Positions 1 through 46,501 of a stretch of DNA of 46,501 nucleotides are shown here, in pieces. The stretch comes from a virus. The notes under the pieces were generated by a model. That model made no database searches and had not been told where the DNA came from. It saw only the letters and a list, made by a program, of their open reading frames with translations. Each line of letters opens with the position of its first letter. The stretch's first letter is position 1. The translations under genes and the position numbers were made by a program. The stretch lies in the IMG/VR virus record IMGVR_UViG_3300042549_007962, positions 1 to 46,501 of that record; one strand, 5' to 3'.

Positions 1-18
1 GTTTGACATCGAGTTCTA

Positions 19-678
19 ATGAAACATTACGATGTAGTGATAATGACGCCAGGATCTTCCCTGGTTCCGGAGTACGTAAAGAGTTTGGTTGAGACTACCA
101 AGGAGCTTAATGCTCGTGGCATCTCGTACCACTTCATCTCAAGATACTCGTCCTTTGTGGCTACCGCAAGAGAGCTAACCGCTCTAGATGCGACGGGTCA
201 CGACTTCGAAGCTACAGCTCCAGGTAAGGGTGAGTTCACTTACAATAAGCTTTTCTGGATTGACTCAGACATTGAGTGGAAGGTTGAAGACTTCATGAAG
301 CTCTATGAATCTGACCTTCATATTGTCTCCGGACTCTATGTACTTGACCAGATTGGAACGGTTGCTGCCCAACTCCCAGATGACAGAGGTGTTCCAACTC
401 GTATGAACAAGGTTGAGTTTATCTTCCATGAGTCTCCTGTTCAAGTAGGCGGTGTCGGATTTGGATTCGTTGCGGTGAAAGCTGGAGTCTTTGAAAGTAT
501 TCCTAGACCATGGTTCCTTATTGGGAAGATTAAGTGGAAGGAAGACTCAGAGATGAGAGTAAACGTTGGGGAAGATTACTCATGGTGTGGGAATGCCCAA
601 CGGTCAGGTTTTAAGATTTGGGTAGATCCCACAGTCAAGCTCCGCCACCACAAGCAGACGGTCTACGTTATTGAGTAA
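19..678 (+). CDS. Glycosyltransferase-like protein (GT-A type)
   Basis: This 219-residue protein resembles small phage glycosyltransferases of the GT-A/family 2 type. It opens with a beta-strand (DVVIMTPG) and carries an acidic DSD motif near residue 81 (FWIDSDIEW), the usual place of the metal/nucleotide-sugar binding DxD. Downstream lie glycine-rich strands (VGGVGFGFVAV) and an ED pair (GEDYSWC) that could supply the catalytic base. No signal peptide or membrane segment is visible. The ATG is the first possible start in the window and follows a TAA directly, so an unseen upstream gene is probably coupled to it. Its 3' end overlaps the next gene by 8 bases. The target, whether DNA, virion protein or cell surface, cannot be told from sequence. 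The family call is by motif only. Confidence 0.6.
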   Translation: MKHYDVVIMTPGSSLVPEYVKSLVETTKELNARGISYHFISRYSSFVATARELTALDATGHDFEATAPGKGEFTYNKLFWIDSDIEWKVEDFMKLYESDLHIVSGLYVLDQIGTVAAQLPDDRGVPTRMNKVEFIFHESPVQVGGVGFGFVAVKAGVFESIPRPWFLIGKIKWKEDSEMRVNVGEDYSWCGNAQRSGFKIWVDPTVKLRHHKQTVYVIE

Positions 679-883
679 AGAAACTAACCACCTGGACTGG
701 TACGGAGTCAGAACAGTAGTCAAGTCCGAGAGGACTTGTGGATTCTGTAACGACACCTTCCATGACAAGTGTCCACATGAAGTAGCCTGGTTCGACAAGC
801 TTTGGATCTGCGGTTGCTCATGTAATTCGACCTGGGAACCGAAAGATGTTGTGGTTGCTAGGAAGACTAAGACGGACCCTTAA
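671..883 (+). CDS. Small zinc-ribbon-like protein
   Basis: This 70-residue protein starts with TTG inside the end of the glycosyltransferase-like gene, so translational coupling is likely. It carries a C-x2-C pair (CGFC), then a His/Cys pair (HDKCPH) and a C-x-C-x-C group (CGCSC). This is the spacing of a small structural zinc-binding protein common in actinophages. No catalytic domain is visible. The start is chosen because it is the only in-frame initiation codon before the cysteine motif. Function is unknown. Confidence 0.6.
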   Translation: MSKETNHLDWYGVRTVVKSERTCGFCNDTFHDKCPHEVAWFDKLWICGCSCNSTWEPKDVVVARKTKTDP

Positions 884-1021
884 AGAAGCAGTTCGATAAT
901 CTGTTTCTGAAGAGGGTAATCTAGGGGCGTTTTCTCCTCTCTCACCCAATAAACCTTCGAGACTTGTATTACTATTTCTCATGTTGGCAGCTTAGTAAAT
1001 GCTGTCAGCGGGAGGAAGTTC
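884..1021 (+). promoter_or_regulatory. Intergenic region with putative holin promoter and 4-codon upstream ORF
   Basis: No gene of ordinary size is seen here. A GGGT/ACCC stem enclosing an AGGGG/CTCCT stem lies around 914-950 and may be a weak terminator. At 970-975 there is a TACTAT -10 element, matching those before both terminase genes. Five bases further on is an ATG (981) that opens a four-codon ORF (M-L-A-A-stop). The RNA expected to start there could form a stem of about 8 bp (TTGGCAGC with GCTGTCAG, two G-U pairs) just before the GGGAGGAAG ribosome binding site of the holin gene. Confidence 0.45.
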
Positions 1022-1282
1022 ATGAACGCAAATCTAAAAGCAATGGCGGCGTCGTATGTACGCTCATTCATTGCAGCAGCAACAGCTCTCTACCTTGCAG
1101 GTGAAACAGATCCTGCGGTACTTCTCAATGCAGGCATTGCCGCGGTAATCCCTGTGGTTATCCGCTTTGTCAATAAGAAAGATCCAGCCTTCGGCGTAGT
1201 CGCCCAGAAGGTTCTGACAGCAGCGGCAGCTGAACTCGAGAAGAAGACAGTCAAGAAGAAGGCTGCACCAAAGAAAAAGTAA
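1022..1282 (+). CDS. Holin
   Basis: This 86-residue protein has two hydrophobic stretches (SFIAAATALYLAG near residues 15-27 and the AGIAAVIPVVIRF segment near 37-49). They are followed by a helical, lysine-rich cytoplasmic tail (EKKTVKKKAAPKKK). The pattern Y-x-RSF-x-AA-x-ALY-AG-x-TDP...DPAFG is one I associate with a family of small phage holins. Holins oligomerise in the inner membrane and time lysis. The ATG at 1022 follows a strong GGGAGGAAG site. The neighbours are small terminase and a CHAP-like wall protein, a common lysis/packaging layout. Confidence 0.75.
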   Translation: MNANLKAMAASYVRSFIAAATALYLAGETDPAVLLNAGIAAVIPVVIRFVNKKDPAFGVVAQKVLTAAAAELEKKTVKKKAAPKKK

Positions 1283-1388
1283 CACCTCAGCTTTAACGAC
1301 AGCGAGACTTCAAGCGACGCGATTGCGAGCCTGTGGTCTCGTTTTCGTATCCTTGTGCAGTTCAGGCAGACCTCGTCACTAGACCTCT

Positions 1389-1417
1389 CCCCGATGTGAC
1401 GGGGTCTGTCTCTTTTT
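1389..1417 (+). terminator. Putative terminator before the small terminase gene
   Basis: CCCCG and CGGGG form a stem around the loop ATGTGA, with AGACC/GGTCT able to extend or compete. A T-rich run (1409-1417) follows. It would stop transcription of the holin gene just before the small terminase promoter. Confidence 0.6.
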
Positions 1418-1420
1418 ATG

Positions 1421-1441
1421 TACAAGTGTACTATTACAACA
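1421..1441 (+). promoter_or_regulatory. Leaderless promoter of the small terminase gene
   Basis: TACTAT at 1429-1434 is followed after 6 bases by the ATG at 1441, so the predicted +1 is the A of the start codon. Two TACA/TGTAC motifs flank the element. The same TGTACTAT string sits before the large terminase gene. Confidence 0.6.
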
Positions 1442-2340
1442 TGCTAGAGATTACCGGACCTGAAGATGAGAAGCCAGAGATTCAGATTGACGAACCTGTC
1501 AACCTGAGGCCAGACCTTTCACTGTGCGGTATCATCGAGATGGAGCGCGGTGTCTGTGAGGATACCTATGAGAACCGCTCCTTACTCCGTAAGGCGCACA
1601 TGGGCTGGGACACTGTGTACTCTACCAATGGAGTTCCTACGGGTCTCATCATGGCGCGGTCACAGGACATGGCAACGGAGCGTCGTCTCCTCTCCCTAGC
1701 GGAGAAGAAGCCAATCCTTGTTGACCCAGAAAATGTGAACTCAGATTACCTAACGGGCTACGATCTTCTTGTTGAGGCAATGACGGATAAGCTTGTTCCA
1801 CCTTGGGTAATCGGAGCTACTAAGATGTGGGGCAAGGAGCAAGATGAGCCAATCGCAAGCTCCAAGCGTAAGCCGACCTCACTCCCACACAGATGTTCTA
1901 CCATCAAGGACGACGGCATTCGCTGTATGCTTTGGTCTTCCGGGCGTCCGAAGGATGACGGCCTCTGCCGTGTGCACTTACGTCATCTCTCTAAGAAGCC
2001 AGGCGAGGATATCGAGAGAGCTCGCAAGCGGATAACGCAAGCAGCTCCTTATGCGGTAGACATCTTAGAAGACCTGATGACCAATGCGGCTTCAGAGCCA
2101 GTAAGATTAAAAGCATCTACGGAGATTCTAGACCGCGCTGGCATACGAGGCGGTGTAGAGTTCGACGCGACGTTGAACGTTACAGACGCACGGCCTGCCT
2201 CTTCAATTATTGCAGAGCGGCTTGCCCGCCTATCCAGCGGTGCGTATAACGTAGCGGTTGAGCTTTCGAATGACGGAGTTAATGACGCCCAGGCAGTAGA
2301 AGATGCGACGGTTGTCGAGGAGAGCCCTACCGATGAGTAA
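1441..2340 (+). CDS. Putative terminase small subunit
   Basis: This 299-residue protein probably recognises phage DNA and hands it to the large terminase. The key evidence is near residues 190-245: a helical segment with RLKASTEILDRAGI, the arrangement I know from actinophage small terminases (helical repeat, then RLKA-x2-x-ILDRAG). Before it lies a Cys/His cluster (PHRC...RCMLWSS...GLCRVH) that may bind zinc. The start at 1441 is preferred over an in-frame GTG at 1333. The longer form would read through a terminator hairpin, whereas 1441 sits 6 bases after a -10 element and fits a leaderless mRNA. It is separated from the large terminase by 17 kb, which is unusual. Confidence 0.6.
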   Translation: MLEITGPEDEKPEIQIDEPVNLRPDLSLCGIIEMERGVCEDTYENRSLLRKAHMGWDTVYSTNGVPTGLIMARSQDMATERRLLSLAEKKPILVDPENVNSDYLTGYDLLVEAMTDKLVPPWVIGATKMWGKEQDEPIASSKRKPTSLPHRCSTIKDDGIRCMLWSSGRPKDDGLCRVHLRHLSKKPGEDIERARKRITQAAPYAVDILEDLMTNAASEPVRLKASTEILDRAGIRGGVEFDATLNVTDARPASSIIAERLARLSSGAYNVAVELSNDGVNDAQAVEDATVVEESPTDE

Positions 2341-2524
2341 CATAACAGCACTTGAAGAAATCGCCTACCAGATGAGGGAGCATGCGGCCTCGCTCTTAAA
2401 CGATGTTGAGCTAGCCTCGACTCGTGAGGAGCACATCCGTCTAACGGCACGGGCGAACGAAGCAGAGAACTTAGGTGATATGATTCAGCAACTCCTGGTT
2501 CAGGAGCTTGCAAGCCAAGAGTAA
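2333..2524 (+). CDS. Small hypothetical helical protein
   Basis: This 63-residue protein starts at an ATG overlapping the last codons of the small terminase gene by 8 bases. It is predicted to be almost wholly alpha-helical and is rich in Glu, Ala and Leu (MREHAASLL, ARANEAENLGDMIQQLL), suggesting a short coiled coil. It has no known motif. The position between terminase and wall hydrolase suggests a helper of packaging or lysis, but this rests on context only. Confidence 0.6.
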   Translation: MSNITALEEIAYQMREHAASLLNDVELASTREEHIRLTARANEAENLGDMIQQLLVQELASQE

Positions 2525-2534
2525 GGGACGGCTA

Positions 2535-3320
2535 ATGACGATGACAAACGACAAGCAGGCCTGGCTGGTTATAGCCGAGGCGGAGCGGTGGCTTGGCACA
2601 ACGGCACGCGGTAACAACTTTAATCCGTTCGCGGAGGCAGCCGGATACAACGGTCAACCTTGGGCGGGCATGTTCATCGACTACATCTTTCATCAGGCGG
2701 GCGTGCTTATCCCTAGCTGCGCTTACACTCCGACGGCTATAGCGGAGTTCGTAAAGCACAACCGGCTCTTCAACAAACCGCGGCCTGGCGATATAGCTTT
2801 TTATTCACTACAGGCAACGGGCACAAACTACGGCATGCCACATTGCGGCCTGGTCGTTAAAACGGACCGATGGCAAGCGGACGGGCTTGTCCAAACAATC
2901 GAGGCGGACACGGGTTCAGGCCTGCCTAAGGCGGACCAGTCCGTAGCGGGTGTGTATTGGCGGGTACGTACGCAACATGAGGTTCTAGGTTTTGGACGGC
3001 CTGCGTCTTTCAAATTAAGGCCTGGTCGCCTTATAAAAGCTACAACAGGCAGCGGGCATGCGATTTCAATTGAGGCATGCCGGCCTGGCCGACGTAATAA
3101 AGCCATCGGGCTCGTTCAGCTAGCTTTATCGAAGACGGTCGGACTTGGTCCAGTAACGGTCGACATGTTCGACGCCGAGACTCAACGGGCTTACTCCCAC
3201 TGGCAACGAATCCTTGGGTACGTCGGGAACGATGCGACCGGAGTACCGGATGAACGAAGCTTGAGAGTTCTTGCAGACCGCACTGGGATTTTCCAGCTTG
3301 ATGCTTCTTTAACTTCTTAG
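2535..3320 (+). CDS. CHAP-like peptidoglycan protein with C-terminal wall-binding-like domain; catalytic Cys absent
   Basis: This 261-residue protein has the order of a phage endolysin. The N-terminal region resembles a CHAP/NlpC-type amidase fold: an AAGYNGQPWAGMFIDYIF helix, PGDIAFYS, and the histidine strand HCGLVV near residue 100. A C-terminal region resembles a peptidoglycan-binding domain (AIGLVQLALSKTVGLGPVT, then SHWQRILGY...GVPDERSL). In CHAP enzymes the helix begins with Trp-Cys, and the cysteine is the nucleophile. Here that residue is Ala (PWAGMF), so cleavage by the classical mechanism is not expected. It may be a binding protein or use another residue. ATG 2535 follows AAGGGACGG; 2541 is an alternative. 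Confidence 0.6.
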   Translation: MTMTNDKQAWLVIAEAERWLGTTARGNNFNPFAEAAGYNGQPWAGMFIDYIFHQAGVLIPSCAYTPTAIAEFVKHNRLFNKPRPGDIAFYSLQATGTNYGMPHCGLVVKTDRWQADGLVQTIEADTGSGLPKADQSVAGVYWRVRTQHEVLGFGRPASFKLRPGRLIKATTGSGHAISIEACRPGRRNKAIGLVQLALSKTVGLGPVTVDMFDAETQRAYSHWQRILGYVGNDATGVPDERSLRVLADRTGIFQLDASLTS

Positions 3321-3330
3321 TACTAAGAAG
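3313..3330. repeat. Perfect 18-base palindrome over a stop codon
   Basis: CTTCTTAGT is followed immediately by its exact reverse complement, ACTAAGAAG, and the stop codon TAG of the CHAP-like gene lies inside. A second partial copy (CTACTAAGAA) lies near 3375, and a GATCTC/GAGATC stem is at 3351-3373. Together they occupy the gap before the next promoter. It may be a terminator-like structure or a protein-binding site. Confidence 0.5.
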
Positions 3331-3424
3331 TCTTCCGATCGACTTGATCTGATCTCAGCTTCTTGGTGAGATCTCTACTAAGAACTGGGATGCCCCTAGC
3401 TTGCCGAGCTTTTCATAGTCGACC

Positions 3425-3433
3425 TGTTATAAT
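3425..3433 (+). promoter_or_regulatory. Extended -10 promoter (TGTTATAAT)
   Basis: This is the first copy of the repeated cassette: CCTG-T-TATAAT-TAACTCA, then GACGAAAGGA and the ATG at 3459. No -35 hexamer is visible. Confidence 0.8.
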
Positions 3434-3458
3434 TAACTCACAATGACGAAAGGAAGCT

Positions 3459-4109
3459 ATGCCCAAAATCCAACAGGTAGCTAGGTTCACTACTCGAGTG
3501 AAACCTACAGATCCTTTTTATCAATCACTGGCACCAAAGGAAGAGACAGTTATGCAAGAACCCCAGGCACCTGCTCTCACAAAGTTTGCATCGCAAGTAT
3601 TAGATTTAATGCAGAAGCAAACACAACCACTCAGCGTGACAGAAATCACAGAGATGATTGTTCAAGAACTAAATCATCGCTACCATGATAGTCACGTGCG
3701 CATTGCACTGAATGAACTTGTTGAAAGAGGCAAGCTGTTCGCTCGCGATGAGACGTCAGATGAACGTTCTCTCAGAGCCTGTGGACAGAAGATTAGGAAT
3801 ATACGAGCTGCGCTCTTTTCCACACAAAATCCAGTTCAGGCAAGAACAGAAGCAGAAGCTGTACCAGGCATCTTCCTAAGCGATAGCTGGGGAGTCCCTT
3901 GGTCAAAGAAGAAAGCAGCTAAGGCTCAAGAAGTTATTCTCGAAGATATTACCCCAGTGAATATCCCTGCGGGCGTTATGTCGAATCCAGTTATCGACAT
4001 GCTAATCGAGAAGATTGTTGCTGAGCGTACAAAAGAAATGTCCGCCGAGCTAGAGAAGGTTCAGACAGAACTTGCTCGTCTCAAAGAATTTCTTAAGTCA
4101 GCTCTTTAG
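3459..4109 (+). CDS. Winged-helix-like DNA-binding protein with C-terminal coiled coil
   Basis: This protein has 216 residues. Residues about 45-90 (FASQVLDLMQKQTQPLSVTEI through HVRIALNELVERGKLFA) read as a winged helix: helix, helix-turn-helix, then the short ERGKLF wing. This is the pattern of small regulators and of the terminal domains of helicases. The last 40 residues (EKIVAERTKEMSAELEKVQ and on) are a probable coiled coil for dimerisation. It is the first gene of the cassette-driven region, has its own TGTTATAAT promoter, and may regulate neighbours. No catalytic motif is visible. Confidence 0.6.
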   Translation: MPKIQQVARFTTRVKPTDPFYQSLAPKEETVMQEPQAPALTKFASQVLDLMQKQTQPLSVTEITEMIVQELNHRYHDSHVRIALNELVERGKLFARDETSDERSLRACGQKIRNIRAALFSTQNPVQARTEAEAVPGIFLSDSWGVPWSKKKAAKAQEVILEDITPVNIPAGVMSNPVIDMLIEKIVAERTKEMSAELEKVQTELARLKEFLKSAL

Positions 4110-4131
4110 AAAGTAGTTTAAGTTTGCCGCT

Positions 4132-4350
4132 ATGGCAAGCTTTGAACTATATGTAATAGAGGACTCCGTTGAGGCGCGGAACAACGACGCGCCCACGGAG
4201 TTTTCTGATGATGGTGACACATGCAGTAGCTGCGGCGACATAGTTGGATTCGCAATCGGCAAGTTCTTCTCTTGTGTGATTGTTGCGGATGCAGATGAAA
4301 ATTGCTGGTTTGTGTGCAGCGACTGCGCTTCTCCTGTAGTCGACCACTAA
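4132..4350 (+). CDS. Small acidic Cys-rich hypothetical protein
   Basis: This 72-residue acidic protein has two C-x2-C pairs (CSSC near residue 31 and CSDC near residue 62), the usual pattern of a small zinc ribbon. No good ribosome binding site precedes the ATG, so the call rests on the cysteine spacing and on its placement between a gene and a strong terminator. It probably shares the transcript of the winged-helix gene. Antisense frames are open here too but lack such a motif. Confidence 0.5.
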   Translation: MASFELYVIEDSVEARNNDAPTEFSDDGDTCSSCGDIVGFAIGKFFSCVIVADADENCWFVCSDCASPVVDH

Positions 4351-4357
4351 CAGACAC

Positions 4358-4398
4358 AAAAAAAAACTCCCTGGCGTTTAGCCAGGGAGCTTTTTTAT
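4358..4398. terminator. Bidirectional intrinsic terminator
   Basis: A run of nine A precedes CTCCCTGGC, loop GTTTA, GCCAGGGAG and a run of six T. It lies between two convergent genes and can end transcription from both sides. Confidence 0.92.
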
Positions 4399-4404
4399 GT
4401 GAGC

Positions 4405-4737
4405 TTACTTAGCGTCTACGATTGTGTAATCTGTAGACTTAAGTGTTGCTGTGTAAGCGTCAGGATAAGCTTCCTGCAATAGCTCACGGTCGATTTTGGT
4501 TGTGGTGCGGTCTTTAATCTCGACACGCTGTACGCCGTTGATAAATCCAATCTTGGCGTCACCCATGAGCTGGCGAATCTTATCTTCGGCAGCTTTCTTT
4601 TTAGCCTCGAGGACTTTCATATCCTTCTTAGCTTGTGCGAACTCCTGGATAAGAGCGTCTACCGCTTCATCCAAATGAGCTACGGTGGTTGTTACGGTGA
4701 TTTCCGTAACCTCGGTGCGAACTGCGGTGCTGGACAT
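4405..4737 (-). CDS. Small helical protein resembling the C-terminal part of YqaJ-type recombinases
   Basis: This 110-residue protein is the only leftward gene in the window. The first half is a long helix/coiled coil (HLDEAVDALIQEFAQAKKDMKV, KKKAAEDKIRQLMGD). The second half (GDAKIGFINGVQRVEIKD, then TKIDRELLQEAYPDAY) resembles the tail found after the YqaJ nuclease domain in phage recombination exonucleases (GDAEVG...F...L...HPELY). No nuclease residues are present. The start at 4737 is preferred because a leftward TGATATAAT promoter lies at 4794-4802 and a GGGAAGGGA site precedes this ATG; an in-frame TTG at 4794 would lie within the promoter itself. A role in recombination is inference. 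Confidence 0.65.
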   Translation of the reverse strand: MSSTAVRTEVTEITVTTTVAHLDEAVDALIQEFAQAKKDMKVLEAKKKAAEDKIRQLMGDAKIGFINGVQRVEIKDRTTTKIDRELLQEAYPDAYTATLKSTDYTIVDAK

Positions 4738-4793
4738 ATGGTCCCTTCCCTTTGTCTTTACGTCGTTACCAGGCCGGTTGGTCTGATGGATCA

Positions 4794-4802
4794 ATTATAT
4801 CA
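4794..4802 (-). promoter_or_regulatory. Leftward extended -10 promoter (TGATATAAT)
   Basis: Read on the minus strand, CATGATATAATTGA lies upstream of the single leftward gene. It is the same motif used on the other strand. The gap from here to 4887 separates two divergent promoters and contains a direct repeat, CTATTTACC, twice. Confidence 0.8.
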
Positions 4803-4886
4803 TGTAGTTTCAGGAATACATGCCAAAACCCCCTAAAAACTTTTTTTGCCTATTTACCCTATTTACCCCATATTCCCAATCTTCCC

Positions 4887-4895
4887 TGATATAAT
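4887..4895 (+). promoter_or_regulatory. Extended -10 promoter (TGATATAAT)
   Basis: CCTGATATAATTGAACC is followed by GACGGAAGGA and the ATG at 4926. Upstream are a T7 run and pyrimidine-rich repeats. Confidence 0.85.
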
Positions 4896-4925
4896 TGAAC
4901 CATCGCACCGACGGAAGGAATCAAA

Positions 4926-5168
4926 ATGGAAAAGCTTACATACGGCGACCACGTTAACTGGGCAGAGCCTAAGCAGCCAGGCGACCATTCATCTTGTGTC
5001 CAATGTGGACGTAAGGTAGGAAAGAAATCGTACCTGGTTCACGTGTCAACCTCAGGAGCTATTATCCATTCAGCAAGCGAAGCTTCCTCGCAAGGATTTT
5101 GGCCAGTTGGTAGCGAATGCGCAAAAGCTTTCGCACCTGATGTACTTTATCTTTCAGACATGATATAA
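4926..5168 (+). CDS. Small zinc-binding phage protein
   Basis: This 80-residue protein has a C-x2-C pair (CVQCG near residue 25), a strand YLVHVSTSGAII, then FWPVGSECAKAF near residues 58-70. The layout C-x2-CG, strand, GS-x-C-A-K resembles the tail of the gene at 21235 (CGKCGAEL...LGPECRKAF), so both may belong to one treble-clef type family. The stop codon TAA lies inside the next promoter (TGATATAATAG). It is expressed from its own TGATATAAT promoter. Function is unknown. Confidence 0.7.
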   Translation: MEKLTYGDHVNWAEPKQPGDHSSCVQCGRKVGKKSYLVHVSTSGAIIHSASEASSQGFWPVGSECAKAFAPDVLYLSDMI

Positions 5169-5169
5169 T
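5161..5169 (+). promoter_or_regulatory. Extended -10 promoter overlapping the upstream stop codon
   Basis: ATGATATAATAG encodes the last two residues and stop of the upstream gene (ATG-ATA-TAA) while forming TGATATAAT for the next gene. Confidence 0.85.
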
Positions 5170-5199
5170 AGAACCATACACAACGACGGAAGGAAGAAA

Positions 5200-5499
5200 A
5201 TGCAAACCCAATCACCTTTACTCTGGCAACGCGAAGCCCAGGGCTTCTCGCTAGCTACAGCCATTAACCTCAATGAGGAATGGACACTGGCGGAAATCCG
5301 CACCCTTGAAACCCTCAAAGCTGGCAATATGCCAATCAAGGACATCGCAAAGCAGCTGGGTCGTAGTTACTACTCAGTATCTAATAAGCTCACAACCTCT
5401 GGGCTTACCACACCTCGCAACACTCCACCAGCCCCAAAGGCTGTGGTCTGCGCAGGTTGCTTCGTGACCCCTTCTAGCAGTGGCGCTTGCCACTGCTAG
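5200..5499 (+). CDS. Small HTH (GcrA/Myb-like) DNA-binding protein
   Basis: This 99-residue protein has a clear trihelical DNA-binding segment at about residues 25-65: EEWTLAEIRTLETLKAGN, then IKDIAKQLGRSYYSVSNKL. The leading Trp followed by a helix, then the I-x-DIA-x-QLGRS turn, is typical of small GcrA-like or SANT/Myb-like phage regulators. The C-terminus carries cysteines (CAGC, CHC) that may bind zinc. Its last codons lie inside a perfect 13-bp hairpin (5472-5501) immediately upstream of the next promoter. It is probably a local regulator; the target is unknown. Confidence 0.7.
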   Translation: MQTQSPLLWQREAQGFSLATAINLNEEWTLAEIRTLETLKAGNMPIKDIAKQLGRSYYSVSNKLTTSGLTTPRNTPPAPKAVVCAGCFVTPSSSGACHC

Positions 5500-5501
5500 A
5501 A
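5472..5501 (+). repeat. Perfect 13-bp hairpin over the end of the HTH gene
   Basis: TTCTAGCAGTGGC, loop GCTT, then its exact complement GCCACTGCTAGAA. It covers the last codons and stop of the HTH gene and abuts the next promoter. There is no T run, so it may stabilise the mRNA end or be a protein-dependent terminator. Confidence 0.8.
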
Positions 5502-5503
5502 CC

Positions 5504-5512
5504 TGATATAAT
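5504..5512 (+). promoter_or_regulatory. Extended -10 promoter (TGATATAAT)
   Basis: ACCTGATATAATTAACTCA, then GACGGAAGGA and the ATG at 5538. Confidence 0.88.
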
Positions 5513-5537
5513 TAACTCAACGACGGAAGGAATCAAA

Positions 5538-5921
5538 ATGGCAATTTATGAATGCGATGGATGCGACCAGTACGCAGAACACTTCGAATGTCAGGAGTGC
5601 TTCAACGACTCTCGCTGCCAGTATTGTTATGTATGCGACGAAGGTTGCGACCACCTAACTGATGAAGAGATTCAAGCCCACGAGACGAAAGGTACACCCA
5701 TGCAACTCAATATAGAAGACCTAAAGACACTCGAAGCGCTCAAGCGCTACGTTGACAACAACCTTGCAGGAGCTACCATTGAGTTCGACGCTCAAGGACT
5801 CCTCAAGATTAACACTCACCTCACTGCCACAGCATCAGGGAATCTTGTAAAGTTTCCCTTCGATGAAAACGCTCTCCAACAAATCTCGCGCGAAGCGCAA
5901 GAGTTGTTCGGAAGCATCTAA
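5538..5921 (+). CDS. Cys-rich N-terminal module joined to a small alpha/beta module
   Basis: This protein has 127 residues. Residues 1-45 hold five closely spaced cysteine groups (CDGC, CQEC, CQYC, CDEGC), probably a double zinc cluster. Residues 55-127 are a separate Leu/Glu-rich module (LNIEDLKTLEALKRYV, IEFDAQGLLKI). Between them the DNA reads GACGAAAGG followed by ATG at 5700, in frame, and is almost identical to the leaders of neighbouring genes. This suggests a former gene junction or a second start producing the C-terminal module alone. ATG 5538 is the chosen start because it follows the standard promoter and leader. Function is unknown. Confidence 0.7.
   Translation: MAIYECDGCDQYAEHFECQECFNDSRCQYCYVCDEGCDHLTDEEIQAHETKGTPMQLNIEDLKTLEALKRYVDNNLAGATIEFDAQGLLKINTHLTATASGNLVKFPFDENALQQISREAQELFGSI
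5686..5702 (+). promoter_or_regulatory. Internal ribosome binding site and in-frame ATG
   Basis: GACGAAAGG lies 6 bases before an in-frame ATG at 5700, inside the Cys-rich gene. It matches the gene-start leader used throughout this region but has no promoter of its own. Confidence 0.5.
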
Positions 5922-5927
5922 TCTACC

Positions 5928-5936
5928 TGATATAAT
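5928..5936 (+). promoter_or_regulatory. Extended -10 promoter (TGATATAAT)
   Basis: ACCTGATATAATTAACTCA, then GACGAAAGGA and the ATG at 5973. It probably drives both this gene and the AAA+ gene, which has no promoter of its own. Confidence 0.88.
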
Positions 5937-5972
5937 TAACTCATATTCACCCAAACGACGAAAGGATAACCC

Positions 5973-6431
5973 ATGTCAGATAAAGACAAGGTTGTAGGAA
6001 AAGCTATGTATATGGAGCTCCGCAATGGAACCCAGACATATCAGATTCTCATCACTCCAGATGGAGTCTCATCTGCTGGCAGAAATATACCTTCGATGGT
6101 ATATCGACGCCAGATCTCTGCATCACAACCTCGCAAGGGTTGGAAGCACACAGGACTACCTACTACAAGTGTAGATGAGTTCGGAGTGTTTCAGAAGCGT
6201 ACCAAGGAAGAAGCGATGCGCCTAGGCGAACATCGCATTGACATGGTAGCTTCAACATTCAACCAGCTTGCTACTTACAACTATCAACTGTACAAGCAAC
6301 CAATATTCGTAGAGGTTGCTGCTGAAGACCTTGATGGCATCAGTGCCGGAAAGACTCCTTACAAAGTATTAGGACGCATCACACGAGTACGTCGTTCCCT
6401 TGGGTTCGGCGAAGCACTCTTCGTGTCTTAA
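5973..6431 (+). CDS. Hypothetical protein preceding the MoxR/VWA pair
   Basis: This 152-residue protein is of no recognised family. It looks like a mixed alpha/beta soluble protein with a basic patch (YRRQISASQPRKGWKHTG) and a C-terminal basic strand (VLGRITRVRRSLGFGEA). No signal peptide, membrane segment or cysteine cluster is seen. It shares a transcript with the AAA+ ATPase gene 40 bases downstream, so it could be a substrate or adaptor of that ATPase; this is context only. Confidence 0.6.
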   Translation: MSDKDKVVGKAMYMELRNGTQTYQILITPDGVSSAGRNIPSMVYRRQISASQPRKGWKHTGLPTTSVDEFGVFQKRTKEEAMRLGEHRIDMVASTFNQLATYNYQLYKQPIFVEVAAEDLDGISAGKTPYKVLGRITRVRRSLGFGEALFVS

Positions 6432-6471
6432 TCCACACCCACCCACCCACAAACGACAAAGGACAAAGTAA

Positions 6472-7464
6472 ATGACAACAACATTAGTAGAATCTTTAAA
6501 CAAGATCTACCCGAACTTAAGTGACAGTATCTTTACTGTTGCAGCTCAGCAGATGAACGATGAACTCTCATCTTCTCTCGACTCACTAGTTCAACCACAG
6601 GGTAAAGTTGGCAATCGTCCAACACCCAAGACAAAGGTTATTCCAGTGATATCAGCAGATGCATTCGTAGGAGAAGACTCTACATACAAGCGCCCTAATG
6701 GCGACAAGTACCATGCCCGCAAGTGGGGAGAGCATGACGACGTCATGGTCCTTCGCGAAGCGCGCAAGAACCAGCAGTACATTCTTCTGTACGGAGCTCC
6801 AGGTTGTGGCAAGACTGCACTCGTTGAAGCTGCGTATGGTGATGAAGTTATCACTGTTCTTGGCACTGGCGACACAGAACTATCAGACTTCATTGGTGGG
6901 TATGTGCAAACACCTACAGGTGGATTCGAATGGGTCGATGGTCCGTTGCTTCGAGCTGCCGAAGAAGGCAGACCATTCTTCATTGATGAAGGTGGGCTTG
7001 TTGACCCTAAGGTCATGGCAGGTGTATATGGACTCATGGATGGTCGTGGTGAGTACACTGTCACTGCAAACCCAGAGCGCGGAACTGTAAAAGCTAAGGA
7101 AGGGTTCTACGTAATCGCAGCAACCAATCCGAATGCTCCCGGAGTTCGACTCTCTGAAGCTCTTCTATCTCGCTTCGTAATACAAGCAGAGATGACTACC
7201 GACTGGGTGCTTGCCAAGAAGCTTGGCGCACCTCAACAGATCGTGACAGTTGCACAGAACTTGTCACGTCGTCAGCAATCAGGTGAAACTGGCTGGTGCC
7301 CACAGATGCGTGAACTACTCGCATTCCGTGACATCGCAAAGACATTTGGCACCAAGTTCGCAATTGCGAACATCATCGCAGCAGCTCCAGAACTGGACCG
7401 CCCCGTCGTTGCGGATGTGTTCACTAGAGTCTACGGTGAAGGTTGCCAATCAGCCAAGATCTAA
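6472..7464 (+). CDS. MoxR/CbbQ/CobS-type AAA+ ATPase
   Basis: This 330-residue protein carries a full AAA+ core: Walker A GAPGCGKT near residues 109-116, Walker B FFIDEGG near 168-174, sensor 1 AATNPN near 216, and an arginine-finger-like SEALLSRF near 225-233. The order and the short SEALLSRF loop match the MoxR/CbbQ/NirQ/CobS group, which remodels partner complexes together with a VWA-domain protein. The VWA protein is the very next gene, which strongly supports the pairing. The gene lacks its own promoter; its start has GACAAAGGACAAAG upstream. The 3' end forms a 10-bp hairpin across the stop codon (7451-7473). Similar CobS-like genes occur in other phages, role unsettled. Confidence 0.88.
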   Translation: MTTTLVESLNKIYPNLSDSIFTVAAQQMNDELSSSLDSLVQPQGKVGNRPTPKTKVIPVISADAFVGEDSTYKRPNGDKYHARKWGEHDDVMVLREARKNQQYILLYGAPGCGKTALVEAAYGDEVITVLGTGDTELSDFIGGYVQTPTGGFEWVDGPLLRAAEEGRPFFIDEGGLVDPKVMAGVYGLMDGRGEYTVTANPERGTVKAKEGFYVIAATNPNAPGVRLSEALLSRFVIQAEMTTDWVLAKKLGAPQQIVTVAQNLSRRQQSGETGWCPQMRELLAFRDIAKTFGTKFAIANIIAAAPELDRPVVADVFTRVYGEGCQSAKI

Positions 7465-7473
7465 TCTTGGCTG
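7451..7473 (+). repeat. Hairpin spanning the stop codon of the AAA+ gene
   Basis: CAGCCAAGAT and ATCTTGGCTG pair perfectly around a 3-base loop containing part of the TAA. A second stem, GAGGGGT/ACCCCTC, follows at 7481-7514, so the whole gap before the next promoter is structured. Confidence 0.7.
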
Positions 7474-7520
7474 TGGGCCGGAGGGGTTCTTGGTGTGGGT
7501 GCCTGGGACCCCTCTACACC

Positions 7521-7529
7521 TGATATAAT
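7521..7529 (+). promoter_or_regulatory. Extended -10 promoter (TGATATAAT)
   Basis: ACCTGATATAATTAACTCA, then GACGGAAGGA and the ATG at 7561. The leader contains an extra ATG followed after three codons by TAG. Confidence 0.88.
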
Positions 7530-7560
7530 TAACTCATCAATCAATGACGGAAGGATAGAC

Positions 7561-9384
7561 ATGGGACACATTAAGTATTCCGCGACACGCGCGGAGCGCA
7601 CTCCAGCTGAGTGGCTCCCCGTTGGCGCACAGATTGGCAACCTTGTCAATATCTGGGCAGGACGCTCAGACATCGTTGCATACGTAGGACCCGGAGCTGG
7701 AGGACCAACCCCAGCTTGCTTCAACCCACCTGTGGCTGAAGTCGAGGTCAATGTTGATATTGCATTCGGCACAGGCACTTCACCAGAGACTATTGGTGAC
7801 CTAAGCAAGCGCGACACACTTTTCGATTGGCCGAAGGCTGCAGGCGCTATCTTCCATGAGGCACTCCATGCTCGCTACTCGCGCTTTAATCTTGAGAAGG
7901 CTCTTGAAGAACTTTCAATGAATGAGTACAGAGCCCTTATGTCTCTCGAGGAATCACGCATCGAACATCATGGTGTTGTGAACTTCCCAGCTAACAGAGT
8001 CTTCCTTCGCGCTTGCGCGTTGGAAATCGTTCTACATGACATCAACGCATCTGCAGATGAGCACTTGTCTCATGGCGTGCGTGCAGTCGCAGGACTCGCA
8101 GCTCTTACTTGCGCTCGTGCAGATGCAGGCTCACTTGACAATGCAGATGTTGCAGAGATCAAAGCTATCATCGTCGACTTTCTTGGCGATGAAGTCTACG
8201 CAAGTCTTCGTGATATATGGATTCGCTTCCAAGCGCATGACAATCACACAGACCCACGCAACCTCTACGAACTTGCTCGCGAGTGGGAAAAGCTTCTTGC
8301 AGACCTTGCTGTCGAGCGTGGTGAACCAGAGAAGCCAACTCCAGGAGGACCTGGGTCAGAGATTCTTGTCATTGTTGATGGCATCATCGAAGACATTAAG
8401 GAAGCTCTTGATGAAGCTGCAGGTGACGTTGCAATTGCTGTTGGTGATGAAGTCGAGAACCAGGAGCAGAAGGAAGATTGGCAGAAGGTTGTCGACATGC
8501 GTTCCCAAGCTGCAAGTCAGCAGAAGGACCACAAGAAGGTTGCGAATGATGTCTTTGGCAAGACTACTTCCGAGATGGGAGTCACTGCAGGCAGTCGTTC
8601 ACGTCTTGCTGAGATTCGTGAGCCACTACCTTCTGAGCGTGCAGCAGCAGTCAAGATTGCGAATCTCTTAGAACGTGCGAAGTATCGTGAGCGCGATGAA
8701 CACGAGATCTCTAGTATTCTTCCACCAGGACGTCTCCGCACTCGTTCGATTGTGCAGGAAGCTGCATATCGCGCTCAAGGTTCAATGCAGCATGCAGAAC
8801 CTTGGAAGCGTACAGTTCGCAAGCACACAGATGACCCAACACTCAAGATTGGTGTGATGGTAGACATCTCAGGCTCAATGTCTTCTGCGATGAATCCCAT
8901 GGCAGTTACTGCATGGGCGATGTCTGAAGCAGGTCGACGTGTTCAAGCGCAGACTGCTATGGTCTACTATGGCGAAGATGTATTCCCTACACTCAAGCCA
9001 GGTCAGCACCTTGACAAGGTTAACGTCTATACTGCGCCTGATGGAACTGAAAAGTTCGACAAAGCATTCAAGGCTCTTGATGGTGGACTTAATCTTCTAC
9101 ATGGCACTGGCGCTCGACTACTTGTAGTTGTGAGCGATGGTTGCTACACAGATGCAGAGCGTGACCATGCGAAAAAGTGGGTGCGTGAATGTGACAAGGC
9201 AGGTGTTGCAGTTCTGTGGCTACCGTTCGACAAGTACGAGCGCAGTGGATACGCAGACAGAATCACTTCAGGAACATCAGCAGTAGTTCTTGCAAAGGTT
9301 CAGGACCCAACAGATGCAGCAGTGACTATCGGTCAGGCAGCTGCGGAAGCTCTATCAAAGATTGGTCGCAGGAACGCGGCCTAA
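7561..9384 (+). CDS. VWA-domain protein with HExxH metallopeptidase-like N-terminus, partner of the AAA+ ATPase
   Basis: This protein has 607 residues. Near residues 98-105 lies HEALHARY, an HExxH zinc peptidase motif. About 28 residues later, LEESRIEHH supplies the acidic third ligand, as in the metallopeptidase/VWA proteins that accompany MoxR ATPases. The middle part is acidic and helical. The C-terminal VWA domain has a complete MIDAS: VDISGSMSS (DxSxS) near 434-442, a threonine loop, and VVSDG near 523. By analogy with CobT/CobS and MoxR-VWA pairs, the VWA domain binds a target through a metal ion and the ATPase remodels it. The start at 7561 follows the promoter and GACGGAAGGA. An earlier in-frame ATG (7495) precedes the promoter and is rejected. 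Confidence 0.85.
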   Translation: MGHIKYSATRAERTPAEWLPVGAQIGNLVNIWAGRSDIVAYVGPGAGGPTPACFNPPVAEVEVNVDIAFGTGTSPETIGDLSKRDTLFDWPKAAGAIFHEALHARYSRFNLEKALEELSMNEYRALMSLEESRIEHHGVVNFPANRVFLRACALEIVLHDINASADEHLSHGVRAVAGLAALTCARADAGSLDNADVAEIKAIIVDFLGDEVYASLRDIWIRFQAHDNHTDPRNLYELAREWEKLLADLAVERGEPEKPTPGGPGSEILVIVDGIIEDIKEALDEAAGDVAIAVGDEVENQEQKEDWQKVVDMRSQAASQQKDHKKVANDVFGKTTSEMGVTAGSRSRLAEIREPLPSERAAAVKIANLLERAKYRERDEHEISSILPPGRLRTRSIVQEAAYRAQGSMQHAEPWKRTVRKHTDDPTLKIGVMVDISGSMSSAMNPMAVTAWAMSEAGRRVQAQTAMVYYGEDVFPTLKPGQHLDKVNVYTAPDGTEKFDKAFKALDGGLNLLHGTGARLLVVVSDGCYTDAERDHAKKWVRECDKAGVAVLWLPFDKYERSGYADRITSGTSAVVLAKVQDPTDAAVTIGQAAAEALSKIGRRNAA

Positions 9385-9390
9385 CAACAT

Positions 9391-9432
9391 TCCGGTGCGG
9401 GAACTCTTCCGTCAAAGCATACCTGCACCGGA
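9391..9432 (+). repeat. Inverted repeat between the VWA and subtilase genes
   Basis: TCCGGTGC (9391-9398) pairs with GCACCGGA (9425-9432), and GG/CC extends it past one mismatch. The loop is about 26 bases with no T run. It may limit readthrough from the VWA gene, since the subtilase has no promoter of the main family. Confidence 0.55.
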
Positions 9433-9468
9433 GCTAACTTAATGACAAACGACAAACAAAGGACGAAC

Positions 9469-10389
9469 ATGAAAACCAAACTAGCAATCACCGGAATCAT
9501 TCTTGCTCTTGCGGCAGGGCTGACTCCATCAGCGCAGGCAACGCAACCAAAGACTCTAGTCATCATTGACTCCGGATTCAACACGCAGCTCCCGTTCTTT
9601 GCGGGCAAGGTAATTGATGAGGCATGCTTTATTGAGCACGGCAAGTGTCCTAACGGGCAAGCATCAATGACTGGCCCAGGTGCAGCAGCACTAGCGGCAA
9701 CGGACGGAGCTAAGGACAGGACGTTTAATCACGGCACGCAGATGGCGTCGGTAGCTAACGCGGTCAACCCTTCTGCCAGATTCGTGTTGATTCGTATCAT
9801 CGGCAAGTCGGACAAAGGCTTCGCCAATACGTACACAACCAAAGCGGTGCAGCTTGCTCTTGATTGGGTTGCGGCTAACTCAGCTCGACTAAACGTCGGT
9901 GCAGTCTCTATCTCAATGGGACGGGCGTACAAAGAAGCGGCATGCCCTATTGAAACTCCACTGCAGTCTCGTATTGTAGAGCTTAAGGCAAGCAACATTG
10001 GTGTGTTCACAGCAGCGGGCAACCGTTCGAACCAAATCAAAGTTGACTATCCGGCATGTATACCAGAAGCAATTACGGTAGGAGCAACGGATACGCGCTA
10101 CACGATTCGTGCAGTCACCGGTTGGGTGTATCCAATCATGCCAAACTCTAACGGTGGCGCGGACCTAGATCTCTACGCTTTAGGTCGTCACAACACGACT
10201 TTGCTTGATGGGTCAAACACCCTTGTGCTTGGAACATCAGCAGCAACGGTTGCGGTGGCGTCTAAGTGGACTCAGTCCCTCTCAGAAGGTGGAACATACG
10301 ACTCCCTATGGGCAACCATCCAGTCCAAGCTGGACAAGGCTTACCGTTCGGTCACAGATGTGGTCCAAAAGCAGTACAACCTGATATAA
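9469..10389 (+). CDS. Secreted subtilisin-like serine protease (S8 family)
   Basis: This 306-residue protein begins with a signal peptide (MKTKLAITGIILALAAGL, then an SAQA-type cleavage site near residue 24). The full S8 catalytic set follows: Asp in VIIDSG near 33, His in NHGTQMAS near 90, the oxyanion Asn in AAGNRS near 184, and Ser in GTSAAT near 262. There is almost no propeptide, unlike most subtilases. The start at 9469 follows AAAGGACGAAC; an upstream ATG (9442) would put nine polar residues before the signal peptide. Possible roles are export to the cell surface, exclusion of rival phages or cleavage of envelope proteins at lysis; the sequence does not decide. The last codons and stop lie inside the next promoter. 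Confidence 0.88.
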   Translation: MKTKLAITGIILALAAGLTPSAQATQPKTLVIIDSGFNTQLPFFAGKVIDEACFIEHGKCPNGQASMTGPGAAALAATDGAKDRTFNHGTQMASVANAVNPSARFVLIRIIGKSDKGFANTYTTKAVQLALDWVAANSARLNVGAVSISMGRAYKEAACPIETPLQSRIVELKASNIGVFTAAGNRSNQIKVDYPACIPEAITVGATDTRYTIRAVTGWVYPIMPNSNGGADLDLYALGRHNTTLLDGSNTLVLGTSAATVAVASKWTQSLSEGGTYDSLWATIQSKLDKAYRSVTDVVQKQYNLI

Positions 10390-10390
10390 T
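10382..10390 (+). promoter_or_regulatory. Extended -10 promoter overlapping the subtilase stop codon
   Basis: CTG-ATA-TAA encodes Leu-Ile-stop of the subtilase and forms TGATATAAT. The predicted +1 (about 10397) is the first base of the closing stem of the structured leader that follows. Confidence 0.85.
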
Positions 10391-10396
10391 TAACTC

Positions 10397-10508
10397 GTTC
10401 AAGGGTGCTAGCCACTAGTTAAACTAGGCGGAACATGCGACGCCCGAGTCCACGTCTCGCAAGAGACCTCTGGCAAGATTGGCCGAAGTATCACCGCGGC
10501 CCTTGAAC
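10397..10508 (+). ncRNA. Structured 5' leader RNA with paired ends
   Basis: A 112-base non-coding stretch begins at the predicted transcription start. GTTCAAGGG (10397-10405) pairs perfectly with CCCTTGAAC (10500-10508). Inside are CTAGT-TAA-ACTAG (10415-10427), GTCTC with a GCAA tetraloop and GAGAC (10454-10467), and a possible GCGG/CCGC stem (10428-10431 with 10494-10497). The layout is a multibranched RNA closed by a long-range helix. It ends 14 bases before a GACGAAAGGA site and the small gene at 10532. It could be a riboswitch-like leader, a stabilising structure or a processed small RNA. It does not fit a tRNA. Confidence 0.6.
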
Positions 10509-10531
10509 ACCTAAACGACGAAAGGACGACC

Positions 10532-10684
10532 ATGCAAACAAAGGCACGTAGCTTTATACGGCGCGGTGATGATATCTTCTGCGCTACCGATGACCAGCAC
10601 GACTACATCCACGAGTACGTAGAAGACTCAAAGCTTGGCGACTGGTACCAATGTCGCTATTGCGATGCGTTCCAGGTGGGTTAA
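10532..10684 (+). CDS. 50-residue zinc-knuckle-like protein
   Basis: This tiny gene reads MQTKARSFIRRGDDIFCATD and on, ending with WYQCRYCDAFQVG. The C-x2-C pair near residue 42, with Cys 17 and several histidines (DQHDYIHEY), suggests a small zinc site. The ATG follows GACGAAAGGACGACC, the standard leader, and the next gene starts 3 bases after its stop. Its long structured leader is unusual for so small a gene. Function is unknown. Confidence 0.65.
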   Translation: MQTKARSFIRRGDDIFCATDDQHDYIHEYVEDSKLGDWYQCRYCDAFQVG

Positions 10685-10686
10685 CC

Positions 10687-10875
10687 ATGGCTACGGAAAG
10701 AGTGTGGTACGCGTCACCTAACGGTGACTGGTGGGTTGGCTCGGATGCGGACTACGTATTCGTACTCAAGGAATCAGACTTGCCGGAAGGCATCGAGCTT
10801 GAATCCATTGAAGGAGACAAGTTCGAGGACATCATCACGAAACACGGGACGACCGTGTACATCGAGACAGAGTAA
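10687..10875 (+). CDS. Small acidic hypothetical protein
   Basis: This 62-residue protein starts 3 bases after the stop of the preceding gene, so the two are probably translated together. It is acidic and beta-rich (RVWYASPNGDWWVGSDADYVFVL, then IELESIEGDKFEDIITKHG). No known motif is seen. The in-frame ATG at 10687 is preferred over an upstream TTG because it fits tight coupling. Confidence 0.6.
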   Translation: MATERVWYASPNGDWWVGSDADYVFVLKESDLPEGIELESIEGDKFEDIITKHGTTVYIETE

Positions 10876-10877
10876 CC

Positions 10878-10886
10878 TGATATAAT
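10878..10886 (+). promoter_or_regulatory. Extended -10 promoter (TGATATAAT)
   Basis: ACCTGATATAATTAAACC; the predicted +1 (about 10893) directly precedes the closing stem of the next structured leader. Confidence 0.85.
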
Positions 10887-10893
10887 TAAACCA

Positions 10894-10969
10894 ACGCGGC
10901 AGGGATAGACTGGTGGCCAAACAACCACCTTCTGCAGAAGGCACGAAACAATCCCAGCTCCTGCCGCGT
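10894..10969 (+). ncRNA. Second structured 5' leader RNA with paired ends
   Basis: ACGCGGCAGG (10894-10903) is the exact complement of CCTGCCGCGT (10960-10969). Nested inside are GGGAT/ATCCC (an alternative continuation), GGTGG/CCACC around CCAAACAA, and a CTTC/GAAG hairpin. The RNA would start at its own closing stem, as in the leader at 10397, but the sequences are not similar. It was tested by eye as a tRNA and fails, because the 17 bases before the 3' acceptor arm do not form a T-arm. The downstream gene at 10997 follows with an ACGACGGAGGAC site. Confidence 0.6.
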
Positions 10970-10996
10970 CCTAACATTCAAACGACGGAGGACAAC

Positions 10997-11179
10997 ATGG
11001 CAGTACAGATTTCAGACGGCAACGCGTTTGCCATCATTGCGGCAGGGCAGCGCGAGCTAAAGAAGCTAGGTCGCCACGATGAGATTGCGGCCTTCACTGA
11101 AGAGATGACGGCTGGCGATTATGACCACCTCATTCAAACAATATGCCGCTGGTTCCCAGATGTGGAGCTCGTGCAGTGA
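10997..11179 (+). CDS. Small helical hypothetical protein
   Basis: This 60-residue protein is mainly helical (NAFAIIAAGQRELKKLG, EIAAFTEEMTAGDYDHLIQTI) and ends in WFPDVELVQ. It resembles short phage proteins of unknown function with the AGDYDHL pattern. ATG 10997 follows a good GGAGG site. A longer in-frame reading from 10913 would use codons inside the structured leader and is rejected. Its stop overlaps the GTG of the next gene. Confidence 0.65.
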   Translation: MAVQISDGNAFAIIAAGQRELKKLGRHDEIAAFTEEMTAGDYDHLIQTICRWFPDVELVQ

Positions 11180-11469
11180 ACGGCGAGCTGCCGGTCCTTA
11201 TGACTCTTGACTGTAAAGGTCCAGGGCGTCCGTGGAACTCTTTAACAAAGGACCAGCGTCTTAACTGGTTTCTTTTTAGAGATCAAAGTCCCGAGCTCTT
11301 CTGCGGCGAGTCTACCGTCATCATCGACACATCTACTCCTGATGACTTCTGGCCAGAGTACTGCCCGAAGTGCCGGACAGATGTTAACTGGGACATTGCA
11401 GTCGTTGAAAAGATGCAGGAGCTAGAAAAGCGGCTAAGTACCGGCTTTGCTCCTGAAAACATGATATAA
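11176..11469 (+). CDS. Zinc-binding hypothetical protein
   Basis: This 97-residue protein has a probable zinc site from Cys in FCGES near residue 44 and the YCPKC pair near residue 67. The GTG start overlaps the stop of the preceding gene and has GGAG ten bases upstream; an in-frame ATG at 11200 is the alternative. The C-terminal helix (IAVVEKMQELEKRLS) may be a coiled coil. Its final codons (ATG-ATA-TAA) form the next promoter. Function is unknown. Confidence 0.6.
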   Translation: MNGELPVLMTLDCKGPGRPWNSLTKDQRLNWFLFRDQSPELFCGESTVIIDTSTPDDFWPEYCPKCRTDVNWDIAVVEKMQELEKRLSTGFAPENMI

Positions 11470-11470
11470 T
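11462..11470 (+). promoter_or_regulatory. Extended -10 promoter overlapping the upstream stop codon
   Basis: ATG-ATA-TAA ends the upstream gene and forms TGATATAAT. It is the first of four promoters of a sub-family with CATGATATAAT and a GGAG-type binding site instead of GACGAAAGGA. Confidence 0.85.
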
Positions 11471-11498
11471 TAACTTATAACGAATTACGTTATAAGTT
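11471..11498 (+). promoter_or_regulatory. Operator-like 11-bp inverted repeat at the transcription start
   Basis: AACTTATAACG (11472-11482) and CGTTATAAGTT (11488-11498) pair perfectly around AATTA. The repeat covers the expected +1 and leader. It may be a repressor site or a 5' stem. Confidence 0.6.
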
Positions 11499-11512
11499 GA
11501 TTGGAGCTTAAG

Positions 11513-11734
11513 ATGAAGATGTATGAATTCGATGTGGTTACTGAAGAGATCAGCCTAGACCAAACAGTTGAAAATCTCCTAGGAATTGATGGAGTAATTT
11601 CAGTTCAGATTTTGGAAAGCGCGAACGGCGCGAATAGCTGGCCAACAATTAAGCTTACCGCTTCACCTTCTGAAAAATTCTACCAAAGTCTCTCAGAGAT
11701 TTTTCCAGATTACGAAGATGGCGAAATAAAGTAA
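11513..11734 (+). CDS. Small hypothetical protein
   Basis: This 73-residue acidic protein is of no recognised family (MKMYEFDVVTEEISLDQTVE; EKFYQSLSEIFPDYEDGE). It reads as a compact alpha/beta fold. ATG 11513 is preferred over an in-frame TTG at 11501, which lies inside the GGAG binding site. It is the first of four small AT-rich transcription units each ending in a strong terminator. Confidence 0.6.
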   Translation: MKMYEFDVVTEEISLDQTVENLLGIDGVISVQILESANGANSWPTIKLTASPSEKFYQSLSEIFPDYEDGEIK

Positions 11735-11747
11735 GTCGTTGCGAGAG

Positions 11748-11775
11748 GCCAGGGCGCGAAAACGCTCTGGCTTTT
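11748..11775 (+). terminator. Intrinsic terminator
   Basis: GCCAGGGCG, loop CGAAAA, CGCTCTGGC, TTTT. A close relative with the shared string GAGAGGCCAGGGC is at 15441. Confidence 0.88.
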
Positions 11776-11797
11776 CGTAATATTTTTATTATAAACA

Positions 11798-11806
11798 TGA
11801 TATAAT
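11798..11806 (+). promoter_or_regulatory. Extended -10 promoter with a start-site inverted repeat
   Basis: AACATGATATAATTC is followed at 11812-11831 by TATTAACG-AATA-CGTTAATA, an 8-bp hairpin sharing the TAACGAAT core of the repeat at 11471. A GGAG site and the ATG at 11849 follow. Confidence 0.8.
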
Positions 11807-11848
11807 TCATTTATTAACGAATACGTTAATATAACGACTGGAGACATC

Positions 11849-12127
11849 ATGTCCGCACAAATCAAAATCATCGAAAAAACCGCTGACGCACTCGTTCTTG
11901 AAATCGACCCAATGCTTTTCAACGACCTCGACGCTGCCGAAAACAACGACGTCTATAACGTCCAAATCAACTTCACTGACACTGACTACGACTGCGAATT
12001 CGACGACTGCAACAAAAAAACCTTGCCGTCAATTTCGTTCCTCGACGACTCGCCTGTCCAGTCCATCATGACTAACTGCCTGTCACATCAGCCACAAGCT
12101 CTCCGCGACTTTATCGCAGCCCTCTAA
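11849..12127 (+). CDS. Small acidic hypothetical protein
   Basis: This 92-residue acidic protein (IDPMLFNDLDAAENNDVYNV, FTDTDYDCEFDDCNKK) looks related to the next gene. Both open with an I-x-EK(T) strand, have an acidic C-x4-C middle, and end with a helix beginning after LP or QPQ and containing DFI/NFI. They may be a diverged tandem duplication. It has its own promoter and terminator. Codon use is unusually C-ending and A-rich compared with the neighbours. Function is unknown. Confidence 0.65.
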   Translation: MSAQIKIIEKTADALVLEIDPMLFNDLDAAENNDVYNVQINFTDTDYDCEFDDCNKKTLPSISFLDDSPVQSIMTNCLSHQPQALRDFIAAL

Positions 12128-12139
12128 CCTGCCGCGACT

Positions 12140-12163
12140 GGCCCAGCTCACGCTGGGCCTTTC
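12140..12163 (+). terminator. Intrinsic terminator
   Basis: GGCCCAGC, loop TCAC, GCTGGGCC, then TTTCGTATTT. Confidence 0.88.
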
Positions 12164-12184
12164 GTATTTATTTTATTATAAACA

Positions 12185-12193
12185 TGATATAAT
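12185..12193 (+). promoter_or_regulatory. Extended -10 promoter (TGATATAAT)
   Basis: AACATGATATAATAAAC, then TAACGAATTGGAG and the ATG at 12231. The TAACGAAT string recurs from the two preceding leaders. Confidence 0.85.
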
Positions 12194-12230
12194 AAACATA
12201 TTACAAACTAACGAATTGGAGATTTTCATC

Positions 12231-12533
12231 ATGAAATATATCGAAAAAACCCTTAACGCTTCTCTCTCGTCAAAACCTGTATTTACTTTCGAACTTGACT
12301 TTGCCGACATCTACGAAAACTACTGCGCCGACAACTGCGTCTGCGACCTCTTCCCAGCTCAAATTACCGTCTACTACTCTGACCAAACTACTATCAACGA
12401 AACCTGCGAAAACTGCCACGACTCGCTTACGCCTTTCTCAACACTCGTATATCTTAACGACGCTAACTTTTCTTGTCATCTTAACGAATTGCCTACTGAA
12501 ACTCAAAACTTTATAAACGACTACGTTTCATAA
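12231..12533 (+). CDS. Small acidic Cys-containing hypothetical protein
   Basis: This 100-residue protein has two Cys pairs (CADNCVC near residue 32-38 and CENC near residue 60). It shares a layout with the preceding gene (IEKT opening strand, acidic Cys-containing centre, C-terminal DFI/NFI helix). The start at ATG 12231 is preferred over the TTG at 12216 inside the binding site. It may bind a metal. Function is unknown. Confidence 0.65.
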   Translation: MKYIEKTLNASLSSKPVFTFELDFADIYENYCADNCVCDLFPAQITVYYSDQTTINETCENCHDSLTPFSTLVYLNDANFSCHLNELPTETQNFINDYVS

Positions 12534-12550
12534 ACGCTCGTCGCTCGCAT

Positions 12551-12582
12551 CGCGCGGCCTCTGCTCTGCATGCCGCGCGTTT
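12551..12582 (+). terminator. Intrinsic terminator
   Basis: CGCGCGGC (12551-12558) pairs with GCCGCGCG (12572-12579) around a 13-base loop, followed by TTTCGCG. The U-run is weak but the stem is strong. Confidence 0.7.
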
Positions 12583-12606
12583 CGCGTAGGCATTTATTAA
12601 AAACCA

Positions 12607-12615
12607 TGATATAAT
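12607..12615 (+). promoter_or_regulatory. Extended -10 promoter (TGATATAAT)
   Basis: CCATGATATAATTAACC, then GGATTGGAGATCC and the ATG at 12649. Confidence 0.86.
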
Positions 12616-12648
12616 TAACCTAACAACACCTACGGATTGGAGATCCAA

Positions 12649-12903
12649 ATGACCAACATGACAAACAGCCTCTCGCTCGGTGAGAACGCAGTGCAGCAGA
12701 TTATCGACGCCGCAGACCGCGACGTTAATGGTGAGCTAAAGTTCCTCGTTAAGGAAGAAATGTTCAGCCTCGCAGGCGAAGTTGAAATCGAAGACTTCCT
12801 AAAGTCTCTCGACATCGAGGCTGTAATTCATACCGCAGTCGAAGAGTTCCGCACAAAGTTCACAGAGCTTCTAAACGAGTCAATCCAAGACATAGAAGAC
12901 TGA
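12649..12903 (+). CDS. Small helical hypothetical protein
   Basis: This 84-residue protein is mostly helical and acidic (AVQQIIDAADRDVNGELKF, VEIEDFLKSLDIEAVIHTA). No family is recognised. The first ATG (12649) is well placed behind GGAG; 12658 is an alternative. It is the fourth and last unit of the CATGATATAAT/GGAG sub-family. Confidence 0.65.
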   Translation: MTNMTNSLSLGENAVQQIIDAADRDVNGELKFLVKEEMFSLAGEVEIEDFLKSLDIEAVIHTAVEEFRTKFTELLNESIQDIED

Positions 12904-12908
12904 AGCAG

Positions 12909-12934
12909 GTAGGGGCGCCGAAAGGCGCCCTTAC
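12909..12934 (+). terminator. Intrinsic terminator
   Basis: GTAGGGGCGCC, loop GAAA, GGCGCCCTTAC (one G-U pair), then TTGTC. A strong 11-bp stem with a GAAA tetraloop and a weak U-tract. Confidence 0.75.
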
Positions 12935-12948
12935 TTGTCATACCTATA

Positions 12949-12957
12949 TGATATAAT
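12949..12957 (+). promoter_or_regulatory. Extended -10 promoter (TGATATAAT)
   Basis: TATATGATATAATTAACTTA, then ACGACGAAAGGA and the ATG at 12985. Confidence 0.87.
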
Positions 12958-12984
12958 TAACTTACAACGACGAAAGGAAACACA

Positions 12985-13287
12985 ATGAAGTTTACAAAAG
13001 ATCTTGAAGCATCCGTAGGGACTTCCCTTCAAGGGTACACAGAGACTACTCTGCGTAAGCTCGTCGAAGTATTCGGCGAACCTGAGTACTACGGTGAAGG
13101 CGACAAGGTAACCACTGAATGGTGTCTTAAGTTTGACGACGGAACTGTCGCAACTATCTATGACTGGAAGCGTTACGAAGATGGGACGCCTGAACTCGAT
13201 GAAATGTATCATTGGCATGTAGGCGGAGAGTCGCCTATCGCACTCGCTACTGTCGAGCACCAAATACGTGTACATTTTCTAGTGTAA
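12985..13287 (+). CDS. Conserved phage hypothetical protein (FDDGTVATIYDWK type)
   Basis: This 100-residue protein has the pattern TLRKLVEVFGEP...DKVTTEWCLKF, DDGTVATIYDWK and HWHVGG. I associate this arrangement with a small protein shared by many unrelated phages, of unknown function. It is soluble with a mixed beta fold. It is followed directly by the next promoter, which starts 3 bases after the stop. Confidence 0.7.
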   Translation: MKFTKDLEASVGTSLQGYTETTLRKLVEVFGEPEYYGEGDKVTTEWCLKFDDGTVATIYDWKRYEDGTPELDEMYHWHVGGESPIALATVEHQIRVHFLV

Positions 13288-13289
13288 CA

Positions 13290-13298
13290 TGTTATAAT
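13290..13298 (+). promoter_or_regulatory. Extended -10 promoter (TGTTATAAT)
   Basis: CATGTTATAATTAACC, then ACGACGAAAGGA and the GTG at 13326. Confidence 0.84.
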
Positions 13299-13325
13299 TA
13301 ACCAACAAACGACGAAAGGACTACC

Positions 13326-13484
13326 GTGAGTAAAAGCAAAATGGTTTACGTTTCAAGTCTCTCAGTTGAGGACCTCGAAGAAATGACAGAGCGAACATTC
13401 TCTTTCGAAGAGCTGGCAAAGCTTTCCGAATTAGTGAAGGACGCTATCGACCAGGCACTTGAAGATTTCTTGAATCATAACTAA
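13326..13484 (+). CDS. 52-residue helical protein
   Basis: This short acidic protein (VSSLSVEDLEEMTERTFSFE, ELAKLSELVKDAIDQALEDF) is predicted to form two or three helices. The GTG start follows the standard leader. Its TAA overlaps the ATG of the following sigma-region-4-like gene (TAATG), so the two are coupled. It could be a partner of the next protein; this is inference from coupling. Confidence 0.65.
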   Translation: MSKSKMVYVSSLSVEDLEEMTERTFSFEELAKLSELVKDAIDQALEDFLNHN

Positions 13485-14089
13485 TGAAAAGAATCTACAA
13501 GAAATCTTTGGTGCAGCAGCGTCAGCATCTCACACTACCTAGCGTAGTTGCTACTGCGCTCGGTCTTATTCCTGCGAAGGAAAGAGAACTACGTGCGGCT
13601 TACATCTACGCTCTTCGAGCTAAAGGCTGGACGCTTCAAGCTGTGGGAGACTCATTAGGAGTTACACGCGAGCGGGTGCGACAACTTGAAACTCAAGCTA
13701 TCCCCGAGTTGGTGTACCTAGTGCAGCAAGCTCCAGGAAGCTATCCAGTTCCAGAGTTACCGACTGAAGAAGTTATAGTGTACTCCGGAGCGGAGCATAC
13801 AGAACCGAAGCCAGAAACTCTTGCTCGACTAAAAGAGCTACAGCCAATCGCACAATCGATTCGGTGGGACCACACAAAAGGAAGAGCTGAAGCTGAGGAG
13901 TATACCGCTCTCCTCTGGGAAGCTCATACTCAGCAAGGTGTGAGCGTCTACCGTCTTGCAAAGCTTCTGGGTATTACCCATGGCGCGATACAGTTTAGAT
14001 TTACTCGGTACGGTTACAAGGAAACTAAGACTGGACAGAGCAAAGCTTACAAAGTTATTAAAAGAGAGAATCGACCAAACAATGAGTAA
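13484..14089 (+). CDS. Sigma-70 region 4-like HTH transcription protein
   Basis: This protein has 201 residues. Residues about 30-80 contain LRAKGWTLQAVGDSLGVTRERVRQLE. The GVTRERVRQLE helix is a hallmark of sigma-70 region 4, which binds -35 DNA and the RNA polymerase flap. A second HTH-like segment lies near 150-180 (GVSVYRLAKLLGITHGAIQF). Regions 2 and 3, which contact the -10, are not seen, so it is unlikely to be a full sigma factor. It may redirect host RNA polymerase or act as a plain HTH regulator. It is coupled to the small gene before it and overlaps the next by 8 bases. The promoters of this region have no visible -35, which makes its target an open question. Confidence 0.72.
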   Translation: MKRIYKKSLVQQRQHLTLPSVVATALGLIPAKERELRAAYIYALRAKGWTLQAVGDSLGVTRERVRQLETQAIPELVYLVQQAPGSYPVPELPTEEVIVYSGAEHTEPKPETLARLKELQPIAQSIRWDHTKGRAEAEEYTALLWEAHTQQGVSVYRLAKLLGITHGAIQFRFTRYGYKETKTGQSKAYKVIKRENRPNNE

Positions 14090-14249
14090 CCCACTGTACG
14101 AACTTGTAAATGTGTACGATGCTGATGGCAAGTGGCTTGGTCAGTTCGTGAATGAAGACGTCGCTAAGGCGTGGCTTCACAAACATGGAAAAGACGTCCT
14201 GGTTCACGAGATATCAGACCGCAGACCTGAGAGGAAAGAAAAGAAATGA
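14082..14249 (+). CDS. Small hypothetical protein
   Basis: This 55-residue protein (ELVNVYDADGKWLGQFVNED, AKAWLHKHGKDVLVHEI) has a basic tail (DRRPERKEKK). The start overlaps the end of the sigma-like gene, and its stop overlaps the next ATG (ATGA). No known family, though a small beta-beta-alpha fold is likely. Confidence 0.6.
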   Translation: MSNPLYELVNVYDADGKWLGQFVNEDVAKAWLHKHGKDVLVHEISDRRPERKEKK

Positions 14250-14509
14250 GCTTGGATCCAAACAAACTTCAGATAGTCGACGCGGACTATCATCGCAACG
14301 GAGTAGCTGGGCTACCCTTCAAGGTTGCGGTAGTTGATGACGCAAACGAATCTGATATGAAGCTGGTCATCATGTTCGAGGCTGAGGGTCATACCGCAGT
14401 CCTGTCCCTGAACAAGCTCATGGAAGAGGACATCTCATTCGGTTCTAATTCCTACCGAGGCGATCTATATGAAGAGGCACTCCGGTCTGAGCTCTGGGAT
14501 GATGAGTAG
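14246..14509 (+). CDS. Small acidic hypothetical protein
   Basis: This 87-residue protein (GLPFKVAVVDDANESDMKLV, IMFEAEGHTAVLSLNKLMEE) reads as a compact alpha/beta protein and is of no recognised family. The ATGA overlap shows coupling with the gene before. The operon 13326-14509 ends here; no clear intrinsic terminator follows. Confidence 0.65.
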   Translation: MSLDPNKLQIVDADYHRNGVAGLPFKVAVVDDANESDMKLVIMFEAEGHTAVLSLNKLMEEDISFGSNSYRGDLYEEALRSELWDDE

Positions 14510-14533
14510 TTGTTAACTATTATATTAAATATA

Positions 14534-14542
14534 TGATATAAT
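14534..14542 (+). promoter_or_regulatory. Extended -10 promoter (TGATATAAT)
   Basis: TATATGATATAATAGTAC in a very AT-rich stretch, then GATTGGAAC and the ATG at 14579. Confidence 0.82.
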
Positions 14543-14578
14543 AGTACTAACAACAACTACTAATGATTGGAACCTCTA

Positions 14579-15055
14579 ATGTTGAATCAACAAACACCCT
14601 CAGAAATCTTTAACCAAGTATTCAAAGATGTCCCAGGAAAACCATTCTCAGAGATCTACAGCAACATAGGCTTTGCAGGAATCAATGATGAAGACCGAGT
14701 TGAGGGTGGCATCAAGGAATTTGATGGCACAATTCAGTATTGGCACCCTTCTCTACCCCAAGACACAGCAGTAGTAATAGCAATGCATGATGGTCAAGGG
14801 TTCCTCCTTCGGTACCCAGATAATACTTACCACCACCTAGATATCGGTGGCTATGAAGAGATTGATGGTATCGAGTACCTATCCCCAGAATCAGTGGATG
14901 AAGATGAAGAAAGATACCTATACTTCCTCCAAGATATCCTAAATAAAGAAAGTACTTTCTGGGCTTATGGTCTCATCACAGATGAAGAAGTCCAAAACAG
15001 AATCCTCAGCGGTGAGTTTGATGAGCTAAAGGAAACTCTCCCAGATACATACTAA
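14579..15055 (+). CDS. Acidic hypothetical protein
   Basis: This 158-residue acidic protein (TIQYWHPSLPQDTAVVIAMHD, LLRYPDNTYHHLDIGGYEE) has a beta-rich first part and a helical acidic tail (SVDEDEERYLYFLQDILNKE). No family is recognised. ATG 14579 is preferred over an in-frame TTG at 14567. The gene is more A-rich in codon choice than its neighbours, hinting at a separate origin. It is followed by a very strong hairpin. Confidence 0.65.
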   Translation: MLNQQTPSEIFNQVFKDVPGKPFSEIYSNIGFAGINDEDRVEGGIKEFDGTIQYWHPSLPQDTAVVIAMHDGQGFLLRYPDNTYHHLDIGGYEEIDGIEYLSPESVDEDEERYLYFLQDILNKESTFWAYGLITDEEVQNRILSGEFDELKETLPDTY

Positions 15056-15066
15056 GTACATAGTTG

Positions 15067-15117
15067 AAGGTACCCTACTCACCAGTAGGGTACCTTTAGC
15101 TAAGTTACTGGTGGGTA
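15067..15117 (+). terminator. Strong hairpin with a competing alternative stem
   Basis: AAGGTACCCTAC, loop TCACCA, GTAGGGTACCTT form a perfect 12-bp stem (15067-15096). The segment TACTCACCAGTA (15076-15087) can instead pair with TTACTGGTGGGTA just downstream (15105-15117). The two pairings exclude each other. Only three T follow the first stem. Confidence 0.65.
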
Positions 15118-15140
15118 TGGCACTATCTTCCTGATTTACC

Positions 15141-15149
15141 TGATATAAT
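15141..15149 (+). promoter_or_regulatory. Extended -10 promoter (TGATATAAT)
   Basis: TTTACCTGATATAATTAGC, then GACGGAAGGA and the GTG at 15193. Confidence 0.86.
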
Positions 15150-15192
15150 TAGCTTATCACCACAACCGGTGAAAACGACGGAAGGACACAAA

Positions 15193-15435
15193 GTGCAGAC
15201 AAAATGGTGCCTAGTAAAAGTATCCGATGGAACACGCGGAGCTTTAGGAAAGAAGAAAGTTTACGAACTTTCAGTTGATGGAAATTCGTTTACCGCAGTG
15301 TGGGGAATGGCAGAGAAGCCAAGTCGCCAACGTCAGGTAAAAACGTTTTCAAGCGCACAAGGAGCACGTTGGGCAGCGATGGATAAGATCCAATCAAAGC
15401 TCGACAAAGGTTACACAATCGCTTACTCAGCTTAA
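15193..15435 (+). CDS. WGR-like domain protein
   Basis: This 80-residue protein is about the size of one WGR domain. KKVYELSVDG is followed by a WG pair (FTAVWGMAEKP), then a basic RQRQVKTF strand, a helix with AMDKIQSKL and a final DKGYT. This is the strand-WG-strand-F-helix-KGY order of WGR domains, which bind nucleic acid in PARPs and occur in bacterial regulators. The canonical Arg after WG is Met here. GTG 15193 follows GACGGAAGGA. A DNA/RNA-end-binding role is plausible but unproven. Confidence 0.6.
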   Translation: MQTKWCLVKVSDGTRGALGKKKVYELSVDGNSFTAVWGMAEKPSRQRQVKTFSSAQGARWAAMDKIQSKLDKGYTIAYSA

Positions 15436-15440
15436 CGCGG

Positions 15441-15475
15441 AGAGGCCAGGGCAGTTCGCTGCTCTGGTCTTCTCT
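15441..15475 (+). terminator. UUCG-loop terminator
   Basis: AGAGGCCAGGGCAG, loop TTCG, CTGCTCTGGTCTTCT (three G-U pairs), followed by CTCTCTG. The GAGAGGCCAGGGC part is shared with the terminator at 11748. Confidence 0.75.
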
Positions 15476-15482
15476 CTGTAAG

Positions 15483-15491
15483 TATGATAGT
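15483..15491 (+). promoter_or_regulatory. Possible -10 element (TATGATAGT)
   Basis: TATGATAGT lies 23 bases before the ATG at 15514 and directly after a terminator. It differs from the main promoter family. Confidence 0.4.
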
Positions 15492-15513
15492 TTCGTTCTA
15501 ACAAAGGAGAGTC

Positions 15514-15735
15514 ATGGAGTCGATTGTGGAAGAAGAAGTCCAGCTCGAACAAGAAGCGAAAGAAACTTTTTCCAGCTGGGTCGAATGCGACTCGTGCCGT
15601 GTTGCTCGCGCTGTATGGAAGATTACTGGAGCTAACGGAGAGATCTACCTCTGCGGTCATCACAAGAATCGTAGCGAGGCAGCTCTTACTAAGTGGGCGA
15701 TTAGCTTCGTTGAACTGGACCAAAAGCTTACCTAG
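15514..15735 (+). CDS. DUF7455-like small zinc protein
   Basis: In this 73-residue protein, residues 25-52 read CDSCRVARAVWKITGANGEI and then LCGHHKN, the C-x2-C...CGHH signature of a small family widespread in actinobacteria and their phages. This supports an actinobacterial host. ATG 15514 follows AAAGGAGAG. The metal site is probably structural. Function is unknown. Confidence 0.75.
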   Translation: MESIVEEEVQLEQEAKETFSSWVECDSCRVARAVWKITGANGEIYLCGHHKNRSEAALTKWAISFVELDQKLT

Positions 15736-15737
15736 CC

Positions 15738-15746
15738 TGATATAAT
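15738..15746 (+). promoter_or_regulatory. Extended -10 promoter (TGATATAAT)
   Basis: GCCTGATATAATTTACTCA, then ATGACGAAAGGA and the ATG at 15772. The leader ATG at 15754 is in frame but lies in the binding site. Confidence 0.86.
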
Positions 15747-15771
15747 TTACTCAATGACGAAAGGACGCACG

Positions 15772-15942
15772 ATGGAATACAACATTAAAATTGATAATGC
15801 TGATTTAATAATTATCCTTGCCGCTCTTGGCAAGCAGAAAGCTACGTACGAGAACCTTGGCATGCATGAGGCAGCTCATGAAGTTTCAGACCTCCTTGTT
15901 AAGTTTCGTGCATCGAAGCCAGCTCATGCGGAGGCTCTGTAG
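15772..15942 (+). CDS. Small helical hypothetical protein
   Basis: This 56-residue protein (NIKIDNADLIIILAALGKQK, then NLGMHEAAHEVSDLLVKF) is two helices after a short strand. It resembles short phage proteins of unknown role. Its stop overlaps the GTG of the next gene by one base. Confidence 0.65.
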   Translation: MEYNIKIDNADLIIILAALGKQKATYENLGMHEAAHEVSDLLVKFRASKPAHAEAL

Positions 15943-16133
15943 TGGGTGAATACTGCGACTACTGCTCTCGCCAAATCGACGACTGCATGATAGCTAAAAA
16001 CACTTCGCTAACAGACTACGCGGTGATGCTTGTTATGAAGGAGCAGGTTGGCTACGCCGAGTCTGTAGACAGAGTTATCCAGCAATGGCGACAACATGCA
16101 TTGCCTATCTGTGATGCGCTGTCTCTCTCATGA
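15942..16133 (+). CDS. Small Cys-containing hypothetical protein
   Basis: This 63-residue protein has CDYC near residue 5, CMIA near residue 14 and a late Cys (LPICDAL), a possible zinc site. The GTG start overlaps the preceding stop. The helix VMLVMKEQVGYAESVDRVI forms the core. Its stop overlaps the next ATG. Confidence 0.6.
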   Translation: MGEYCDYCSRQIDDCMIAKNTSLTDYAVMLVMKEQVGYAESVDRVIQQWRQHALPICDALSLS

Positions 16134-16354
16134 GTGACTCGTACTACGCGGGAGATCCAGTAGCGCTGTCAACTTCAACTGAAGGAGACATGGAGCTAGA
16201 GTGCGGCAATGACCCTTGCCGCTTTGAGCAAAGCGTTACAGTAGAACAAGAGTATTCTCACGGAATCACAGAGTGGTATGCGTACTGGACTTGTTCCGCA
16301 TGCGGCGAAGCTAATTCACGTGATGGATGGTTCGACCCCAATGACACTAACTAG
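16130..16354 (+). CDS. Zinc-ribbon hypothetical protein
   Basis: This 74-residue protein has two Cys pairs (LECGNDPCRF near 25-31 and WTCSACGEAN near 54-59) on either side of a beta segment (TEWYAYW), a classic small zinc ribbon. It is coupled through an ATGA overlap. Function is unknown. Confidence 0.65.
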   Translation: MSDSYYAGDPVALSTSTEGDMELECGNDPCRFEQSVTVEQEYSHGITEWYAYWTCSACGEANSRDGWFDPNDTN

Positions 16355-16366
16355 GAAGGAAAACCA

Positions 16367-16612
16367 ATGAGCGTAGTAGCTACATTGTTAAAGAACAAAG
16401 CTCCACAGGCAGCTTGGCTTGTAACCGTAAAGGACCTCGCCACCGGTGAGTCTCGTCATGCAGCTCACACTTCTCTTGGCGCTGCCAAGAAGACTGCGGT
16501 AGCTTTCACCAACAGCCTCCTCGACCTCAGTCGAACACGCCTGCCATGGGTAGAGGACGAAGCACAAAAGGCTGATGGAATCCAGTACTTTAGAGCAGAG
16601 GTTGACGGATAA
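16367..16612 (+). CDS. Small hypothetical protein
   Basis: This 81-residue protein (AAWLVTVKDLATGESRHAAH, GAAKKTAVAFTNSLLDL) has an initial beta-hairpin then helices. ATG 16367 follows AGGAAGG. It is the fourth gene of the 15772-16612 operon. No family is recognised. Confidence 0.65.
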   Translation: MSVVATLLKNKAPQAAWLVTVKDLATGESRHAAHTSLGAAKKTAVAFTNSLLDLSRTRLPWVEDEAQKADGIQYFRAEVDG

Positions 16613-16615
16613 ACC

Positions 16616-16624
16616 TGATATAAT
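16616..16624 (+). promoter_or_regulatory. Extended -10 promoter (TGATATAAT)
   Basis: AACCTGATATAATTATCC, then ACGACGAAAGGA and the ATG at 16650; it starts three bases after the preceding stop codon. Confidence 0.87.
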
Positions 16625-16649
16625 TATCCTAACGACGAAAGGAAGTAGG

Positions 16650-16982
16650 ATGAACATTCAGGACATTCTTGACGCCATCAACTCTGGTTCAATGGACTCA
16701 GACCTTGGCAAGATTAAGGACGCCATTGCTTTACGTACCCCAAAGGCACGTGCGGCACTAACCATCAATGACTACAACATTGGTGCGCGTGTACGTTTCA
16801 ATGAGTCCACAGGAACTCGTTACATGGTTGGGCAGTACGCCACAATCTCAGGGAAGAACCGTACAAAGGTTACTGTTCGACTTGAGACACCTATGGGTAG
16901 ATTCGCAAGGGTAAACCCAACAACAGGCGCGGTTGACTCTGCCAATGTGACAGTGCCAATCGCAATTATAGATCTCGTCTAA
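16650..16982 (+). CDS. Small beta-barrel-like hypothetical protein
   Basis: This 110-residue protein has a helical first third (IQDILDAINSG). The rest is strand-rich and KOW/SH3-like: IGARVRFNESTGTRYMVGQY, ATISGKNRTKVTVRLE, then an ending VTVPIAIIDLV. A nucleic-acid or protein-binding barrel is likely. The start follows GACGAAAGGAAG. A 16-bp hairpin follows its stop. Function is unknown. Confidence 0.65.
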   Translation: MNIQDILDAINSGSMDSDLGKIKDAIALRTPKARAALTINDYNIGARVRFNESTGTRYMVGQYATISGKNRTKVTVRLETPMGRFARVNPTTGAVDSANVTVPIAIIDLV

Positions 16983-16991
16983 ATAGACGTA

Positions 16992-17031
16992 GTCCGGGCG
17001 CTTAGGATACAGTTTTCCTAGGCGCTTGGAC
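16992..17031 (+). promoter_or_regulatory. 16-bp hairpin just upstream of the HslV-like gene
   Basis: GTCCGGGCGCTTAGGA pairs along its whole length with TCCTAGGCGCTTGGAC (three G-U pairs) around an 8-base loop. No T run follows. It ends 17 bases before the ATG at 17049, next to the GGGGAGA ribosome binding site, so it may act as an mRNA processing or stabilising site or control translation. Confidence 0.7.
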
Positions 17032-17048
17032 ACATCTAGGGGAGAACC

Positions 17049-17615
17049 ATGACTACGCTTGCGGCAATTCAAGGTGATGGCTGGTCAGTCATCGGCTGTG
17101 ATTCACGAGCATCTGATGAGGACGGTCGCTTCATGGACCTTGCGACTCATAAAATCGTAGACAACAATGGAGTTCTCATTGCTGTGTCTGGTGCATCGCG
17201 TGGTGGAAACATTGCGCAGTTCGGTTGGAAACCTCCTACTCCAACCCGTAGCGAAGACCTTGACGTTTTTATGACAAAAAAATTCATACCGTCACTTCGC
17301 AAAGCTTTCGTTGATGCTGGGTTCGAAGGTAAAGAAGACGGTGATGCAGCTTGGCACGATTCTAACTTAATAGTTTCAGTACGCGGAGTCATCTATCCTA
17401 TCTTTAATGACTACAGTTGGGACAGAGAAGCTAGGAACGTTTACTACTCAGGGAGTGGTGGCGATATAGCTCTTGGAGCTCTTGAAGCTCTTAACTTCCA
17501 AAGGGTTAAGACACCGGAGGCTGCCGAGAAAGTATTGCGGAGAGCTATTGAAGCTGCTTGCAAACATGACATCTACTCCGGTGGAGAGATTCATACGTAC
17601 ATACAAGAAGAGTAA
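17049..17615 (+). CDS. HslV/20S proteasome beta-type Ntn-hydrolase
   Basis: This 188-residue protein begins M-TTLAAIQGDGWSVIGCDSRAS. After removal of Met, Thr1 would be the catalytic nucleophile. Asp17 (GCDSRA) falls exactly where the family has it, and the Lys of HKIV is at 34, next to the expected 33. Later motifs also fit: YSGSGGDIALGALEAL matches the GSGG...A-x-AL helix of HslV, and HDIYSGGEIHTYIQEE matches its C-terminal CIYTN-x-FHTIEEL. There is no propeptide, as in HslV. No HslU-like unfoldase is next to it. It may associate with a host ATPase, act alone on small substrates, or cap host proteasomes. A 16-bp hairpin and a GGGGAGA site precede the start. Confidence 0.82.
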   Translation: MTTLAAIQGDGWSVIGCDSRASDEDGRFMDLATHKIVDNNGVLIAVSGASRGGNIAQFGWKPPTPTRSEDLDVFMTKKFIPSLRKAFVDAGFEGKEDGDAAWHDSNLIVSVRGVIYPIFNDYSWDREARNVYYSGSGGDIALGALEALNFQRVKTPEAAEKVLRRAIEAACKHDIYSGGEIHTYIQEE

Positions 17616-17638
17616 TGGTACTTGCGGGTAACATTACC

Positions 17639-17647
17639 TGATATAAT
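17639..17647 (+). promoter_or_regulatory. Extended -10 promoter (TGATATAAT)
   Basis: ACCTGATATAATAGACC, then ACGACGAAAGGA and the ATG at 17678. It probably serves the zinc protein, phosphatase and deacetylase genes together. Confidence 0.87.
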
Positions 17648-17677
17648 AGACCTATCAAACGACGAAAGGACAAGAAA

Positions 17678-17896
17678 ATGTCTACAGATCTATCAAAAGA
17701 AACCTACATAGTCACTACTCCTGCATGCGGAATGTGCGGTGAGCAGGGAGTTGTCGAAGTTCCAGCTATTGGATTCCTTGAGTGGAATTTCGGTAAGCTG
17801 ATTCAAGAGGCTTTCCCAGACATGGACATTGCAATTCGTGAACAAATGATTTCTGGCATACATCCTAAGTGCTGGTTAGAGATGACCGGAGGGTAG
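17678..17896 (+). CDS. Small zinc protein of the PDM..REQ..SG.HPKCW type
   Basis: This 72-residue protein has CGMCGE near residue 18, then GKLIQEAFPDMDIAIREQM and ISGIHPKCW. The pattern C-x2-C...FPDM...REQ-x3-SG-x-HP-x-CW recurs in small actinophage proteins. The two Cys pairs with the His may hold one zinc. It is the first gene of a three-gene operon with phosphatase and deacetylase, 2 bases before the phosphatase ATG. Function is unknown. Confidence 0.7.
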   Translation: MSTDLSKETYIVTTPACGMCGEQGVVEVPAIGFLEWNFGKLIQEAFPDMDIAIREQMISGIHPKCWLEMTGG

Positions 17897-17898
17897 TA

Positions 17899-18411
17899 AT
17901 GACTAATGCTTCATACGCACCAGTACACGATATTGACTGGGACTTCCCCCTATGGAGTGAGATACTTCCAGGATTATTTCTTGGTGGAACAGATGATGAT
18001 GACACGATTGAGGATGCAGCAAACATTCATACATCTCGTGCTATCACTAAAGATGATTTCGATACGGTAGTAACTCTTTACGCTTGGGCAAATCCAGTTG
18101 ACTGGTTTGTGCAAGAACTTCGTTATGGCTTTTACGACTCAGGTCTTGAGGGCAATGCGGATTACGCTTCACTTCATGAGGCAGCTGCATTTGCACACGC
18201 CGCTTGGAAATCTGGCAAGCGAGTATTGATTCGTTGTCAAGCTGGGATTAACCGTTCTAGCTTAACGATGGGTCTTGCCCTCATGCTTGAAGGATACTCT
18301 TCTGCTGATGCGATTCAGTTGATGCGGGACAAGAGATCTAACGCAGTATTACTCAACAACGATTTTGTTGACTACCTACATATTAAGGACACAACTACAA
18401 ATGAAAAATAA
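17899..18411 (+). CDS. Dual-specificity protein phosphatase-like
   Basis: This 170-residue protein opens with WSEILPGLFLGG, the usual first strand of dual-specificity phosphatases. It carries the P-loop VLIRCQAGINRSS (C-x5-R) near residues 109-121. The following helix SLTMGLALML and the late helix AIQLMRDKRSNAVL also match the family. The His before Cys is Arg here, a known variation. The general-acid Asp could be in FYDSGLEGNAD. It would remove phosphate from Ser/Thr/Tyr or a non-protein substrate in the host cytosol. It overlaps the deacetylase gene by 11 bases, so the two are made together. Confidence 0.82.
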   Translation: MTNASYAPVHDIDWDFPLWSEILPGLFLGGTDDDDTIEDAANIHTSRAITKDDFDTVVTLYAWANPVDWFVQELRYGFYDSGLEGNADYASLHEAAAFAHAAWKSGKRVLIRCQAGINRSSLTMGLALMLEGYSSADAIQLMRDKRSNAVLLNNDFVDYLHIKDTTTNEK

Positions 18412-19330
18412 ACTGCATGTCGCCTACGACGACATCTACTTAGACTGGAAGCTCGGTGGGCCAGATAGCTCACACCCAACTAATCCAGTCAGAGCTAAAT
18501 ACGCTACGGAGCTTATTGCTGAAGACAGAGACATCGTTCTTGTAAAACCAGATATTCAAGCTGGAGACAGAGAACGGGTTGAGTCTATTCACGATATGAA
18601 ATATGTATCTGATGTTATTGACCGCGGTAAAGGTGGGCAATGGTACCCAGATAATAAGCACATGGGACAAGTAGCTCTTCATATGTTTGCGGGAACTGTT
18701 CGTCTCACTGAGAAGATGTTAGCTGGCGAGCTGAAGGTTGGCTTTAATCCTCAGGGAGCTAAGCACCATGCGCAATACGACCACTCATCTGGTTTCTGCG
18801 TATTCAACGATATGGCTTGGGCTGCACGTGAATTCCAGAAGAACGGTATGAAAGTTATGTACATTGACTGGGACGCGCATCACGGTGATGGCGTTGAGAA
18901 TTTACTGTCAGGCTCTGCCGATTTGGTTACCTGCAGCATTCACGATTCTGTTATCTTCCCAGGCACTGGGCTAAAGGGACACTTCCCTGAGCTAGGAGTT
19001 TATAACTGGGCATTAGATCCAGCAAGCGGTGATGATGAGTTTCGTAGAGCTATGGGAGAAATCGAACAACTTGCTGATACGGTAAAGCCAGATGTTGTTT
19101 TAGTAGCTACAGGAGCTGACGCACATAAGTCAGATCCACTATCTACTTTACAATTTGACTATCCTGGATATGAAGATGCAGCTGCGACAGTCGGTCGTAT
19201 TGCTTCTGCCTATTCGGAAGGTCGTGTACTCATCGGGGGAGCTGGTGGTTATCAACCGTTCGACCATACTCCAGCTATCTGGGCAAGCGTAGTCTCAAAG
19301 ATTCATGACGAAGTTATGATTTTTTCATGA
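18401..19330 (+). CDS. Histone deacetylase/AcuC-family zinc deacetylase
   Basis: This 309-residue protein has the complete active site of the arginase-fold deacetylases. The His-His pair is in AKHHAQYDH near residue 121 and the zinc ligands in DWDAHHGDG near 155-163. It also has the His in SIHDS near 181, the Asp in GADAHKSDPL near 241 and the catalytic Tyr in GGAGGYQP near 283. Substrates of the family are acetyl-lysine proteins, acetyl-CoA synthetase (AcuC) or acetylpolyamines; the sequence does not choose. ATG 18401 lies within the end of the phosphatase gene. The stop TGA is part of the next promoter. A deacetylase in a lytic-type phage operon with a phosphatase is rare. Confidence 0.88.
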   Translation: MKNKLHVAYDDIYLDWKLGGPDSSHPTNPVRAKYATELIAEDRDIVLVKPDIQAGDRERVESIHDMKYVSDVIDRGKGGQWYPDNKHMGQVALHMFAGTVRLTEKMLAGELKVGFNPQGAKHHAQYDHSSGFCVFNDMAWAAREFQKNGMKVMYIDWDAHHGDGVENLLSGSADLVTCSIHDSVIFPGTGLKGHFPELGVYNWALDPASGDDEFRRAMGEIEQLADTVKPDVVLVATGADAHKSDPLSTLQFDYPGYEDAAATVGRIASAYSEGRVLIGGAGGYQPFDHTPAIWASVVSKIHDEVMIFS

Positions 19331-19336
19331 TATAAT
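19328..19336 (+). promoter_or_regulatory. Extended -10 promoter whose TGA is the upstream stop codon
   Basis: TCA-TGA ends the deacetylase and begins TGATATAAT. No coding start follows; the transcript would be the non-coding unit 19343-19462. Confidence 0.84.
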
Positions 19337-19342
19337 TAGCCT

Positions 19343-19462
19343 ACTCAGCCAGGTTATTGCATTTCCTCGGCTGAGGGTCTCGCGGATGTACTCCAATCCA
19401 TCTGCTAGAGACGCCTTTCTGGGGAGAGAAGCTAGACTTAACCGTCTAGCTTCTTTCTTTTT
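19343..19462 (+). ncRNA. Stand-alone structured small RNA
   Basis: Between promoter and terminator there is no ORF but three hairpins. The first is CTCAGCC-AGG (19344-19353) with CCT-C-GGCTGAG (19365-19375). The second is GTCTC-GCGGATG (19377-19388) with CATCTGC-TA-GAGAC (19399-19412), a 12-bp stem with one G-U pair and a two-base bulge. The third is the terminator. The next gene has its own promoter after the terminator, so this unit should yield a free RNA of about 120 bases. Its place just before the packaging ATPase invites comparison with a packaging RNA, but an antisense or sponge role is equally possible. Confidence 0.68.
19428..19462 (+). terminator. Intrinsic terminator before the large terminase
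   Basis: GAAGCTAGAC, loop TTAACC, GTCTAGCTTC, then TTTCTTTTT. Confidence 0.93.
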
Positions 19463-19464
19463 AA

Positions 19465-19480
19465 TGTACTATAGTACACA
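19465..19480 (+). promoter_or_regulatory. Leaderless promoter of the large terminase gene with palindrome
   Basis: TACTAT (19467-19472) lies 7 bases before the ATG. It sits inside a perfect 14-base palindrome, TGTACTATAGTACA (19465-19478), which could be an operator. Confidence 0.65.
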
Positions 19481-20874
19481 TGGCTAAAAGTCTAATGGAA
19501 CAGCTCGCGCATCTCCCTGAGGAGCAGCGTAATGAAATCCTTGCGGGTTTCGACCCAGATAATCTCCTTTGGGACTGGTCAGTGTGGGGACGCCCTGAGC
19601 AACAAGCTCCGCCAGGTGATTGGAACATCTGGGCTTACATCGCCGGTCGCGGAGCTGGTAAGACTCGTACGGCAGCAGAGTGGGTGCGTGAAGAAGCTAA
19701 GTACACAACAAATGGCCAACGCCGTTTTGCTTTGGTAGCTCGTACAGCTGCTGACGTACGTGACGTAATCGTTGAGGGTGAATCTGGAATTATTAACGTA
19801 ACTCCTCCAAGCGAACGTCCATTGTACGAACCATCTAAGCGAAGACTAACTTGGCCCAACGGCAATACGGCAACATGCTTCACAGCTGATGAACCAGACT
19901 CTCTCCGTGGACCTCAGTTCACTCATGCTTGGGGAGATGAAGTTGCTGCATGGCGACAAACTCCTGACGCAGCTGGGATGACAGCCTTTGACAACTTACG
20001 CGTTGGTACTCGTCTTGGCGCGAATCCAAAAATTATGATTACGACAACTCCTAAGCGTGTGCCGCTTCTTTACCAGCTCATCGCTGAAGCTGAGAAGACT
20101 GGCAAGGTAGTTATTACAAAAGGTTCTACACTAGACAACAGCGGAAACCTTTCTCAAGCTTACATCGACGCAATCGTTGGAGTGTACGAAGGAACTCGCT
20201 TAGCTGCACAAGAGCTCTACGGTGAGATGCTTTCAGATGTTGAAGGAGCTCTCTGGACACAGGAGCTCATCGACCGCGGTCGAGAGATGCAGTTGCCAAT
20301 GGGAACTCCTTTGCGATGCATTGGCGTTGACCCATCAGTAGCCGAGAATCCTAGAGACGAATGCGGCATAGTCGTTGTAGCTTCTACCGGTGAACGAGAC
20401 TTATACAAACGACAGAGCTGGGTACTTGAGGACGCGTCCATTCACGGTTCACCAGAGGTCTGGGCTAACAAGGTAGTGCAAATGGCCCGCAAGTGGGGTT
20501 GCCCTGTGGTAGCCGAAGTAAACCAAGGTGGTGCGCTGGTTCGCAACGCCATTAACACAATTGACCCAACTGTAAAGGTCCTTGAGGTCCATTCCAAGTA
20601 CGGCAAAGCCCTACGCGCTGAGCCAATCACGCTTGCCTACGAACAGAACCGTGTCCACCACGTTGGCTATCTAGGCGACCTCGAGTCCCAGATGTGCGCT
20701 TGGATTCCAGGCGAGGGTAAATCCCCAGACCGAGTCGACGCCCTGGTCCACGCCCTCACTGCCCTCCTTATCAAACCACCTGCGGGTTTCGTTGGTGGAA
20801 CCATTAAGGCTAAGAGCCATTCGGCTAAACGTATGCCTAGCTTCCGTGGCGGGGGAACATTTAAGGTCAGGTAG
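19480..20874 (+). CDS. terL: Terminase large subunit
   Basis: This 464-residue protein is the packaging ATPase and nuclease. The ATPase half has Walker A AGRGAGKT near residues 55-62, Walker B HAWGDE near 149-154 and the coupling motif TTTPK near 187. The nuclease half has acidic residues in GVDPSV near 284, EVNQGG near 346 and DRVDALVHALTAL near 416. The length fits the family. The start codon is 7 bases after a -10 element, so the message is predicted leaderless. The small terminase lies 17 kb upstream instead of next door. Packaging takes place at the portal vertex. Confidence 0.93.
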   Translation: MAKSLMEQLAHLPEEQRNEILAGFDPDNLLWDWSVWGRPEQQAPPGDWNIWAYIAGRGAGKTRTAAEWVREEAKYTTNGQRRFALVARTAADVRDVIVEGESGIINVTPPSERPLYEPSKRRLTWPNGNTATCFTADEPDSLRGPQFTHAWGDEVAAWRQTPDAAGMTAFDNLRVGTRLGANPKIMITTTPKRVPLLYQLIAEAEKTGKVVITKGSTLDNSGNLSQAYIDAIVGVYEGTRLAAQELYGEMLSDVEGALWTQELIDRGREMQLPMGTPLRCIGVDPSVAENPRDECGIVVVASTGERDLYKRQSWVLEDASIHGSPEVWANKVVQMARKWGCPVVAEVNQGGALVRNAINTIDPTVKVLEVHSKYGKALRAEPITLAYEQNRVHHVGYLGDLESQMCAWIPGEGKSPDRVDALVHALTALLIKPPAGFVGGTIKAKSHSAKRMPSFRGGGTFKVR

Positions 20875-20894
20875 TACCATTTTCCCCATTTACC

Positions 20895-20903
20895 TGTTAT
20901 AAT
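20895..20903 (+). promoter_or_regulatory. Extended -10 promoter (TGTTATAAT)
   Basis: TTTACCTGTTATAATTAAC, then CCACGGAAAGGGAC and the ATG at 20934. Confidence 0.83.
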
Positions 20904-20933
20904 TAACTATAACGACCACGGAAAGGGACGAAA

Positions 20934-21056
20934 ATGACTCAAAAAATCAACTTTGAAATTGAATGCGGCATATGCTTTGCAGAGGCGCATCACCTGCCAG
21001 CTTTGTACACAGACCCTTCTAACATGTGCGAATCGCACAGAGCGGACTGGGTGTAA
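20934..21056 (+). CDS. 40-residue zinc-binding protein
   Basis: This tiny protein contains CGICFAEAHH and later CESH, giving a C-x2-C/C-x2-H site like a single zinc finger. The start follows the standard promoter and GGAAAGGGAC. The next ATG lies 2 bases after the stop. Small zinc proteins of this length are frequent in actinophages. Function is unknown. Confidence 0.65.
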   Translation: MTQKINFEIECGICFAEAHHLPALYTDPSNMCESHRADWV

Positions 21057-21058
21057 AG

Positions 21059-21238
21059 ATGACAACAGCGGTTAAGCACCCAATCGGTACATCAGTTACC
21101 TACATGTACACCTTTTACGGTATGGCTCCAGTCTTCCATGACTGCCGCTCATATGATGAAGCTTGTTCATGGGCGGTTACCTATGAAGGTTCAGTTGCTC
21201 ACACTGGTGGGCTTAAGTGGTGGGGAGTTCGTCCATGA
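21059..21238 (+). CDS. Small hypothetical protein
   Basis: This 59-residue protein (IGTSVTYMYTFYGMAPVFHD, SYDEACSWAVTYEGSVAHTG) is rich in aromatic residues and probably a small beta-alpha-beta unit. Its start is close behind the preceding stop and its end overlaps the next ATG (ATGA), so it is translated as part of the operon. No family is recognised. Confidence 0.6.
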   Translation: MTTAVKHPIGTSVTYMYTFYGMAPVFHDCRSYDEACSWAVTYEGSVAHTGGLKWWGVRP

Positions 21239-21804
21239 GTACTACATTTCCAGCAAGTGATAAGCAGATTACATTTATTAACGAGCTGCTTGACTCACGT
21301 GATTTGCCTACGGGTGACCCAATCATCCAGCAATTTATCGACGACCGCTTCACTGCGCTTAGCACCATTACTAAGCGTTCAGCCTCTGCGGTAATCTCTA
21401 TGCTGCTTGGCTTGCCTAAGCTAGCGGAGTCTACATCTGAGCTTCAACGCGCCTTGGGTAGTATCCCAAAGTCTAAGTATGCAGTCCCCGTTGATGAGCT
21501 AGACATTGCTCCACTCCAGGACACTCCTCTTACGGGTGACCTGCTCTTCGTTGAGGTTCGTGAGTATGAGAAGGTTCTTTTCATGCGTCGCCTTACTGGC
21601 TCAGTTGGTGGGTTTAACCGAGACAAGATGCCTGCCGCTGATGTAAAGATCGTTGCTGACATCATTGCCGCACATCCTTACAAGTACGCTCGCCTTTTCG
21701 GTGAGCACTATGCTTGCTGCGGTAAGTGTGGCGCTGAGCTCACAGACCCAACCAGCCGTTCATTCTTCCTAGGACCTGAATGTCGAAAGGCATTCGGGTG
21801 CTAA
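21235..21804 (+). CDS. Zinc-finger phage protein with N-terminal helical domain
   Basis: This 189-residue protein begins ASDKQITFINELLDSRDLPT, like the first helix of a conserved phage family (S-x-KQ-x-x-FI-x-x-LL). It ends with a treble-clef-like zinc site: CCGKCGAELTDPTSR, then LGPECRKAFGC. The middle is a beta-rich domain (LFVEVREYEKVLFMRRLTGS). It could act in DNA metabolism, but this is only suggested by the family. The small gene at 4926 shares the C-terminal pattern. Confidence 0.65.
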   Translation: MSTTFPASDKQITFINELLDSRDLPTGDPIIQQFIDDRFTALSTITKRSASAVISMLLGLPKLAESTSELQRALGSIPKSKYAVPVDELDIAPLQDTPLTGDLLFVEVREYEKVLFMRRLTGSVGGFNRDKMPAADVKIVADIIAAHPYKYARLFGEHYACCGKCGAELTDPTSRSFFLGPECRKAFGC

Positions 21805-21829
21805 GGTTTACTTTTCCTGATTATCCCAA

Positions 21830-21835
21830 TATAAT
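21830..21835 (+). promoter_or_regulatory. -10 promoter variant lacking the TG extension
   Basis: CCCAATATAATTATCT, then ATGACGAAAGGA and the ATG at 21862. It keeps the TATAAT and binding site but not the TG. Confidence 0.7.
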
Positions 21836-21861
21836 TATCTTAAATGACGAAAGGACACAAA

Positions 21862-22146
21862 ATGAAAATCAGTAACTTCCGAGGACACAAGTACCGTCGC
21901 TACACCGTAGCTCTACGTCTCCTAGCTTTAGCTTGGATTCCGTACGCAGCTCACACATTCTTTATCTATCCAGGTGTTGCTTCGTTCCTTGCGGCTTCAT
22001 TCCTTGTAGCTGGTGGAGCTATCCCATTGTGGGTAATGTCTCGCCACACGGAGTACATCGCAAAGGAAGAATTCGCAAACCTTCGCGCACTTCGCAAGAA
22101 CCAGCCGAAGACTCTTCTTGGAGTCGTAGGTCCAAAGAAAGATTAA
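21862..22146 (+). CDS. Small membrane protein
   Basis: This 94-residue protein has a basic N-terminus (ISNFRGHKYRRYTVALR) and two hydrophobic helices (LLALAWIPYAAHTFFIY and VASFLAASFLVAGGAIPLWV). A polar tail ends in LGVVGPKKD. It should sit in the host inner membrane with both ends inside. It may be an exclusion protein, a lysis helper or a host-membrane modifier. The leader ATG at 21844 is part of the binding site and is rejected as start. Confidence 0.7.
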   Translation: MKISNFRGHKYRRYTVALRLLALAWIPYAAHTFFIYPGVASFLAASFLVAGGAIPLWVMSRHTEYIAKEEFANLRALRKNQPKTLLGVVGPKKD

Positions 22147-22170
22147 GTTTACAAGTAAAGGTAGAAGGAT

Positions 22171-22176
22171 TATAGT
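22171..22176 (+). promoter_or_regulatory. Possible -10 element (TATAGT) within an inverted repeat
   Basis: GGTAGA-AGGATTATAG-TCTACC places TATAGT between two inverted arms, upstream of the GTGGAGGAC site and the ATG at 22198. Confidence 0.45.
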
Positions 22177-22197
22177 CTACCCTAACGTGGAGGACAA

Positions 22198-22656
22198 ATG
22201 ACGCAAGGAACAAATCAGCGTGAGCAACAGTACGTTCGTGGGGTCTGCCCACTATGCGGTGAGACTGATGTCTTGCTTTACGCTCACAATGACATACTTG
22301 TGTGTGCTACTGACTACCGTACACTTATCCGTGGTGTCGCATGGACGCAACCTTGCGACAAGTGTGGAGCTCCTAAAGCTGTGCGGGATCCAGCTCATCG
22401 TCGTAATGAGTACTTATGTATTTCATGCCACAATGAGAACGGAGTCCTTGAGGTAAAAACAACTGTGTTCAAGCGAGCATTGGTAGCTCTTACCAACGCA
22501 CTACCAAACACACAACCAAGAGTTCAATGCTATCTCCATAACTACGGCACCGACTGCGATGACAACATCAAACCTCGCGGAGCCTGGGGTGGAAAGTCAT
22601 TATGTAACGTACATGGCAAAACTCCACCTAAGCCTGAAAAGGCCACTAAATCTTAA
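22198..22656 (+). CDS. Multi-zinc-ribbon protein
   Basis: This 152-residue protein has CPLCGE near residue 17, Cys 36, then CDKCGA near 53 and CISC near 74, and two further cysteines (VQCYL, SLCNVHGK). This gives two or three zinc sites. The DPAHRRNEYLC segment gives a faint HNH-nuclease look, but no full HNH motif is present. The tail is basic (KTPPKPEKATKS). It is probably a nucleic-acid or protein adaptor. Start: ATG behind GTGGAGGAC. Confidence 0.65.
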   Translation: MTQGTNQREQQYVRGVCPLCGETDVLLYAHNDILVCATDYRTLIRGVAWTQPCDKCGAPKAVRDPAHRRNEYLCISCHNENGVLEVKTTVFKRALVALTNALPNTQPRVQCYLHNYGTDCDDNIKPRGAWGGKSLCNVHGKTPPKPEKATKS

Positions 22657-22681
22657 GCAGTACCATCTGCTTACAGAAGCG

Positions 22682-22703
22682 GGTAAGTAATTGTGCACTT
22701 ACC
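22682..22703 (+). promoter_or_regulatory. Intergenic hairpin before the small HTH gene
   Basis: GGTAAGT pairs with ACTTACC around an 8-base loop. The GTGCA inside the loop can instead pair with TGCAC at 22717-22721, giving an alternative fold. A CATAAAAT stretch at 22721-22728 might be a weak -10. Confidence 0.4.
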
Positions 22704-22752
22704 AGCTTAACACAACTGCACATAAAATGAAGAAACGAAGAAAGGAATACCG

Positions 22753-22932
22753 ATGTCAACAGCGACACCAGTACAAGCAGCATCACTTTATACAGCAGGT
22801 AAATCAGTAGTAGAGGTAGCTCAGGAGCTAGGTATCACATACGGTAAGGCTCGTAAGCTCATCGCGGACTCAGGGACTCCTATCCGCAACACTTCCGATA
22901 GACTTAAGGGTAAAACCCGTAAGGCTAAGTAA
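22753..22932 (+). CDS. 59-residue HTH protein
   Basis: This short protein has a clear helix-turn-helix: AASLYTAGKSVVEVAQELGI then TYGKARKLIADSG. A basic tail (RLKGKTRKAK) follows. The pattern YTAGKSV-x-EVAQELG is that of resolvase/Hin-type or small phage HTH modules. The ATG follows GAAGAAAGGAATACC. It may regulate the adjacent lysis genes. A 2-TM membrane protein starts 5 bases after its stop. Confidence 0.72.
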   Translation: MSTATPVQAASLYTAGKSVVEVAQELGITYGKARKLIADSGTPIRNTSDRLKGKTRKAK

Positions 22933-22936
22933 CCCA

Positions 22937-23107
22937 ATGGGTAACCTACTAAACTATCTACGCGAGGTAGCTTGGCTAGCTTTGTCCGCCATGAGCCTTG
23001 CGGTACTAACCGTCGTTCTGGCGCTCATCACCTCTACGAGCGGGGAAACCCTCTTGGCCTTGGGATTAGCCTCAGTAACGCTGGCACTCCTCTCTATGAA
23101 GGAGTAA
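22937..23107 (+). CDS. Small two-helix membrane protein, possible second holin
   Basis: This 56-residue protein has two hydrophobic stretches (AWLALSAMSLAVLTVVLALI and LLALGLASVTLALLSM) joined by a short polar loop (TSTSGET). The size, topology and place just ahead of a secreted lysozyme-like gene suggest a holin or antiholin. The holin at 1022 is another candidate for this job. A strong terminator follows. Confidence 0.65.
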   Translation: MGNLLNYLREVAWLALSAMSLAVLTVVLALITSTSGETLLALGLASVTLALLSMKE

Positions 23108-23123
23108 CATAAATTACAGTGGG

Positions 23124-23152
23124 ACAGGCACCTACGGGTGCCTGTTTCATTT
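23124..23152 (+). terminator. Intrinsic terminator
   Basis: ACAGGCACC, loop TACG, GGTGCCTGT, then TTCATTTT. Confidence 0.9.
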
Positions 23153-23153
23153 T

Positions 23154-23168
23154 AACTATGGTATAGTT
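23154..23168 (+). promoter_or_regulatory. Putative -10 within AACTAT/ATAGTT inverted repeat
   Basis: AACTAT-GGT-ATAGTT holds TATAGT at 23162-23167. It follows a terminator and precedes the GACGAAAGGA leader of the ATG at 23214. Confidence 0.5.
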
Positions 23169-23213
23169 ATCACCAGGCAAACAGCCTACTACGGAGAGAC
23201 GAAAGGAACGACA

Positions 23214-23444
23214 ATGTCATCCCTTCTTATCTCCGGCCCTATGCAAGCGGTAGAGGACAGACATAAATCTGAGAAGCATAGCGGTAGCAAGAAGCTCATT
23301 AGAACATCAATGGGTTGTCCCATCCCCGACCTAAGGAGGCGAACTAGCGTTGCAAATCACAACACGTGCCATAGCAATGTCGACCGTAGCCTATATTACG
23401 GCTCTAACAATTGGTGTTGCGGGAGTAGCTGCAGTAGCTGCTAA
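23214..23444 (+). CDS. Short upstream ORF overlapping the lysozyme gene
   Basis: This 76-residue reading frame starts with an ideal GACGAAAGGA leader. It is Ser/Lys/Arg-rich (EDRHKSEKHSGSKKLIRTSM) and ends in cysteines, with no known motif. Its last 95 bases overlap the transglycosylase-like gene in another frame. It may be a leader peptide that couples translation to the TTG of the next gene, or a real small protein. The overlap region itself is more plausibly coding for the lysozyme signal peptide. Confidence 0.45.
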   Translation: MSSLLISGPMQAVEDRHKSEKHSGSKKLIRTSMGCPIPDLRRRTSVANHNTCHSNVDRSLYYGSNNWCCGSSCSSC

Positions 23445-23934
23445 CGCAACCGAAGTGCAATTCACACCTATAACCAAAGCCAAAGCGGCAGAGGTGATAG
23501 ACCCTCTGGACAAGTTCAGAGGTGCAAAGACTCTTACCAACGATGAGCTTATTGAGCTCTTGTCTGCGGTGGGATTCGAAGGCAAAGCCTTACGGACTGC
23601 CTGGGCTGTCGCCATGAAAGAATCTAATGGCCGACCAGTGGCTCACAACAATACGGTAAGTACCGGTGATAACTCATACGGTATATTCCAAGTTAACATG
23701 ATTGGTAGCTTGGGTAAAGACCGTCTTGCTCTATTTAATGAGAAGTTCGGTATGCTAAAGCCTACCGAGCTATTCGACCCAGTTACTAACGTTCAAGTCG
23801 TGCACTACATGACACAAGGCGGTACGGACTGGTCTTCATGGGGCTTAGGACCCAATGCCTACGATGGCACTGCGGGTGAGCATCTCATTACCAAATGGGA
23901 AAAGCAATTCCCTAAGTCAACAACAAAAGGTTAG
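23350..23934 (+). CDS. Secreted transglycosylase/lysozyme-like protein
   Basis: This 194-residue protein starts with TTG ten bases after a perfect AAGGAGG site. Its N-terminus is a signal peptide or anchor (MSTVAYITALTIGVAGVAAV ending in AANA). The core has the SLT/lysozyme-like layout: a catalytic-Glu helix AVAMKESNGRP near residue 92, DNSYGIFQVNM near 108, a helix NVQVVHYM near 150, and TDWSSWGLGP. It would cut glycan strands in the wall. With the 2-TM protein upstream and the peptidoglycan-binding protein downstream it forms a second lysis-type cluster, or a wall-crossing factor. Confidence 0.8.
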   Translation: MQITTRAIAMSTVAYITALTIGVAGVAAVAANATEVQFTPITKAKAAEVIDPLDKFRGAKTLTNDELIELLSAVGFEGKALRTAWAVAMKESNGRPVAHNNTVSTGDNSYGIFQVNMIGSLGKDRLALFNEKFGMLKPTELFDPVTNVQVVHYMTQGGTDWSSWGLGPNAYDGTAGEHLITKWEKQFPKSTTKG

Positions 23935-23949
23935 GATTAAAATAAGCCT

Positions 23950-24414
23950 ATGGAAGATATTGAAAACATCGACACCCCTGCGGTAGCTGATGAGCCTGTT
24001 GCGGTTGCGGTAGAGGAAGTACCTGTTGCGGTTGTAGAAGAACCTACTCCTGTTGCAGAGCCTGAGCCTCAGCCTGAACCAACACCAGCTCCTGTTGAAC
24101 AACCACAAGAGCCAATGCCTGTAGCTAACGCTGCAGTTACTGGCGATGTGGATGAAGTCCTTCTCAGCAAATGTGTATATGAGAATAAGTTCGAGCGCAA
24201 GTCTCTAACCATTCATCATATTCAACGTCGCCTTGAAGAGCTTGGCTACAAGGATGTTGTTGGAGATCGTGATGGCTGGCTAGGTGAACTCACCATGATG
24301 TCAGTCAATCAGTTCCAACAGGACAAAGGATTGGACGTCACTGACAAGTCAGTTGATGTTAACACATTCCTAGCTATCTTTGCTGGAGATCCAAACGTAA
24401 ATCCAATCGTATAA
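23950..24414 (+). CDS. Peptidoglycan-binding domain protein with Pro/Glu/Val-rich N-terminus
   Basis: This protein has 154 residues. The first 65 are low-complexity (repeats of VAV, EEP, PEPQPEP, PAPVEQP) and probably an extended linker. Residues about 85-145 form a PG_binding_1-like domain: HIQRRLEELGY, GDRDGWLGELTMMSVNQFQ and DKGLDVTDKSVD. No signal peptide is seen. It may help anchor the preceding lysozyme or be a virion wall-binding protein. The ribosome binding site is weak; the ATG follows the lysozyme stop by 16 bases. A strong terminator follows. Confidence 0.72.
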   Translation: MEDIENIDTPAVADEPVAVAVEEVPVAVVEEPTPVAEPEPQPEPTPAPVEQPQEPMPVANAAVTGDVDEVLLSKCVYENKFERKSLTIHHIQRRLEELGYKDVVGDRDGWLGELTMMSVNQFQQDKGLDVTDKSVDVNTFLAIFAGDPNVNPIV

Positions 24415-24427
24415 ATTCTTAAAGAAG

Positions 24428-24466
24428 GAAGACCACCTCATAGCAGGTGGTCTTCTTTTATTTTCT
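24428..24466 (+). terminator. Strong intrinsic terminator
   Basis: GAAGACCACC, loop TCATAGCA, GGTGGTCTTC, then TTTTATTTT. Confidence 0.94.
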
Positions 24467-24557
24467 CACAAAATAGAAAAAATATTCGTTATAGAAAAAA
24501 CGCTCGAGACACTTGACGAACTGTCGAAAACAACCAACTACCCATTCTCACGTCCAA

Positions 24558-24653
24558 GGTACTTAACCTTAAGGTACCGATTCTTCGAATTGTACATCAT
24601 CTTATCACCGCAATTTGTACATAAACGTCTTCGAAGATGATATAGTTTCACTA
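24558..24653 (+). promoter_or_regulatory. Late/structural operon promoter with repeated operator-like motifs
   Basis: No gene lies in 24467-24652. A -10 TATAGT (24641-24646) is 6 bases before the ATG, predicting a leaderless message. Upstream are two TTGTACAT copies (24590, 24615) and two TCTTCGAA copies (24582, 24628). An inverted ATCATCTT/AAGATGAT pair (24596-24603 with 24634-24641) and a near-palindrome around GGTACTTAA/TTAAGGTACC (24558-24578) are also present. Such density suggests regulator binding, perhaps autoregulation by the first gene. Confidence 0.62.
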
Positions 24654-25141
24654 TGGCGCATACACCCGATCTTCCAAAGAGCGAGCAAGAGTTCCTTGCC
24701 ACGCTTGTGAAGGATCAATTGTGGAGCCGCGTCCAAGATCTACACGAGGCTGGTTGGACCTTGCAGTCTATTGCTGATGCGTTTACACCCGCCAAGCGCC
24801 GAAGCACCATTCGCTCCTGGGTAGTCAAAGAAATCACCCGCCACGAGTTTATCACCGCGACCCCTACGCCTCCTGTGAAGAAGCCTCGCTACGTAAGGCA
24901 ACGTCCAAAGAGCCCAGGTATTCCGCAAGATGAGCAGTTGCGTATTGCGCGGCTGTCGCCTCTTGCTCGGCGTTACCGCTCACGAACAACTGCCACGTCT
25001 GCTTCTTTCACCGCGAATAATGAACTAACTGTCATCGCAGGAGAACTTTATCTAAAGGGTGTTACAGTGTCAGAGCTTGCCCGTGCGTCGGGAGTTACCT
25101 ACCGCGCGATGAAACGTCGCGTAGATAAGGCACTTCAATGA
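24653..25141 (+). CDS. Double HTH DNA-binding regulator heading the structural operon
   Basis: This 162-residue protein has two helix-turn-helix segments: LHEAGWTLQSIADAFTPAKR near residues 30-50 and YLKGVTVSELARASGVTYRA near 135-155. They are joined by a basic, proline-rich linker (TPPVKKPRYVRQRPKSPG). The two-HTH layout with a basic linker suits a DNA-binding regulator of the structural genes or a packaging-site protein. Its message is predicted leaderless. Its TGA overlaps the next ATG. Repeats in its promoter suggest possible self-control. Confidence 0.7.
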   Translation: MAHTPDLPKSEQEFLATLVKDQLWSRVQDLHEAGWTLQSIADAFTPAKRRSTIRSWVVKEITRHEFITATPTPPVKKPRYVRQRPKSPGIPQDEQLRIARLSPLARRYRSRTTATSASFTANNELTVIAGELYLKGVTVSELARASGVTYRAMKRRVDKALQ

Positions 25142-25530
25142 GAGTACGTCACGACCTGTTTCCCGCTAACATCACGGTTGTCCCTCCCGACATCACCGAT
25201 GACTTCAAAAGTGTCCTTGTCTCTTCTTCTTCTCATTTAGTTCATACTGGCGCTCGTTATCTCGAGAAAGTACGCCTTGTTGTCCTAGAGGACGACGAAT
25301 CTCAAGTTCTATTAGTCGCGGCAGATCACCACACAGGGCCACGGCTTATCTTCTCTGAAAGACTCCAAGACCTAAACTGGTCTGGGAATAAATCAGATGA
25401 CTCACAGGCGATTACCCGCTCTGGAAAGATCATCGCGTTTAAGTACGTCAAAGGGTGCAATTGCGGCTCACGCCTTCGCTCCTGGAGCCCGTACCAAACG
25501 ATGGACTCAGTAAAGGACCCAACAACATGA
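25138..25530 (+). CDS. Hypothetical protein
   Basis: This 130-residue protein is of no recognised family. It is beta-rich in the first half (LEKVRLVVLEDDESQVLLVA) and has a short CNCGSRLRSW motif near the C-terminus, a possible partial zinc site. It is coupled on both sides by ATGA overlaps with the regulator and the membrane protein. A role in the structural operon is implied by position. Confidence 0.6.
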   Translation: MRVRHDLFPANITVVPPDITDDFKSVLVSSSSHLVHTGARYLEKVRLVVLEDDESQVLLVAADHHTGPRLIFSERLQDLNWSGNKSDDSQAITRSGKIIAFKYVKGCNCGSRLRSWSPYQTMDSVKDPTT

Positions 25531-25865
25531 CACTAACCGAAATGACCACCTTCAATCCATTTGAACACTTCCAAGTGATGTCTGTTCTTAACTTCATCAT
25601 CCTCGCCCTCGCGGTGTTTAGAATCACTCGACTTATCATGCTAGACGAGATTCTTGCCCCTGTTCGCAATGTCTTCTGGGAAAAGTTTCCACCCGAGACG
25701 AGTTACCTAGGATTCCTCTTCACTTGCGAGTGGTGCGTGTCCATGTGGGTTGCGCTCCCGGTAGTTCTTTTTTATGCTGCTTTTCCAACTATGACTTTGC
25801 TCATTGGGTGTATATTTGCCTTGTCGGCAGTATCAAGCCTTATAACCGCACGATTAGACAACTAA
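25527..25865 (+). CDS. DUF1360-like membrane protein
   Basis: This 112-residue protein matches the small membrane family with FRITRLIMLDEI near residue 33, APVRNVFWEKF, then LGFLFTCEWCVSMWVAL, a pattern typical of DUF1360. It has three hydrophobic helices (around 18-34, 68-90 and 92-108). ATG 25527 overlaps the previous stop. Proteins of this kind often sit between capsid-region genes in actinophages; the function is unknown. Confidence 0.72.
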   Translation: MTLTEMTTFNPFEHFQVMSVLNFIILALAVFRITRLIMLDEILAPVRNVFWEKFPPETSYLGFLFTCEWCVSMWVALPVVLFYAAFPTMTLLIGCIFALSAVSSLITARLDN

Positions 25866-25910
25866 CCATGTTGTCCAAGAGTTCCGTTAACCAACGACGA
25901 GGAGTGTAGC

Positions 25911-27674
25911 GTGGCTGTATTTAAGCGTGATAATAATTCACGCCCAGGCGGTAACCGTGCACAGCGTAGAGCTGCGCCACGAACAACCGCGCCCCAGGCT
26001 CCTACGTCATTTAATATTGATCCAATGTCTAATCAAGCACAACCTGTTGCATACTCAACTCCGCGAGCAATGACTGCGGCAGCAACTCAAATCAAGCTTA
26101 ACGATAAAGGCGAAGTTGAATACTTCAAGCAGCGCCGCGCAGGAGGGTCTACCGACTGGCAAGGCGAAGCGTGGGAGTACTACGACGCTATCGGAGAAAT
26201 CAAGTATGCATTTAACTTGGTTGGATCTGTTGTTTCACGTATCCGTTTATATGCGGCTGCGGTTGACAATCCTTCAGAGTCTCCAGTAAATGTTAACAAC
26301 AGCAATGTTGTTGACGAGCGTTTAGCAGCAGCTGCAGAGCGCGCGCTTGCGCGCTTAGACTCCGCGTATGGCGGACAAGCTGGTCTCCTAAAGGACGCGG
26401 CTCTTAATCTTGTTGTGTCTGGCGAATGCTACCTTGTTCAGTTTCCAGCACGCGCAGGCAGCGGAACACAAGAATCTTGGGACATTAGATCTACAGACGA
26501 ATTACAGGTTGACGCACGTAATAACTATGTAGTTGTTCCACGCCGTGACTTAGCAAGTGGCGGACGCACCGGCATGAATGTTATTCAACTTCCAAAGACT
26601 GCGTTTGTTGGACGTATCTGGAGAGCTCACCCACGCTACTCCGAAGAAGCAGACTCTTCATTGCGCGGTCTCCTAGATCTTTGCGCAGAGCTACTTTTGC
26701 TCAACCGTACGTTCCGCGCGACTACTCGTTCACGCTTAAACGCAGGAGCTCTGTACTTACCAGACGGACTCAGTGTTGCTGGATCTCCTGACCCAGATTA
26801 CCCATATGATGATGAGAATGATCTCAACCCAGGGCTAACTGTTGAAGAGGCAGAGGATGAGTTTGAAGATCAACTCATCGACGCTATGACAACTCCTATT
26901 CGTGATGAGGATTCAGCATCAGCAGTAGTTCCACTTATTATTCGTGGACCTGCAGAGCTTGGCGACAAAATTAAGCAGTTTAAGTTTGAGCGCTCGTTTG
27001 ACCCAGCACTTGCACAACGCGCAGACCGCGTACTAGAGCGTATCCTCCAGGGACTTGACGTTCCTAAGGATATCGTTACAGGGCTTGCAAACGTTAAGTA
27101 CTCTAACGCCCTTCAAATTGACGAGTCCTTGTATAAGGCACACATTGAACCATTGATGCTTTTGATTGCTGACGCTCTTACAGTTGTTTACCTACGACCA
27201 GCGCTCATCGCTTCTGGCTTCACTGAAGAAGATGTAAAGAAGATTGTTGTTTGGTATGACCCTTCACAGGTTGCTACTCGTAACGACCGCGCGGCTGATG
27301 CTGATTCAGGCTTTGACAAGATGGCGATTTCTTACGAGACATGGCGTCATGCTCACGGCTTCTCAAATCAAGACGCTCCAGATGCAAAAGAAATTGCAAT
27401 CCGCATGATGATTGAAAAAGGAGCTATCTCTCCCGAGCTTACTCAGGCGATGATTGCAGCCCTTGCTCCAGAAGTAATGAAGAGTGTTCGTGATGCGCAG
27501 CAGGCAGATTCAGTAGCGCCAGTACCTCCTGAAGTACAACAGATTCTAGAGCAGCAAGGTGCACCAGCGCCAACACCAACAGAGGCACCAGCGCAGCCAG
27601 AAGCAATTCCACCTAGCGCTGCACCGGCAGATGACATTTCCAATCTTATTGACAAGGCAGTAGAAGGAGCGTAA
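25911..27674 (+). CDS. Portal protein
   Basis: This 587-residue protein has portal-type features. The N-terminal segment has WEYYDAIGEIKYAFNLVGSV near residue 88. The stem region contains DRVLERILQGLDVPKDIV near 375, and IDESLYKAHIEPLMLLIADA near 403 marks the wing/crown boundary. The C-terminal ATRNDRAADADSGFDK near 455 is also typical of actinophage portals. The last 60 residues are Pro/Ala-rich. Portals form the dodecameric vertex through which the terminase pumps DNA. GTG start behind GACGAGGAG. It lies next to the other head genes as expected. Confidence 0.85.
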   Translation: MAVFKRDNNSRPGGNRAQRRAAPRTTAPQAPTSFNIDPMSNQAQPVAYSTPRAMTAAATQIKLNDKGEVEYFKQRRAGGSTDWQGEAWEYYDAIGEIKYAFNLVGSVVSRIRLYAAAVDNPSESPVNVNNSNVVDERLAAAAERALARLDSAYGGQAGLLKDAALNLVVSGECYLVQFPARAGSGTQESWDIRSTDELQVDARNNYVVVPRRDLASGGRTGMNVIQLPKTAFVGRIWRAHPRYSEEADSSLRGLLDLCAELLLLNRTFRATTRSRLNAGALYLPDGLSVAGSPDPDYPYDDENDLNPGLTVEEAEDEFEDQLIDAMTTPIRDEDSASAVVPLIIRGPAELGDKIKQFKFERSFDPALAQRADRVLERILQGLDVPKDIVTGLANVKYSNALQIDESLYKAHIEPLMLLIADALTVVYLRPALIASGFTEEDVKKIVVWYDPSQVATRNDRAADADSGFDKMAISYETWRHAHGFSNQDAPDAKEIAIRMMIEKGAISPELTQAMIAALAPEVMKSVRDAQQADSVAPVPPEVQQILEQQGAPAPTPTEAPAQPEAIPPSAAPADDISNLIDKAVEGA

Positions 27675-27676
27675 GA

Positions 27677-29497
27677 ATGAATCACAACATGCGTGCAGAG
27701 AAGCCAGAGCTTGTAGAAGCTCTTGCTCGTCTTCTAGGTAACAACGTTGTTTTCTACACCAAGGCGCACGGACATCACTGGAATGTTACTGGCCGCGACT
27801 TCTCACAGTTCCACGACTTCTTTAGCGACATCTACGAAGACGCCTTTGCGCAGTTTGACCCTGTTGCAGAGAACATCCGCAAGATGGGTGCGCTCACTCC
27901 TTATCGTCTTTCAGACTTTGCAAACTTGTCTAGCATGTCTGACATGGAGGTTGGCTCAGACGCGATGCTCATGTGTCAGGACTTGCTAGAGGCAAACAAC
28001 ATTCTTATCGAGTCAATCAACGTAGCGTTTAAGATCGCATCAGATCTTGATGAACAAGGCATTGCAGATTACCTTGCGGGCCGAGATGATGAGCACAAGA
28101 AGCTACGCTGGAAGTTAACATCGTACCTTTCTCCAACACGAGCAGATAGCTTGGGAAAATCTGACGCTGTTCAACCTATAAGTGTAGACATGACTGATGT
28201 AGTTGTGCCTGCGGTTGAGCAGCTGATGGACGACGCAAATGGTTGCGCACTCTGCGGATATGGCGAGTGCGTGTGCCCGTCAAGCGATGGTGGAGTTTGT
28301 CTTTGTAATGAAGACTGCCCATGCCACCACTGCCATGTTGTTATGGGCGGGTATGAAGCGTTTCAAGCGCAGCAGCAAGAAGCGCTTACGGCAGCAGGAA
28401 TTATTGTTGCTGAAGAGCAGGACCTTGCAGCAGCTCTTCTAGAGATTGCTGAAAAGCATGGCAAGTTTAACGAGGACCGCACAGGAATCTGGGCAGGATA
28501 CACTCCTGCGGCTGAAAACGAGTACAAAGAAATTGGTGTTAAGTGCATCAATTGCGTTCTATACGAAGGTCCTGGCGTTTGCAAGATTATCGCACAGCCT
28601 ATTGAAGACGAAGGCAAGTGCCGCTTTGCAGTTATCCCTGACGGAGTTGTTAAGGTAGAGGACGACCAGATTACTGCAAGTGCTGTTAACTTTGACGAGC
28701 CATTTGATGAGCTGAGCGCTCACGAATACGACGCTTTAATTGCTGCTGGTAAGAGTCCTTGCTGGGACGGTTACAAGCAGGTCGGTATGAAGAAGGGCAA
28801 GAAGGGGAACATGGTTCCTAACTGTGTCCCTGTTGATGCAGCAGACGATTCAGAGTTTGCAGCTTCACGCCGCGCTCCTAAGAAAGACCGCATCTACGGC
28901 TCAAAGAAAAATAAGCCAGGATCTGCTGCAGGCTCAAAGAAAATTGTTTTCTCTGACAAGGTAGAAAACTCTCTTCGCAATAAGGTAGAAGCGCATAACG
29001 AAAAAGCAAAGCCTGGACGTAAGGCAACGCTTCCAATGCTGAAGGCAGTCTACCGCCGTGGCGCTGGAGCATTCTCGTCTAGCCACAGACCAGGTATGAC
29101 TCGTGACGGTTGGGCAATGGCGCGTGTTAACGCGTTCCTTAAGCTTCTTAAGAGTGGACGCCCAGCTAATCCAAATTACAAGCAGGACAATGATTTGCTC
29201 CCTAAGGCTCACCCTAAGTCATCTCGTGGAGAAGCCGCAGTTCTACAGCACGAACTTCTACAGGTTGCCCTTAAGTCTGCAGACGAGTACGGCTCACCAG
29301 AGCACGCAATTTTTTCTATGGCTGAATATTCAGGATTAGGATACGAAGTGATCCCAGCCCTACGAGGCGCCTGGCTACGTGGCGTACGTGACGGTGATGT
29401 ACCATTCTCACGAGCATATGAACTAGCAACAAAGCTGTACAGCAGTAAGGACGCAGACCTCCTGCCAAAAAAGAATAGAAAGGCAACAGGAGAATAA
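27677..29497 (+). CDS. Dps/ferritin-like domain fused to Cys-rich and capsid-region modules
   Basis: This protein has 606 residues. Residues about 1-160 are a complete Dps-like four-helix bundle: HGHHWNVTGRDFSQFH, then FFSDIYEDAF and FDPVAENIRKMGA. The His, His, Asp, Asp and Glu positions of the intersubunit ferroxidase site are kept. Residues about 195-225 are a dense Cys/His cluster (CALCGYGECVCP, CNEDCPCHHC). A second Cys group is near 293-315 (CINCVLYEGPGVC). Residues about 415-515 hold a lysine-rich helical module (GAGAFSSSHRPGMTRDGWAM, ARVNAFLKLL) seen in large-phage proteins. DLLPK motifs occur near 515 and 597. Dps proteins store iron and shield DNA from oxidants. Here the domain is tied to a probable virion protein, next to the portal. 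Confidence 0.8.
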   Translation: MNHNMRAEKPELVEALARLLGNNVVFYTKAHGHHWNVTGRDFSQFHDFFSDIYEDAFAQFDPVAENIRKMGALTPYRLSDFANLSSMSDMEVGSDAMLMCQDLLEANNILIESINVAFKIASDLDEQGIADYLAGRDDEHKKLRWKLTSYLSPTRADSLGKSDAVQPISVDMTDVVVPAVEQLMDDANGCALCGYGECVCPSSDGGVCLCNEDCPCHHCHVVMGGYEAFQAQQQEALTAAGIIVAEEQDLAAALLEIAEKHGKFNEDRTGIWAGYTPAAENEYKEIGVKCINCVLYEGPGVCKIIAQPIEDEGKCRFAVIPDGVVKVEDDQITASAVNFDEPFDELSAHEYDALIAAGKSPCWDGYKQVGMKKGKKGNMVPNCVPVDAADDSEFAASRRAPKKDRIYGSKKNKPGSAAGSKKIVFSDKVENSLRNKVEAHNEKAKPGRKATLPMLKAVYRRGAGAFSSSHRPGMTRDGWAMARVNAFLKLLKSGRPANPNYKQDNDLLPKAHPKSSRGEAAVLQHELLQVALKSADEYGSPEHAIFSMAEYSGLGYEVIPALRGAWLRGVRDGDVPFSRAYELATKLYSSKDADLLPKKNRKATGE

Positions 29498-29499
29498 CT

Positions 29500-32400
29500 A
29501 TGGACTCACCTATCAACCGCATGATTGACCGCAACTTTAATCGCAAGGTAGCGCAGTCGACCAAGGCAAAGGCTAAGCGCACAAAGGCGTTGAACGACCA
29601 AGTCCTTTCTCTTGTTCATGCTGCCAATGAGACTGCTCTACCAGAGCGTCACGTCACTCCTCGCGCTGCGCTTATTGTTATGGCTCGCGCTATGAAGGAG
29701 CTCGCGTCTCTTCCAGAAGAGTCTCGCAATCACGGTGTTCTCCGTGAAGTCACAAAGTTTATTAGTTTGAACCAAAAGACTCTTCTAGCGAGCGTTAGCA
29801 CAAAGCATGCAGACCTTCTTCCTAAGGGTCACCCACTTTCACCTCTCAACGCGTCATTAACAGACGAGGATCTACGTAAGAAGTACTCAGCGTGGATTGC
29901 AGCTGACCCTGCTATTGCAGATGACGCTCGCCCTCTTGTTGCTATGGCTCACTCACTTCCGCCAGAGTCTATCGAGCGTGAACACGCATTCCTGCGTCTC
30001 CGCACTTTGCAGGCGTCTGCAGTTCCTGCCTATTTTAAGATTGACGATGTAACTGCACTCGTTGCTGCGTTTAGCGCTGGCAACTCTTCTGCAGCTCGTA
30101 GAGCACGTGTAGCTCTACAGTGGCGTGACCGTTTTGGTCGATGGGTTGAAATGGGACGTGGTATTAACTTCCGATTCCGTTTGCCTGACGGCTCTATTCA
30201 AGTCGCACGCGGCAACTACGTTGGCGCTGGTAGCAACAGCATTGTAGAGCGCACAGCTACAGGAACGTCATTAACATCTGAGTTTGGCCTTATTGAAGTT
30301 TCAGGAGTTCCTGGGCTTGCGCCTGGGCTGTACCCAGTTGGTAGCAGCAATGCAGCAGTGTACCAAGCACGTATTCCAGGAATGAAAGCTCCAGAGGAAC
30401 CATCATTCAAAGACCAGTTTGATCAAGACATTCCTTCAGTTTCAGATCTATCTGCTTCTCGTAAGGACTTGCCAATCGGTTGGAAGAAGCAAGGCCCTTA
30501 CTATGTATCGGATGATAACTACGCAGTTATCCCTGGACCAACAGGTCGACCACAAGCGGTTACACGTCTCAGTGCAGACGGACGCCCATCAGGCACAGTT
30601 GGCAACGCGCGCGACTGGTCTGAGGTTAACGCACTGATTGAAAAAGATCAGCCAGAATTCGATAAAGAAATTGCACGCCTGGAAGAAGAAGACGGCCAGC
30701 TCCCTCTTGCAAGAATTCCTGGCGCCACTGCAGAAGATGTTATTGACGGTTCAGAACTTCTCAAGATGCAAGAGCAACGCGCGCAAGAGAACAAAGCATT
30801 TGACGAATCACGTGGCGCTCCTCGACCACTTGGTAATAAGGACCTTAACGGAAACGTAGTTCCTGAAGGTTGGACTCGTAATGCGGATGACGATACTCGG
30901 TACACTCGTGAAATGCCATTGCGCGATGGTGGAACGTACCCACTCTTAGCTCGTGCAGACGATGATGGCACTTACATTTTCGGGCACTCTAGCTCATGGA
31001 TGGCAGACGAAGGTAGCGGAGGAACCCGCAGATTCGCTTCTTGGGACGAGATTGAAAAAGAAGGTATTCCAGGATTTGTTGACTATCTCAACGATACATT
31101 TACAAAAGATAACCCTATTACGCTTGCTGAAAGCGCTCCTGCAGGGAAGCCTGTAGGTACTCCTGCATCTGAGCTTCGCCCTGGCGACAAGGTTAAGCAC
31201 AAGGGCGAGTGGAAGACTATTAAGTCTATCGATAAGCTCAACCTTGGAAGTAGACTTAACTTTGAAGACGGAACGTCTGACGATATTGGAATCAAGTCAG
31301 TACAAGCAATACGTAAGCCTGACGCGACTGGCGGCGCTCTTGTTGACAACAGAGACGGCACGTTTAGATACAAGGGCGTAACGTTTAAGAAGGTATTTGG
31401 CAAGTGGGTTTCTGCAAGAGCGCTAGACCCTGCAATTGGCAAGAACGACACCATCGAAGATGCAATGGCAAAAATTGACGCTCTTGACGCTGCTAAGGCA
31501 GAAAAGCCATCAGCTCCTTCAGCTCCTGCAGCTGAAAGACCACGATTCGGAGAAGGCTACGGAGAAGATACCCGTACAGGAAGAAAGTCTCCGCTTACTC
31601 CAGGAAAAACTGCTGGCGATCTAACTAAGATTGACAAGTCTACTCTAGACGCTCTTAGTAAGAGAATGCGTGAAGACAGCACAGGCGAGTACAACATGGA
31701 AGGTGTGACATTCGCGCCTGACAACAACGGAAACATTGTCATGTACCCAGACGCGTGGGAGCCTGGCGACAAGATTATTGGTCGCATTGAAGACGACGGC
31801 GGTATTGACTGGGAGTCAGACGCTCAATACGACAAGTACGCAGAAAAGGTAACAGAAGCTCTTCGCGGTATTGGTACTCCTGACGAGAACGCAGACAACC
31901 TTAAGACAGCAGACAGCATTCTTGACTTCCTTGATAAGCACATGGACGACAAGGGAACTACTGAAGCTGACGCCATGGGAATCTCTAACGTTCAAGACTT
32001 AGTCAAAAAAGCTAAGAAGTACTTAGAGGAAGGTAATACTAAAGAAGCAATCAGCTCATTCCGTGACGCGTACGATGTAATTGTAGGAAATGATTCTCCA
32101 GGAGACGGAGTCTTCCGTAACGGAACAAACTCAGCTGAAGCTGAAGAACTACTTGATAATCTTATTTCTTCTCTTAGAGGAGAATCTGACTACAGTGTAA
32201 GCTTTGAAGCTCTTCGTGATGAAGAGACTCTTATTGAAGCTGGTCTCGACCCTGACGGTGAGTACGAGGATTCAGAAATTCTTGATGCGTGGTTAAAGGC
32301 TAAAGGTCTTGACGGACGCGTCAAAGTTAAGTCACTTACAGAAGGATACGGCGGACCAGAGTCTGTTCTTGAAATTCCAGAAGAAGCTAAGGCTGACTTT

Positions 32401-35400
32401 GTTAAGGGATACGGTAACTTTGAGCCAGGCGTTACATTTGACGATCTTGTAGAAGACGGCATGATTAGTAAAGCACCAGGGCAAGGTGCTTCAGGCGCGC
32501 GATTTGCAGAGGGCAACAGCGGCAACGTCATCATTACTAACTCTATTAAGAAAGATCCTAATGGCGCATTTTCAGAAGTGTTTATGGGCGATTACATGGA
32601 GCCATTTAACACAGACGACCCATGGCTTGACGAAGTTGTAAAGGCCGCGAACAAACTTGGTATCCACGTTGACTTTGCACCAAGCCAGTCTGGAGCGTAC
32701 CTCAGCGATGAAGGCGTATTCAGATTTACTCTATCTGGTCCCGAGCTAACGCCAGAGCAAGCTAAAGAATTTATGGGCGATGACCCAGATGACGCTGGAG
32801 TTTTTGGAGCAGCGTTTTCTGGTATTAACGACCAAGAAGGATTTGAAGACACTTCCTGGCAGAATCTTTATAACGCACTTACAGGCGGCCCAACAACTTG
32901 GGACAAAGTACAACTTGATCTAGGTGATTACGAAAACAGCCCAGAGTTTATTAAGCAGGCCAACGAGATTACAAAAGACTGGCCTACTATGAGCTACGCC
33001 ACCTACATAAATGATAAAGATCCTGAATTTGTAAAACATAAGTATATGCCTTTGCCAGAAGGAAGTAAGCTTATTGCTACTGGCTTAAATGGCGAAGATG
33101 GCAGTCAACTTCTCGTTAAACTTCCAGATGGAAACTACATCCTTGCAAACGATGTATTAGACATCAGTGATGAAGACATGAAAAACAATGTTGGAATTCC
33201 AGCGTTTGAGCAGATCTTCCCTGCATCAGCAGAAGAGCCAGGCGGCGGATATGGAGAGAATAACTTGTCTTGGGAAGACATGACGCTAGAGCGTCTCACA
33301 AGCGGAGACCCTTATAGTGGATTTGACCGCCTCGATGAGTATGGATACTTTAAACGATTTGGTATCCCAAAGAACACAGGCAGCTCCGGCCCAGGCGAAG
33401 GCTCAGCGGACATCGACAAGCCATTTGTTTTTGATGAAGAAGGCTACGACCCAACAACGTTTACTTTCAGTAAAAGAGAAAGACTGGTTGCAAGCACCGC
33501 ATACTCGTGGGATGTCAGTGTTGCTCTTCCTGGAGGAGAAACAAATGATTACATCTACGGAATACGTGTAGATGACGACGGCACAGTTGAGTACATTACT
33601 AGTGATGGTATGTACGGTGATGCTAGTAGTATTCGTGGAGAGATTTTCCCCGAAGAAGTAGTAGAGTACATGGAAAATTACATAAAGAGTAAATTCCCTG
33701 ACGATAATCTTCCGCCTTCAGATGGCGGCTCCGGCCCAGGCGAACCACCATCAGGTCCAACTACACCTTCAGGAGATTACGGCTCAGACTTTACATCAAT
33801 GGTGATTGATGGTGCTGAGTCTCAGTACTTCATGGACCGCGAGCTTGAAGAGATGCTTGATGAAGAAGATGTGCTTAAGACTGGACTTACCTTTGCAGAC
33901 CTTATGTGGGATTCAGCTAATGACCGCTTTGATCTACAGGATCAATTTGATGGTAACCGTCCTATAGATCTTAACAAGAGTGAGTTTATTGAAGCTGCAG
34001 TAGCAGCTTTCAATAAGGACGTTAATTCTAATCTCGAGTCTGCTTTTGAAGAGCGTCTTGACTCAGACCCAGAATACGATACAAACTCATTTGATAGCGA
34101 TAAGTTTAAGGCTACGGCAGAAAGGCAGTACAGAGACCGTCTCGAATCTTTGTTTGAGTATGACGATGAAGAAGGATCAGGCGAGCCACCAACTCCTCCA
34201 TCAGGCCCAGGTAGCAACCCTGATTTTACAAATCGCTTTAAAGAAGTAAAAGAACTAGCGGAGTCTGGCAGTCCTACTCCTCAAGAGTTTTTCAACGCGC
34301 TCTTTAAAGACGCAAAGTACCGTCTGCCAACTTCAAAAGAACTTAAAGACTACGGCATGCCAGAAGACTCAAAAGTGTTCTACGTTGACGAGCAGGATAC
34401 TTTTGTGCAACACTCCGATGGTACCTGGCACAACTACGACCTAGATGCCCCAGGTGAGTCAGCGGGTGATAAGGGTACATACGACTTCTTTATAGATAAC
34501 TTTGTCGGCGCAACTGATGATTTGTCTATGGTCTTCTATCGAGGCGCGTTTATCGACAGAGATCTTCAACTAGCAGTAGAGAAACAACGAGATGGCGAAG
34601 GTCCAGGCGAGCCACCAACTCCACCTTCAGGCGGTGGCGACAATACGCCAGGCGGCGGTTTTACTGACTATGTTATTGATCTTGCAGAAGACGATGCAGA
34701 CCTTGATAAAGATTTAGAAGAAAAATTTGATGGCGATGCAGAAGAAGCTGGCATTGAACTTATGGACCAGATCTATGAAGATGCTTCAAGACGCTATGAG
34801 CTGTCGCAAGACATTGCAGACAACAAGCCAGCAGGCATGTCTGATGATGAGTTTGTGCGTGATGCTGTTGCTAAGATGCGCGAGCAACTTAAAGCCATTG
34901 TTGATTCAGCTATTGAAGGGTATCAAAGGAGGTACCCAGAACTCCGCGACGTGGAAGACGGCGAGGTTGTGATTCAGAGGTCTGGCGTAGTTGATTTTGA
35001 CAAGAAGGCGTTTATCGACGCAGGCGCAAAGCGTTTTGAAGAGCTCCTTCGTGAAGAGCTAGATAACATGGGTGATGATGACGAAGGCCCAGACGAACCA
35101 CCTTCTCCAGGTGGGGGTACACCCCCAAAAGTACCAAGCCCTAGCACACCAGGATCTCCTGCTTTATTCGGAGACTTCGATAAGCCTGCTGGGGCATTCC
35201 AACTTCGCACTACAGAGTACGAGCCGGAAGGTCGCATTGATGAAGAGTCAGCAGACTTTACTGATGACCCTCGTCGTCTTGCAACAAAGTTTACACTTGA
35301 CGAACTTGTAACTGCGCTTACAGAAGCGCTTATTGGTCGCCCTAGTGATGACGCCATGCAAGACATCCTAGATGCAAACGTAGGAGACGATGATGATCTC

Positions 35401-38400
35401 CCAGATCTTGATGACTTAGAAAGCGTAGCTAATTCACCAGCTCGTAGAGCTGGAGAAGTTAGTGGTACAGGAACTGGCGCTCTTGAGTTTAGTGCAGGTG
35501 AAGAGTACGTACAAGCCGAGGCGCTGTATAACGCAGTGTACGAAGCTGGTGGAGACCCTAACCGCGTTATCGCTAACGCGTATGACGCAGCTAACGGTAA
35601 TCGTAACAATGCACGTAAACTACTCGATGCGCAAGGCGGCGTGTCATCTCCTGAAGACGCTCAGCTCATTGAAGATATGACTGACGAGATTCGTCAGATC
35701 AAGGACGCAACTCCTGACGACGATATCTCTGTAGCTCAAAAGAGAAGCAAGCCAGAAAAGAAGACTACAGGCTCTCTCATCGAGAACGCGCCTGTTGATT
35801 ACGATAACCCAGACTTCTTTGACATGGATACATACGCGTATATCCCATCTGTTCCAGATATTGATGAAAGTGGCTACACTGATAATCCTGAGATTATCTC
35901 TACAGATTACGAGACAGCTGATCTTATCGAACAGATGATTGAGGCAATTACTGACGGATCTGGTGTGGTTCTTCTAGACTTTGGCGGAGACGCAGGAGCA
36001 GCTGAAGTACCTGTTGAAGCTGTCCGTGATGCACTGCAGCTTCTAAACGTCAACACAAATGAAATTCTATTTAATCTTCGCGATGAGTCTAACGACATGG
36101 AAGACAACGAGAAGCCAGAAGCTCCTACCCTTGCACGTGAAGATATCCGCTGGGACGCTGAAAAGAATCTTTACACAGACGTTAATGGAAAAGTTCTTGA
36201 TGGCGATACTGTAGACGCTGCAGGGCTCGATTCATCTCTTGTTGACGCGCCAGCTCCAGATATTAAAGTTCTCCCCTCTACAACAGAGCAAGACCAAGCA
36301 CAAGCACCAGCGACTCCAGAAGCGCCGCAAGGTTCAGTCGAGTTCGCCCCGTTCTCAGACGCATTAGCAAATCTTGATGAAGAAGATCCTTCAACTTCAC
36401 CAGAGACTGTTCTTATGCTTGATGATGCTGCTAACGCGATAGTTGATATGTTTAGCAACGGAATGCCGTCAGATGCTAGTTTTGTTGCGTATAACGCTAA
36501 CAACGGAATAATACTTTTTAAGACTGGCGCAACAGATCTTGAGCAAGAAAGAACAATTTCAATGCACCCTAACGGTGCTGCTCTCGGTCTTGAGTCTAAC
36601 ACAGATTGGTTCTTAAGTCCTCAAGGAGAGACCTACGGCTGGAGAAAAGTCCCTGACGACGCAGTGCAAGCAATTCGCCAGGAGAACGCACGTCGTTACC
36701 CAGGATTCTCTGTAGCTGAAAAAATAGCTGCTACAGAGCCAGCCCCTGCTCCTGCTTTCATGTATCCTGGCCCTCGTGAAGCTGGATACTCAGTAAACAA
36801 CACAACGCTAGCGTCTGACGGATCAGTTGTTGGCGCTGGTTCTATTGTTATTGCCAATCGTGATAGCAAGCGCGGAACAGTTGTAAGTATCCAGAATGAC
36901 CCAGAGTACGCACGTATTCGTTTTGACGACGGCAAGATTGCTGTTCGCTCAGCTAATCAAATCAAGGCAGTGTCAAATCCTGACGGTTCTCTTGCGCTAG
37001 CTCCTTCTGGCTCACTTGCTCCGTCTCCGGCAGTCCCTTCTACTGACGTAGAAGCTCGTCTAGAAGCTCCAATCCTAAAAGCGCCTAACATTGCTCGCTC
37101 TGGCGCCTCATGGGGCATCAACGATACTAGTGAAATTCCTGAAGCAATTCAGCCTCTTGTGCAGCAAGGCGTTCAGCAGTCTGACTTCTCCGCATGGGGA
37201 AGCCGAGATGCCGAGATTGCTAAGGCTGCTACCACTAGAGCATCACTTATTTCTCTCGTAGATGCTGCAGGTCAGATCATCGTTGCACGTGAAAACGGAG
37301 ATATGCAAGGATCCGTTGACGCGACAAAGCAGACACGTGCGCTTATTGAAGACATTTATGGAGCGCGCTCTGGCGTTTCATTTGGAGTTGATGGATATCG
37401 TATTAGCCCTGAAACTGCTAGCTCGTACACAAGAAATACCATTGAGGAGATACAGTCTGGTAATGCAGAGTTTAGATTTGCTATCAATTTTGAAGTTCAA
37501 AATAAAAATGGCGGAAGAGTCGGAGAAGGCACTCGCACTGTCTACGTAACAGTCAAGACTGGCGAAGCTGGCAATAAGACGTACCAAACAAGTGTAAAGA
37601 ATGAAATACTTAAAATAAGAGACGAGTATCAGAAAAAAGGATTTGCAAGCGCGTATAACCGCTACATGGAGAACTGGTACATTGCTAATGGCATTGACAA
37701 GGTAAAGGTTTACGCAGCTGGCGGTGGATCATGGGACGGCGCGTTTGTCTGGGCGCTTAACGGTTTTGACTGGGATGCTTCAAGCGGTTATGGCGATCCG
37801 CAAGAGATGGTGGGGGCTCTCAGGAGACGAGCAAGAAGCGATGAAGAGAAAGCTATTGCTGCAAAGCTAGCTAGTAAGGTAGACGCAGCTGACGGAGATT
37901 TCTCTAAGATGCCGACTCCTCTTGAAGTTGCTTTAGTTGGTTGGTACCCAGGGGCAGAAAGCTGGCTAGGAAAAGAAGTTCTTATACAGAGATCATGGCA
38001 CGGTGTTAAGCACTTAAAGCCTGATGCTAGAGAGCAGAAGCAAGCTGCTAACTACAATCAGATTAAGAATGCTGAGCGTCGTATACGTTCTGGGCAAAAC
38101 AAAGCTAACATGAGTGGTTATGCTCTTACACAGATCATGGATAACGATTTCCAAGATAAGAACCCAGGACTAAGCCCTCATATAGAAGCTGTTCGTGATG
38201 CACTAAGAAACAATCGTCCACTTGGATTCTTGTCTCCTGCAGCTAAGGCAGCTCTAAACACGTATGTATCAGATCAATTACGCGACAAGAGCAGCTTAGT
38301 GCCTATGGACGATTTGTTCCGTCTACGCAACGCGCTAGACGCAGAGTACCGAGCTGACTACGACTTTGCAGATCCTTTCGGTGGAGTAGGAGACGCACTA

Positions 38401-39294
38401 GCTGACTTCTCACTTGACGATTACCTTAACAACTCAGATGCGCTTAAGGCAGTTGGCTTTGAGTCTCTTGCACTATCTGAAGGACAGAACAACATATTTA
38501 GAGTTACTCATAAGGCTAGCGGTCAAGTTTTCTTTGTTAAAGAAGAACATCTTTCTCGTGACTGGGACGGAGAAAGAGGGCTAACACGCGAGGTAGAAGC
38601 TAGCACGCTAATGAACGCTCTTGGAATGCATGGAATTTCAGACGTTCGCGCTTCTCGTGCGAATGAAGACATTTTCATTATGTCTCAATCTGGGGCTACC
38701 TTGCCACTTACCTCCGAACCTGTCAATGCTGAAGAGATGTTCTATAACGGCATCACCGAGCCAGTAAACGGCATTAACATGCGAGCTGTTAATGGCACAT
38801 TTGTAGATGCTCTAAGTAACCCAGAAGACATTCTTAGCATGTCAATTATAGATATGCTTGGAGACTCTGCAGACCGTCATGACGCTAACTGGATGGTAGC
38901 ATTTGACAGCACCACTAACCGATTAAGAATGTTCCCAATTGATCACGGTCTTAATCAAATTGAGACTGACTCTGACGTAATAACTCCGTTCTTAGCGCAG
39001 AACTGGCCATCAGCAGGAGGTGTCTATCAAGTAGCGATTCCTAGACTTATTGATCTTGCAGGAGAAGCACGTACTAAGGAAATGTTCTTAAATCAGGTTG
39101 ATAAGCTTATCACTAATCTTGATAATCCTTTGTTTCAACCTAAGGGTCAAGAGCTTGCTGCTCTCATCGAGAAGTGGGGCAGCTACGATGCGTTTAAGGA
39201 TGCGATGAAAGAACGTCTTACACGAATTGTAACACCAGGCACAGATGAGAATGACGCGCTTGGAAAATCAATGAAAAGAAACTACTGGAGGTAA
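29500..39294 (+). CDS. Giant multidomain (polyvalent-type) virion-region protein with acetyltransferase-like and kinase-like domains
   Basis: This protein has 3264 residues. Modules seen in order: a helical N-terminus with DLLPKGHP near 108 and RDRFGRWVEMG near 208; a small Hint/SH3-like strand module near 555-605 (LRPGDKVKHKGEWKTIKSID); and long acidic regions. Between about 1290 and 1880 are acidic helical modules split by GPGEPP/PPSGG linkers, two of them diverged copies (DFTSMVIDGAE and GFTDYVIDLAE). A KOW-like module lies near 2445-2490. A GNAT-like segment lies near 2700-2757 (YQKKGFASAYNRYMENWYIA). The end, about 2970-3210, is kinase-like: VFFVKEEH (Lys), TREVEAS (Glu), DRHDANWMV (catalytic loop) and FPIDHG (DFG-like). 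It may be injected with DNA to modify host proteins. Confidence 0.78.
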   Translation: MDSPINRMIDRNFNRKVAQSTKAKAKRTKALNDQVLSLVHAANETALPERHVTPRAALIVMARAMKELASLPEESRNHGVLREVTKFISLNQKTLLASVSTKHADLLPKGHPLSPLNASLTDEDLRKKYSAWIAADPAIADDARPLVAMAHSLPPESIEREHAFLRLRTLQASAVPAYFKIDDVTALVAAFSAGNSSAARRARVALQWRDRFGRWVEMGRGINFRFRLPDGSIQVARGNYVGAGSNSIVERTATGTSLTSEFGLIEVSGVPGLAPGLYPVGSSNAAVYQARIPGMKAPEEPSFKDQFDQDIPSVSDLSASRKDLPIGWKKQGPYYVSDDNYAVIPGPTGRPQAVTRLSADGRPSGTVGNARDWSEVNALIEKDQPEFDKEIARLEEEDGQLPLARIPGATAEDVIDGSELLKMQEQRAQENKAFDESRGAPRPLGNKDLNGNVVPEGWTRNADDDTRYTREMPLRDGGTYPLLARADDDGTYIFGHSSSWMADEGSGGTRRFASWDEIEKEGIPGFVDYLNDTFTKDNPITLAESAPAGKPVGTPASELRPGDKVKHKGEWKTIKSIDKLNLGSRLNFEDGTSDDIGIKSVQAIRKPDATGGALVDNRDGTFRYKGVTFKKVFGKWVSARALDPAIGKNDTIEDAMAKIDALDAAKAEKPSAPSAPAAERPRFGEGYGEDTRTGRKSPLTPGKTAGDLTKIDKSTLDALSKRMREDSTGEYNMEGVTFAPDNNGNIVMYPDAWEPGDKIIGRIEDDGGIDWESDAQYDKYAEKVTEALRGIGTPDENADNLKTADSILDFLDKHMDDKGTTEADAMGISNVQDLVKKAKKYLEEGNTKEAISSFRDAYDVIVGNDSPGDGVFRNGTNSAEAEELLDNLISSLRGESDYSVSFEALRDEETLIEAGLDPDGEYEDSEILDAWLKAKGLDGRVKVKSLTEGYGGPESVLEIPEEAKADFVKGYGNFEPGVTFDDLVEDGMISKAPGQGASGARFAEGNSGNVIITNSIKKDPNGAFSEVFMGDYMEPFNTDDPWLDEVVKAANKLGIHVDFAPSQSGAYLSDEGVFRFTLSGPELTPEQAKEFMGDDPDDAGVFGAAFSGINDQEGFEDTSWQNLYNALTGGPTTWDKVQLDLGDYENSPEFIKQANEITKDWPTMSYATYINDKDPEFVKHKYMPLPEGSKLIATGLNGEDGSQLLVKLPDGNYILANDVLDISDEDMKNNVGIPAFEQIFPASAEEPGGGYGENNLSWEDMTLERLTSGDPYSGFDRLDEYGYFKRFGIPKNTGSSGPGEGSADIDKPFVFDEEGYDPTTFTFSKRERLVASTAYSWDVSVALPGGETNDYIYGIRVDDDGTVEYITSDGMYGDASSIRGEIFPEEVVEYMENYIKSKFPDDNLPPSDGGSGPGEPPSGPTTPSGDYGSDFTSMVIDGAESQYFMDRELEEMLDEEDVLKTGLTFADLMWDSANDRFDLQDQFDGNRPIDLNKSEFIEAAVAAFNKDVNSNLESAFEERLDSDPEYDTNSFDSDKFKATAERQYRDRLESLFEYDDEEGSGEPPTPPSGPGSNPDFTNRFKEVKELAESGSPTPQEFFNALFKDAKYRLPTSKELKDYGMPEDSKVFYVDEQDTFVQHSDGTWHNYDLDAPGESAGDKGTYDFFIDNFVGATDDLSMVFYRGAFIDRDLQLAVEKQRDGEGPGEPPTPPSGGGDNTPGGGFTDYVIDLAEDDADLDKDLEEKFDGDAEEAGIELMDQIYEDASRRYELSQDIADNKPAGMSDDEFVRDAVAKMREQLKAIVDSAIEGYQRRYPELRDVEDGEVVIQRSGVVDFDKKAFIDAGAKRFEELLREELDNMGDDDEGPDEPPSPGGGTPPKVPSPSTPGSPALFGDFDKPAGAFQLRTTEYEPEGRIDEESADFTDDPRRLATKFTLDELVTALTEALIGRPSDDAMQDILDANVGDDDDLPDLDDLESVANSPARRAGEVSGTGTGALEFSAGEEYVQAEALYNAVYEAGGDPNRVIANAYDAANGNRNNARKLLDAQGGVSSPEDAQLIEDMTDEIRQIKDATPDDDISVAQKRSKPEKKTTGSLIENAPVDYDNPDFFDMDTYAYIPSVPDIDESGYTDNPEIISTDYETADLIEQMIEAITDGSGVVLLDFGGDAGAAEVPVEAVRDALQLLNVNTNEILFNLRDESNDMEDNEKPEAPTLAREDIRWDAEKNLYTDVNGKVLDGDTVDAAGLDSSLVDAPAPDIKVLPSTTEQDQAQAPATPEAPQGSVEFAPFSDALANLDEEDPSTSPETVLMLDDAANAIVDMFSNGMPSDASFVAYNANNGIILFKTGATDLEQERTISMHPNGAALGLESNTDWFLSPQGETYGWRKVPDDAVQAIRQENARRYPGFSVAEKIAATEPAPAPAFMYPGPREAGYSVNNTTLASDGSVVGAGSIVIANRDSKRGTVVSIQNDPEYARIRFDDGKIAVRSANQIKAVSNPDGSLALAPSGSLAPSPAVPSTDVEARLEAPILKAPNIARSGASWGINDTSEIPEAIQPLVQQGVQQSDFSAWGSRDAEIAKAATTRASLISLVDAAGQIIVARENGDMQGSVDATKQTRALIEDIYGARSGVSFGVDGYRISPETASSYTRNTIEEIQSGNAEFRFAINFEVQNKNGGRVGEGTRTVYVTVKTGEAGNKTYQTSVKNEILKIRDEYQKKGFASAYNRYMENWYIANGIDKVKVYAAGGGSWDGAFVWALNGFDWDASSGYGDPQEMVGALRRRARSDEEKAIAAKLASKVDAADGDFSKMPTPLEVALVGWYPGAESWLGKEVLIQRSWHGVKHLKPDAREQKQAANYNQIKNAERRIRSGQNKANMSGYALTQIMDNDFQDKNPGLSPHIEAVRDALRNNRPLGFLSPAAKAALNTYVSDQLRDKSSLVPMDDLFRLRNALDAEYRADYDFADPFGGVGDALADFSLDDYLNNSDALKAVGFESLALSEGQNNIFRVTHKASGQVFFVKEEHLSRDWDGERGLTREVEASTLMNALGMHGISDVRASRANEDIFIMSQSGATLPLTSEPVNAEEMFYNGITEPVNGINMRAVNGTFVDALSNPEDILSMSIIDMLGDSADRHDANWMVAFDSTTNRLRMFPIDHGLNQIETDSDVITPFLAQNWPSAGGVYQVAIPRLIDLAGEARTKEMFLNQVDKLITNLDNPLFQPKGQELAALIEKWGSYDAFKDAMKERLTRIVTPGTDENDALGKSMKRNYWR
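33381..35150 (+). repeat. Pro-Gly linker repeats and diverged acidic modules in the giant gene
   Basis: Variants of GCTCCGGCCCAGGCGA occur at 33383 and 33728, and of GGCGAGCCACCAACTCC at 34170 and 34609, encoding SGPGE and GEPPTPP linkers. A last one (DEPPSPGG) is near 35091. They separate acidic modules, two of which align by eye (about 33778-34180 and 34660-35090), indicating internal duplication. Confidence 0.7.
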
Positions 39295-39300
39295 GACGAA

Positions 39301-40293
39301 ATGATAAAAGTAATCCGCGCGTACGAAATTGGCTCAGACGTCCATGTTTTTTCTATTGTTGCGTCTGATAAAGGGTTTAAGTACGTATTTGACAATGACC
39401 GCAAAATTTTTAACGCTAAGAAGCGTGAAAAAATGCTTATGGAGAAGACTAAGAACGCTAAGTCTGAGTACGGCGTTGACGAGTATCTGTCATCTGCCAC
39501 TGTTGGCTTAACCATGTCTTACCGTTTTGGACCAGTAAGAGAAGAATCGTCAGAAAAGATTGCGCTTAAAGAAGAGCAGCTCTCTGTTATGAAGTCTCTT
39601 AATGAGCTAGACAAGAGTCCAATAAATCAGGATCTCGTTAACAAGCAGGAAGATCTTAATCAAGTTCTTAATGACTACCCAGACCTTTATGACCAACTTG
39701 AAGGCACAGAAGAAAACCCTAACATGAAGATCACTGCTGACGGTATGTTTGAGTTAGTGATGGCAGCTCTGGGCGGTATTGACCCAGAGGGACCTAACGC
39801 GTGGATCCTCGATATGCACGATGGCAAAGAAATGCCAGAGGGATTTGTAAGAGAGATTGTTTTTGGTTCTCCTGAGCCAATGACTGCTGCGGCTGATGCC
39901 TCATGCCCACCAGCTACTCAAGACATTTTACTTAATATTAAAAACCGCCAGAACGCGATTGACAACGTTGGCTACGGCCCGTTAAATCCAGCAGAGCCTA
40001 ACGATGAGTTCTGGCAAGGCAAGTCAGACCGTTGGAAGGTCACTAAGGACGATGCTAAGAAGAGCTTGTGTGGTAACTGCGCGGCGTTTATTCAAACCTC
40101 TAAGATGCAAGGCTGCATTGCTCAAGGGCTGCAGCAAGGTGATGAAAATGCTGCAGATTCCTATGACGTGGTTGCCGCGGGCGATTTAGGATATTGCGAG
40201 GCGTTAGACTTTAAGTGTGCAGCTTCGCGTACATGTGACGCGTGGATTGCAGGCGGACCAGTCACTGACAAGACAGGAAAAGACTCAGTATGA
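39301..40293 (+). CDS. Hypothetical virion-region protein with C-terminal Cys cluster
   Basis: This protein has 330 residues. The first 60 residues form a mixed alpha/beta unit, then a helical stretch (EEQLSVMKSLNELDKSPINQ). From about 200 a compact domain begins (CPPATQDILLNIKNRQNAI, YGPLNPAEPNDEFW). It ends with seven cysteines in CGNC, QGCIAQG, GYCEALDFKC and RTCDAW, a likely metal or Fe-S site resembling HiPIP-like folds in layout. Start ATG 39301 follows GGAGGTAAGACGAA. ATGA overlap with the protease fusion gene. It is a probable head or injected protein. Confidence 0.65.
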   Translation: MIKVIRAYEIGSDVHVFSIVASDKGFKYVFDNDRKIFNAKKREKMLMEKTKNAKSEYGVDEYLSSATVGLTMSYRFGPVREESSEKIALKEEQLSVMKSLNELDKSPINQDLVNKQEDLNQVLNDYPDLYDQLEGTEENPNMKITADGMFELVMAALGGIDPEGPNAWILDMHDGKEMPEGFVREIVFGSPEPMTAAADASCPPATQDILLNIKNRQNAIDNVGYGPLNPAEPNDEFWQGKSDRWKVTKDDAKKSLCGNCAAFIQTSKMQGCIAQGLQQGDENAADSYDVVAAGDLGYCEALDFKCAASRTCDAWIAGGPVTDKTGKDSV

Positions 40294-43200
40294 AACATGT
40301 AGGACAGAGTGGCTCACGCGCTTTATTCAGTGATGATGTAAACGCAGTCATCATTGACCTAGATGAAAACCTTGTAGTCGAGACTGGAACTTTTTCTTCA
40401 CTGACAGCTTCTGCAAAATGGAAGCCAGCGTCTCGTCGTAATGTATCTTCTGCGTTAGAACTAGCCCAGGCAACACTAACGTCTTTAGATGTAAGTATCG
40501 TTGCAGCAGGCAGTAGACTCTACACTATACCTAAAGCAGCGCAGGCTGAGGCAAAAAGAGGCCTTGAATGGCGTAAAGAACACAATCGTGGTGGAACTCC
40601 CGTAGGAGTCAACAGTGCACGCACCCTTGCGAAAGGCGGACAGATTGGTATCGAGAAAGTTCGTCATATTGCGAAATATTTTCCTCGTCATGAGATTGAT
40701 AAGAAGGCGAAAGGCTATGAGCGAGGCGAGGACGGTTTCCCGTCTCGCGGGCGTATCGCGTGGGCTCTCTGGGGTGGCGACTCCGCGTGGCGTTGGGCGC
40801 GAGCAATCGTCGAGCGCGAGAACAAAAAAGCTTTAAGAGCTGACGGCTACGCTGATATGGGCTACGTAGCAGATCCTTTTGACTTCGTAGCTGAAAGTAA
40901 TTACGATGCAGATCTTGACGCATTTTCCTCTAAAAATGGAGCAGTTGAATTTCTTGCCCGTTTGCGTATGGATGGATCAGGTATTGACCGCCTATACAAA
41001 ATTGATGAAGATTTACTTATTTCAGTGTGGGACTCTGGGCACTGGCACATGCTGGACGGAGTCAACCCTGACCTAGCAAGTTACGACTTAGCACTAGACG
41101 ACGAGGATGATTCAACAGAGAAGGCTCATATTGAAATTGACCCTGAGTCTGCGTTGTTCCTTTCAGCTTCATTCCAAGAAGACGCGTATCGCTCAGTATC
41201 TTTATTTGACATTGACTACGACGAAGCTTCAATGATTCTTGCAGCTGCAGGTGAGCTTGACTTAAAATTTATAGATTCACTAGTTGCAGTTGGCACAGCT
41301 CCTACCACAGACGGCGATGGCCAATACACACCTGAAGAACGCTCTCAGAACGTTGCAAAGCAAGTCCGTGATAAGACAGGCAAGTTTTCTAAGCAAGGCT
41401 CTCGTGTAATGATTGGCGGAGACTCTTCAAAGGGTGTTGGTAATATCGTTGCGATTAACCCAGCTAAGCAGACAGTTAGCGTTAAGCTAGAGGGAAGCGG
41501 AAACACTGTAGAAGTTCCAGCTACTACAACTGAGCCTGCGCCAAACAAGCCTTCGTACTCTGCAGGCAAAGGGCAAACCCCTGAGCAGCAGCCACTTGAC
41601 ACTTCAGGAATTCTTGCTGAGCCACGCACGCCTATCGACCGTCCATACGCCCAGCTGCCTGGAACTCTTCCTCGCATGAACGCGAGCGACATTGCCAAGG
41701 TGCAGAACGACTTTCCAGGATTTGTTAAAGACCAGCGTGATGCTTTTAAAGCAGGCAAGCCTGTTATTAAGCCTGGCAGCAAGCTTATCACTGGACCAGA
41801 CCAAACACAAAAGTACGAGAAGCCAGATTTCATTAAAGAGCTTGAAGAGCTTACTGGCGCAAAGATGATTACTGACCCGTACAAGCACCCCTTACTAAAA
41901 GACTTTCTTAACAAGAAGGTTAAGGGATCTGACGGTAAGTATTACTACCCAAACAAAATTCACTATCAGCCTGCAGTCCCTAAGGTAGCTTCTGCTGCTA
42001 AGGCTGGCGAGTCTAAAGAGATGACTCCTGAGACTTCAGACGTTCAACCAGTATTTTTTGCTGTTGTTTCAGAAGATGACCCAGGCGCAGTTCTTGAGCT
42101 TGTCTCATTAGTGCCTGCAAGCTCAACCAGCACAGACCCTATGACGTACACACGCAAAGATAAGAAGTGGGTACGCAACGAGGCAATTCTTGTTGACATG
42201 AACTCACCTACACCTCCACCTGTTGTGCCTCTTGACGCAGGTGCGTTGAAGTCTGTTGTTCAGCAGGTAGATGGCGCTGTGCCAGTCGCAGCTAGCATTA
42301 CTCCAGACAAAGAATTCATTACAGTTCTATGGGGTGCAGGCGGAAACGTCATGCTTCTTACTGCAGCAGGCGGACCTGACCGTAATCGCGGTAACGCTGA
42401 GAACCTTCGTCGCTACTGGACAGTAGGCAAGGGCGGTCTTGTAAAGATCCGTTGGAATACTCCAGGAGACTGGACACGTTGCTACCGTAACCTAAAGAAG
42501 TACATGGGACCACGCGCTAAGGGTTACTGCTCACTACGCCACAAGGAAATGACTGGCATGTGGCCTGGCGATAAGAATAACCCTGGCATGAAGAAAGGAG
42601 TATTCGCTATGGACGAAATCCTTTCAAGCGAACAAGTAATCAACGCTGCAGCTCTCTCGGCACGAGCTAAAGACGCGCATAACCGCGTGCTTAAGGCTGG
42701 CGGAGAAATCGCGTACGAGGATGGCGGTAAGTTCAGCATTCCTCTTGTTATCCCAGAAGACTTAGAGTCTGGCGACGGTCGTAAATTCAAGAAGGGCGCG
42801 ATTGAAATTCGTGAACTTCCACTCCCGCTTATGTGGCAGATCAAATCTGCTGAAGGTCACAACGGCTCAGTTGTTGTTGGACGTATTGACGTTATGGAAC
42901 GTGTTGAAAATGGTATTGGAAATGCTACAGGAGTGTTTGACCAAGGTGAATATGGTCAAGAGGCTGAGCGTCTAGTGCGCAATGGATTTATCCGTGGAGT
43001 ATCCGCGGATTTAGACCAGTTCGAGGCAAATGAAGAAAGAGCTGATCTATCGGAAGAAGAAGACAGTGGTAAGATTGGAACAGACAAGCTCGTGATTACT
43101 CACGCACGAGTCATGGCTGTCACTCTCGTGCCAAAACCGGCATTTCAAGAGTGCCAAATCTACCTCGTTGAAGACGAGAAACAGGAGGATATAGTGATTC

Positions 43201-44894
43201 CCGACGGAGTTTACGTCGACGAAATGGATCCAGTAGAAGCTTCCGCGCTTGTTGCGTGTGGAGTAGTTGCTGGCGCTATTCCAGTCGCCCCGCCGCGTGA
43301 ATGGTTCAATAATCCAAAACTTCAGAAGGCAACGCCTCTTACTGTAGATGATGAAGGCCGTGTATTCGGTCACATTGCAGCATGGCATGTTGACCATATT
43401 GGAATGAGCTTTGGAACTAAGCCACCGCGTAGCCGTAGTAAGTACGCATATTTCCACACAGGAGTTGTTCGTGCCGAGGATGGAACTGATGTTCCTGTTG
43501 GTCAGCTAACACTTGCTGGTGGCCATGCTTCGTTAGAAGCATCAGCCGCAGAAGCTGTACGTCATTACGACGACACAGCATCAGCCATCGCAGACGTTCA
43601 TGCAGGAGAAGATGCCTATGGCATCTGGGTTGCTGGAGCACTACGCCCAGGCACAACCCCCGAGCAAGTTCGCGCCCTTCGCGCGTCAGCACCATCTGGT
43701 GACTGGCGCCCAATTAAGGGTCAGCTTGAACTTGTTGCGGTTTGCCAGGTAAACGTGCCAGGGTTCCCTATTGCCCGAGCACGCGTTGCTTCAGGAGCCG
43801 TTATGGCGCTTGTTGCCGCTGGTGCAAATGTACTTGCACGCATGAAATCAGATCCTGTCGCAGAACTGTCTGCTCGTGTACACAAACTTGAGCAGTTAGA
43901 AAATGCAGAGCTTTCAGCCAAGGCTGATGACGCTCGTGCAAAATTCGCGCCATTTCGTGAGGCAAAGGCCGCTGAACTTTCAGCTCAGGCTGACGCCCTA
44001 TACGAGCGCATTCACGGCGAACCACGCTACGACGACTCATTTGGATACATCTCCCGCGAGAAGCGTCAGATGCTAGCCAAGGAAGGCAAGGCACTCCCGG
44101 ACGGTTCATACCCAATCACAAACGTAGATTCTCTTAAGGACTCTATCCAGGCGTATGGCCGTTCTAAGCCAGGCAAGCGAGCTGCAGTTCGTCGCCACAT
44201 CATGAAGCGCGCACGCGCTCTTGATAAATCAGACCTAATCCCAGAAAAATGGAAAAAGGCATCTGCGTCACTTATTGAAGAAGATCTTAACGATCTTCGT
44301 TCACGTTTAGCCTCATTTGCACCTATCATGCCTGAGGATACCAATGAAGTGGGAAAAGCACCAGCGGTTGAGGTCAAAGCGCAGGGTAAGTATAACCCTG
44401 ACACTCAACCGCGAGATGCAAAAGGCAAATTTCGCCAAGTTTTAGCGCGTATCAAGCAAAATCTTGGTGACGCTGGAAGCGAAGAAGCTATCAAGAAAAT
44501 AGAGGAGGCAGAGAACCTTGACGATGCAGGAAACTATATGGAAGCTGCTCGCTCAGCCGGAGATCTTATCTCGATTATTGATAGACTCGATGAGGGCGCT
44601 CTTAACAAAGAGTCGCTAGAAAATGTTCGCTCCTCGGCAGGAGAACTTGGACGGGTTATTGCTAACCTTCCACTGCCTTTCGGTAGCGATACGGAGAAGG
44701 TTCGCTACAGCGATCTGCCTCCGGCACTTAAAGAGCTCATGAAAGACATGATTTCTCGAGTGGAAGACAAGATCGGACAGAAGGATGCTGACGAGGCGAC
44801 ACAAGATCTCAAGTCGTTTATGTCAGGTGGAGACTATTACTCACAGTCTGAGATTTCATCTCAGATGAGTAAACTTCTCCGACTCCTAACTTAA
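40290..44894 (+). CDS. Multidomain capsid maturation protease fusion
   Basis: This protein has 1534 residues. Residues about 77-165 contain a basic helical module (KAAQAEAKRGLEWRKEHNRG, RIAWALWGGDSAWRWA). A KOW-like module preceded by RDKTGKF lies near 358-410. About 690-770 contains RYWTVGKGGLVKIRWNTPGD and KGYCSLRHKEMTG. About 774-967 is the prohead-protease-like core (GAIEIRELPLPLMWQ, VVVGRIDVMERV, NGFIRGVSADLD, THARVMAVTLVPKPAF). About 985-1180 is a further actinophage module (GRVFGHIAAWHVDHIG). About 1250-1325 is a DUF6582-like segment (KEGKALPDGSYPI). Two strong internal start signals (42609, 43194) sit at module borders. The protease would trim scaffold and capsid during head assembly. 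Confidence 0.8.
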   Translation: MKHVGQSGSRALFSDDVNAVIIDLDENLVVETGTFSSLTASAKWKPASRRNVSSALELAQATLTSLDVSIVAAGSRLYTIPKAAQAEAKRGLEWRKEHNRGGTPVGVNSARTLAKGGQIGIEKVRHIAKYFPRHEIDKKAKGYERGEDGFPSRGRIAWALWGGDSAWRWARAIVERENKKALRADGYADMGYVADPFDFVAESNYDADLDAFSSKNGAVEFLARLRMDGSGIDRLYKIDEDLLISVWDSGHWHMLDGVNPDLASYDLALDDEDDSTEKAHIEIDPESALFLSASFQEDAYRSVSLFDIDYDEASMILAAAGELDLKFIDSLVAVGTAPTTDGDGQYTPEERSQNVAKQVRDKTGKFSKQGSRVMIGGDSSKGVGNIVAINPAKQTVSVKLEGSGNTVEVPATTTEPAPNKPSYSAGKGQTPEQQPLDTSGILAEPRTPIDRPYAQLPGTLPRMNASDIAKVQNDFPGFVKDQRDAFKAGKPVIKPGSKLITGPDQTQKYEKPDFIKELEELTGAKMITDPYKHPLLKDFLNKKVKGSDGKYYYPNKIHYQPAVPKVASAAKAGESKEMTPETSDVQPVFFAVVSEDDPGAVLELVSLVPASSTSTDPMTYTRKDKKWVRNEAILVDMNSPTPPPVVPLDAGALKSVVQQVDGAVPVAASITPDKEFITVLWGAGGNVMLLTAAGGPDRNRGNAENLRRYWTVGKGGLVKIRWNTPGDWTRCYRNLKKYMGPRAKGYCSLRHKEMTGMWPGDKNNPGMKKGVFAMDEILSSEQVINAAALSARAKDAHNRVLKAGGEIAYEDGGKFSIPLVIPEDLESGDGRKFKKGAIEIRELPLPLMWQIKSAEGHNGSVVVGRIDVMERVENGIGNATGVFDQGEYGQEAERLVRNGFIRGVSADLDQFEANEERADLSEEEDSGKIGTDKLVITHARVMAVTLVPKPAFQECQIYLVEDEKQEDIVIPDGVYVDEMDPVEASALVACGVVAGAIPVAPPREWFNNPKLQKATPLTVDDEGRVFGHIAAWHVDHIGMSFGTKPPRSRSKYAYFHTGVVRAEDGTDVPVGQLTLAGGHASLEASAAEAVRHYDDTASAIADVHAGEDAYGIWVAGALRPGTTPEQVRALRASAPSGDWRPIKGQLELVAVCQVNVPGFPIARARVASGAVMALVAAGANVLARMKSDPVAELSARVHKLEQLENAELSAKADDARAKFAPFREAKAAELSAQADALYERIHGEPRYDDSFGYISREKRQMLAKEGKALPDGSYPITNVDSLKDSIQAYGRSKPGKRAAVRRHIMKRARALDKSDLIPEKWKKASASLIEEDLNDLRSRLASFAPIMPEDTNEVGKAPAVEVKAQGKYNPDTQPRDAKGKFRQVLARIKQNLGDAGSEEAIKKIEEAENLDDAGNYMEAARSAGDLISIIDRLDEGALNKESLENVRSSAGELGRVIANLPLPFGSDTEKVRYSDLPPALKELMKDMISRVEDKIGQKDADEATQDLKSFMSGGDYYSQSEISSQMSKLLRLLT
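42594..42611 (+). promoter_or_regulatory. Internal ribosome binding site and ATG in the protease fusion
   Basis: AAAGGAG (42594-42600) lies 8 bases before an in-frame ATG at 42609, exactly before the protease-like core. A free protease of about 761 residues could be made. Confidence 0.55.
43182..43196 (+). promoter_or_regulatory. Second internal ribosome binding site with GTG
   Basis: CAGGAGG is followed by an in-frame GTG at 43194, between the protease core and the next module. Confidence 0.45.
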
Positions 44895-45030
44895 GAACTA
44901 ATATATTATTCAATTCGGGTGGAGTGCCTCCACGCATACAATGTGCGTCAAGAGTCCCTCGGCCTTGGACTGATAAGCGAGATGAACTAACTAATCTTGT
45001 TCATCATGACTGGCCCGGAGGAGGGACAGA
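44895..45030 (+). promoter_or_regulatory. Structured leader of the major capsid gene
   Basis: No gene is seen. Four short stems follow one another: GTGGAG/CTCCAC (44919-44933), CGCA/TGCG (44933-44947), AGTCC/GGACT (44953-44971) and GATGAAC/GTTCATC (44981-45005). Then comes GGAGGAGGG and the GTG start. An AT-rich TATTAT at 44904-44909 could be a -10. The structures may control the amount of capsid protein. Confidence 0.5.
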
Positions 45031-46501
45031 GTGGACCAAATCAAACAACAGCTTGATGCGTTGTCTGAGCTTAGCGACGAGCAAGTCGTTGAACTTCAAG
45101 CAACAATCGTAAGCGAATTCGAGACGGTTGAAAAAGAAGATCCTACTCCGCAGACAGTAGATGCAATGACATCTCTAGCTGACATGCTTGACACCGTTCG
45201 TGGTGAAGTAACTCGTCGTGAGGCCCAAGCTCAAGAGCTTGCAACTCGCGCCACAGAAGCTGCTATGCGCGTTAAAGGTACAGAAGAAGAGATGCCTGTA
45301 GAAGGCGAAACAGAAACCCCAGCTATGGAAGACGAAGCTGAAAAGCCTAAGTCTGAACCAGCTGAAGAAAAGGAAGAAGATAAGCCTATGACAGAAGCAT
45401 CAACTGCTGTGGATACAGCATCAGAACTTTCAACAGAAACATCAGAAGCTCCAGTAGCTGAGGCAGTTGCAGAAGCAACTCCTGCTGCAGAGCTTTCAAC
45501 AGAAGAGGCTCCTGCTGCTGAAGCACCAGAAGCACCAGAAGCACCAGCAGAAGCACCAGTTGTTGAGGCAGTCGCCGCATCAGCTGAAGAAGTAACAACA
45601 ACAGAATCAACAACCGAAGCACCTATCGTGCAGGAAGATCAGGAGGCACCAGTGACCGCCGCCGTAAATGAACCGGATGCAGTAATTGAAGCACCGGCAG
45701 ATCGCCGTCCAGTAGCGCAGGCTTCAGCAGCTCCAGTGGCAATCACTGCGGGCGCTGATATCCCTGGCTATACAGCTGGCAGCGAAATGTCAGACATGAA
45801 AGTCGTTGCAGAAGCAATGTCAAAGCGTTTGCACGGCCTACGCCGCGTAAACGGTGGAGATGGCGAACAGCACATTGTCGCGTCTATCACAACATCTTAT
45901 GATGAGGCACGTACTCTTACACAAGATGCAGAATCAAACTGGAACAAGATCCAGGCAGTTGCATCACCTGAGGCGATTGTTGCTTCTGGTGGACATTCAA
46001 CACCGTTCGCTGTTAAGTACGATATCTTTGGTATCGGCACAACAGTACGTCCAGTGCGTGATTGCTTGCCTCGTTTTCAGGCAGACCGCGGTGGTATCCG
46101 TTTCATCACACCACCTGTTCTATCTGACTACGACAACGCAGTTGGTGTTTGGACAAACGTTGTTGACACAAGCCCAGGAACTGACGTAAAGGCTTCACTT
46201 ACAGTCACAGCAGCAACAGAAAACACAGTTGCTACAGACGCTGTAACATTGCAGCTCCAGTTTGGTAACCTCATGACACGCGCTTATCCTGAATTGATCG
46301 CTCGCCACAACGAGCTTGGTCTTATTCAGCACGCTCGTGAAGCTGAGAACCAGATTCTTACACGTTTAACTGCTCTTTCAACAGCAGTTACATCAACATC
46401 AATCATTGGTGTTGGCCGTGACTTCCTAGTGCAGATCGGCCGCGCATCAGCTGCGTACCGTTCACGTCATCGCCTACCAGCTGACTTCCCACTTCGCGTA
46501 A
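45031..46501 (+). CDS. Major capsid protein with N-terminal acidic scaffold-like domain (partial)
   Basis: The frame opens at GTG behind GGAGGAGGG and runs off the window after 490 codons. The first 205 residues are acidic and low-complexity (runs of EAPEAPEAPAEAP), as in a delta/scaffold domain that the protease removes. From about 210 the chain becomes capsid-like: helices around SDMKVVAEAMSKRL, the KYDIFGIGTTVRPVRDCLPR segment near 332, and the long helix FGNLMTRAYPELIARHNELG near 411. An in-frame GTG at 45652, six bases after AGGAGG, sits right at the scaffold/core border and could start a core-only form. It lies directly after the protease gene, the usual order. Confidence 0.82.
   Translation, partial: MDQIKQQLDALSELSDEQVVELQATIVSEFETVEKEDPTPQTVDAMTSLADMLDTVRGEVTRREAQAQELATRATEAAMRVKGTEEEMPVEGETETPAMEDEAEKPKSEPAEEKEEDKPMTEASTAVDTASELSTETSEAPVAEAVAEATPAAELSTEEAPAAEAPEAPEAPAEAPVVEAVAASAEEVTTTESTTEAPIVQEDQEAPVTAAVNEPDAVIEAPADRRPVAQASAAPVAITAGADIPGYTAGSEMSDMKVVAEAMSKRLHGLRRVNGGDGEQHIVASITTSYDEARTLTQDAESNWNKIQAVASPEAIVASGGHSTPFAVKYDIFGIGTTVRPVRDCLPRFQADRGGIRFITPPVLSDYDNAVGVWTNVVDTSPGTDVKASLTVTAATENTVATDAVTLQLQFGNLMTRAYPELIARHNELGLIQHAREAENQILTRLTALSTAVTSTSIIGVGRDFLVQIGRASAAYRSRHRLPADFPLRV
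45641..45654 (+). promoter_or_regulatory. Internal ribosome binding site and GTG at the scaffold/capsid border
   Basis: AGGAGG at 45641-45646, five bases, then in-frame GTG at 45652. The acidic GAG/GAx codons make a chance match possible. Confidence 0.4.

Follow-up and report, generated by a model that had tools for sequence, protein, structure and literature searches.

A cysteine-free giant protein with predicted kinase and GNAT-like domains encoded among the head genes of a virus fragment from IMG/VR

Introduction

Polyvalent proteins of phages and conjugative elements are encoded beside virion genes, and kinases and GNATs are among the domains listed for them in the account of Iyer et al. 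2017 (PMC5512222). Enzymatic C-terminal domains are also placed on head proteins in MuF-fusion effectors and toxins, as described in PMC3482391 and PMC5512222. For the virion RNA polymerase of phage N4 (gp50), packaging and ejection are proven (PMC12633501).

The giant protein described here is likewise very large, joins unrelated enzymatic domains and lies beside virion genes, as do the polyvalent proteins in the sections of PMC5512222 considered. However, the polyvalent-protein kinase clade presented there has lost its C-lobe, whereas the kinase model of the giant keeps the C-terminal helical part, and neither linker-bearing cassettes nor cysteine exclusion are among the features described in those sections. 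Like the N4 enzyme with its ~3,500 aa, the giant is a single chain devoid of cysteine, but the two differ in host, tail type and sequence, ejection of the giant is inferred, and neither Pfam nor PHROGs gave a match to a T7-like RNA polymerase domain of the N4 type. A MuF protein of another phage locus shares its kinase type with the giant, which itself has no MuF domain match. With PI3/PI4-kinase-type and CtkA-like kinases the giant shares the DRHxxN loop, IDHG and the kinase fold, but it stays below the Pfam cut-off and the TM-scores are low (up to ~0.47). The giants of phages DSL-LC01 (WJZ48510) and Pumpernickel (gp82) correspond in operon position, N-domain and near-zero cysteine content; however, the former lacks this GNAT and kinase and the latter lacks the GNAT. 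An earlier description of the pairing of kinase and GNAT, of a swappable middle or of the lack of cysteine was not found. Multi-enzyme chains were already known; what is new is this family, with its organisation in cassettes, its exclusion of cysteine and the possible erasers encoded nearby.

Materials and methods

The window, i.e. the whole stretch of DNA analysed, is a 46.5-kb virus fragment from IMG/VR. Relatives were gathered from IMG/VR in scans that used the kinase region and the GNAT region of the giant as queries, and several of them are cut by contig ends. The phosphatase and deacetylase genes were sought in 12 IMG/VR records, two of which, judged from coordinates, end before the region in question. 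The coordinates of all features are given in Table 1.

Table 1. Features of the window, with residue numbers referring to the giant protein
Feature	Position	Strand	Evidence
Dual-specificity-type phosphatase, hypothetical eraser	17869..18411	+	PF00782, E 1.4e-9; conserved in relatives
HDAC-type deacetylase, hypothetical eraser	18365..19330	+	PF00850, E 5.5e-53; conserved in relatives
Portal protein	25911..27674	+	phrog_776, E 7e-110
Ferritin-like protein with DUF5824	27677..29497	+	PF00210, E 5e-16; PF19141, E 9e-7
Giant ORF, cysteine-free multidomain protein, 3264 aa	29500..39294	+	Open frame, 26 distinct relatives with both C-terminal domains, synteny, no Cys
Conserved N-terminal module, residues 1-~540	29500..31119	+	blastp against relatives; DSL-LC01 N-terminus 33% identical
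N-domain, residues 195-331, RDRFGRWVEMG motif	30082..30492	+	HMM search, DSL-LC01 and Pumpernickel giants, E 1e-16 and 1e-25
Variable cassette region, acidic, residues ~541-1888	31120..35163	+	blastp pattern and relatives' sequences
Cassette module copy 1, residues 1460-1549	33877..34146	+	Matches, like copy 2, one kind of module in L026, L027 and L017
Stretch with three GPGEPPTPPSG-type linker copies	34165..35118	+	42-nt repeats at 34165, 34591, 35077
Cassette module copy 2, residues 1723-1857	34666..35070	+	blastp against relatives
Conserved inner block, residues 1889-2203	35164..36108	+	Comparison of relatives; part shared with DSL-LC01
Conserved small domain, residues ~2418-2500, possibly Tudor/SH3-like (weak)	36751..36999	+	Conservation; one relative matches Tudor_3 (E 0.0099)
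GNAT-like region, residues 2560-2820; QKKGFA loop ~2711-2716	37177..37959	+	Conserved in 28 sequences, model, Foldseek, Jera/VanLee profile match
C-terminal kinase region (predicted), residues 2950-3264	38347..39291	+	Invariant residues, AlphaFold2, Foldseek, Pfam
K3014 of VFFVK, candidate ATP-binding lysine	38539..38541	+	27/27
E3031 of REVEA, candidate helix-C glutamate	38590..38592	+	27/27
DRHDAN, putative catalytic loop, residues 3125-3130	38872..38889	+	D, R, H, N 27/27
D3148 of IDHG, candidate metal-binding aspartate	38941..38943	+	27/27
Cys-rich 330-aa ORF, conserved neighbour	39301..40293	+	Cys count, synteny
1534-aa head protein with capsid-protease-type region	40290..44894	+	phrog_859, phrog_18402
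Major capsid protein, cut by window end	45031..46500	+	phrog_777, E 2.6e-43

Results and discussion

Gene, operon and relatives

The giant protein is encoded from an ATG start codon in one unbroken frame, which is immediately preceded by the Shine-Dalgarno site AGGAG and separated from the neighbouring genes by 2 nt and 6 nt. It is a real gene, given the Shine-Dalgarno site, the tight head-gene operon and the 26 distinct relatives in IMG/VR whose gene occupies the same position. The operon order is portal, ferritin-like protein, giant, Cys-rich ORF, capsid-protease protein and major capsid protein, and in all relatives whose locus reaches them the portal and ferritin-like genes lie upstream and the protease and capsid genes downstream of the giant. 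The portal (59-90%) and the protease (49-89%) are well conserved among the relatives, versus 29-75% for the kinase region of the giant.

Both C-terminal domains occur in unchanged order in the 26 further distinct proteins (27 including the window), and the relatives with an intact start have lengths of 1729 to 2927 aa. A carrier of the whole protein was not found in the cultured-phage collection. By tblastn, the N-terminus and one inner block matched the Actinomycetia phage DSL-LC01, whose genome is metagenome-assembled (PMC10611076), a shorter N-terminal stretch matched large Microbacterium phages, and the GNAT region matched phages Jera and VanLee. The host is probably an aquatic actinobacterium, its actinobacterial nature being judged from DSL-LC01 and the Microbacterium phages.

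The ferritin/Dps-like protein between portal and giant contains many cysteines and seems to be fused, in some relatives, to a region resembling the Cys-rich ORF. A DSL-LC01 gene in a position similar to that of the Cys-rich ORF is annotated as high potential iron-sulfur protein.

Modular anatomy of the giant protein

Comparison with the relatives by blastp split the chain into a conserved part (residues 1-~540), a variable part (~541-1888) and a second conserved part (1889-3264). The N-domain (residues 195-331) was found by HMM search in the DSL-LC01 giant, the Pumpernickel giant and a second portal-adjacent DSL-LC01 protein, a distribution which suggests a role in packaging.

The modules of the cassette region were gained, lost, duplicated and reordered among the relatives: the middle is almost missing in several of them (~1730-1910 aa) and expanded in others, duplications are present in L017 and L027, and the order differs between the window and L017. 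The linker GPGEPPTPPSG and its variants recur in this region, and the three window copies constitute a repeat at the DNA level. The linker core EPP[ST] occurs just once in other long ORFs of these loci. We infer that cassettes are probably exchanged by recombination at the linker repeats.

A helix-turn-helix cassette resembling sigma-70 region 4, which was not seen in the window protein, occurs in six of the relatives, where its place within the giant differs (residues L014:570, L017:552, L026:778, L027:829, L035:1077 and L042:633). In the DSL-LC01 giant, a stretch that appeared kinase-like by eye follows a stretch resembling an ADP-ribosyltransferase, without database support; the latter assignment (residues 1515-1664, L002:18534-18983) was made by eye and was rejected after PDB sequences and Pfam had given no support. 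BrxC helical and AvrPtoB matches were below threshold and were disregarded.

The predicted C-terminal kinase

The motifs VFFVK, REVEA, DRHDANW and IDHG, on which the first-pass annotation had based its proposal of an intact kinase-like fold at the C-terminus, are all present with the spacing it gave, and the proposal itself was supported by invariant residues and a confident model. K3014, E3031, D3125, R3126, H3127, N3130 and D3148 showed no variation, and the motifs are not due to chance, because these residues are invariant in 27 distinct sequences whose kinase regions are 29-75% identical to that of the window. Domain-by-domain structure prediction, which had been proposed as a check, was favourable for the kinase, with a pLDDT of 87.7 and a pTM of 0.87 for the AlphaFold2 model (27 sequences), including a helical part after the IDHG strand predicted with high confidence.

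In Foldseek searches with this model, the best matches by E-value were methylthioribose kinases (2.6e-4), while the highest TM-score among the listed folds was reached by H. pylori CtkA (at most 0.44 when normalised by query length and 0.47 by target length); matches to CotH and to many protein kinases were also returned. The Pfam family PI3_PI4_kinase (PF00454) was matched by 9/9 members tested (best E 5.5e-5), with the window kinase at 20.5 bits against a curated cut-off of 27.1, and the PF00454 hallmarks, i.e. the DRHxxN loop and the D of IDHG, are invariant in the 27 sequences. These data support a complete predicted kinase fold that resembles PI3/PI4-kinase-type and CtkA-like atypical kinases. 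The initial designation as HipA/PI-kinase-like has to be divided: its PI-kinase part is retained on the basis of the weak Pfam and the fold matches, whereas HipA identity was rejected, as neither Pfam nor NCBIfam gave a HipA match.

The same kinase type terminates other phage proteins, namely the MuF protein of L010, a 467-aa protein of L039 with a PF00454 score above the cut-off (33.6), a 3067-aa protein of L038 and Pumpernickel gp82, and these kinases were joined by profile comparison (97.7%, E 1.6e-12). In a viral fold library the best matches were proteins of uncultured Caudovirales, one of which is already named a PI3/4-kinase-domain protein. Scans of bacterial genomes with the kinase revealed no clear host relative and one short match in an Armatimonadetes MAG. 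Matches of the kinase profile to superoxide dismutase were dismissed as a 30-residue chance alignment outside the catalytic part. The MuF-domain protein (L010:6323-10603) additionally contains a Rho_N/SAP-type domain.

The GNAT-like domain

A GNAT-like domain located before the kinase had also been proposed, and its motif KGFASAYNRYMENWY indeed starts close to residue 2713, some 300 residues ahead of the kinase lysine, and is conserved as well as the kinase residues in the alignment of the relatives. The QKKGFA of the window can be compared with the acyl-CoA loop (Q/R)xxGx(G/A), its G and F being conserved among the relatives. The model of the region (28 sequences) was of moderate quality, with a pLDDT of 77 and poor parts in the second half, and its top Foldseek matches were acetyltransferases (prob ~0.99, E 1.5e-3 to 1e-2, low TM), the best of which include aminoglycoside and glucosamine-phosphate acetyltransferases. 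Moreover, profile alignment linked the region to the C-terminal region of the Jera capsid maturation protease and to VanLee gp130, annotated as acetyltransferase (98.7%, E 2.4e-16). The Pfam GNAT models did not match the window protein. Residues 2560-2820 are thus assigned to the GNAT fold with moderate confidence as a likely member, the model, fold search and profile match speaking for the proposal, and the missing Pfam match and low TM against it.

Cysteine content

The coding frame of the giant contains no Cys codon, while 57 and 179 TGY triplets occur in the two alternative frames of this stretch. In total, 0/3264 residues of the window protein and 2/51,157 residues of the 26 relatives are cysteines, compared with 2/3289 in the DSL-LC01 giant, 0/2235 in Pumpernickel gp82 and a mean of ~0.9% in neighbouring ORFs. 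Ejected proteins of N4 (vRNAP 0/3500, gp51 0/644, gp52 0/150) and of T7 (gp15 0/747, gp16 0/1318, gp14 1/196) have a similar composition, but P1 DarB is a counterexample with 9 Cys in 2255 residues, and in related phages cysteine is likewise missing from several proteins of the capsid, tape measure and tail. Due to this counterexample and these cysteine-free structural proteins, which weaken the absence of cysteine as a specific sign of ejection, the exclusion was taken by analogy to support a virion protein and ejection only indirectly. A stated cysteine rule for ejected proteins was not found in the literature searched. That cysteine is all but missing from a family that evolves quickly is a simple sequence signature, which can be tested as a marker of proteins that pass through the tail unfolded.

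Proposed role and alternative explanations

We consider the giant to be a virion-packaged and ejected polyvalent effector, with a probability of about 0.68. It would be expressed late along with the head genes and enter the prohead close to the portal by means of its conserved N-terminal module. At infection it would pass unfolded through portal and tail, aided by the lack of cysteine, and refold in the actinobacterial cytoplasm, where the C-terminal kinase would phosphorylate and the GNAT-like domain acetylate host proteins, favouring take-over. From phage to phage the middle cassettes are gained, lost and duplicated. This reading is favoured by the head-operon position, which is kept wherever readable, by the variable cassettes amid well conserved head genes, and by the occurrence of the kinase type at the end of a MuF head protein and of such a GNAT at the end of the Jera capsid maturation protease. 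By context and architecture, membership among the polyvalent proteins, as the first-pass annotation had suggested, is well supported: at least two unrelated enzymatic domains are joined in one chain, one of them being the GNAT of moderate confidence, and virion genes flank it in the window and the relatives. The kinase, however, is unlike the polyvalent clade without C-lobe, and a zincin-like metallopeptidase, a common polyvalent companion, was not found by Pfam or PHROGs in the 27 members, which may be explained by sensitivity. If delivered, the protein would be a phage effector bringing phosphorylation and acetylation to an actinobacterial host at the moment of entry, and its conserved chassis with exchangeable cassettes would be a phage counterpart of polymorphic toxins.

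The place between portal and protease and the low cysteine content common to structural proteins of related phages would also suit an undelivered protein of head assembly or of an internal core, with kinase and GNAT acting during morphogenesis in the producing cell, possibly on phage or host proteins and e.g. in control of the protease or of capsid maturation. This is unlikely, since the giant varies greatly in size and sequence while the adjoining assembly genes are conserved, which is unusual for an assembly factor, and the kinase and GNAT domains are found on unrelated head-protein scaffolds. A further alternative, which we regard as quite improbable, is that the protein is delivered but that the substrates of its kinase and GNAT folds are not proteins but small molecules, nucleotides or lipids, or that these folds are non-catalytic. 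Methylthioribose kinases as best matches by E-value, the Pfam hint at a lipid-kinase type and the aminoglycoside and glucosamine-phosphate acetyltransferases among the GNAT matches point in this direction; CtkA as the closest listed fold by TM-score argues against it, with the limitation that fold alone does not decide the substrate, and the invariance of all catalytic residues of the kinase speaks against a non-catalytic role. Large size and lack of cysteine are also properties of tail tape measure proteins, but the giant is encoded before the capsid gene, its lengths span a wide range among the relatives, and DSL-LC01 and Pumpernickel each possess a separate tape measure gene in addition to the syntenic giant, so that this identity was rejected as extremely improbable.

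Phosphatase and deacetylase genes upstream of the head operon

The genes for the phosphatase and the deacetylase overlap and lie just upstream of the terminase. Both were present in 10/12 IMG/VR records tested, i.e. in 10/10 of those reaching that region. The CxxGxxRS motif of the phosphatase is intact in all copies checked, as is the DxDAHHGDG motif of the deacetylase in the copies checked; the GFCxFND form of the latter is missing in one distant copy, another copy is cut by the locus end, and for some contigs the deacetylase match was reported with an internal stop codon.

It is conceivable, though doubtful, that these enzymes are part of a writer/eraser system, in which the virion would deliver the chain of kinase and acetyltransferase and the phosphatase and deacetylase of the same genome would later undo the marks; that the marks are set on host or newly made phage proteins is a similarly tentative part of this idea. 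All positives belong to one clade, and shared descent alone may therefore account for the co-occurrence. Outside the clade the pairing was not supported in the genomes examined: neither enzyme was found in four complete genomes, those of DSL-LC01, which has no writer, of Pumpernickel, which has the kinase alone, and of Jera and VanLee, which have the GNAT alone. Phage Magritte possesses the deacetylase and neither writer, and was not among the phosphatase matches. With phosphatase and deacetylase nearby, a temporal on/off scheme becomes testable.

Additional proteins are encoded in the upstream part of the window. A proteasome-subunit-like protein (17049-17615; PF00227, E 2e-6) adjoins the phosphatase and deacetylase and is also present in DSL-LC01 and, weakly, in Pumpernickel. 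At 6472-9384 an AAA ATPase (PF07728) is followed by a weak CoxE-like VWA match, resembling a MoxR/VWA-type pair, and the protein encoded at 9442-10389 is a protease of the subtilase family (PF00082, E 2e-11) that, as judged by eye, probably has a signal peptide.
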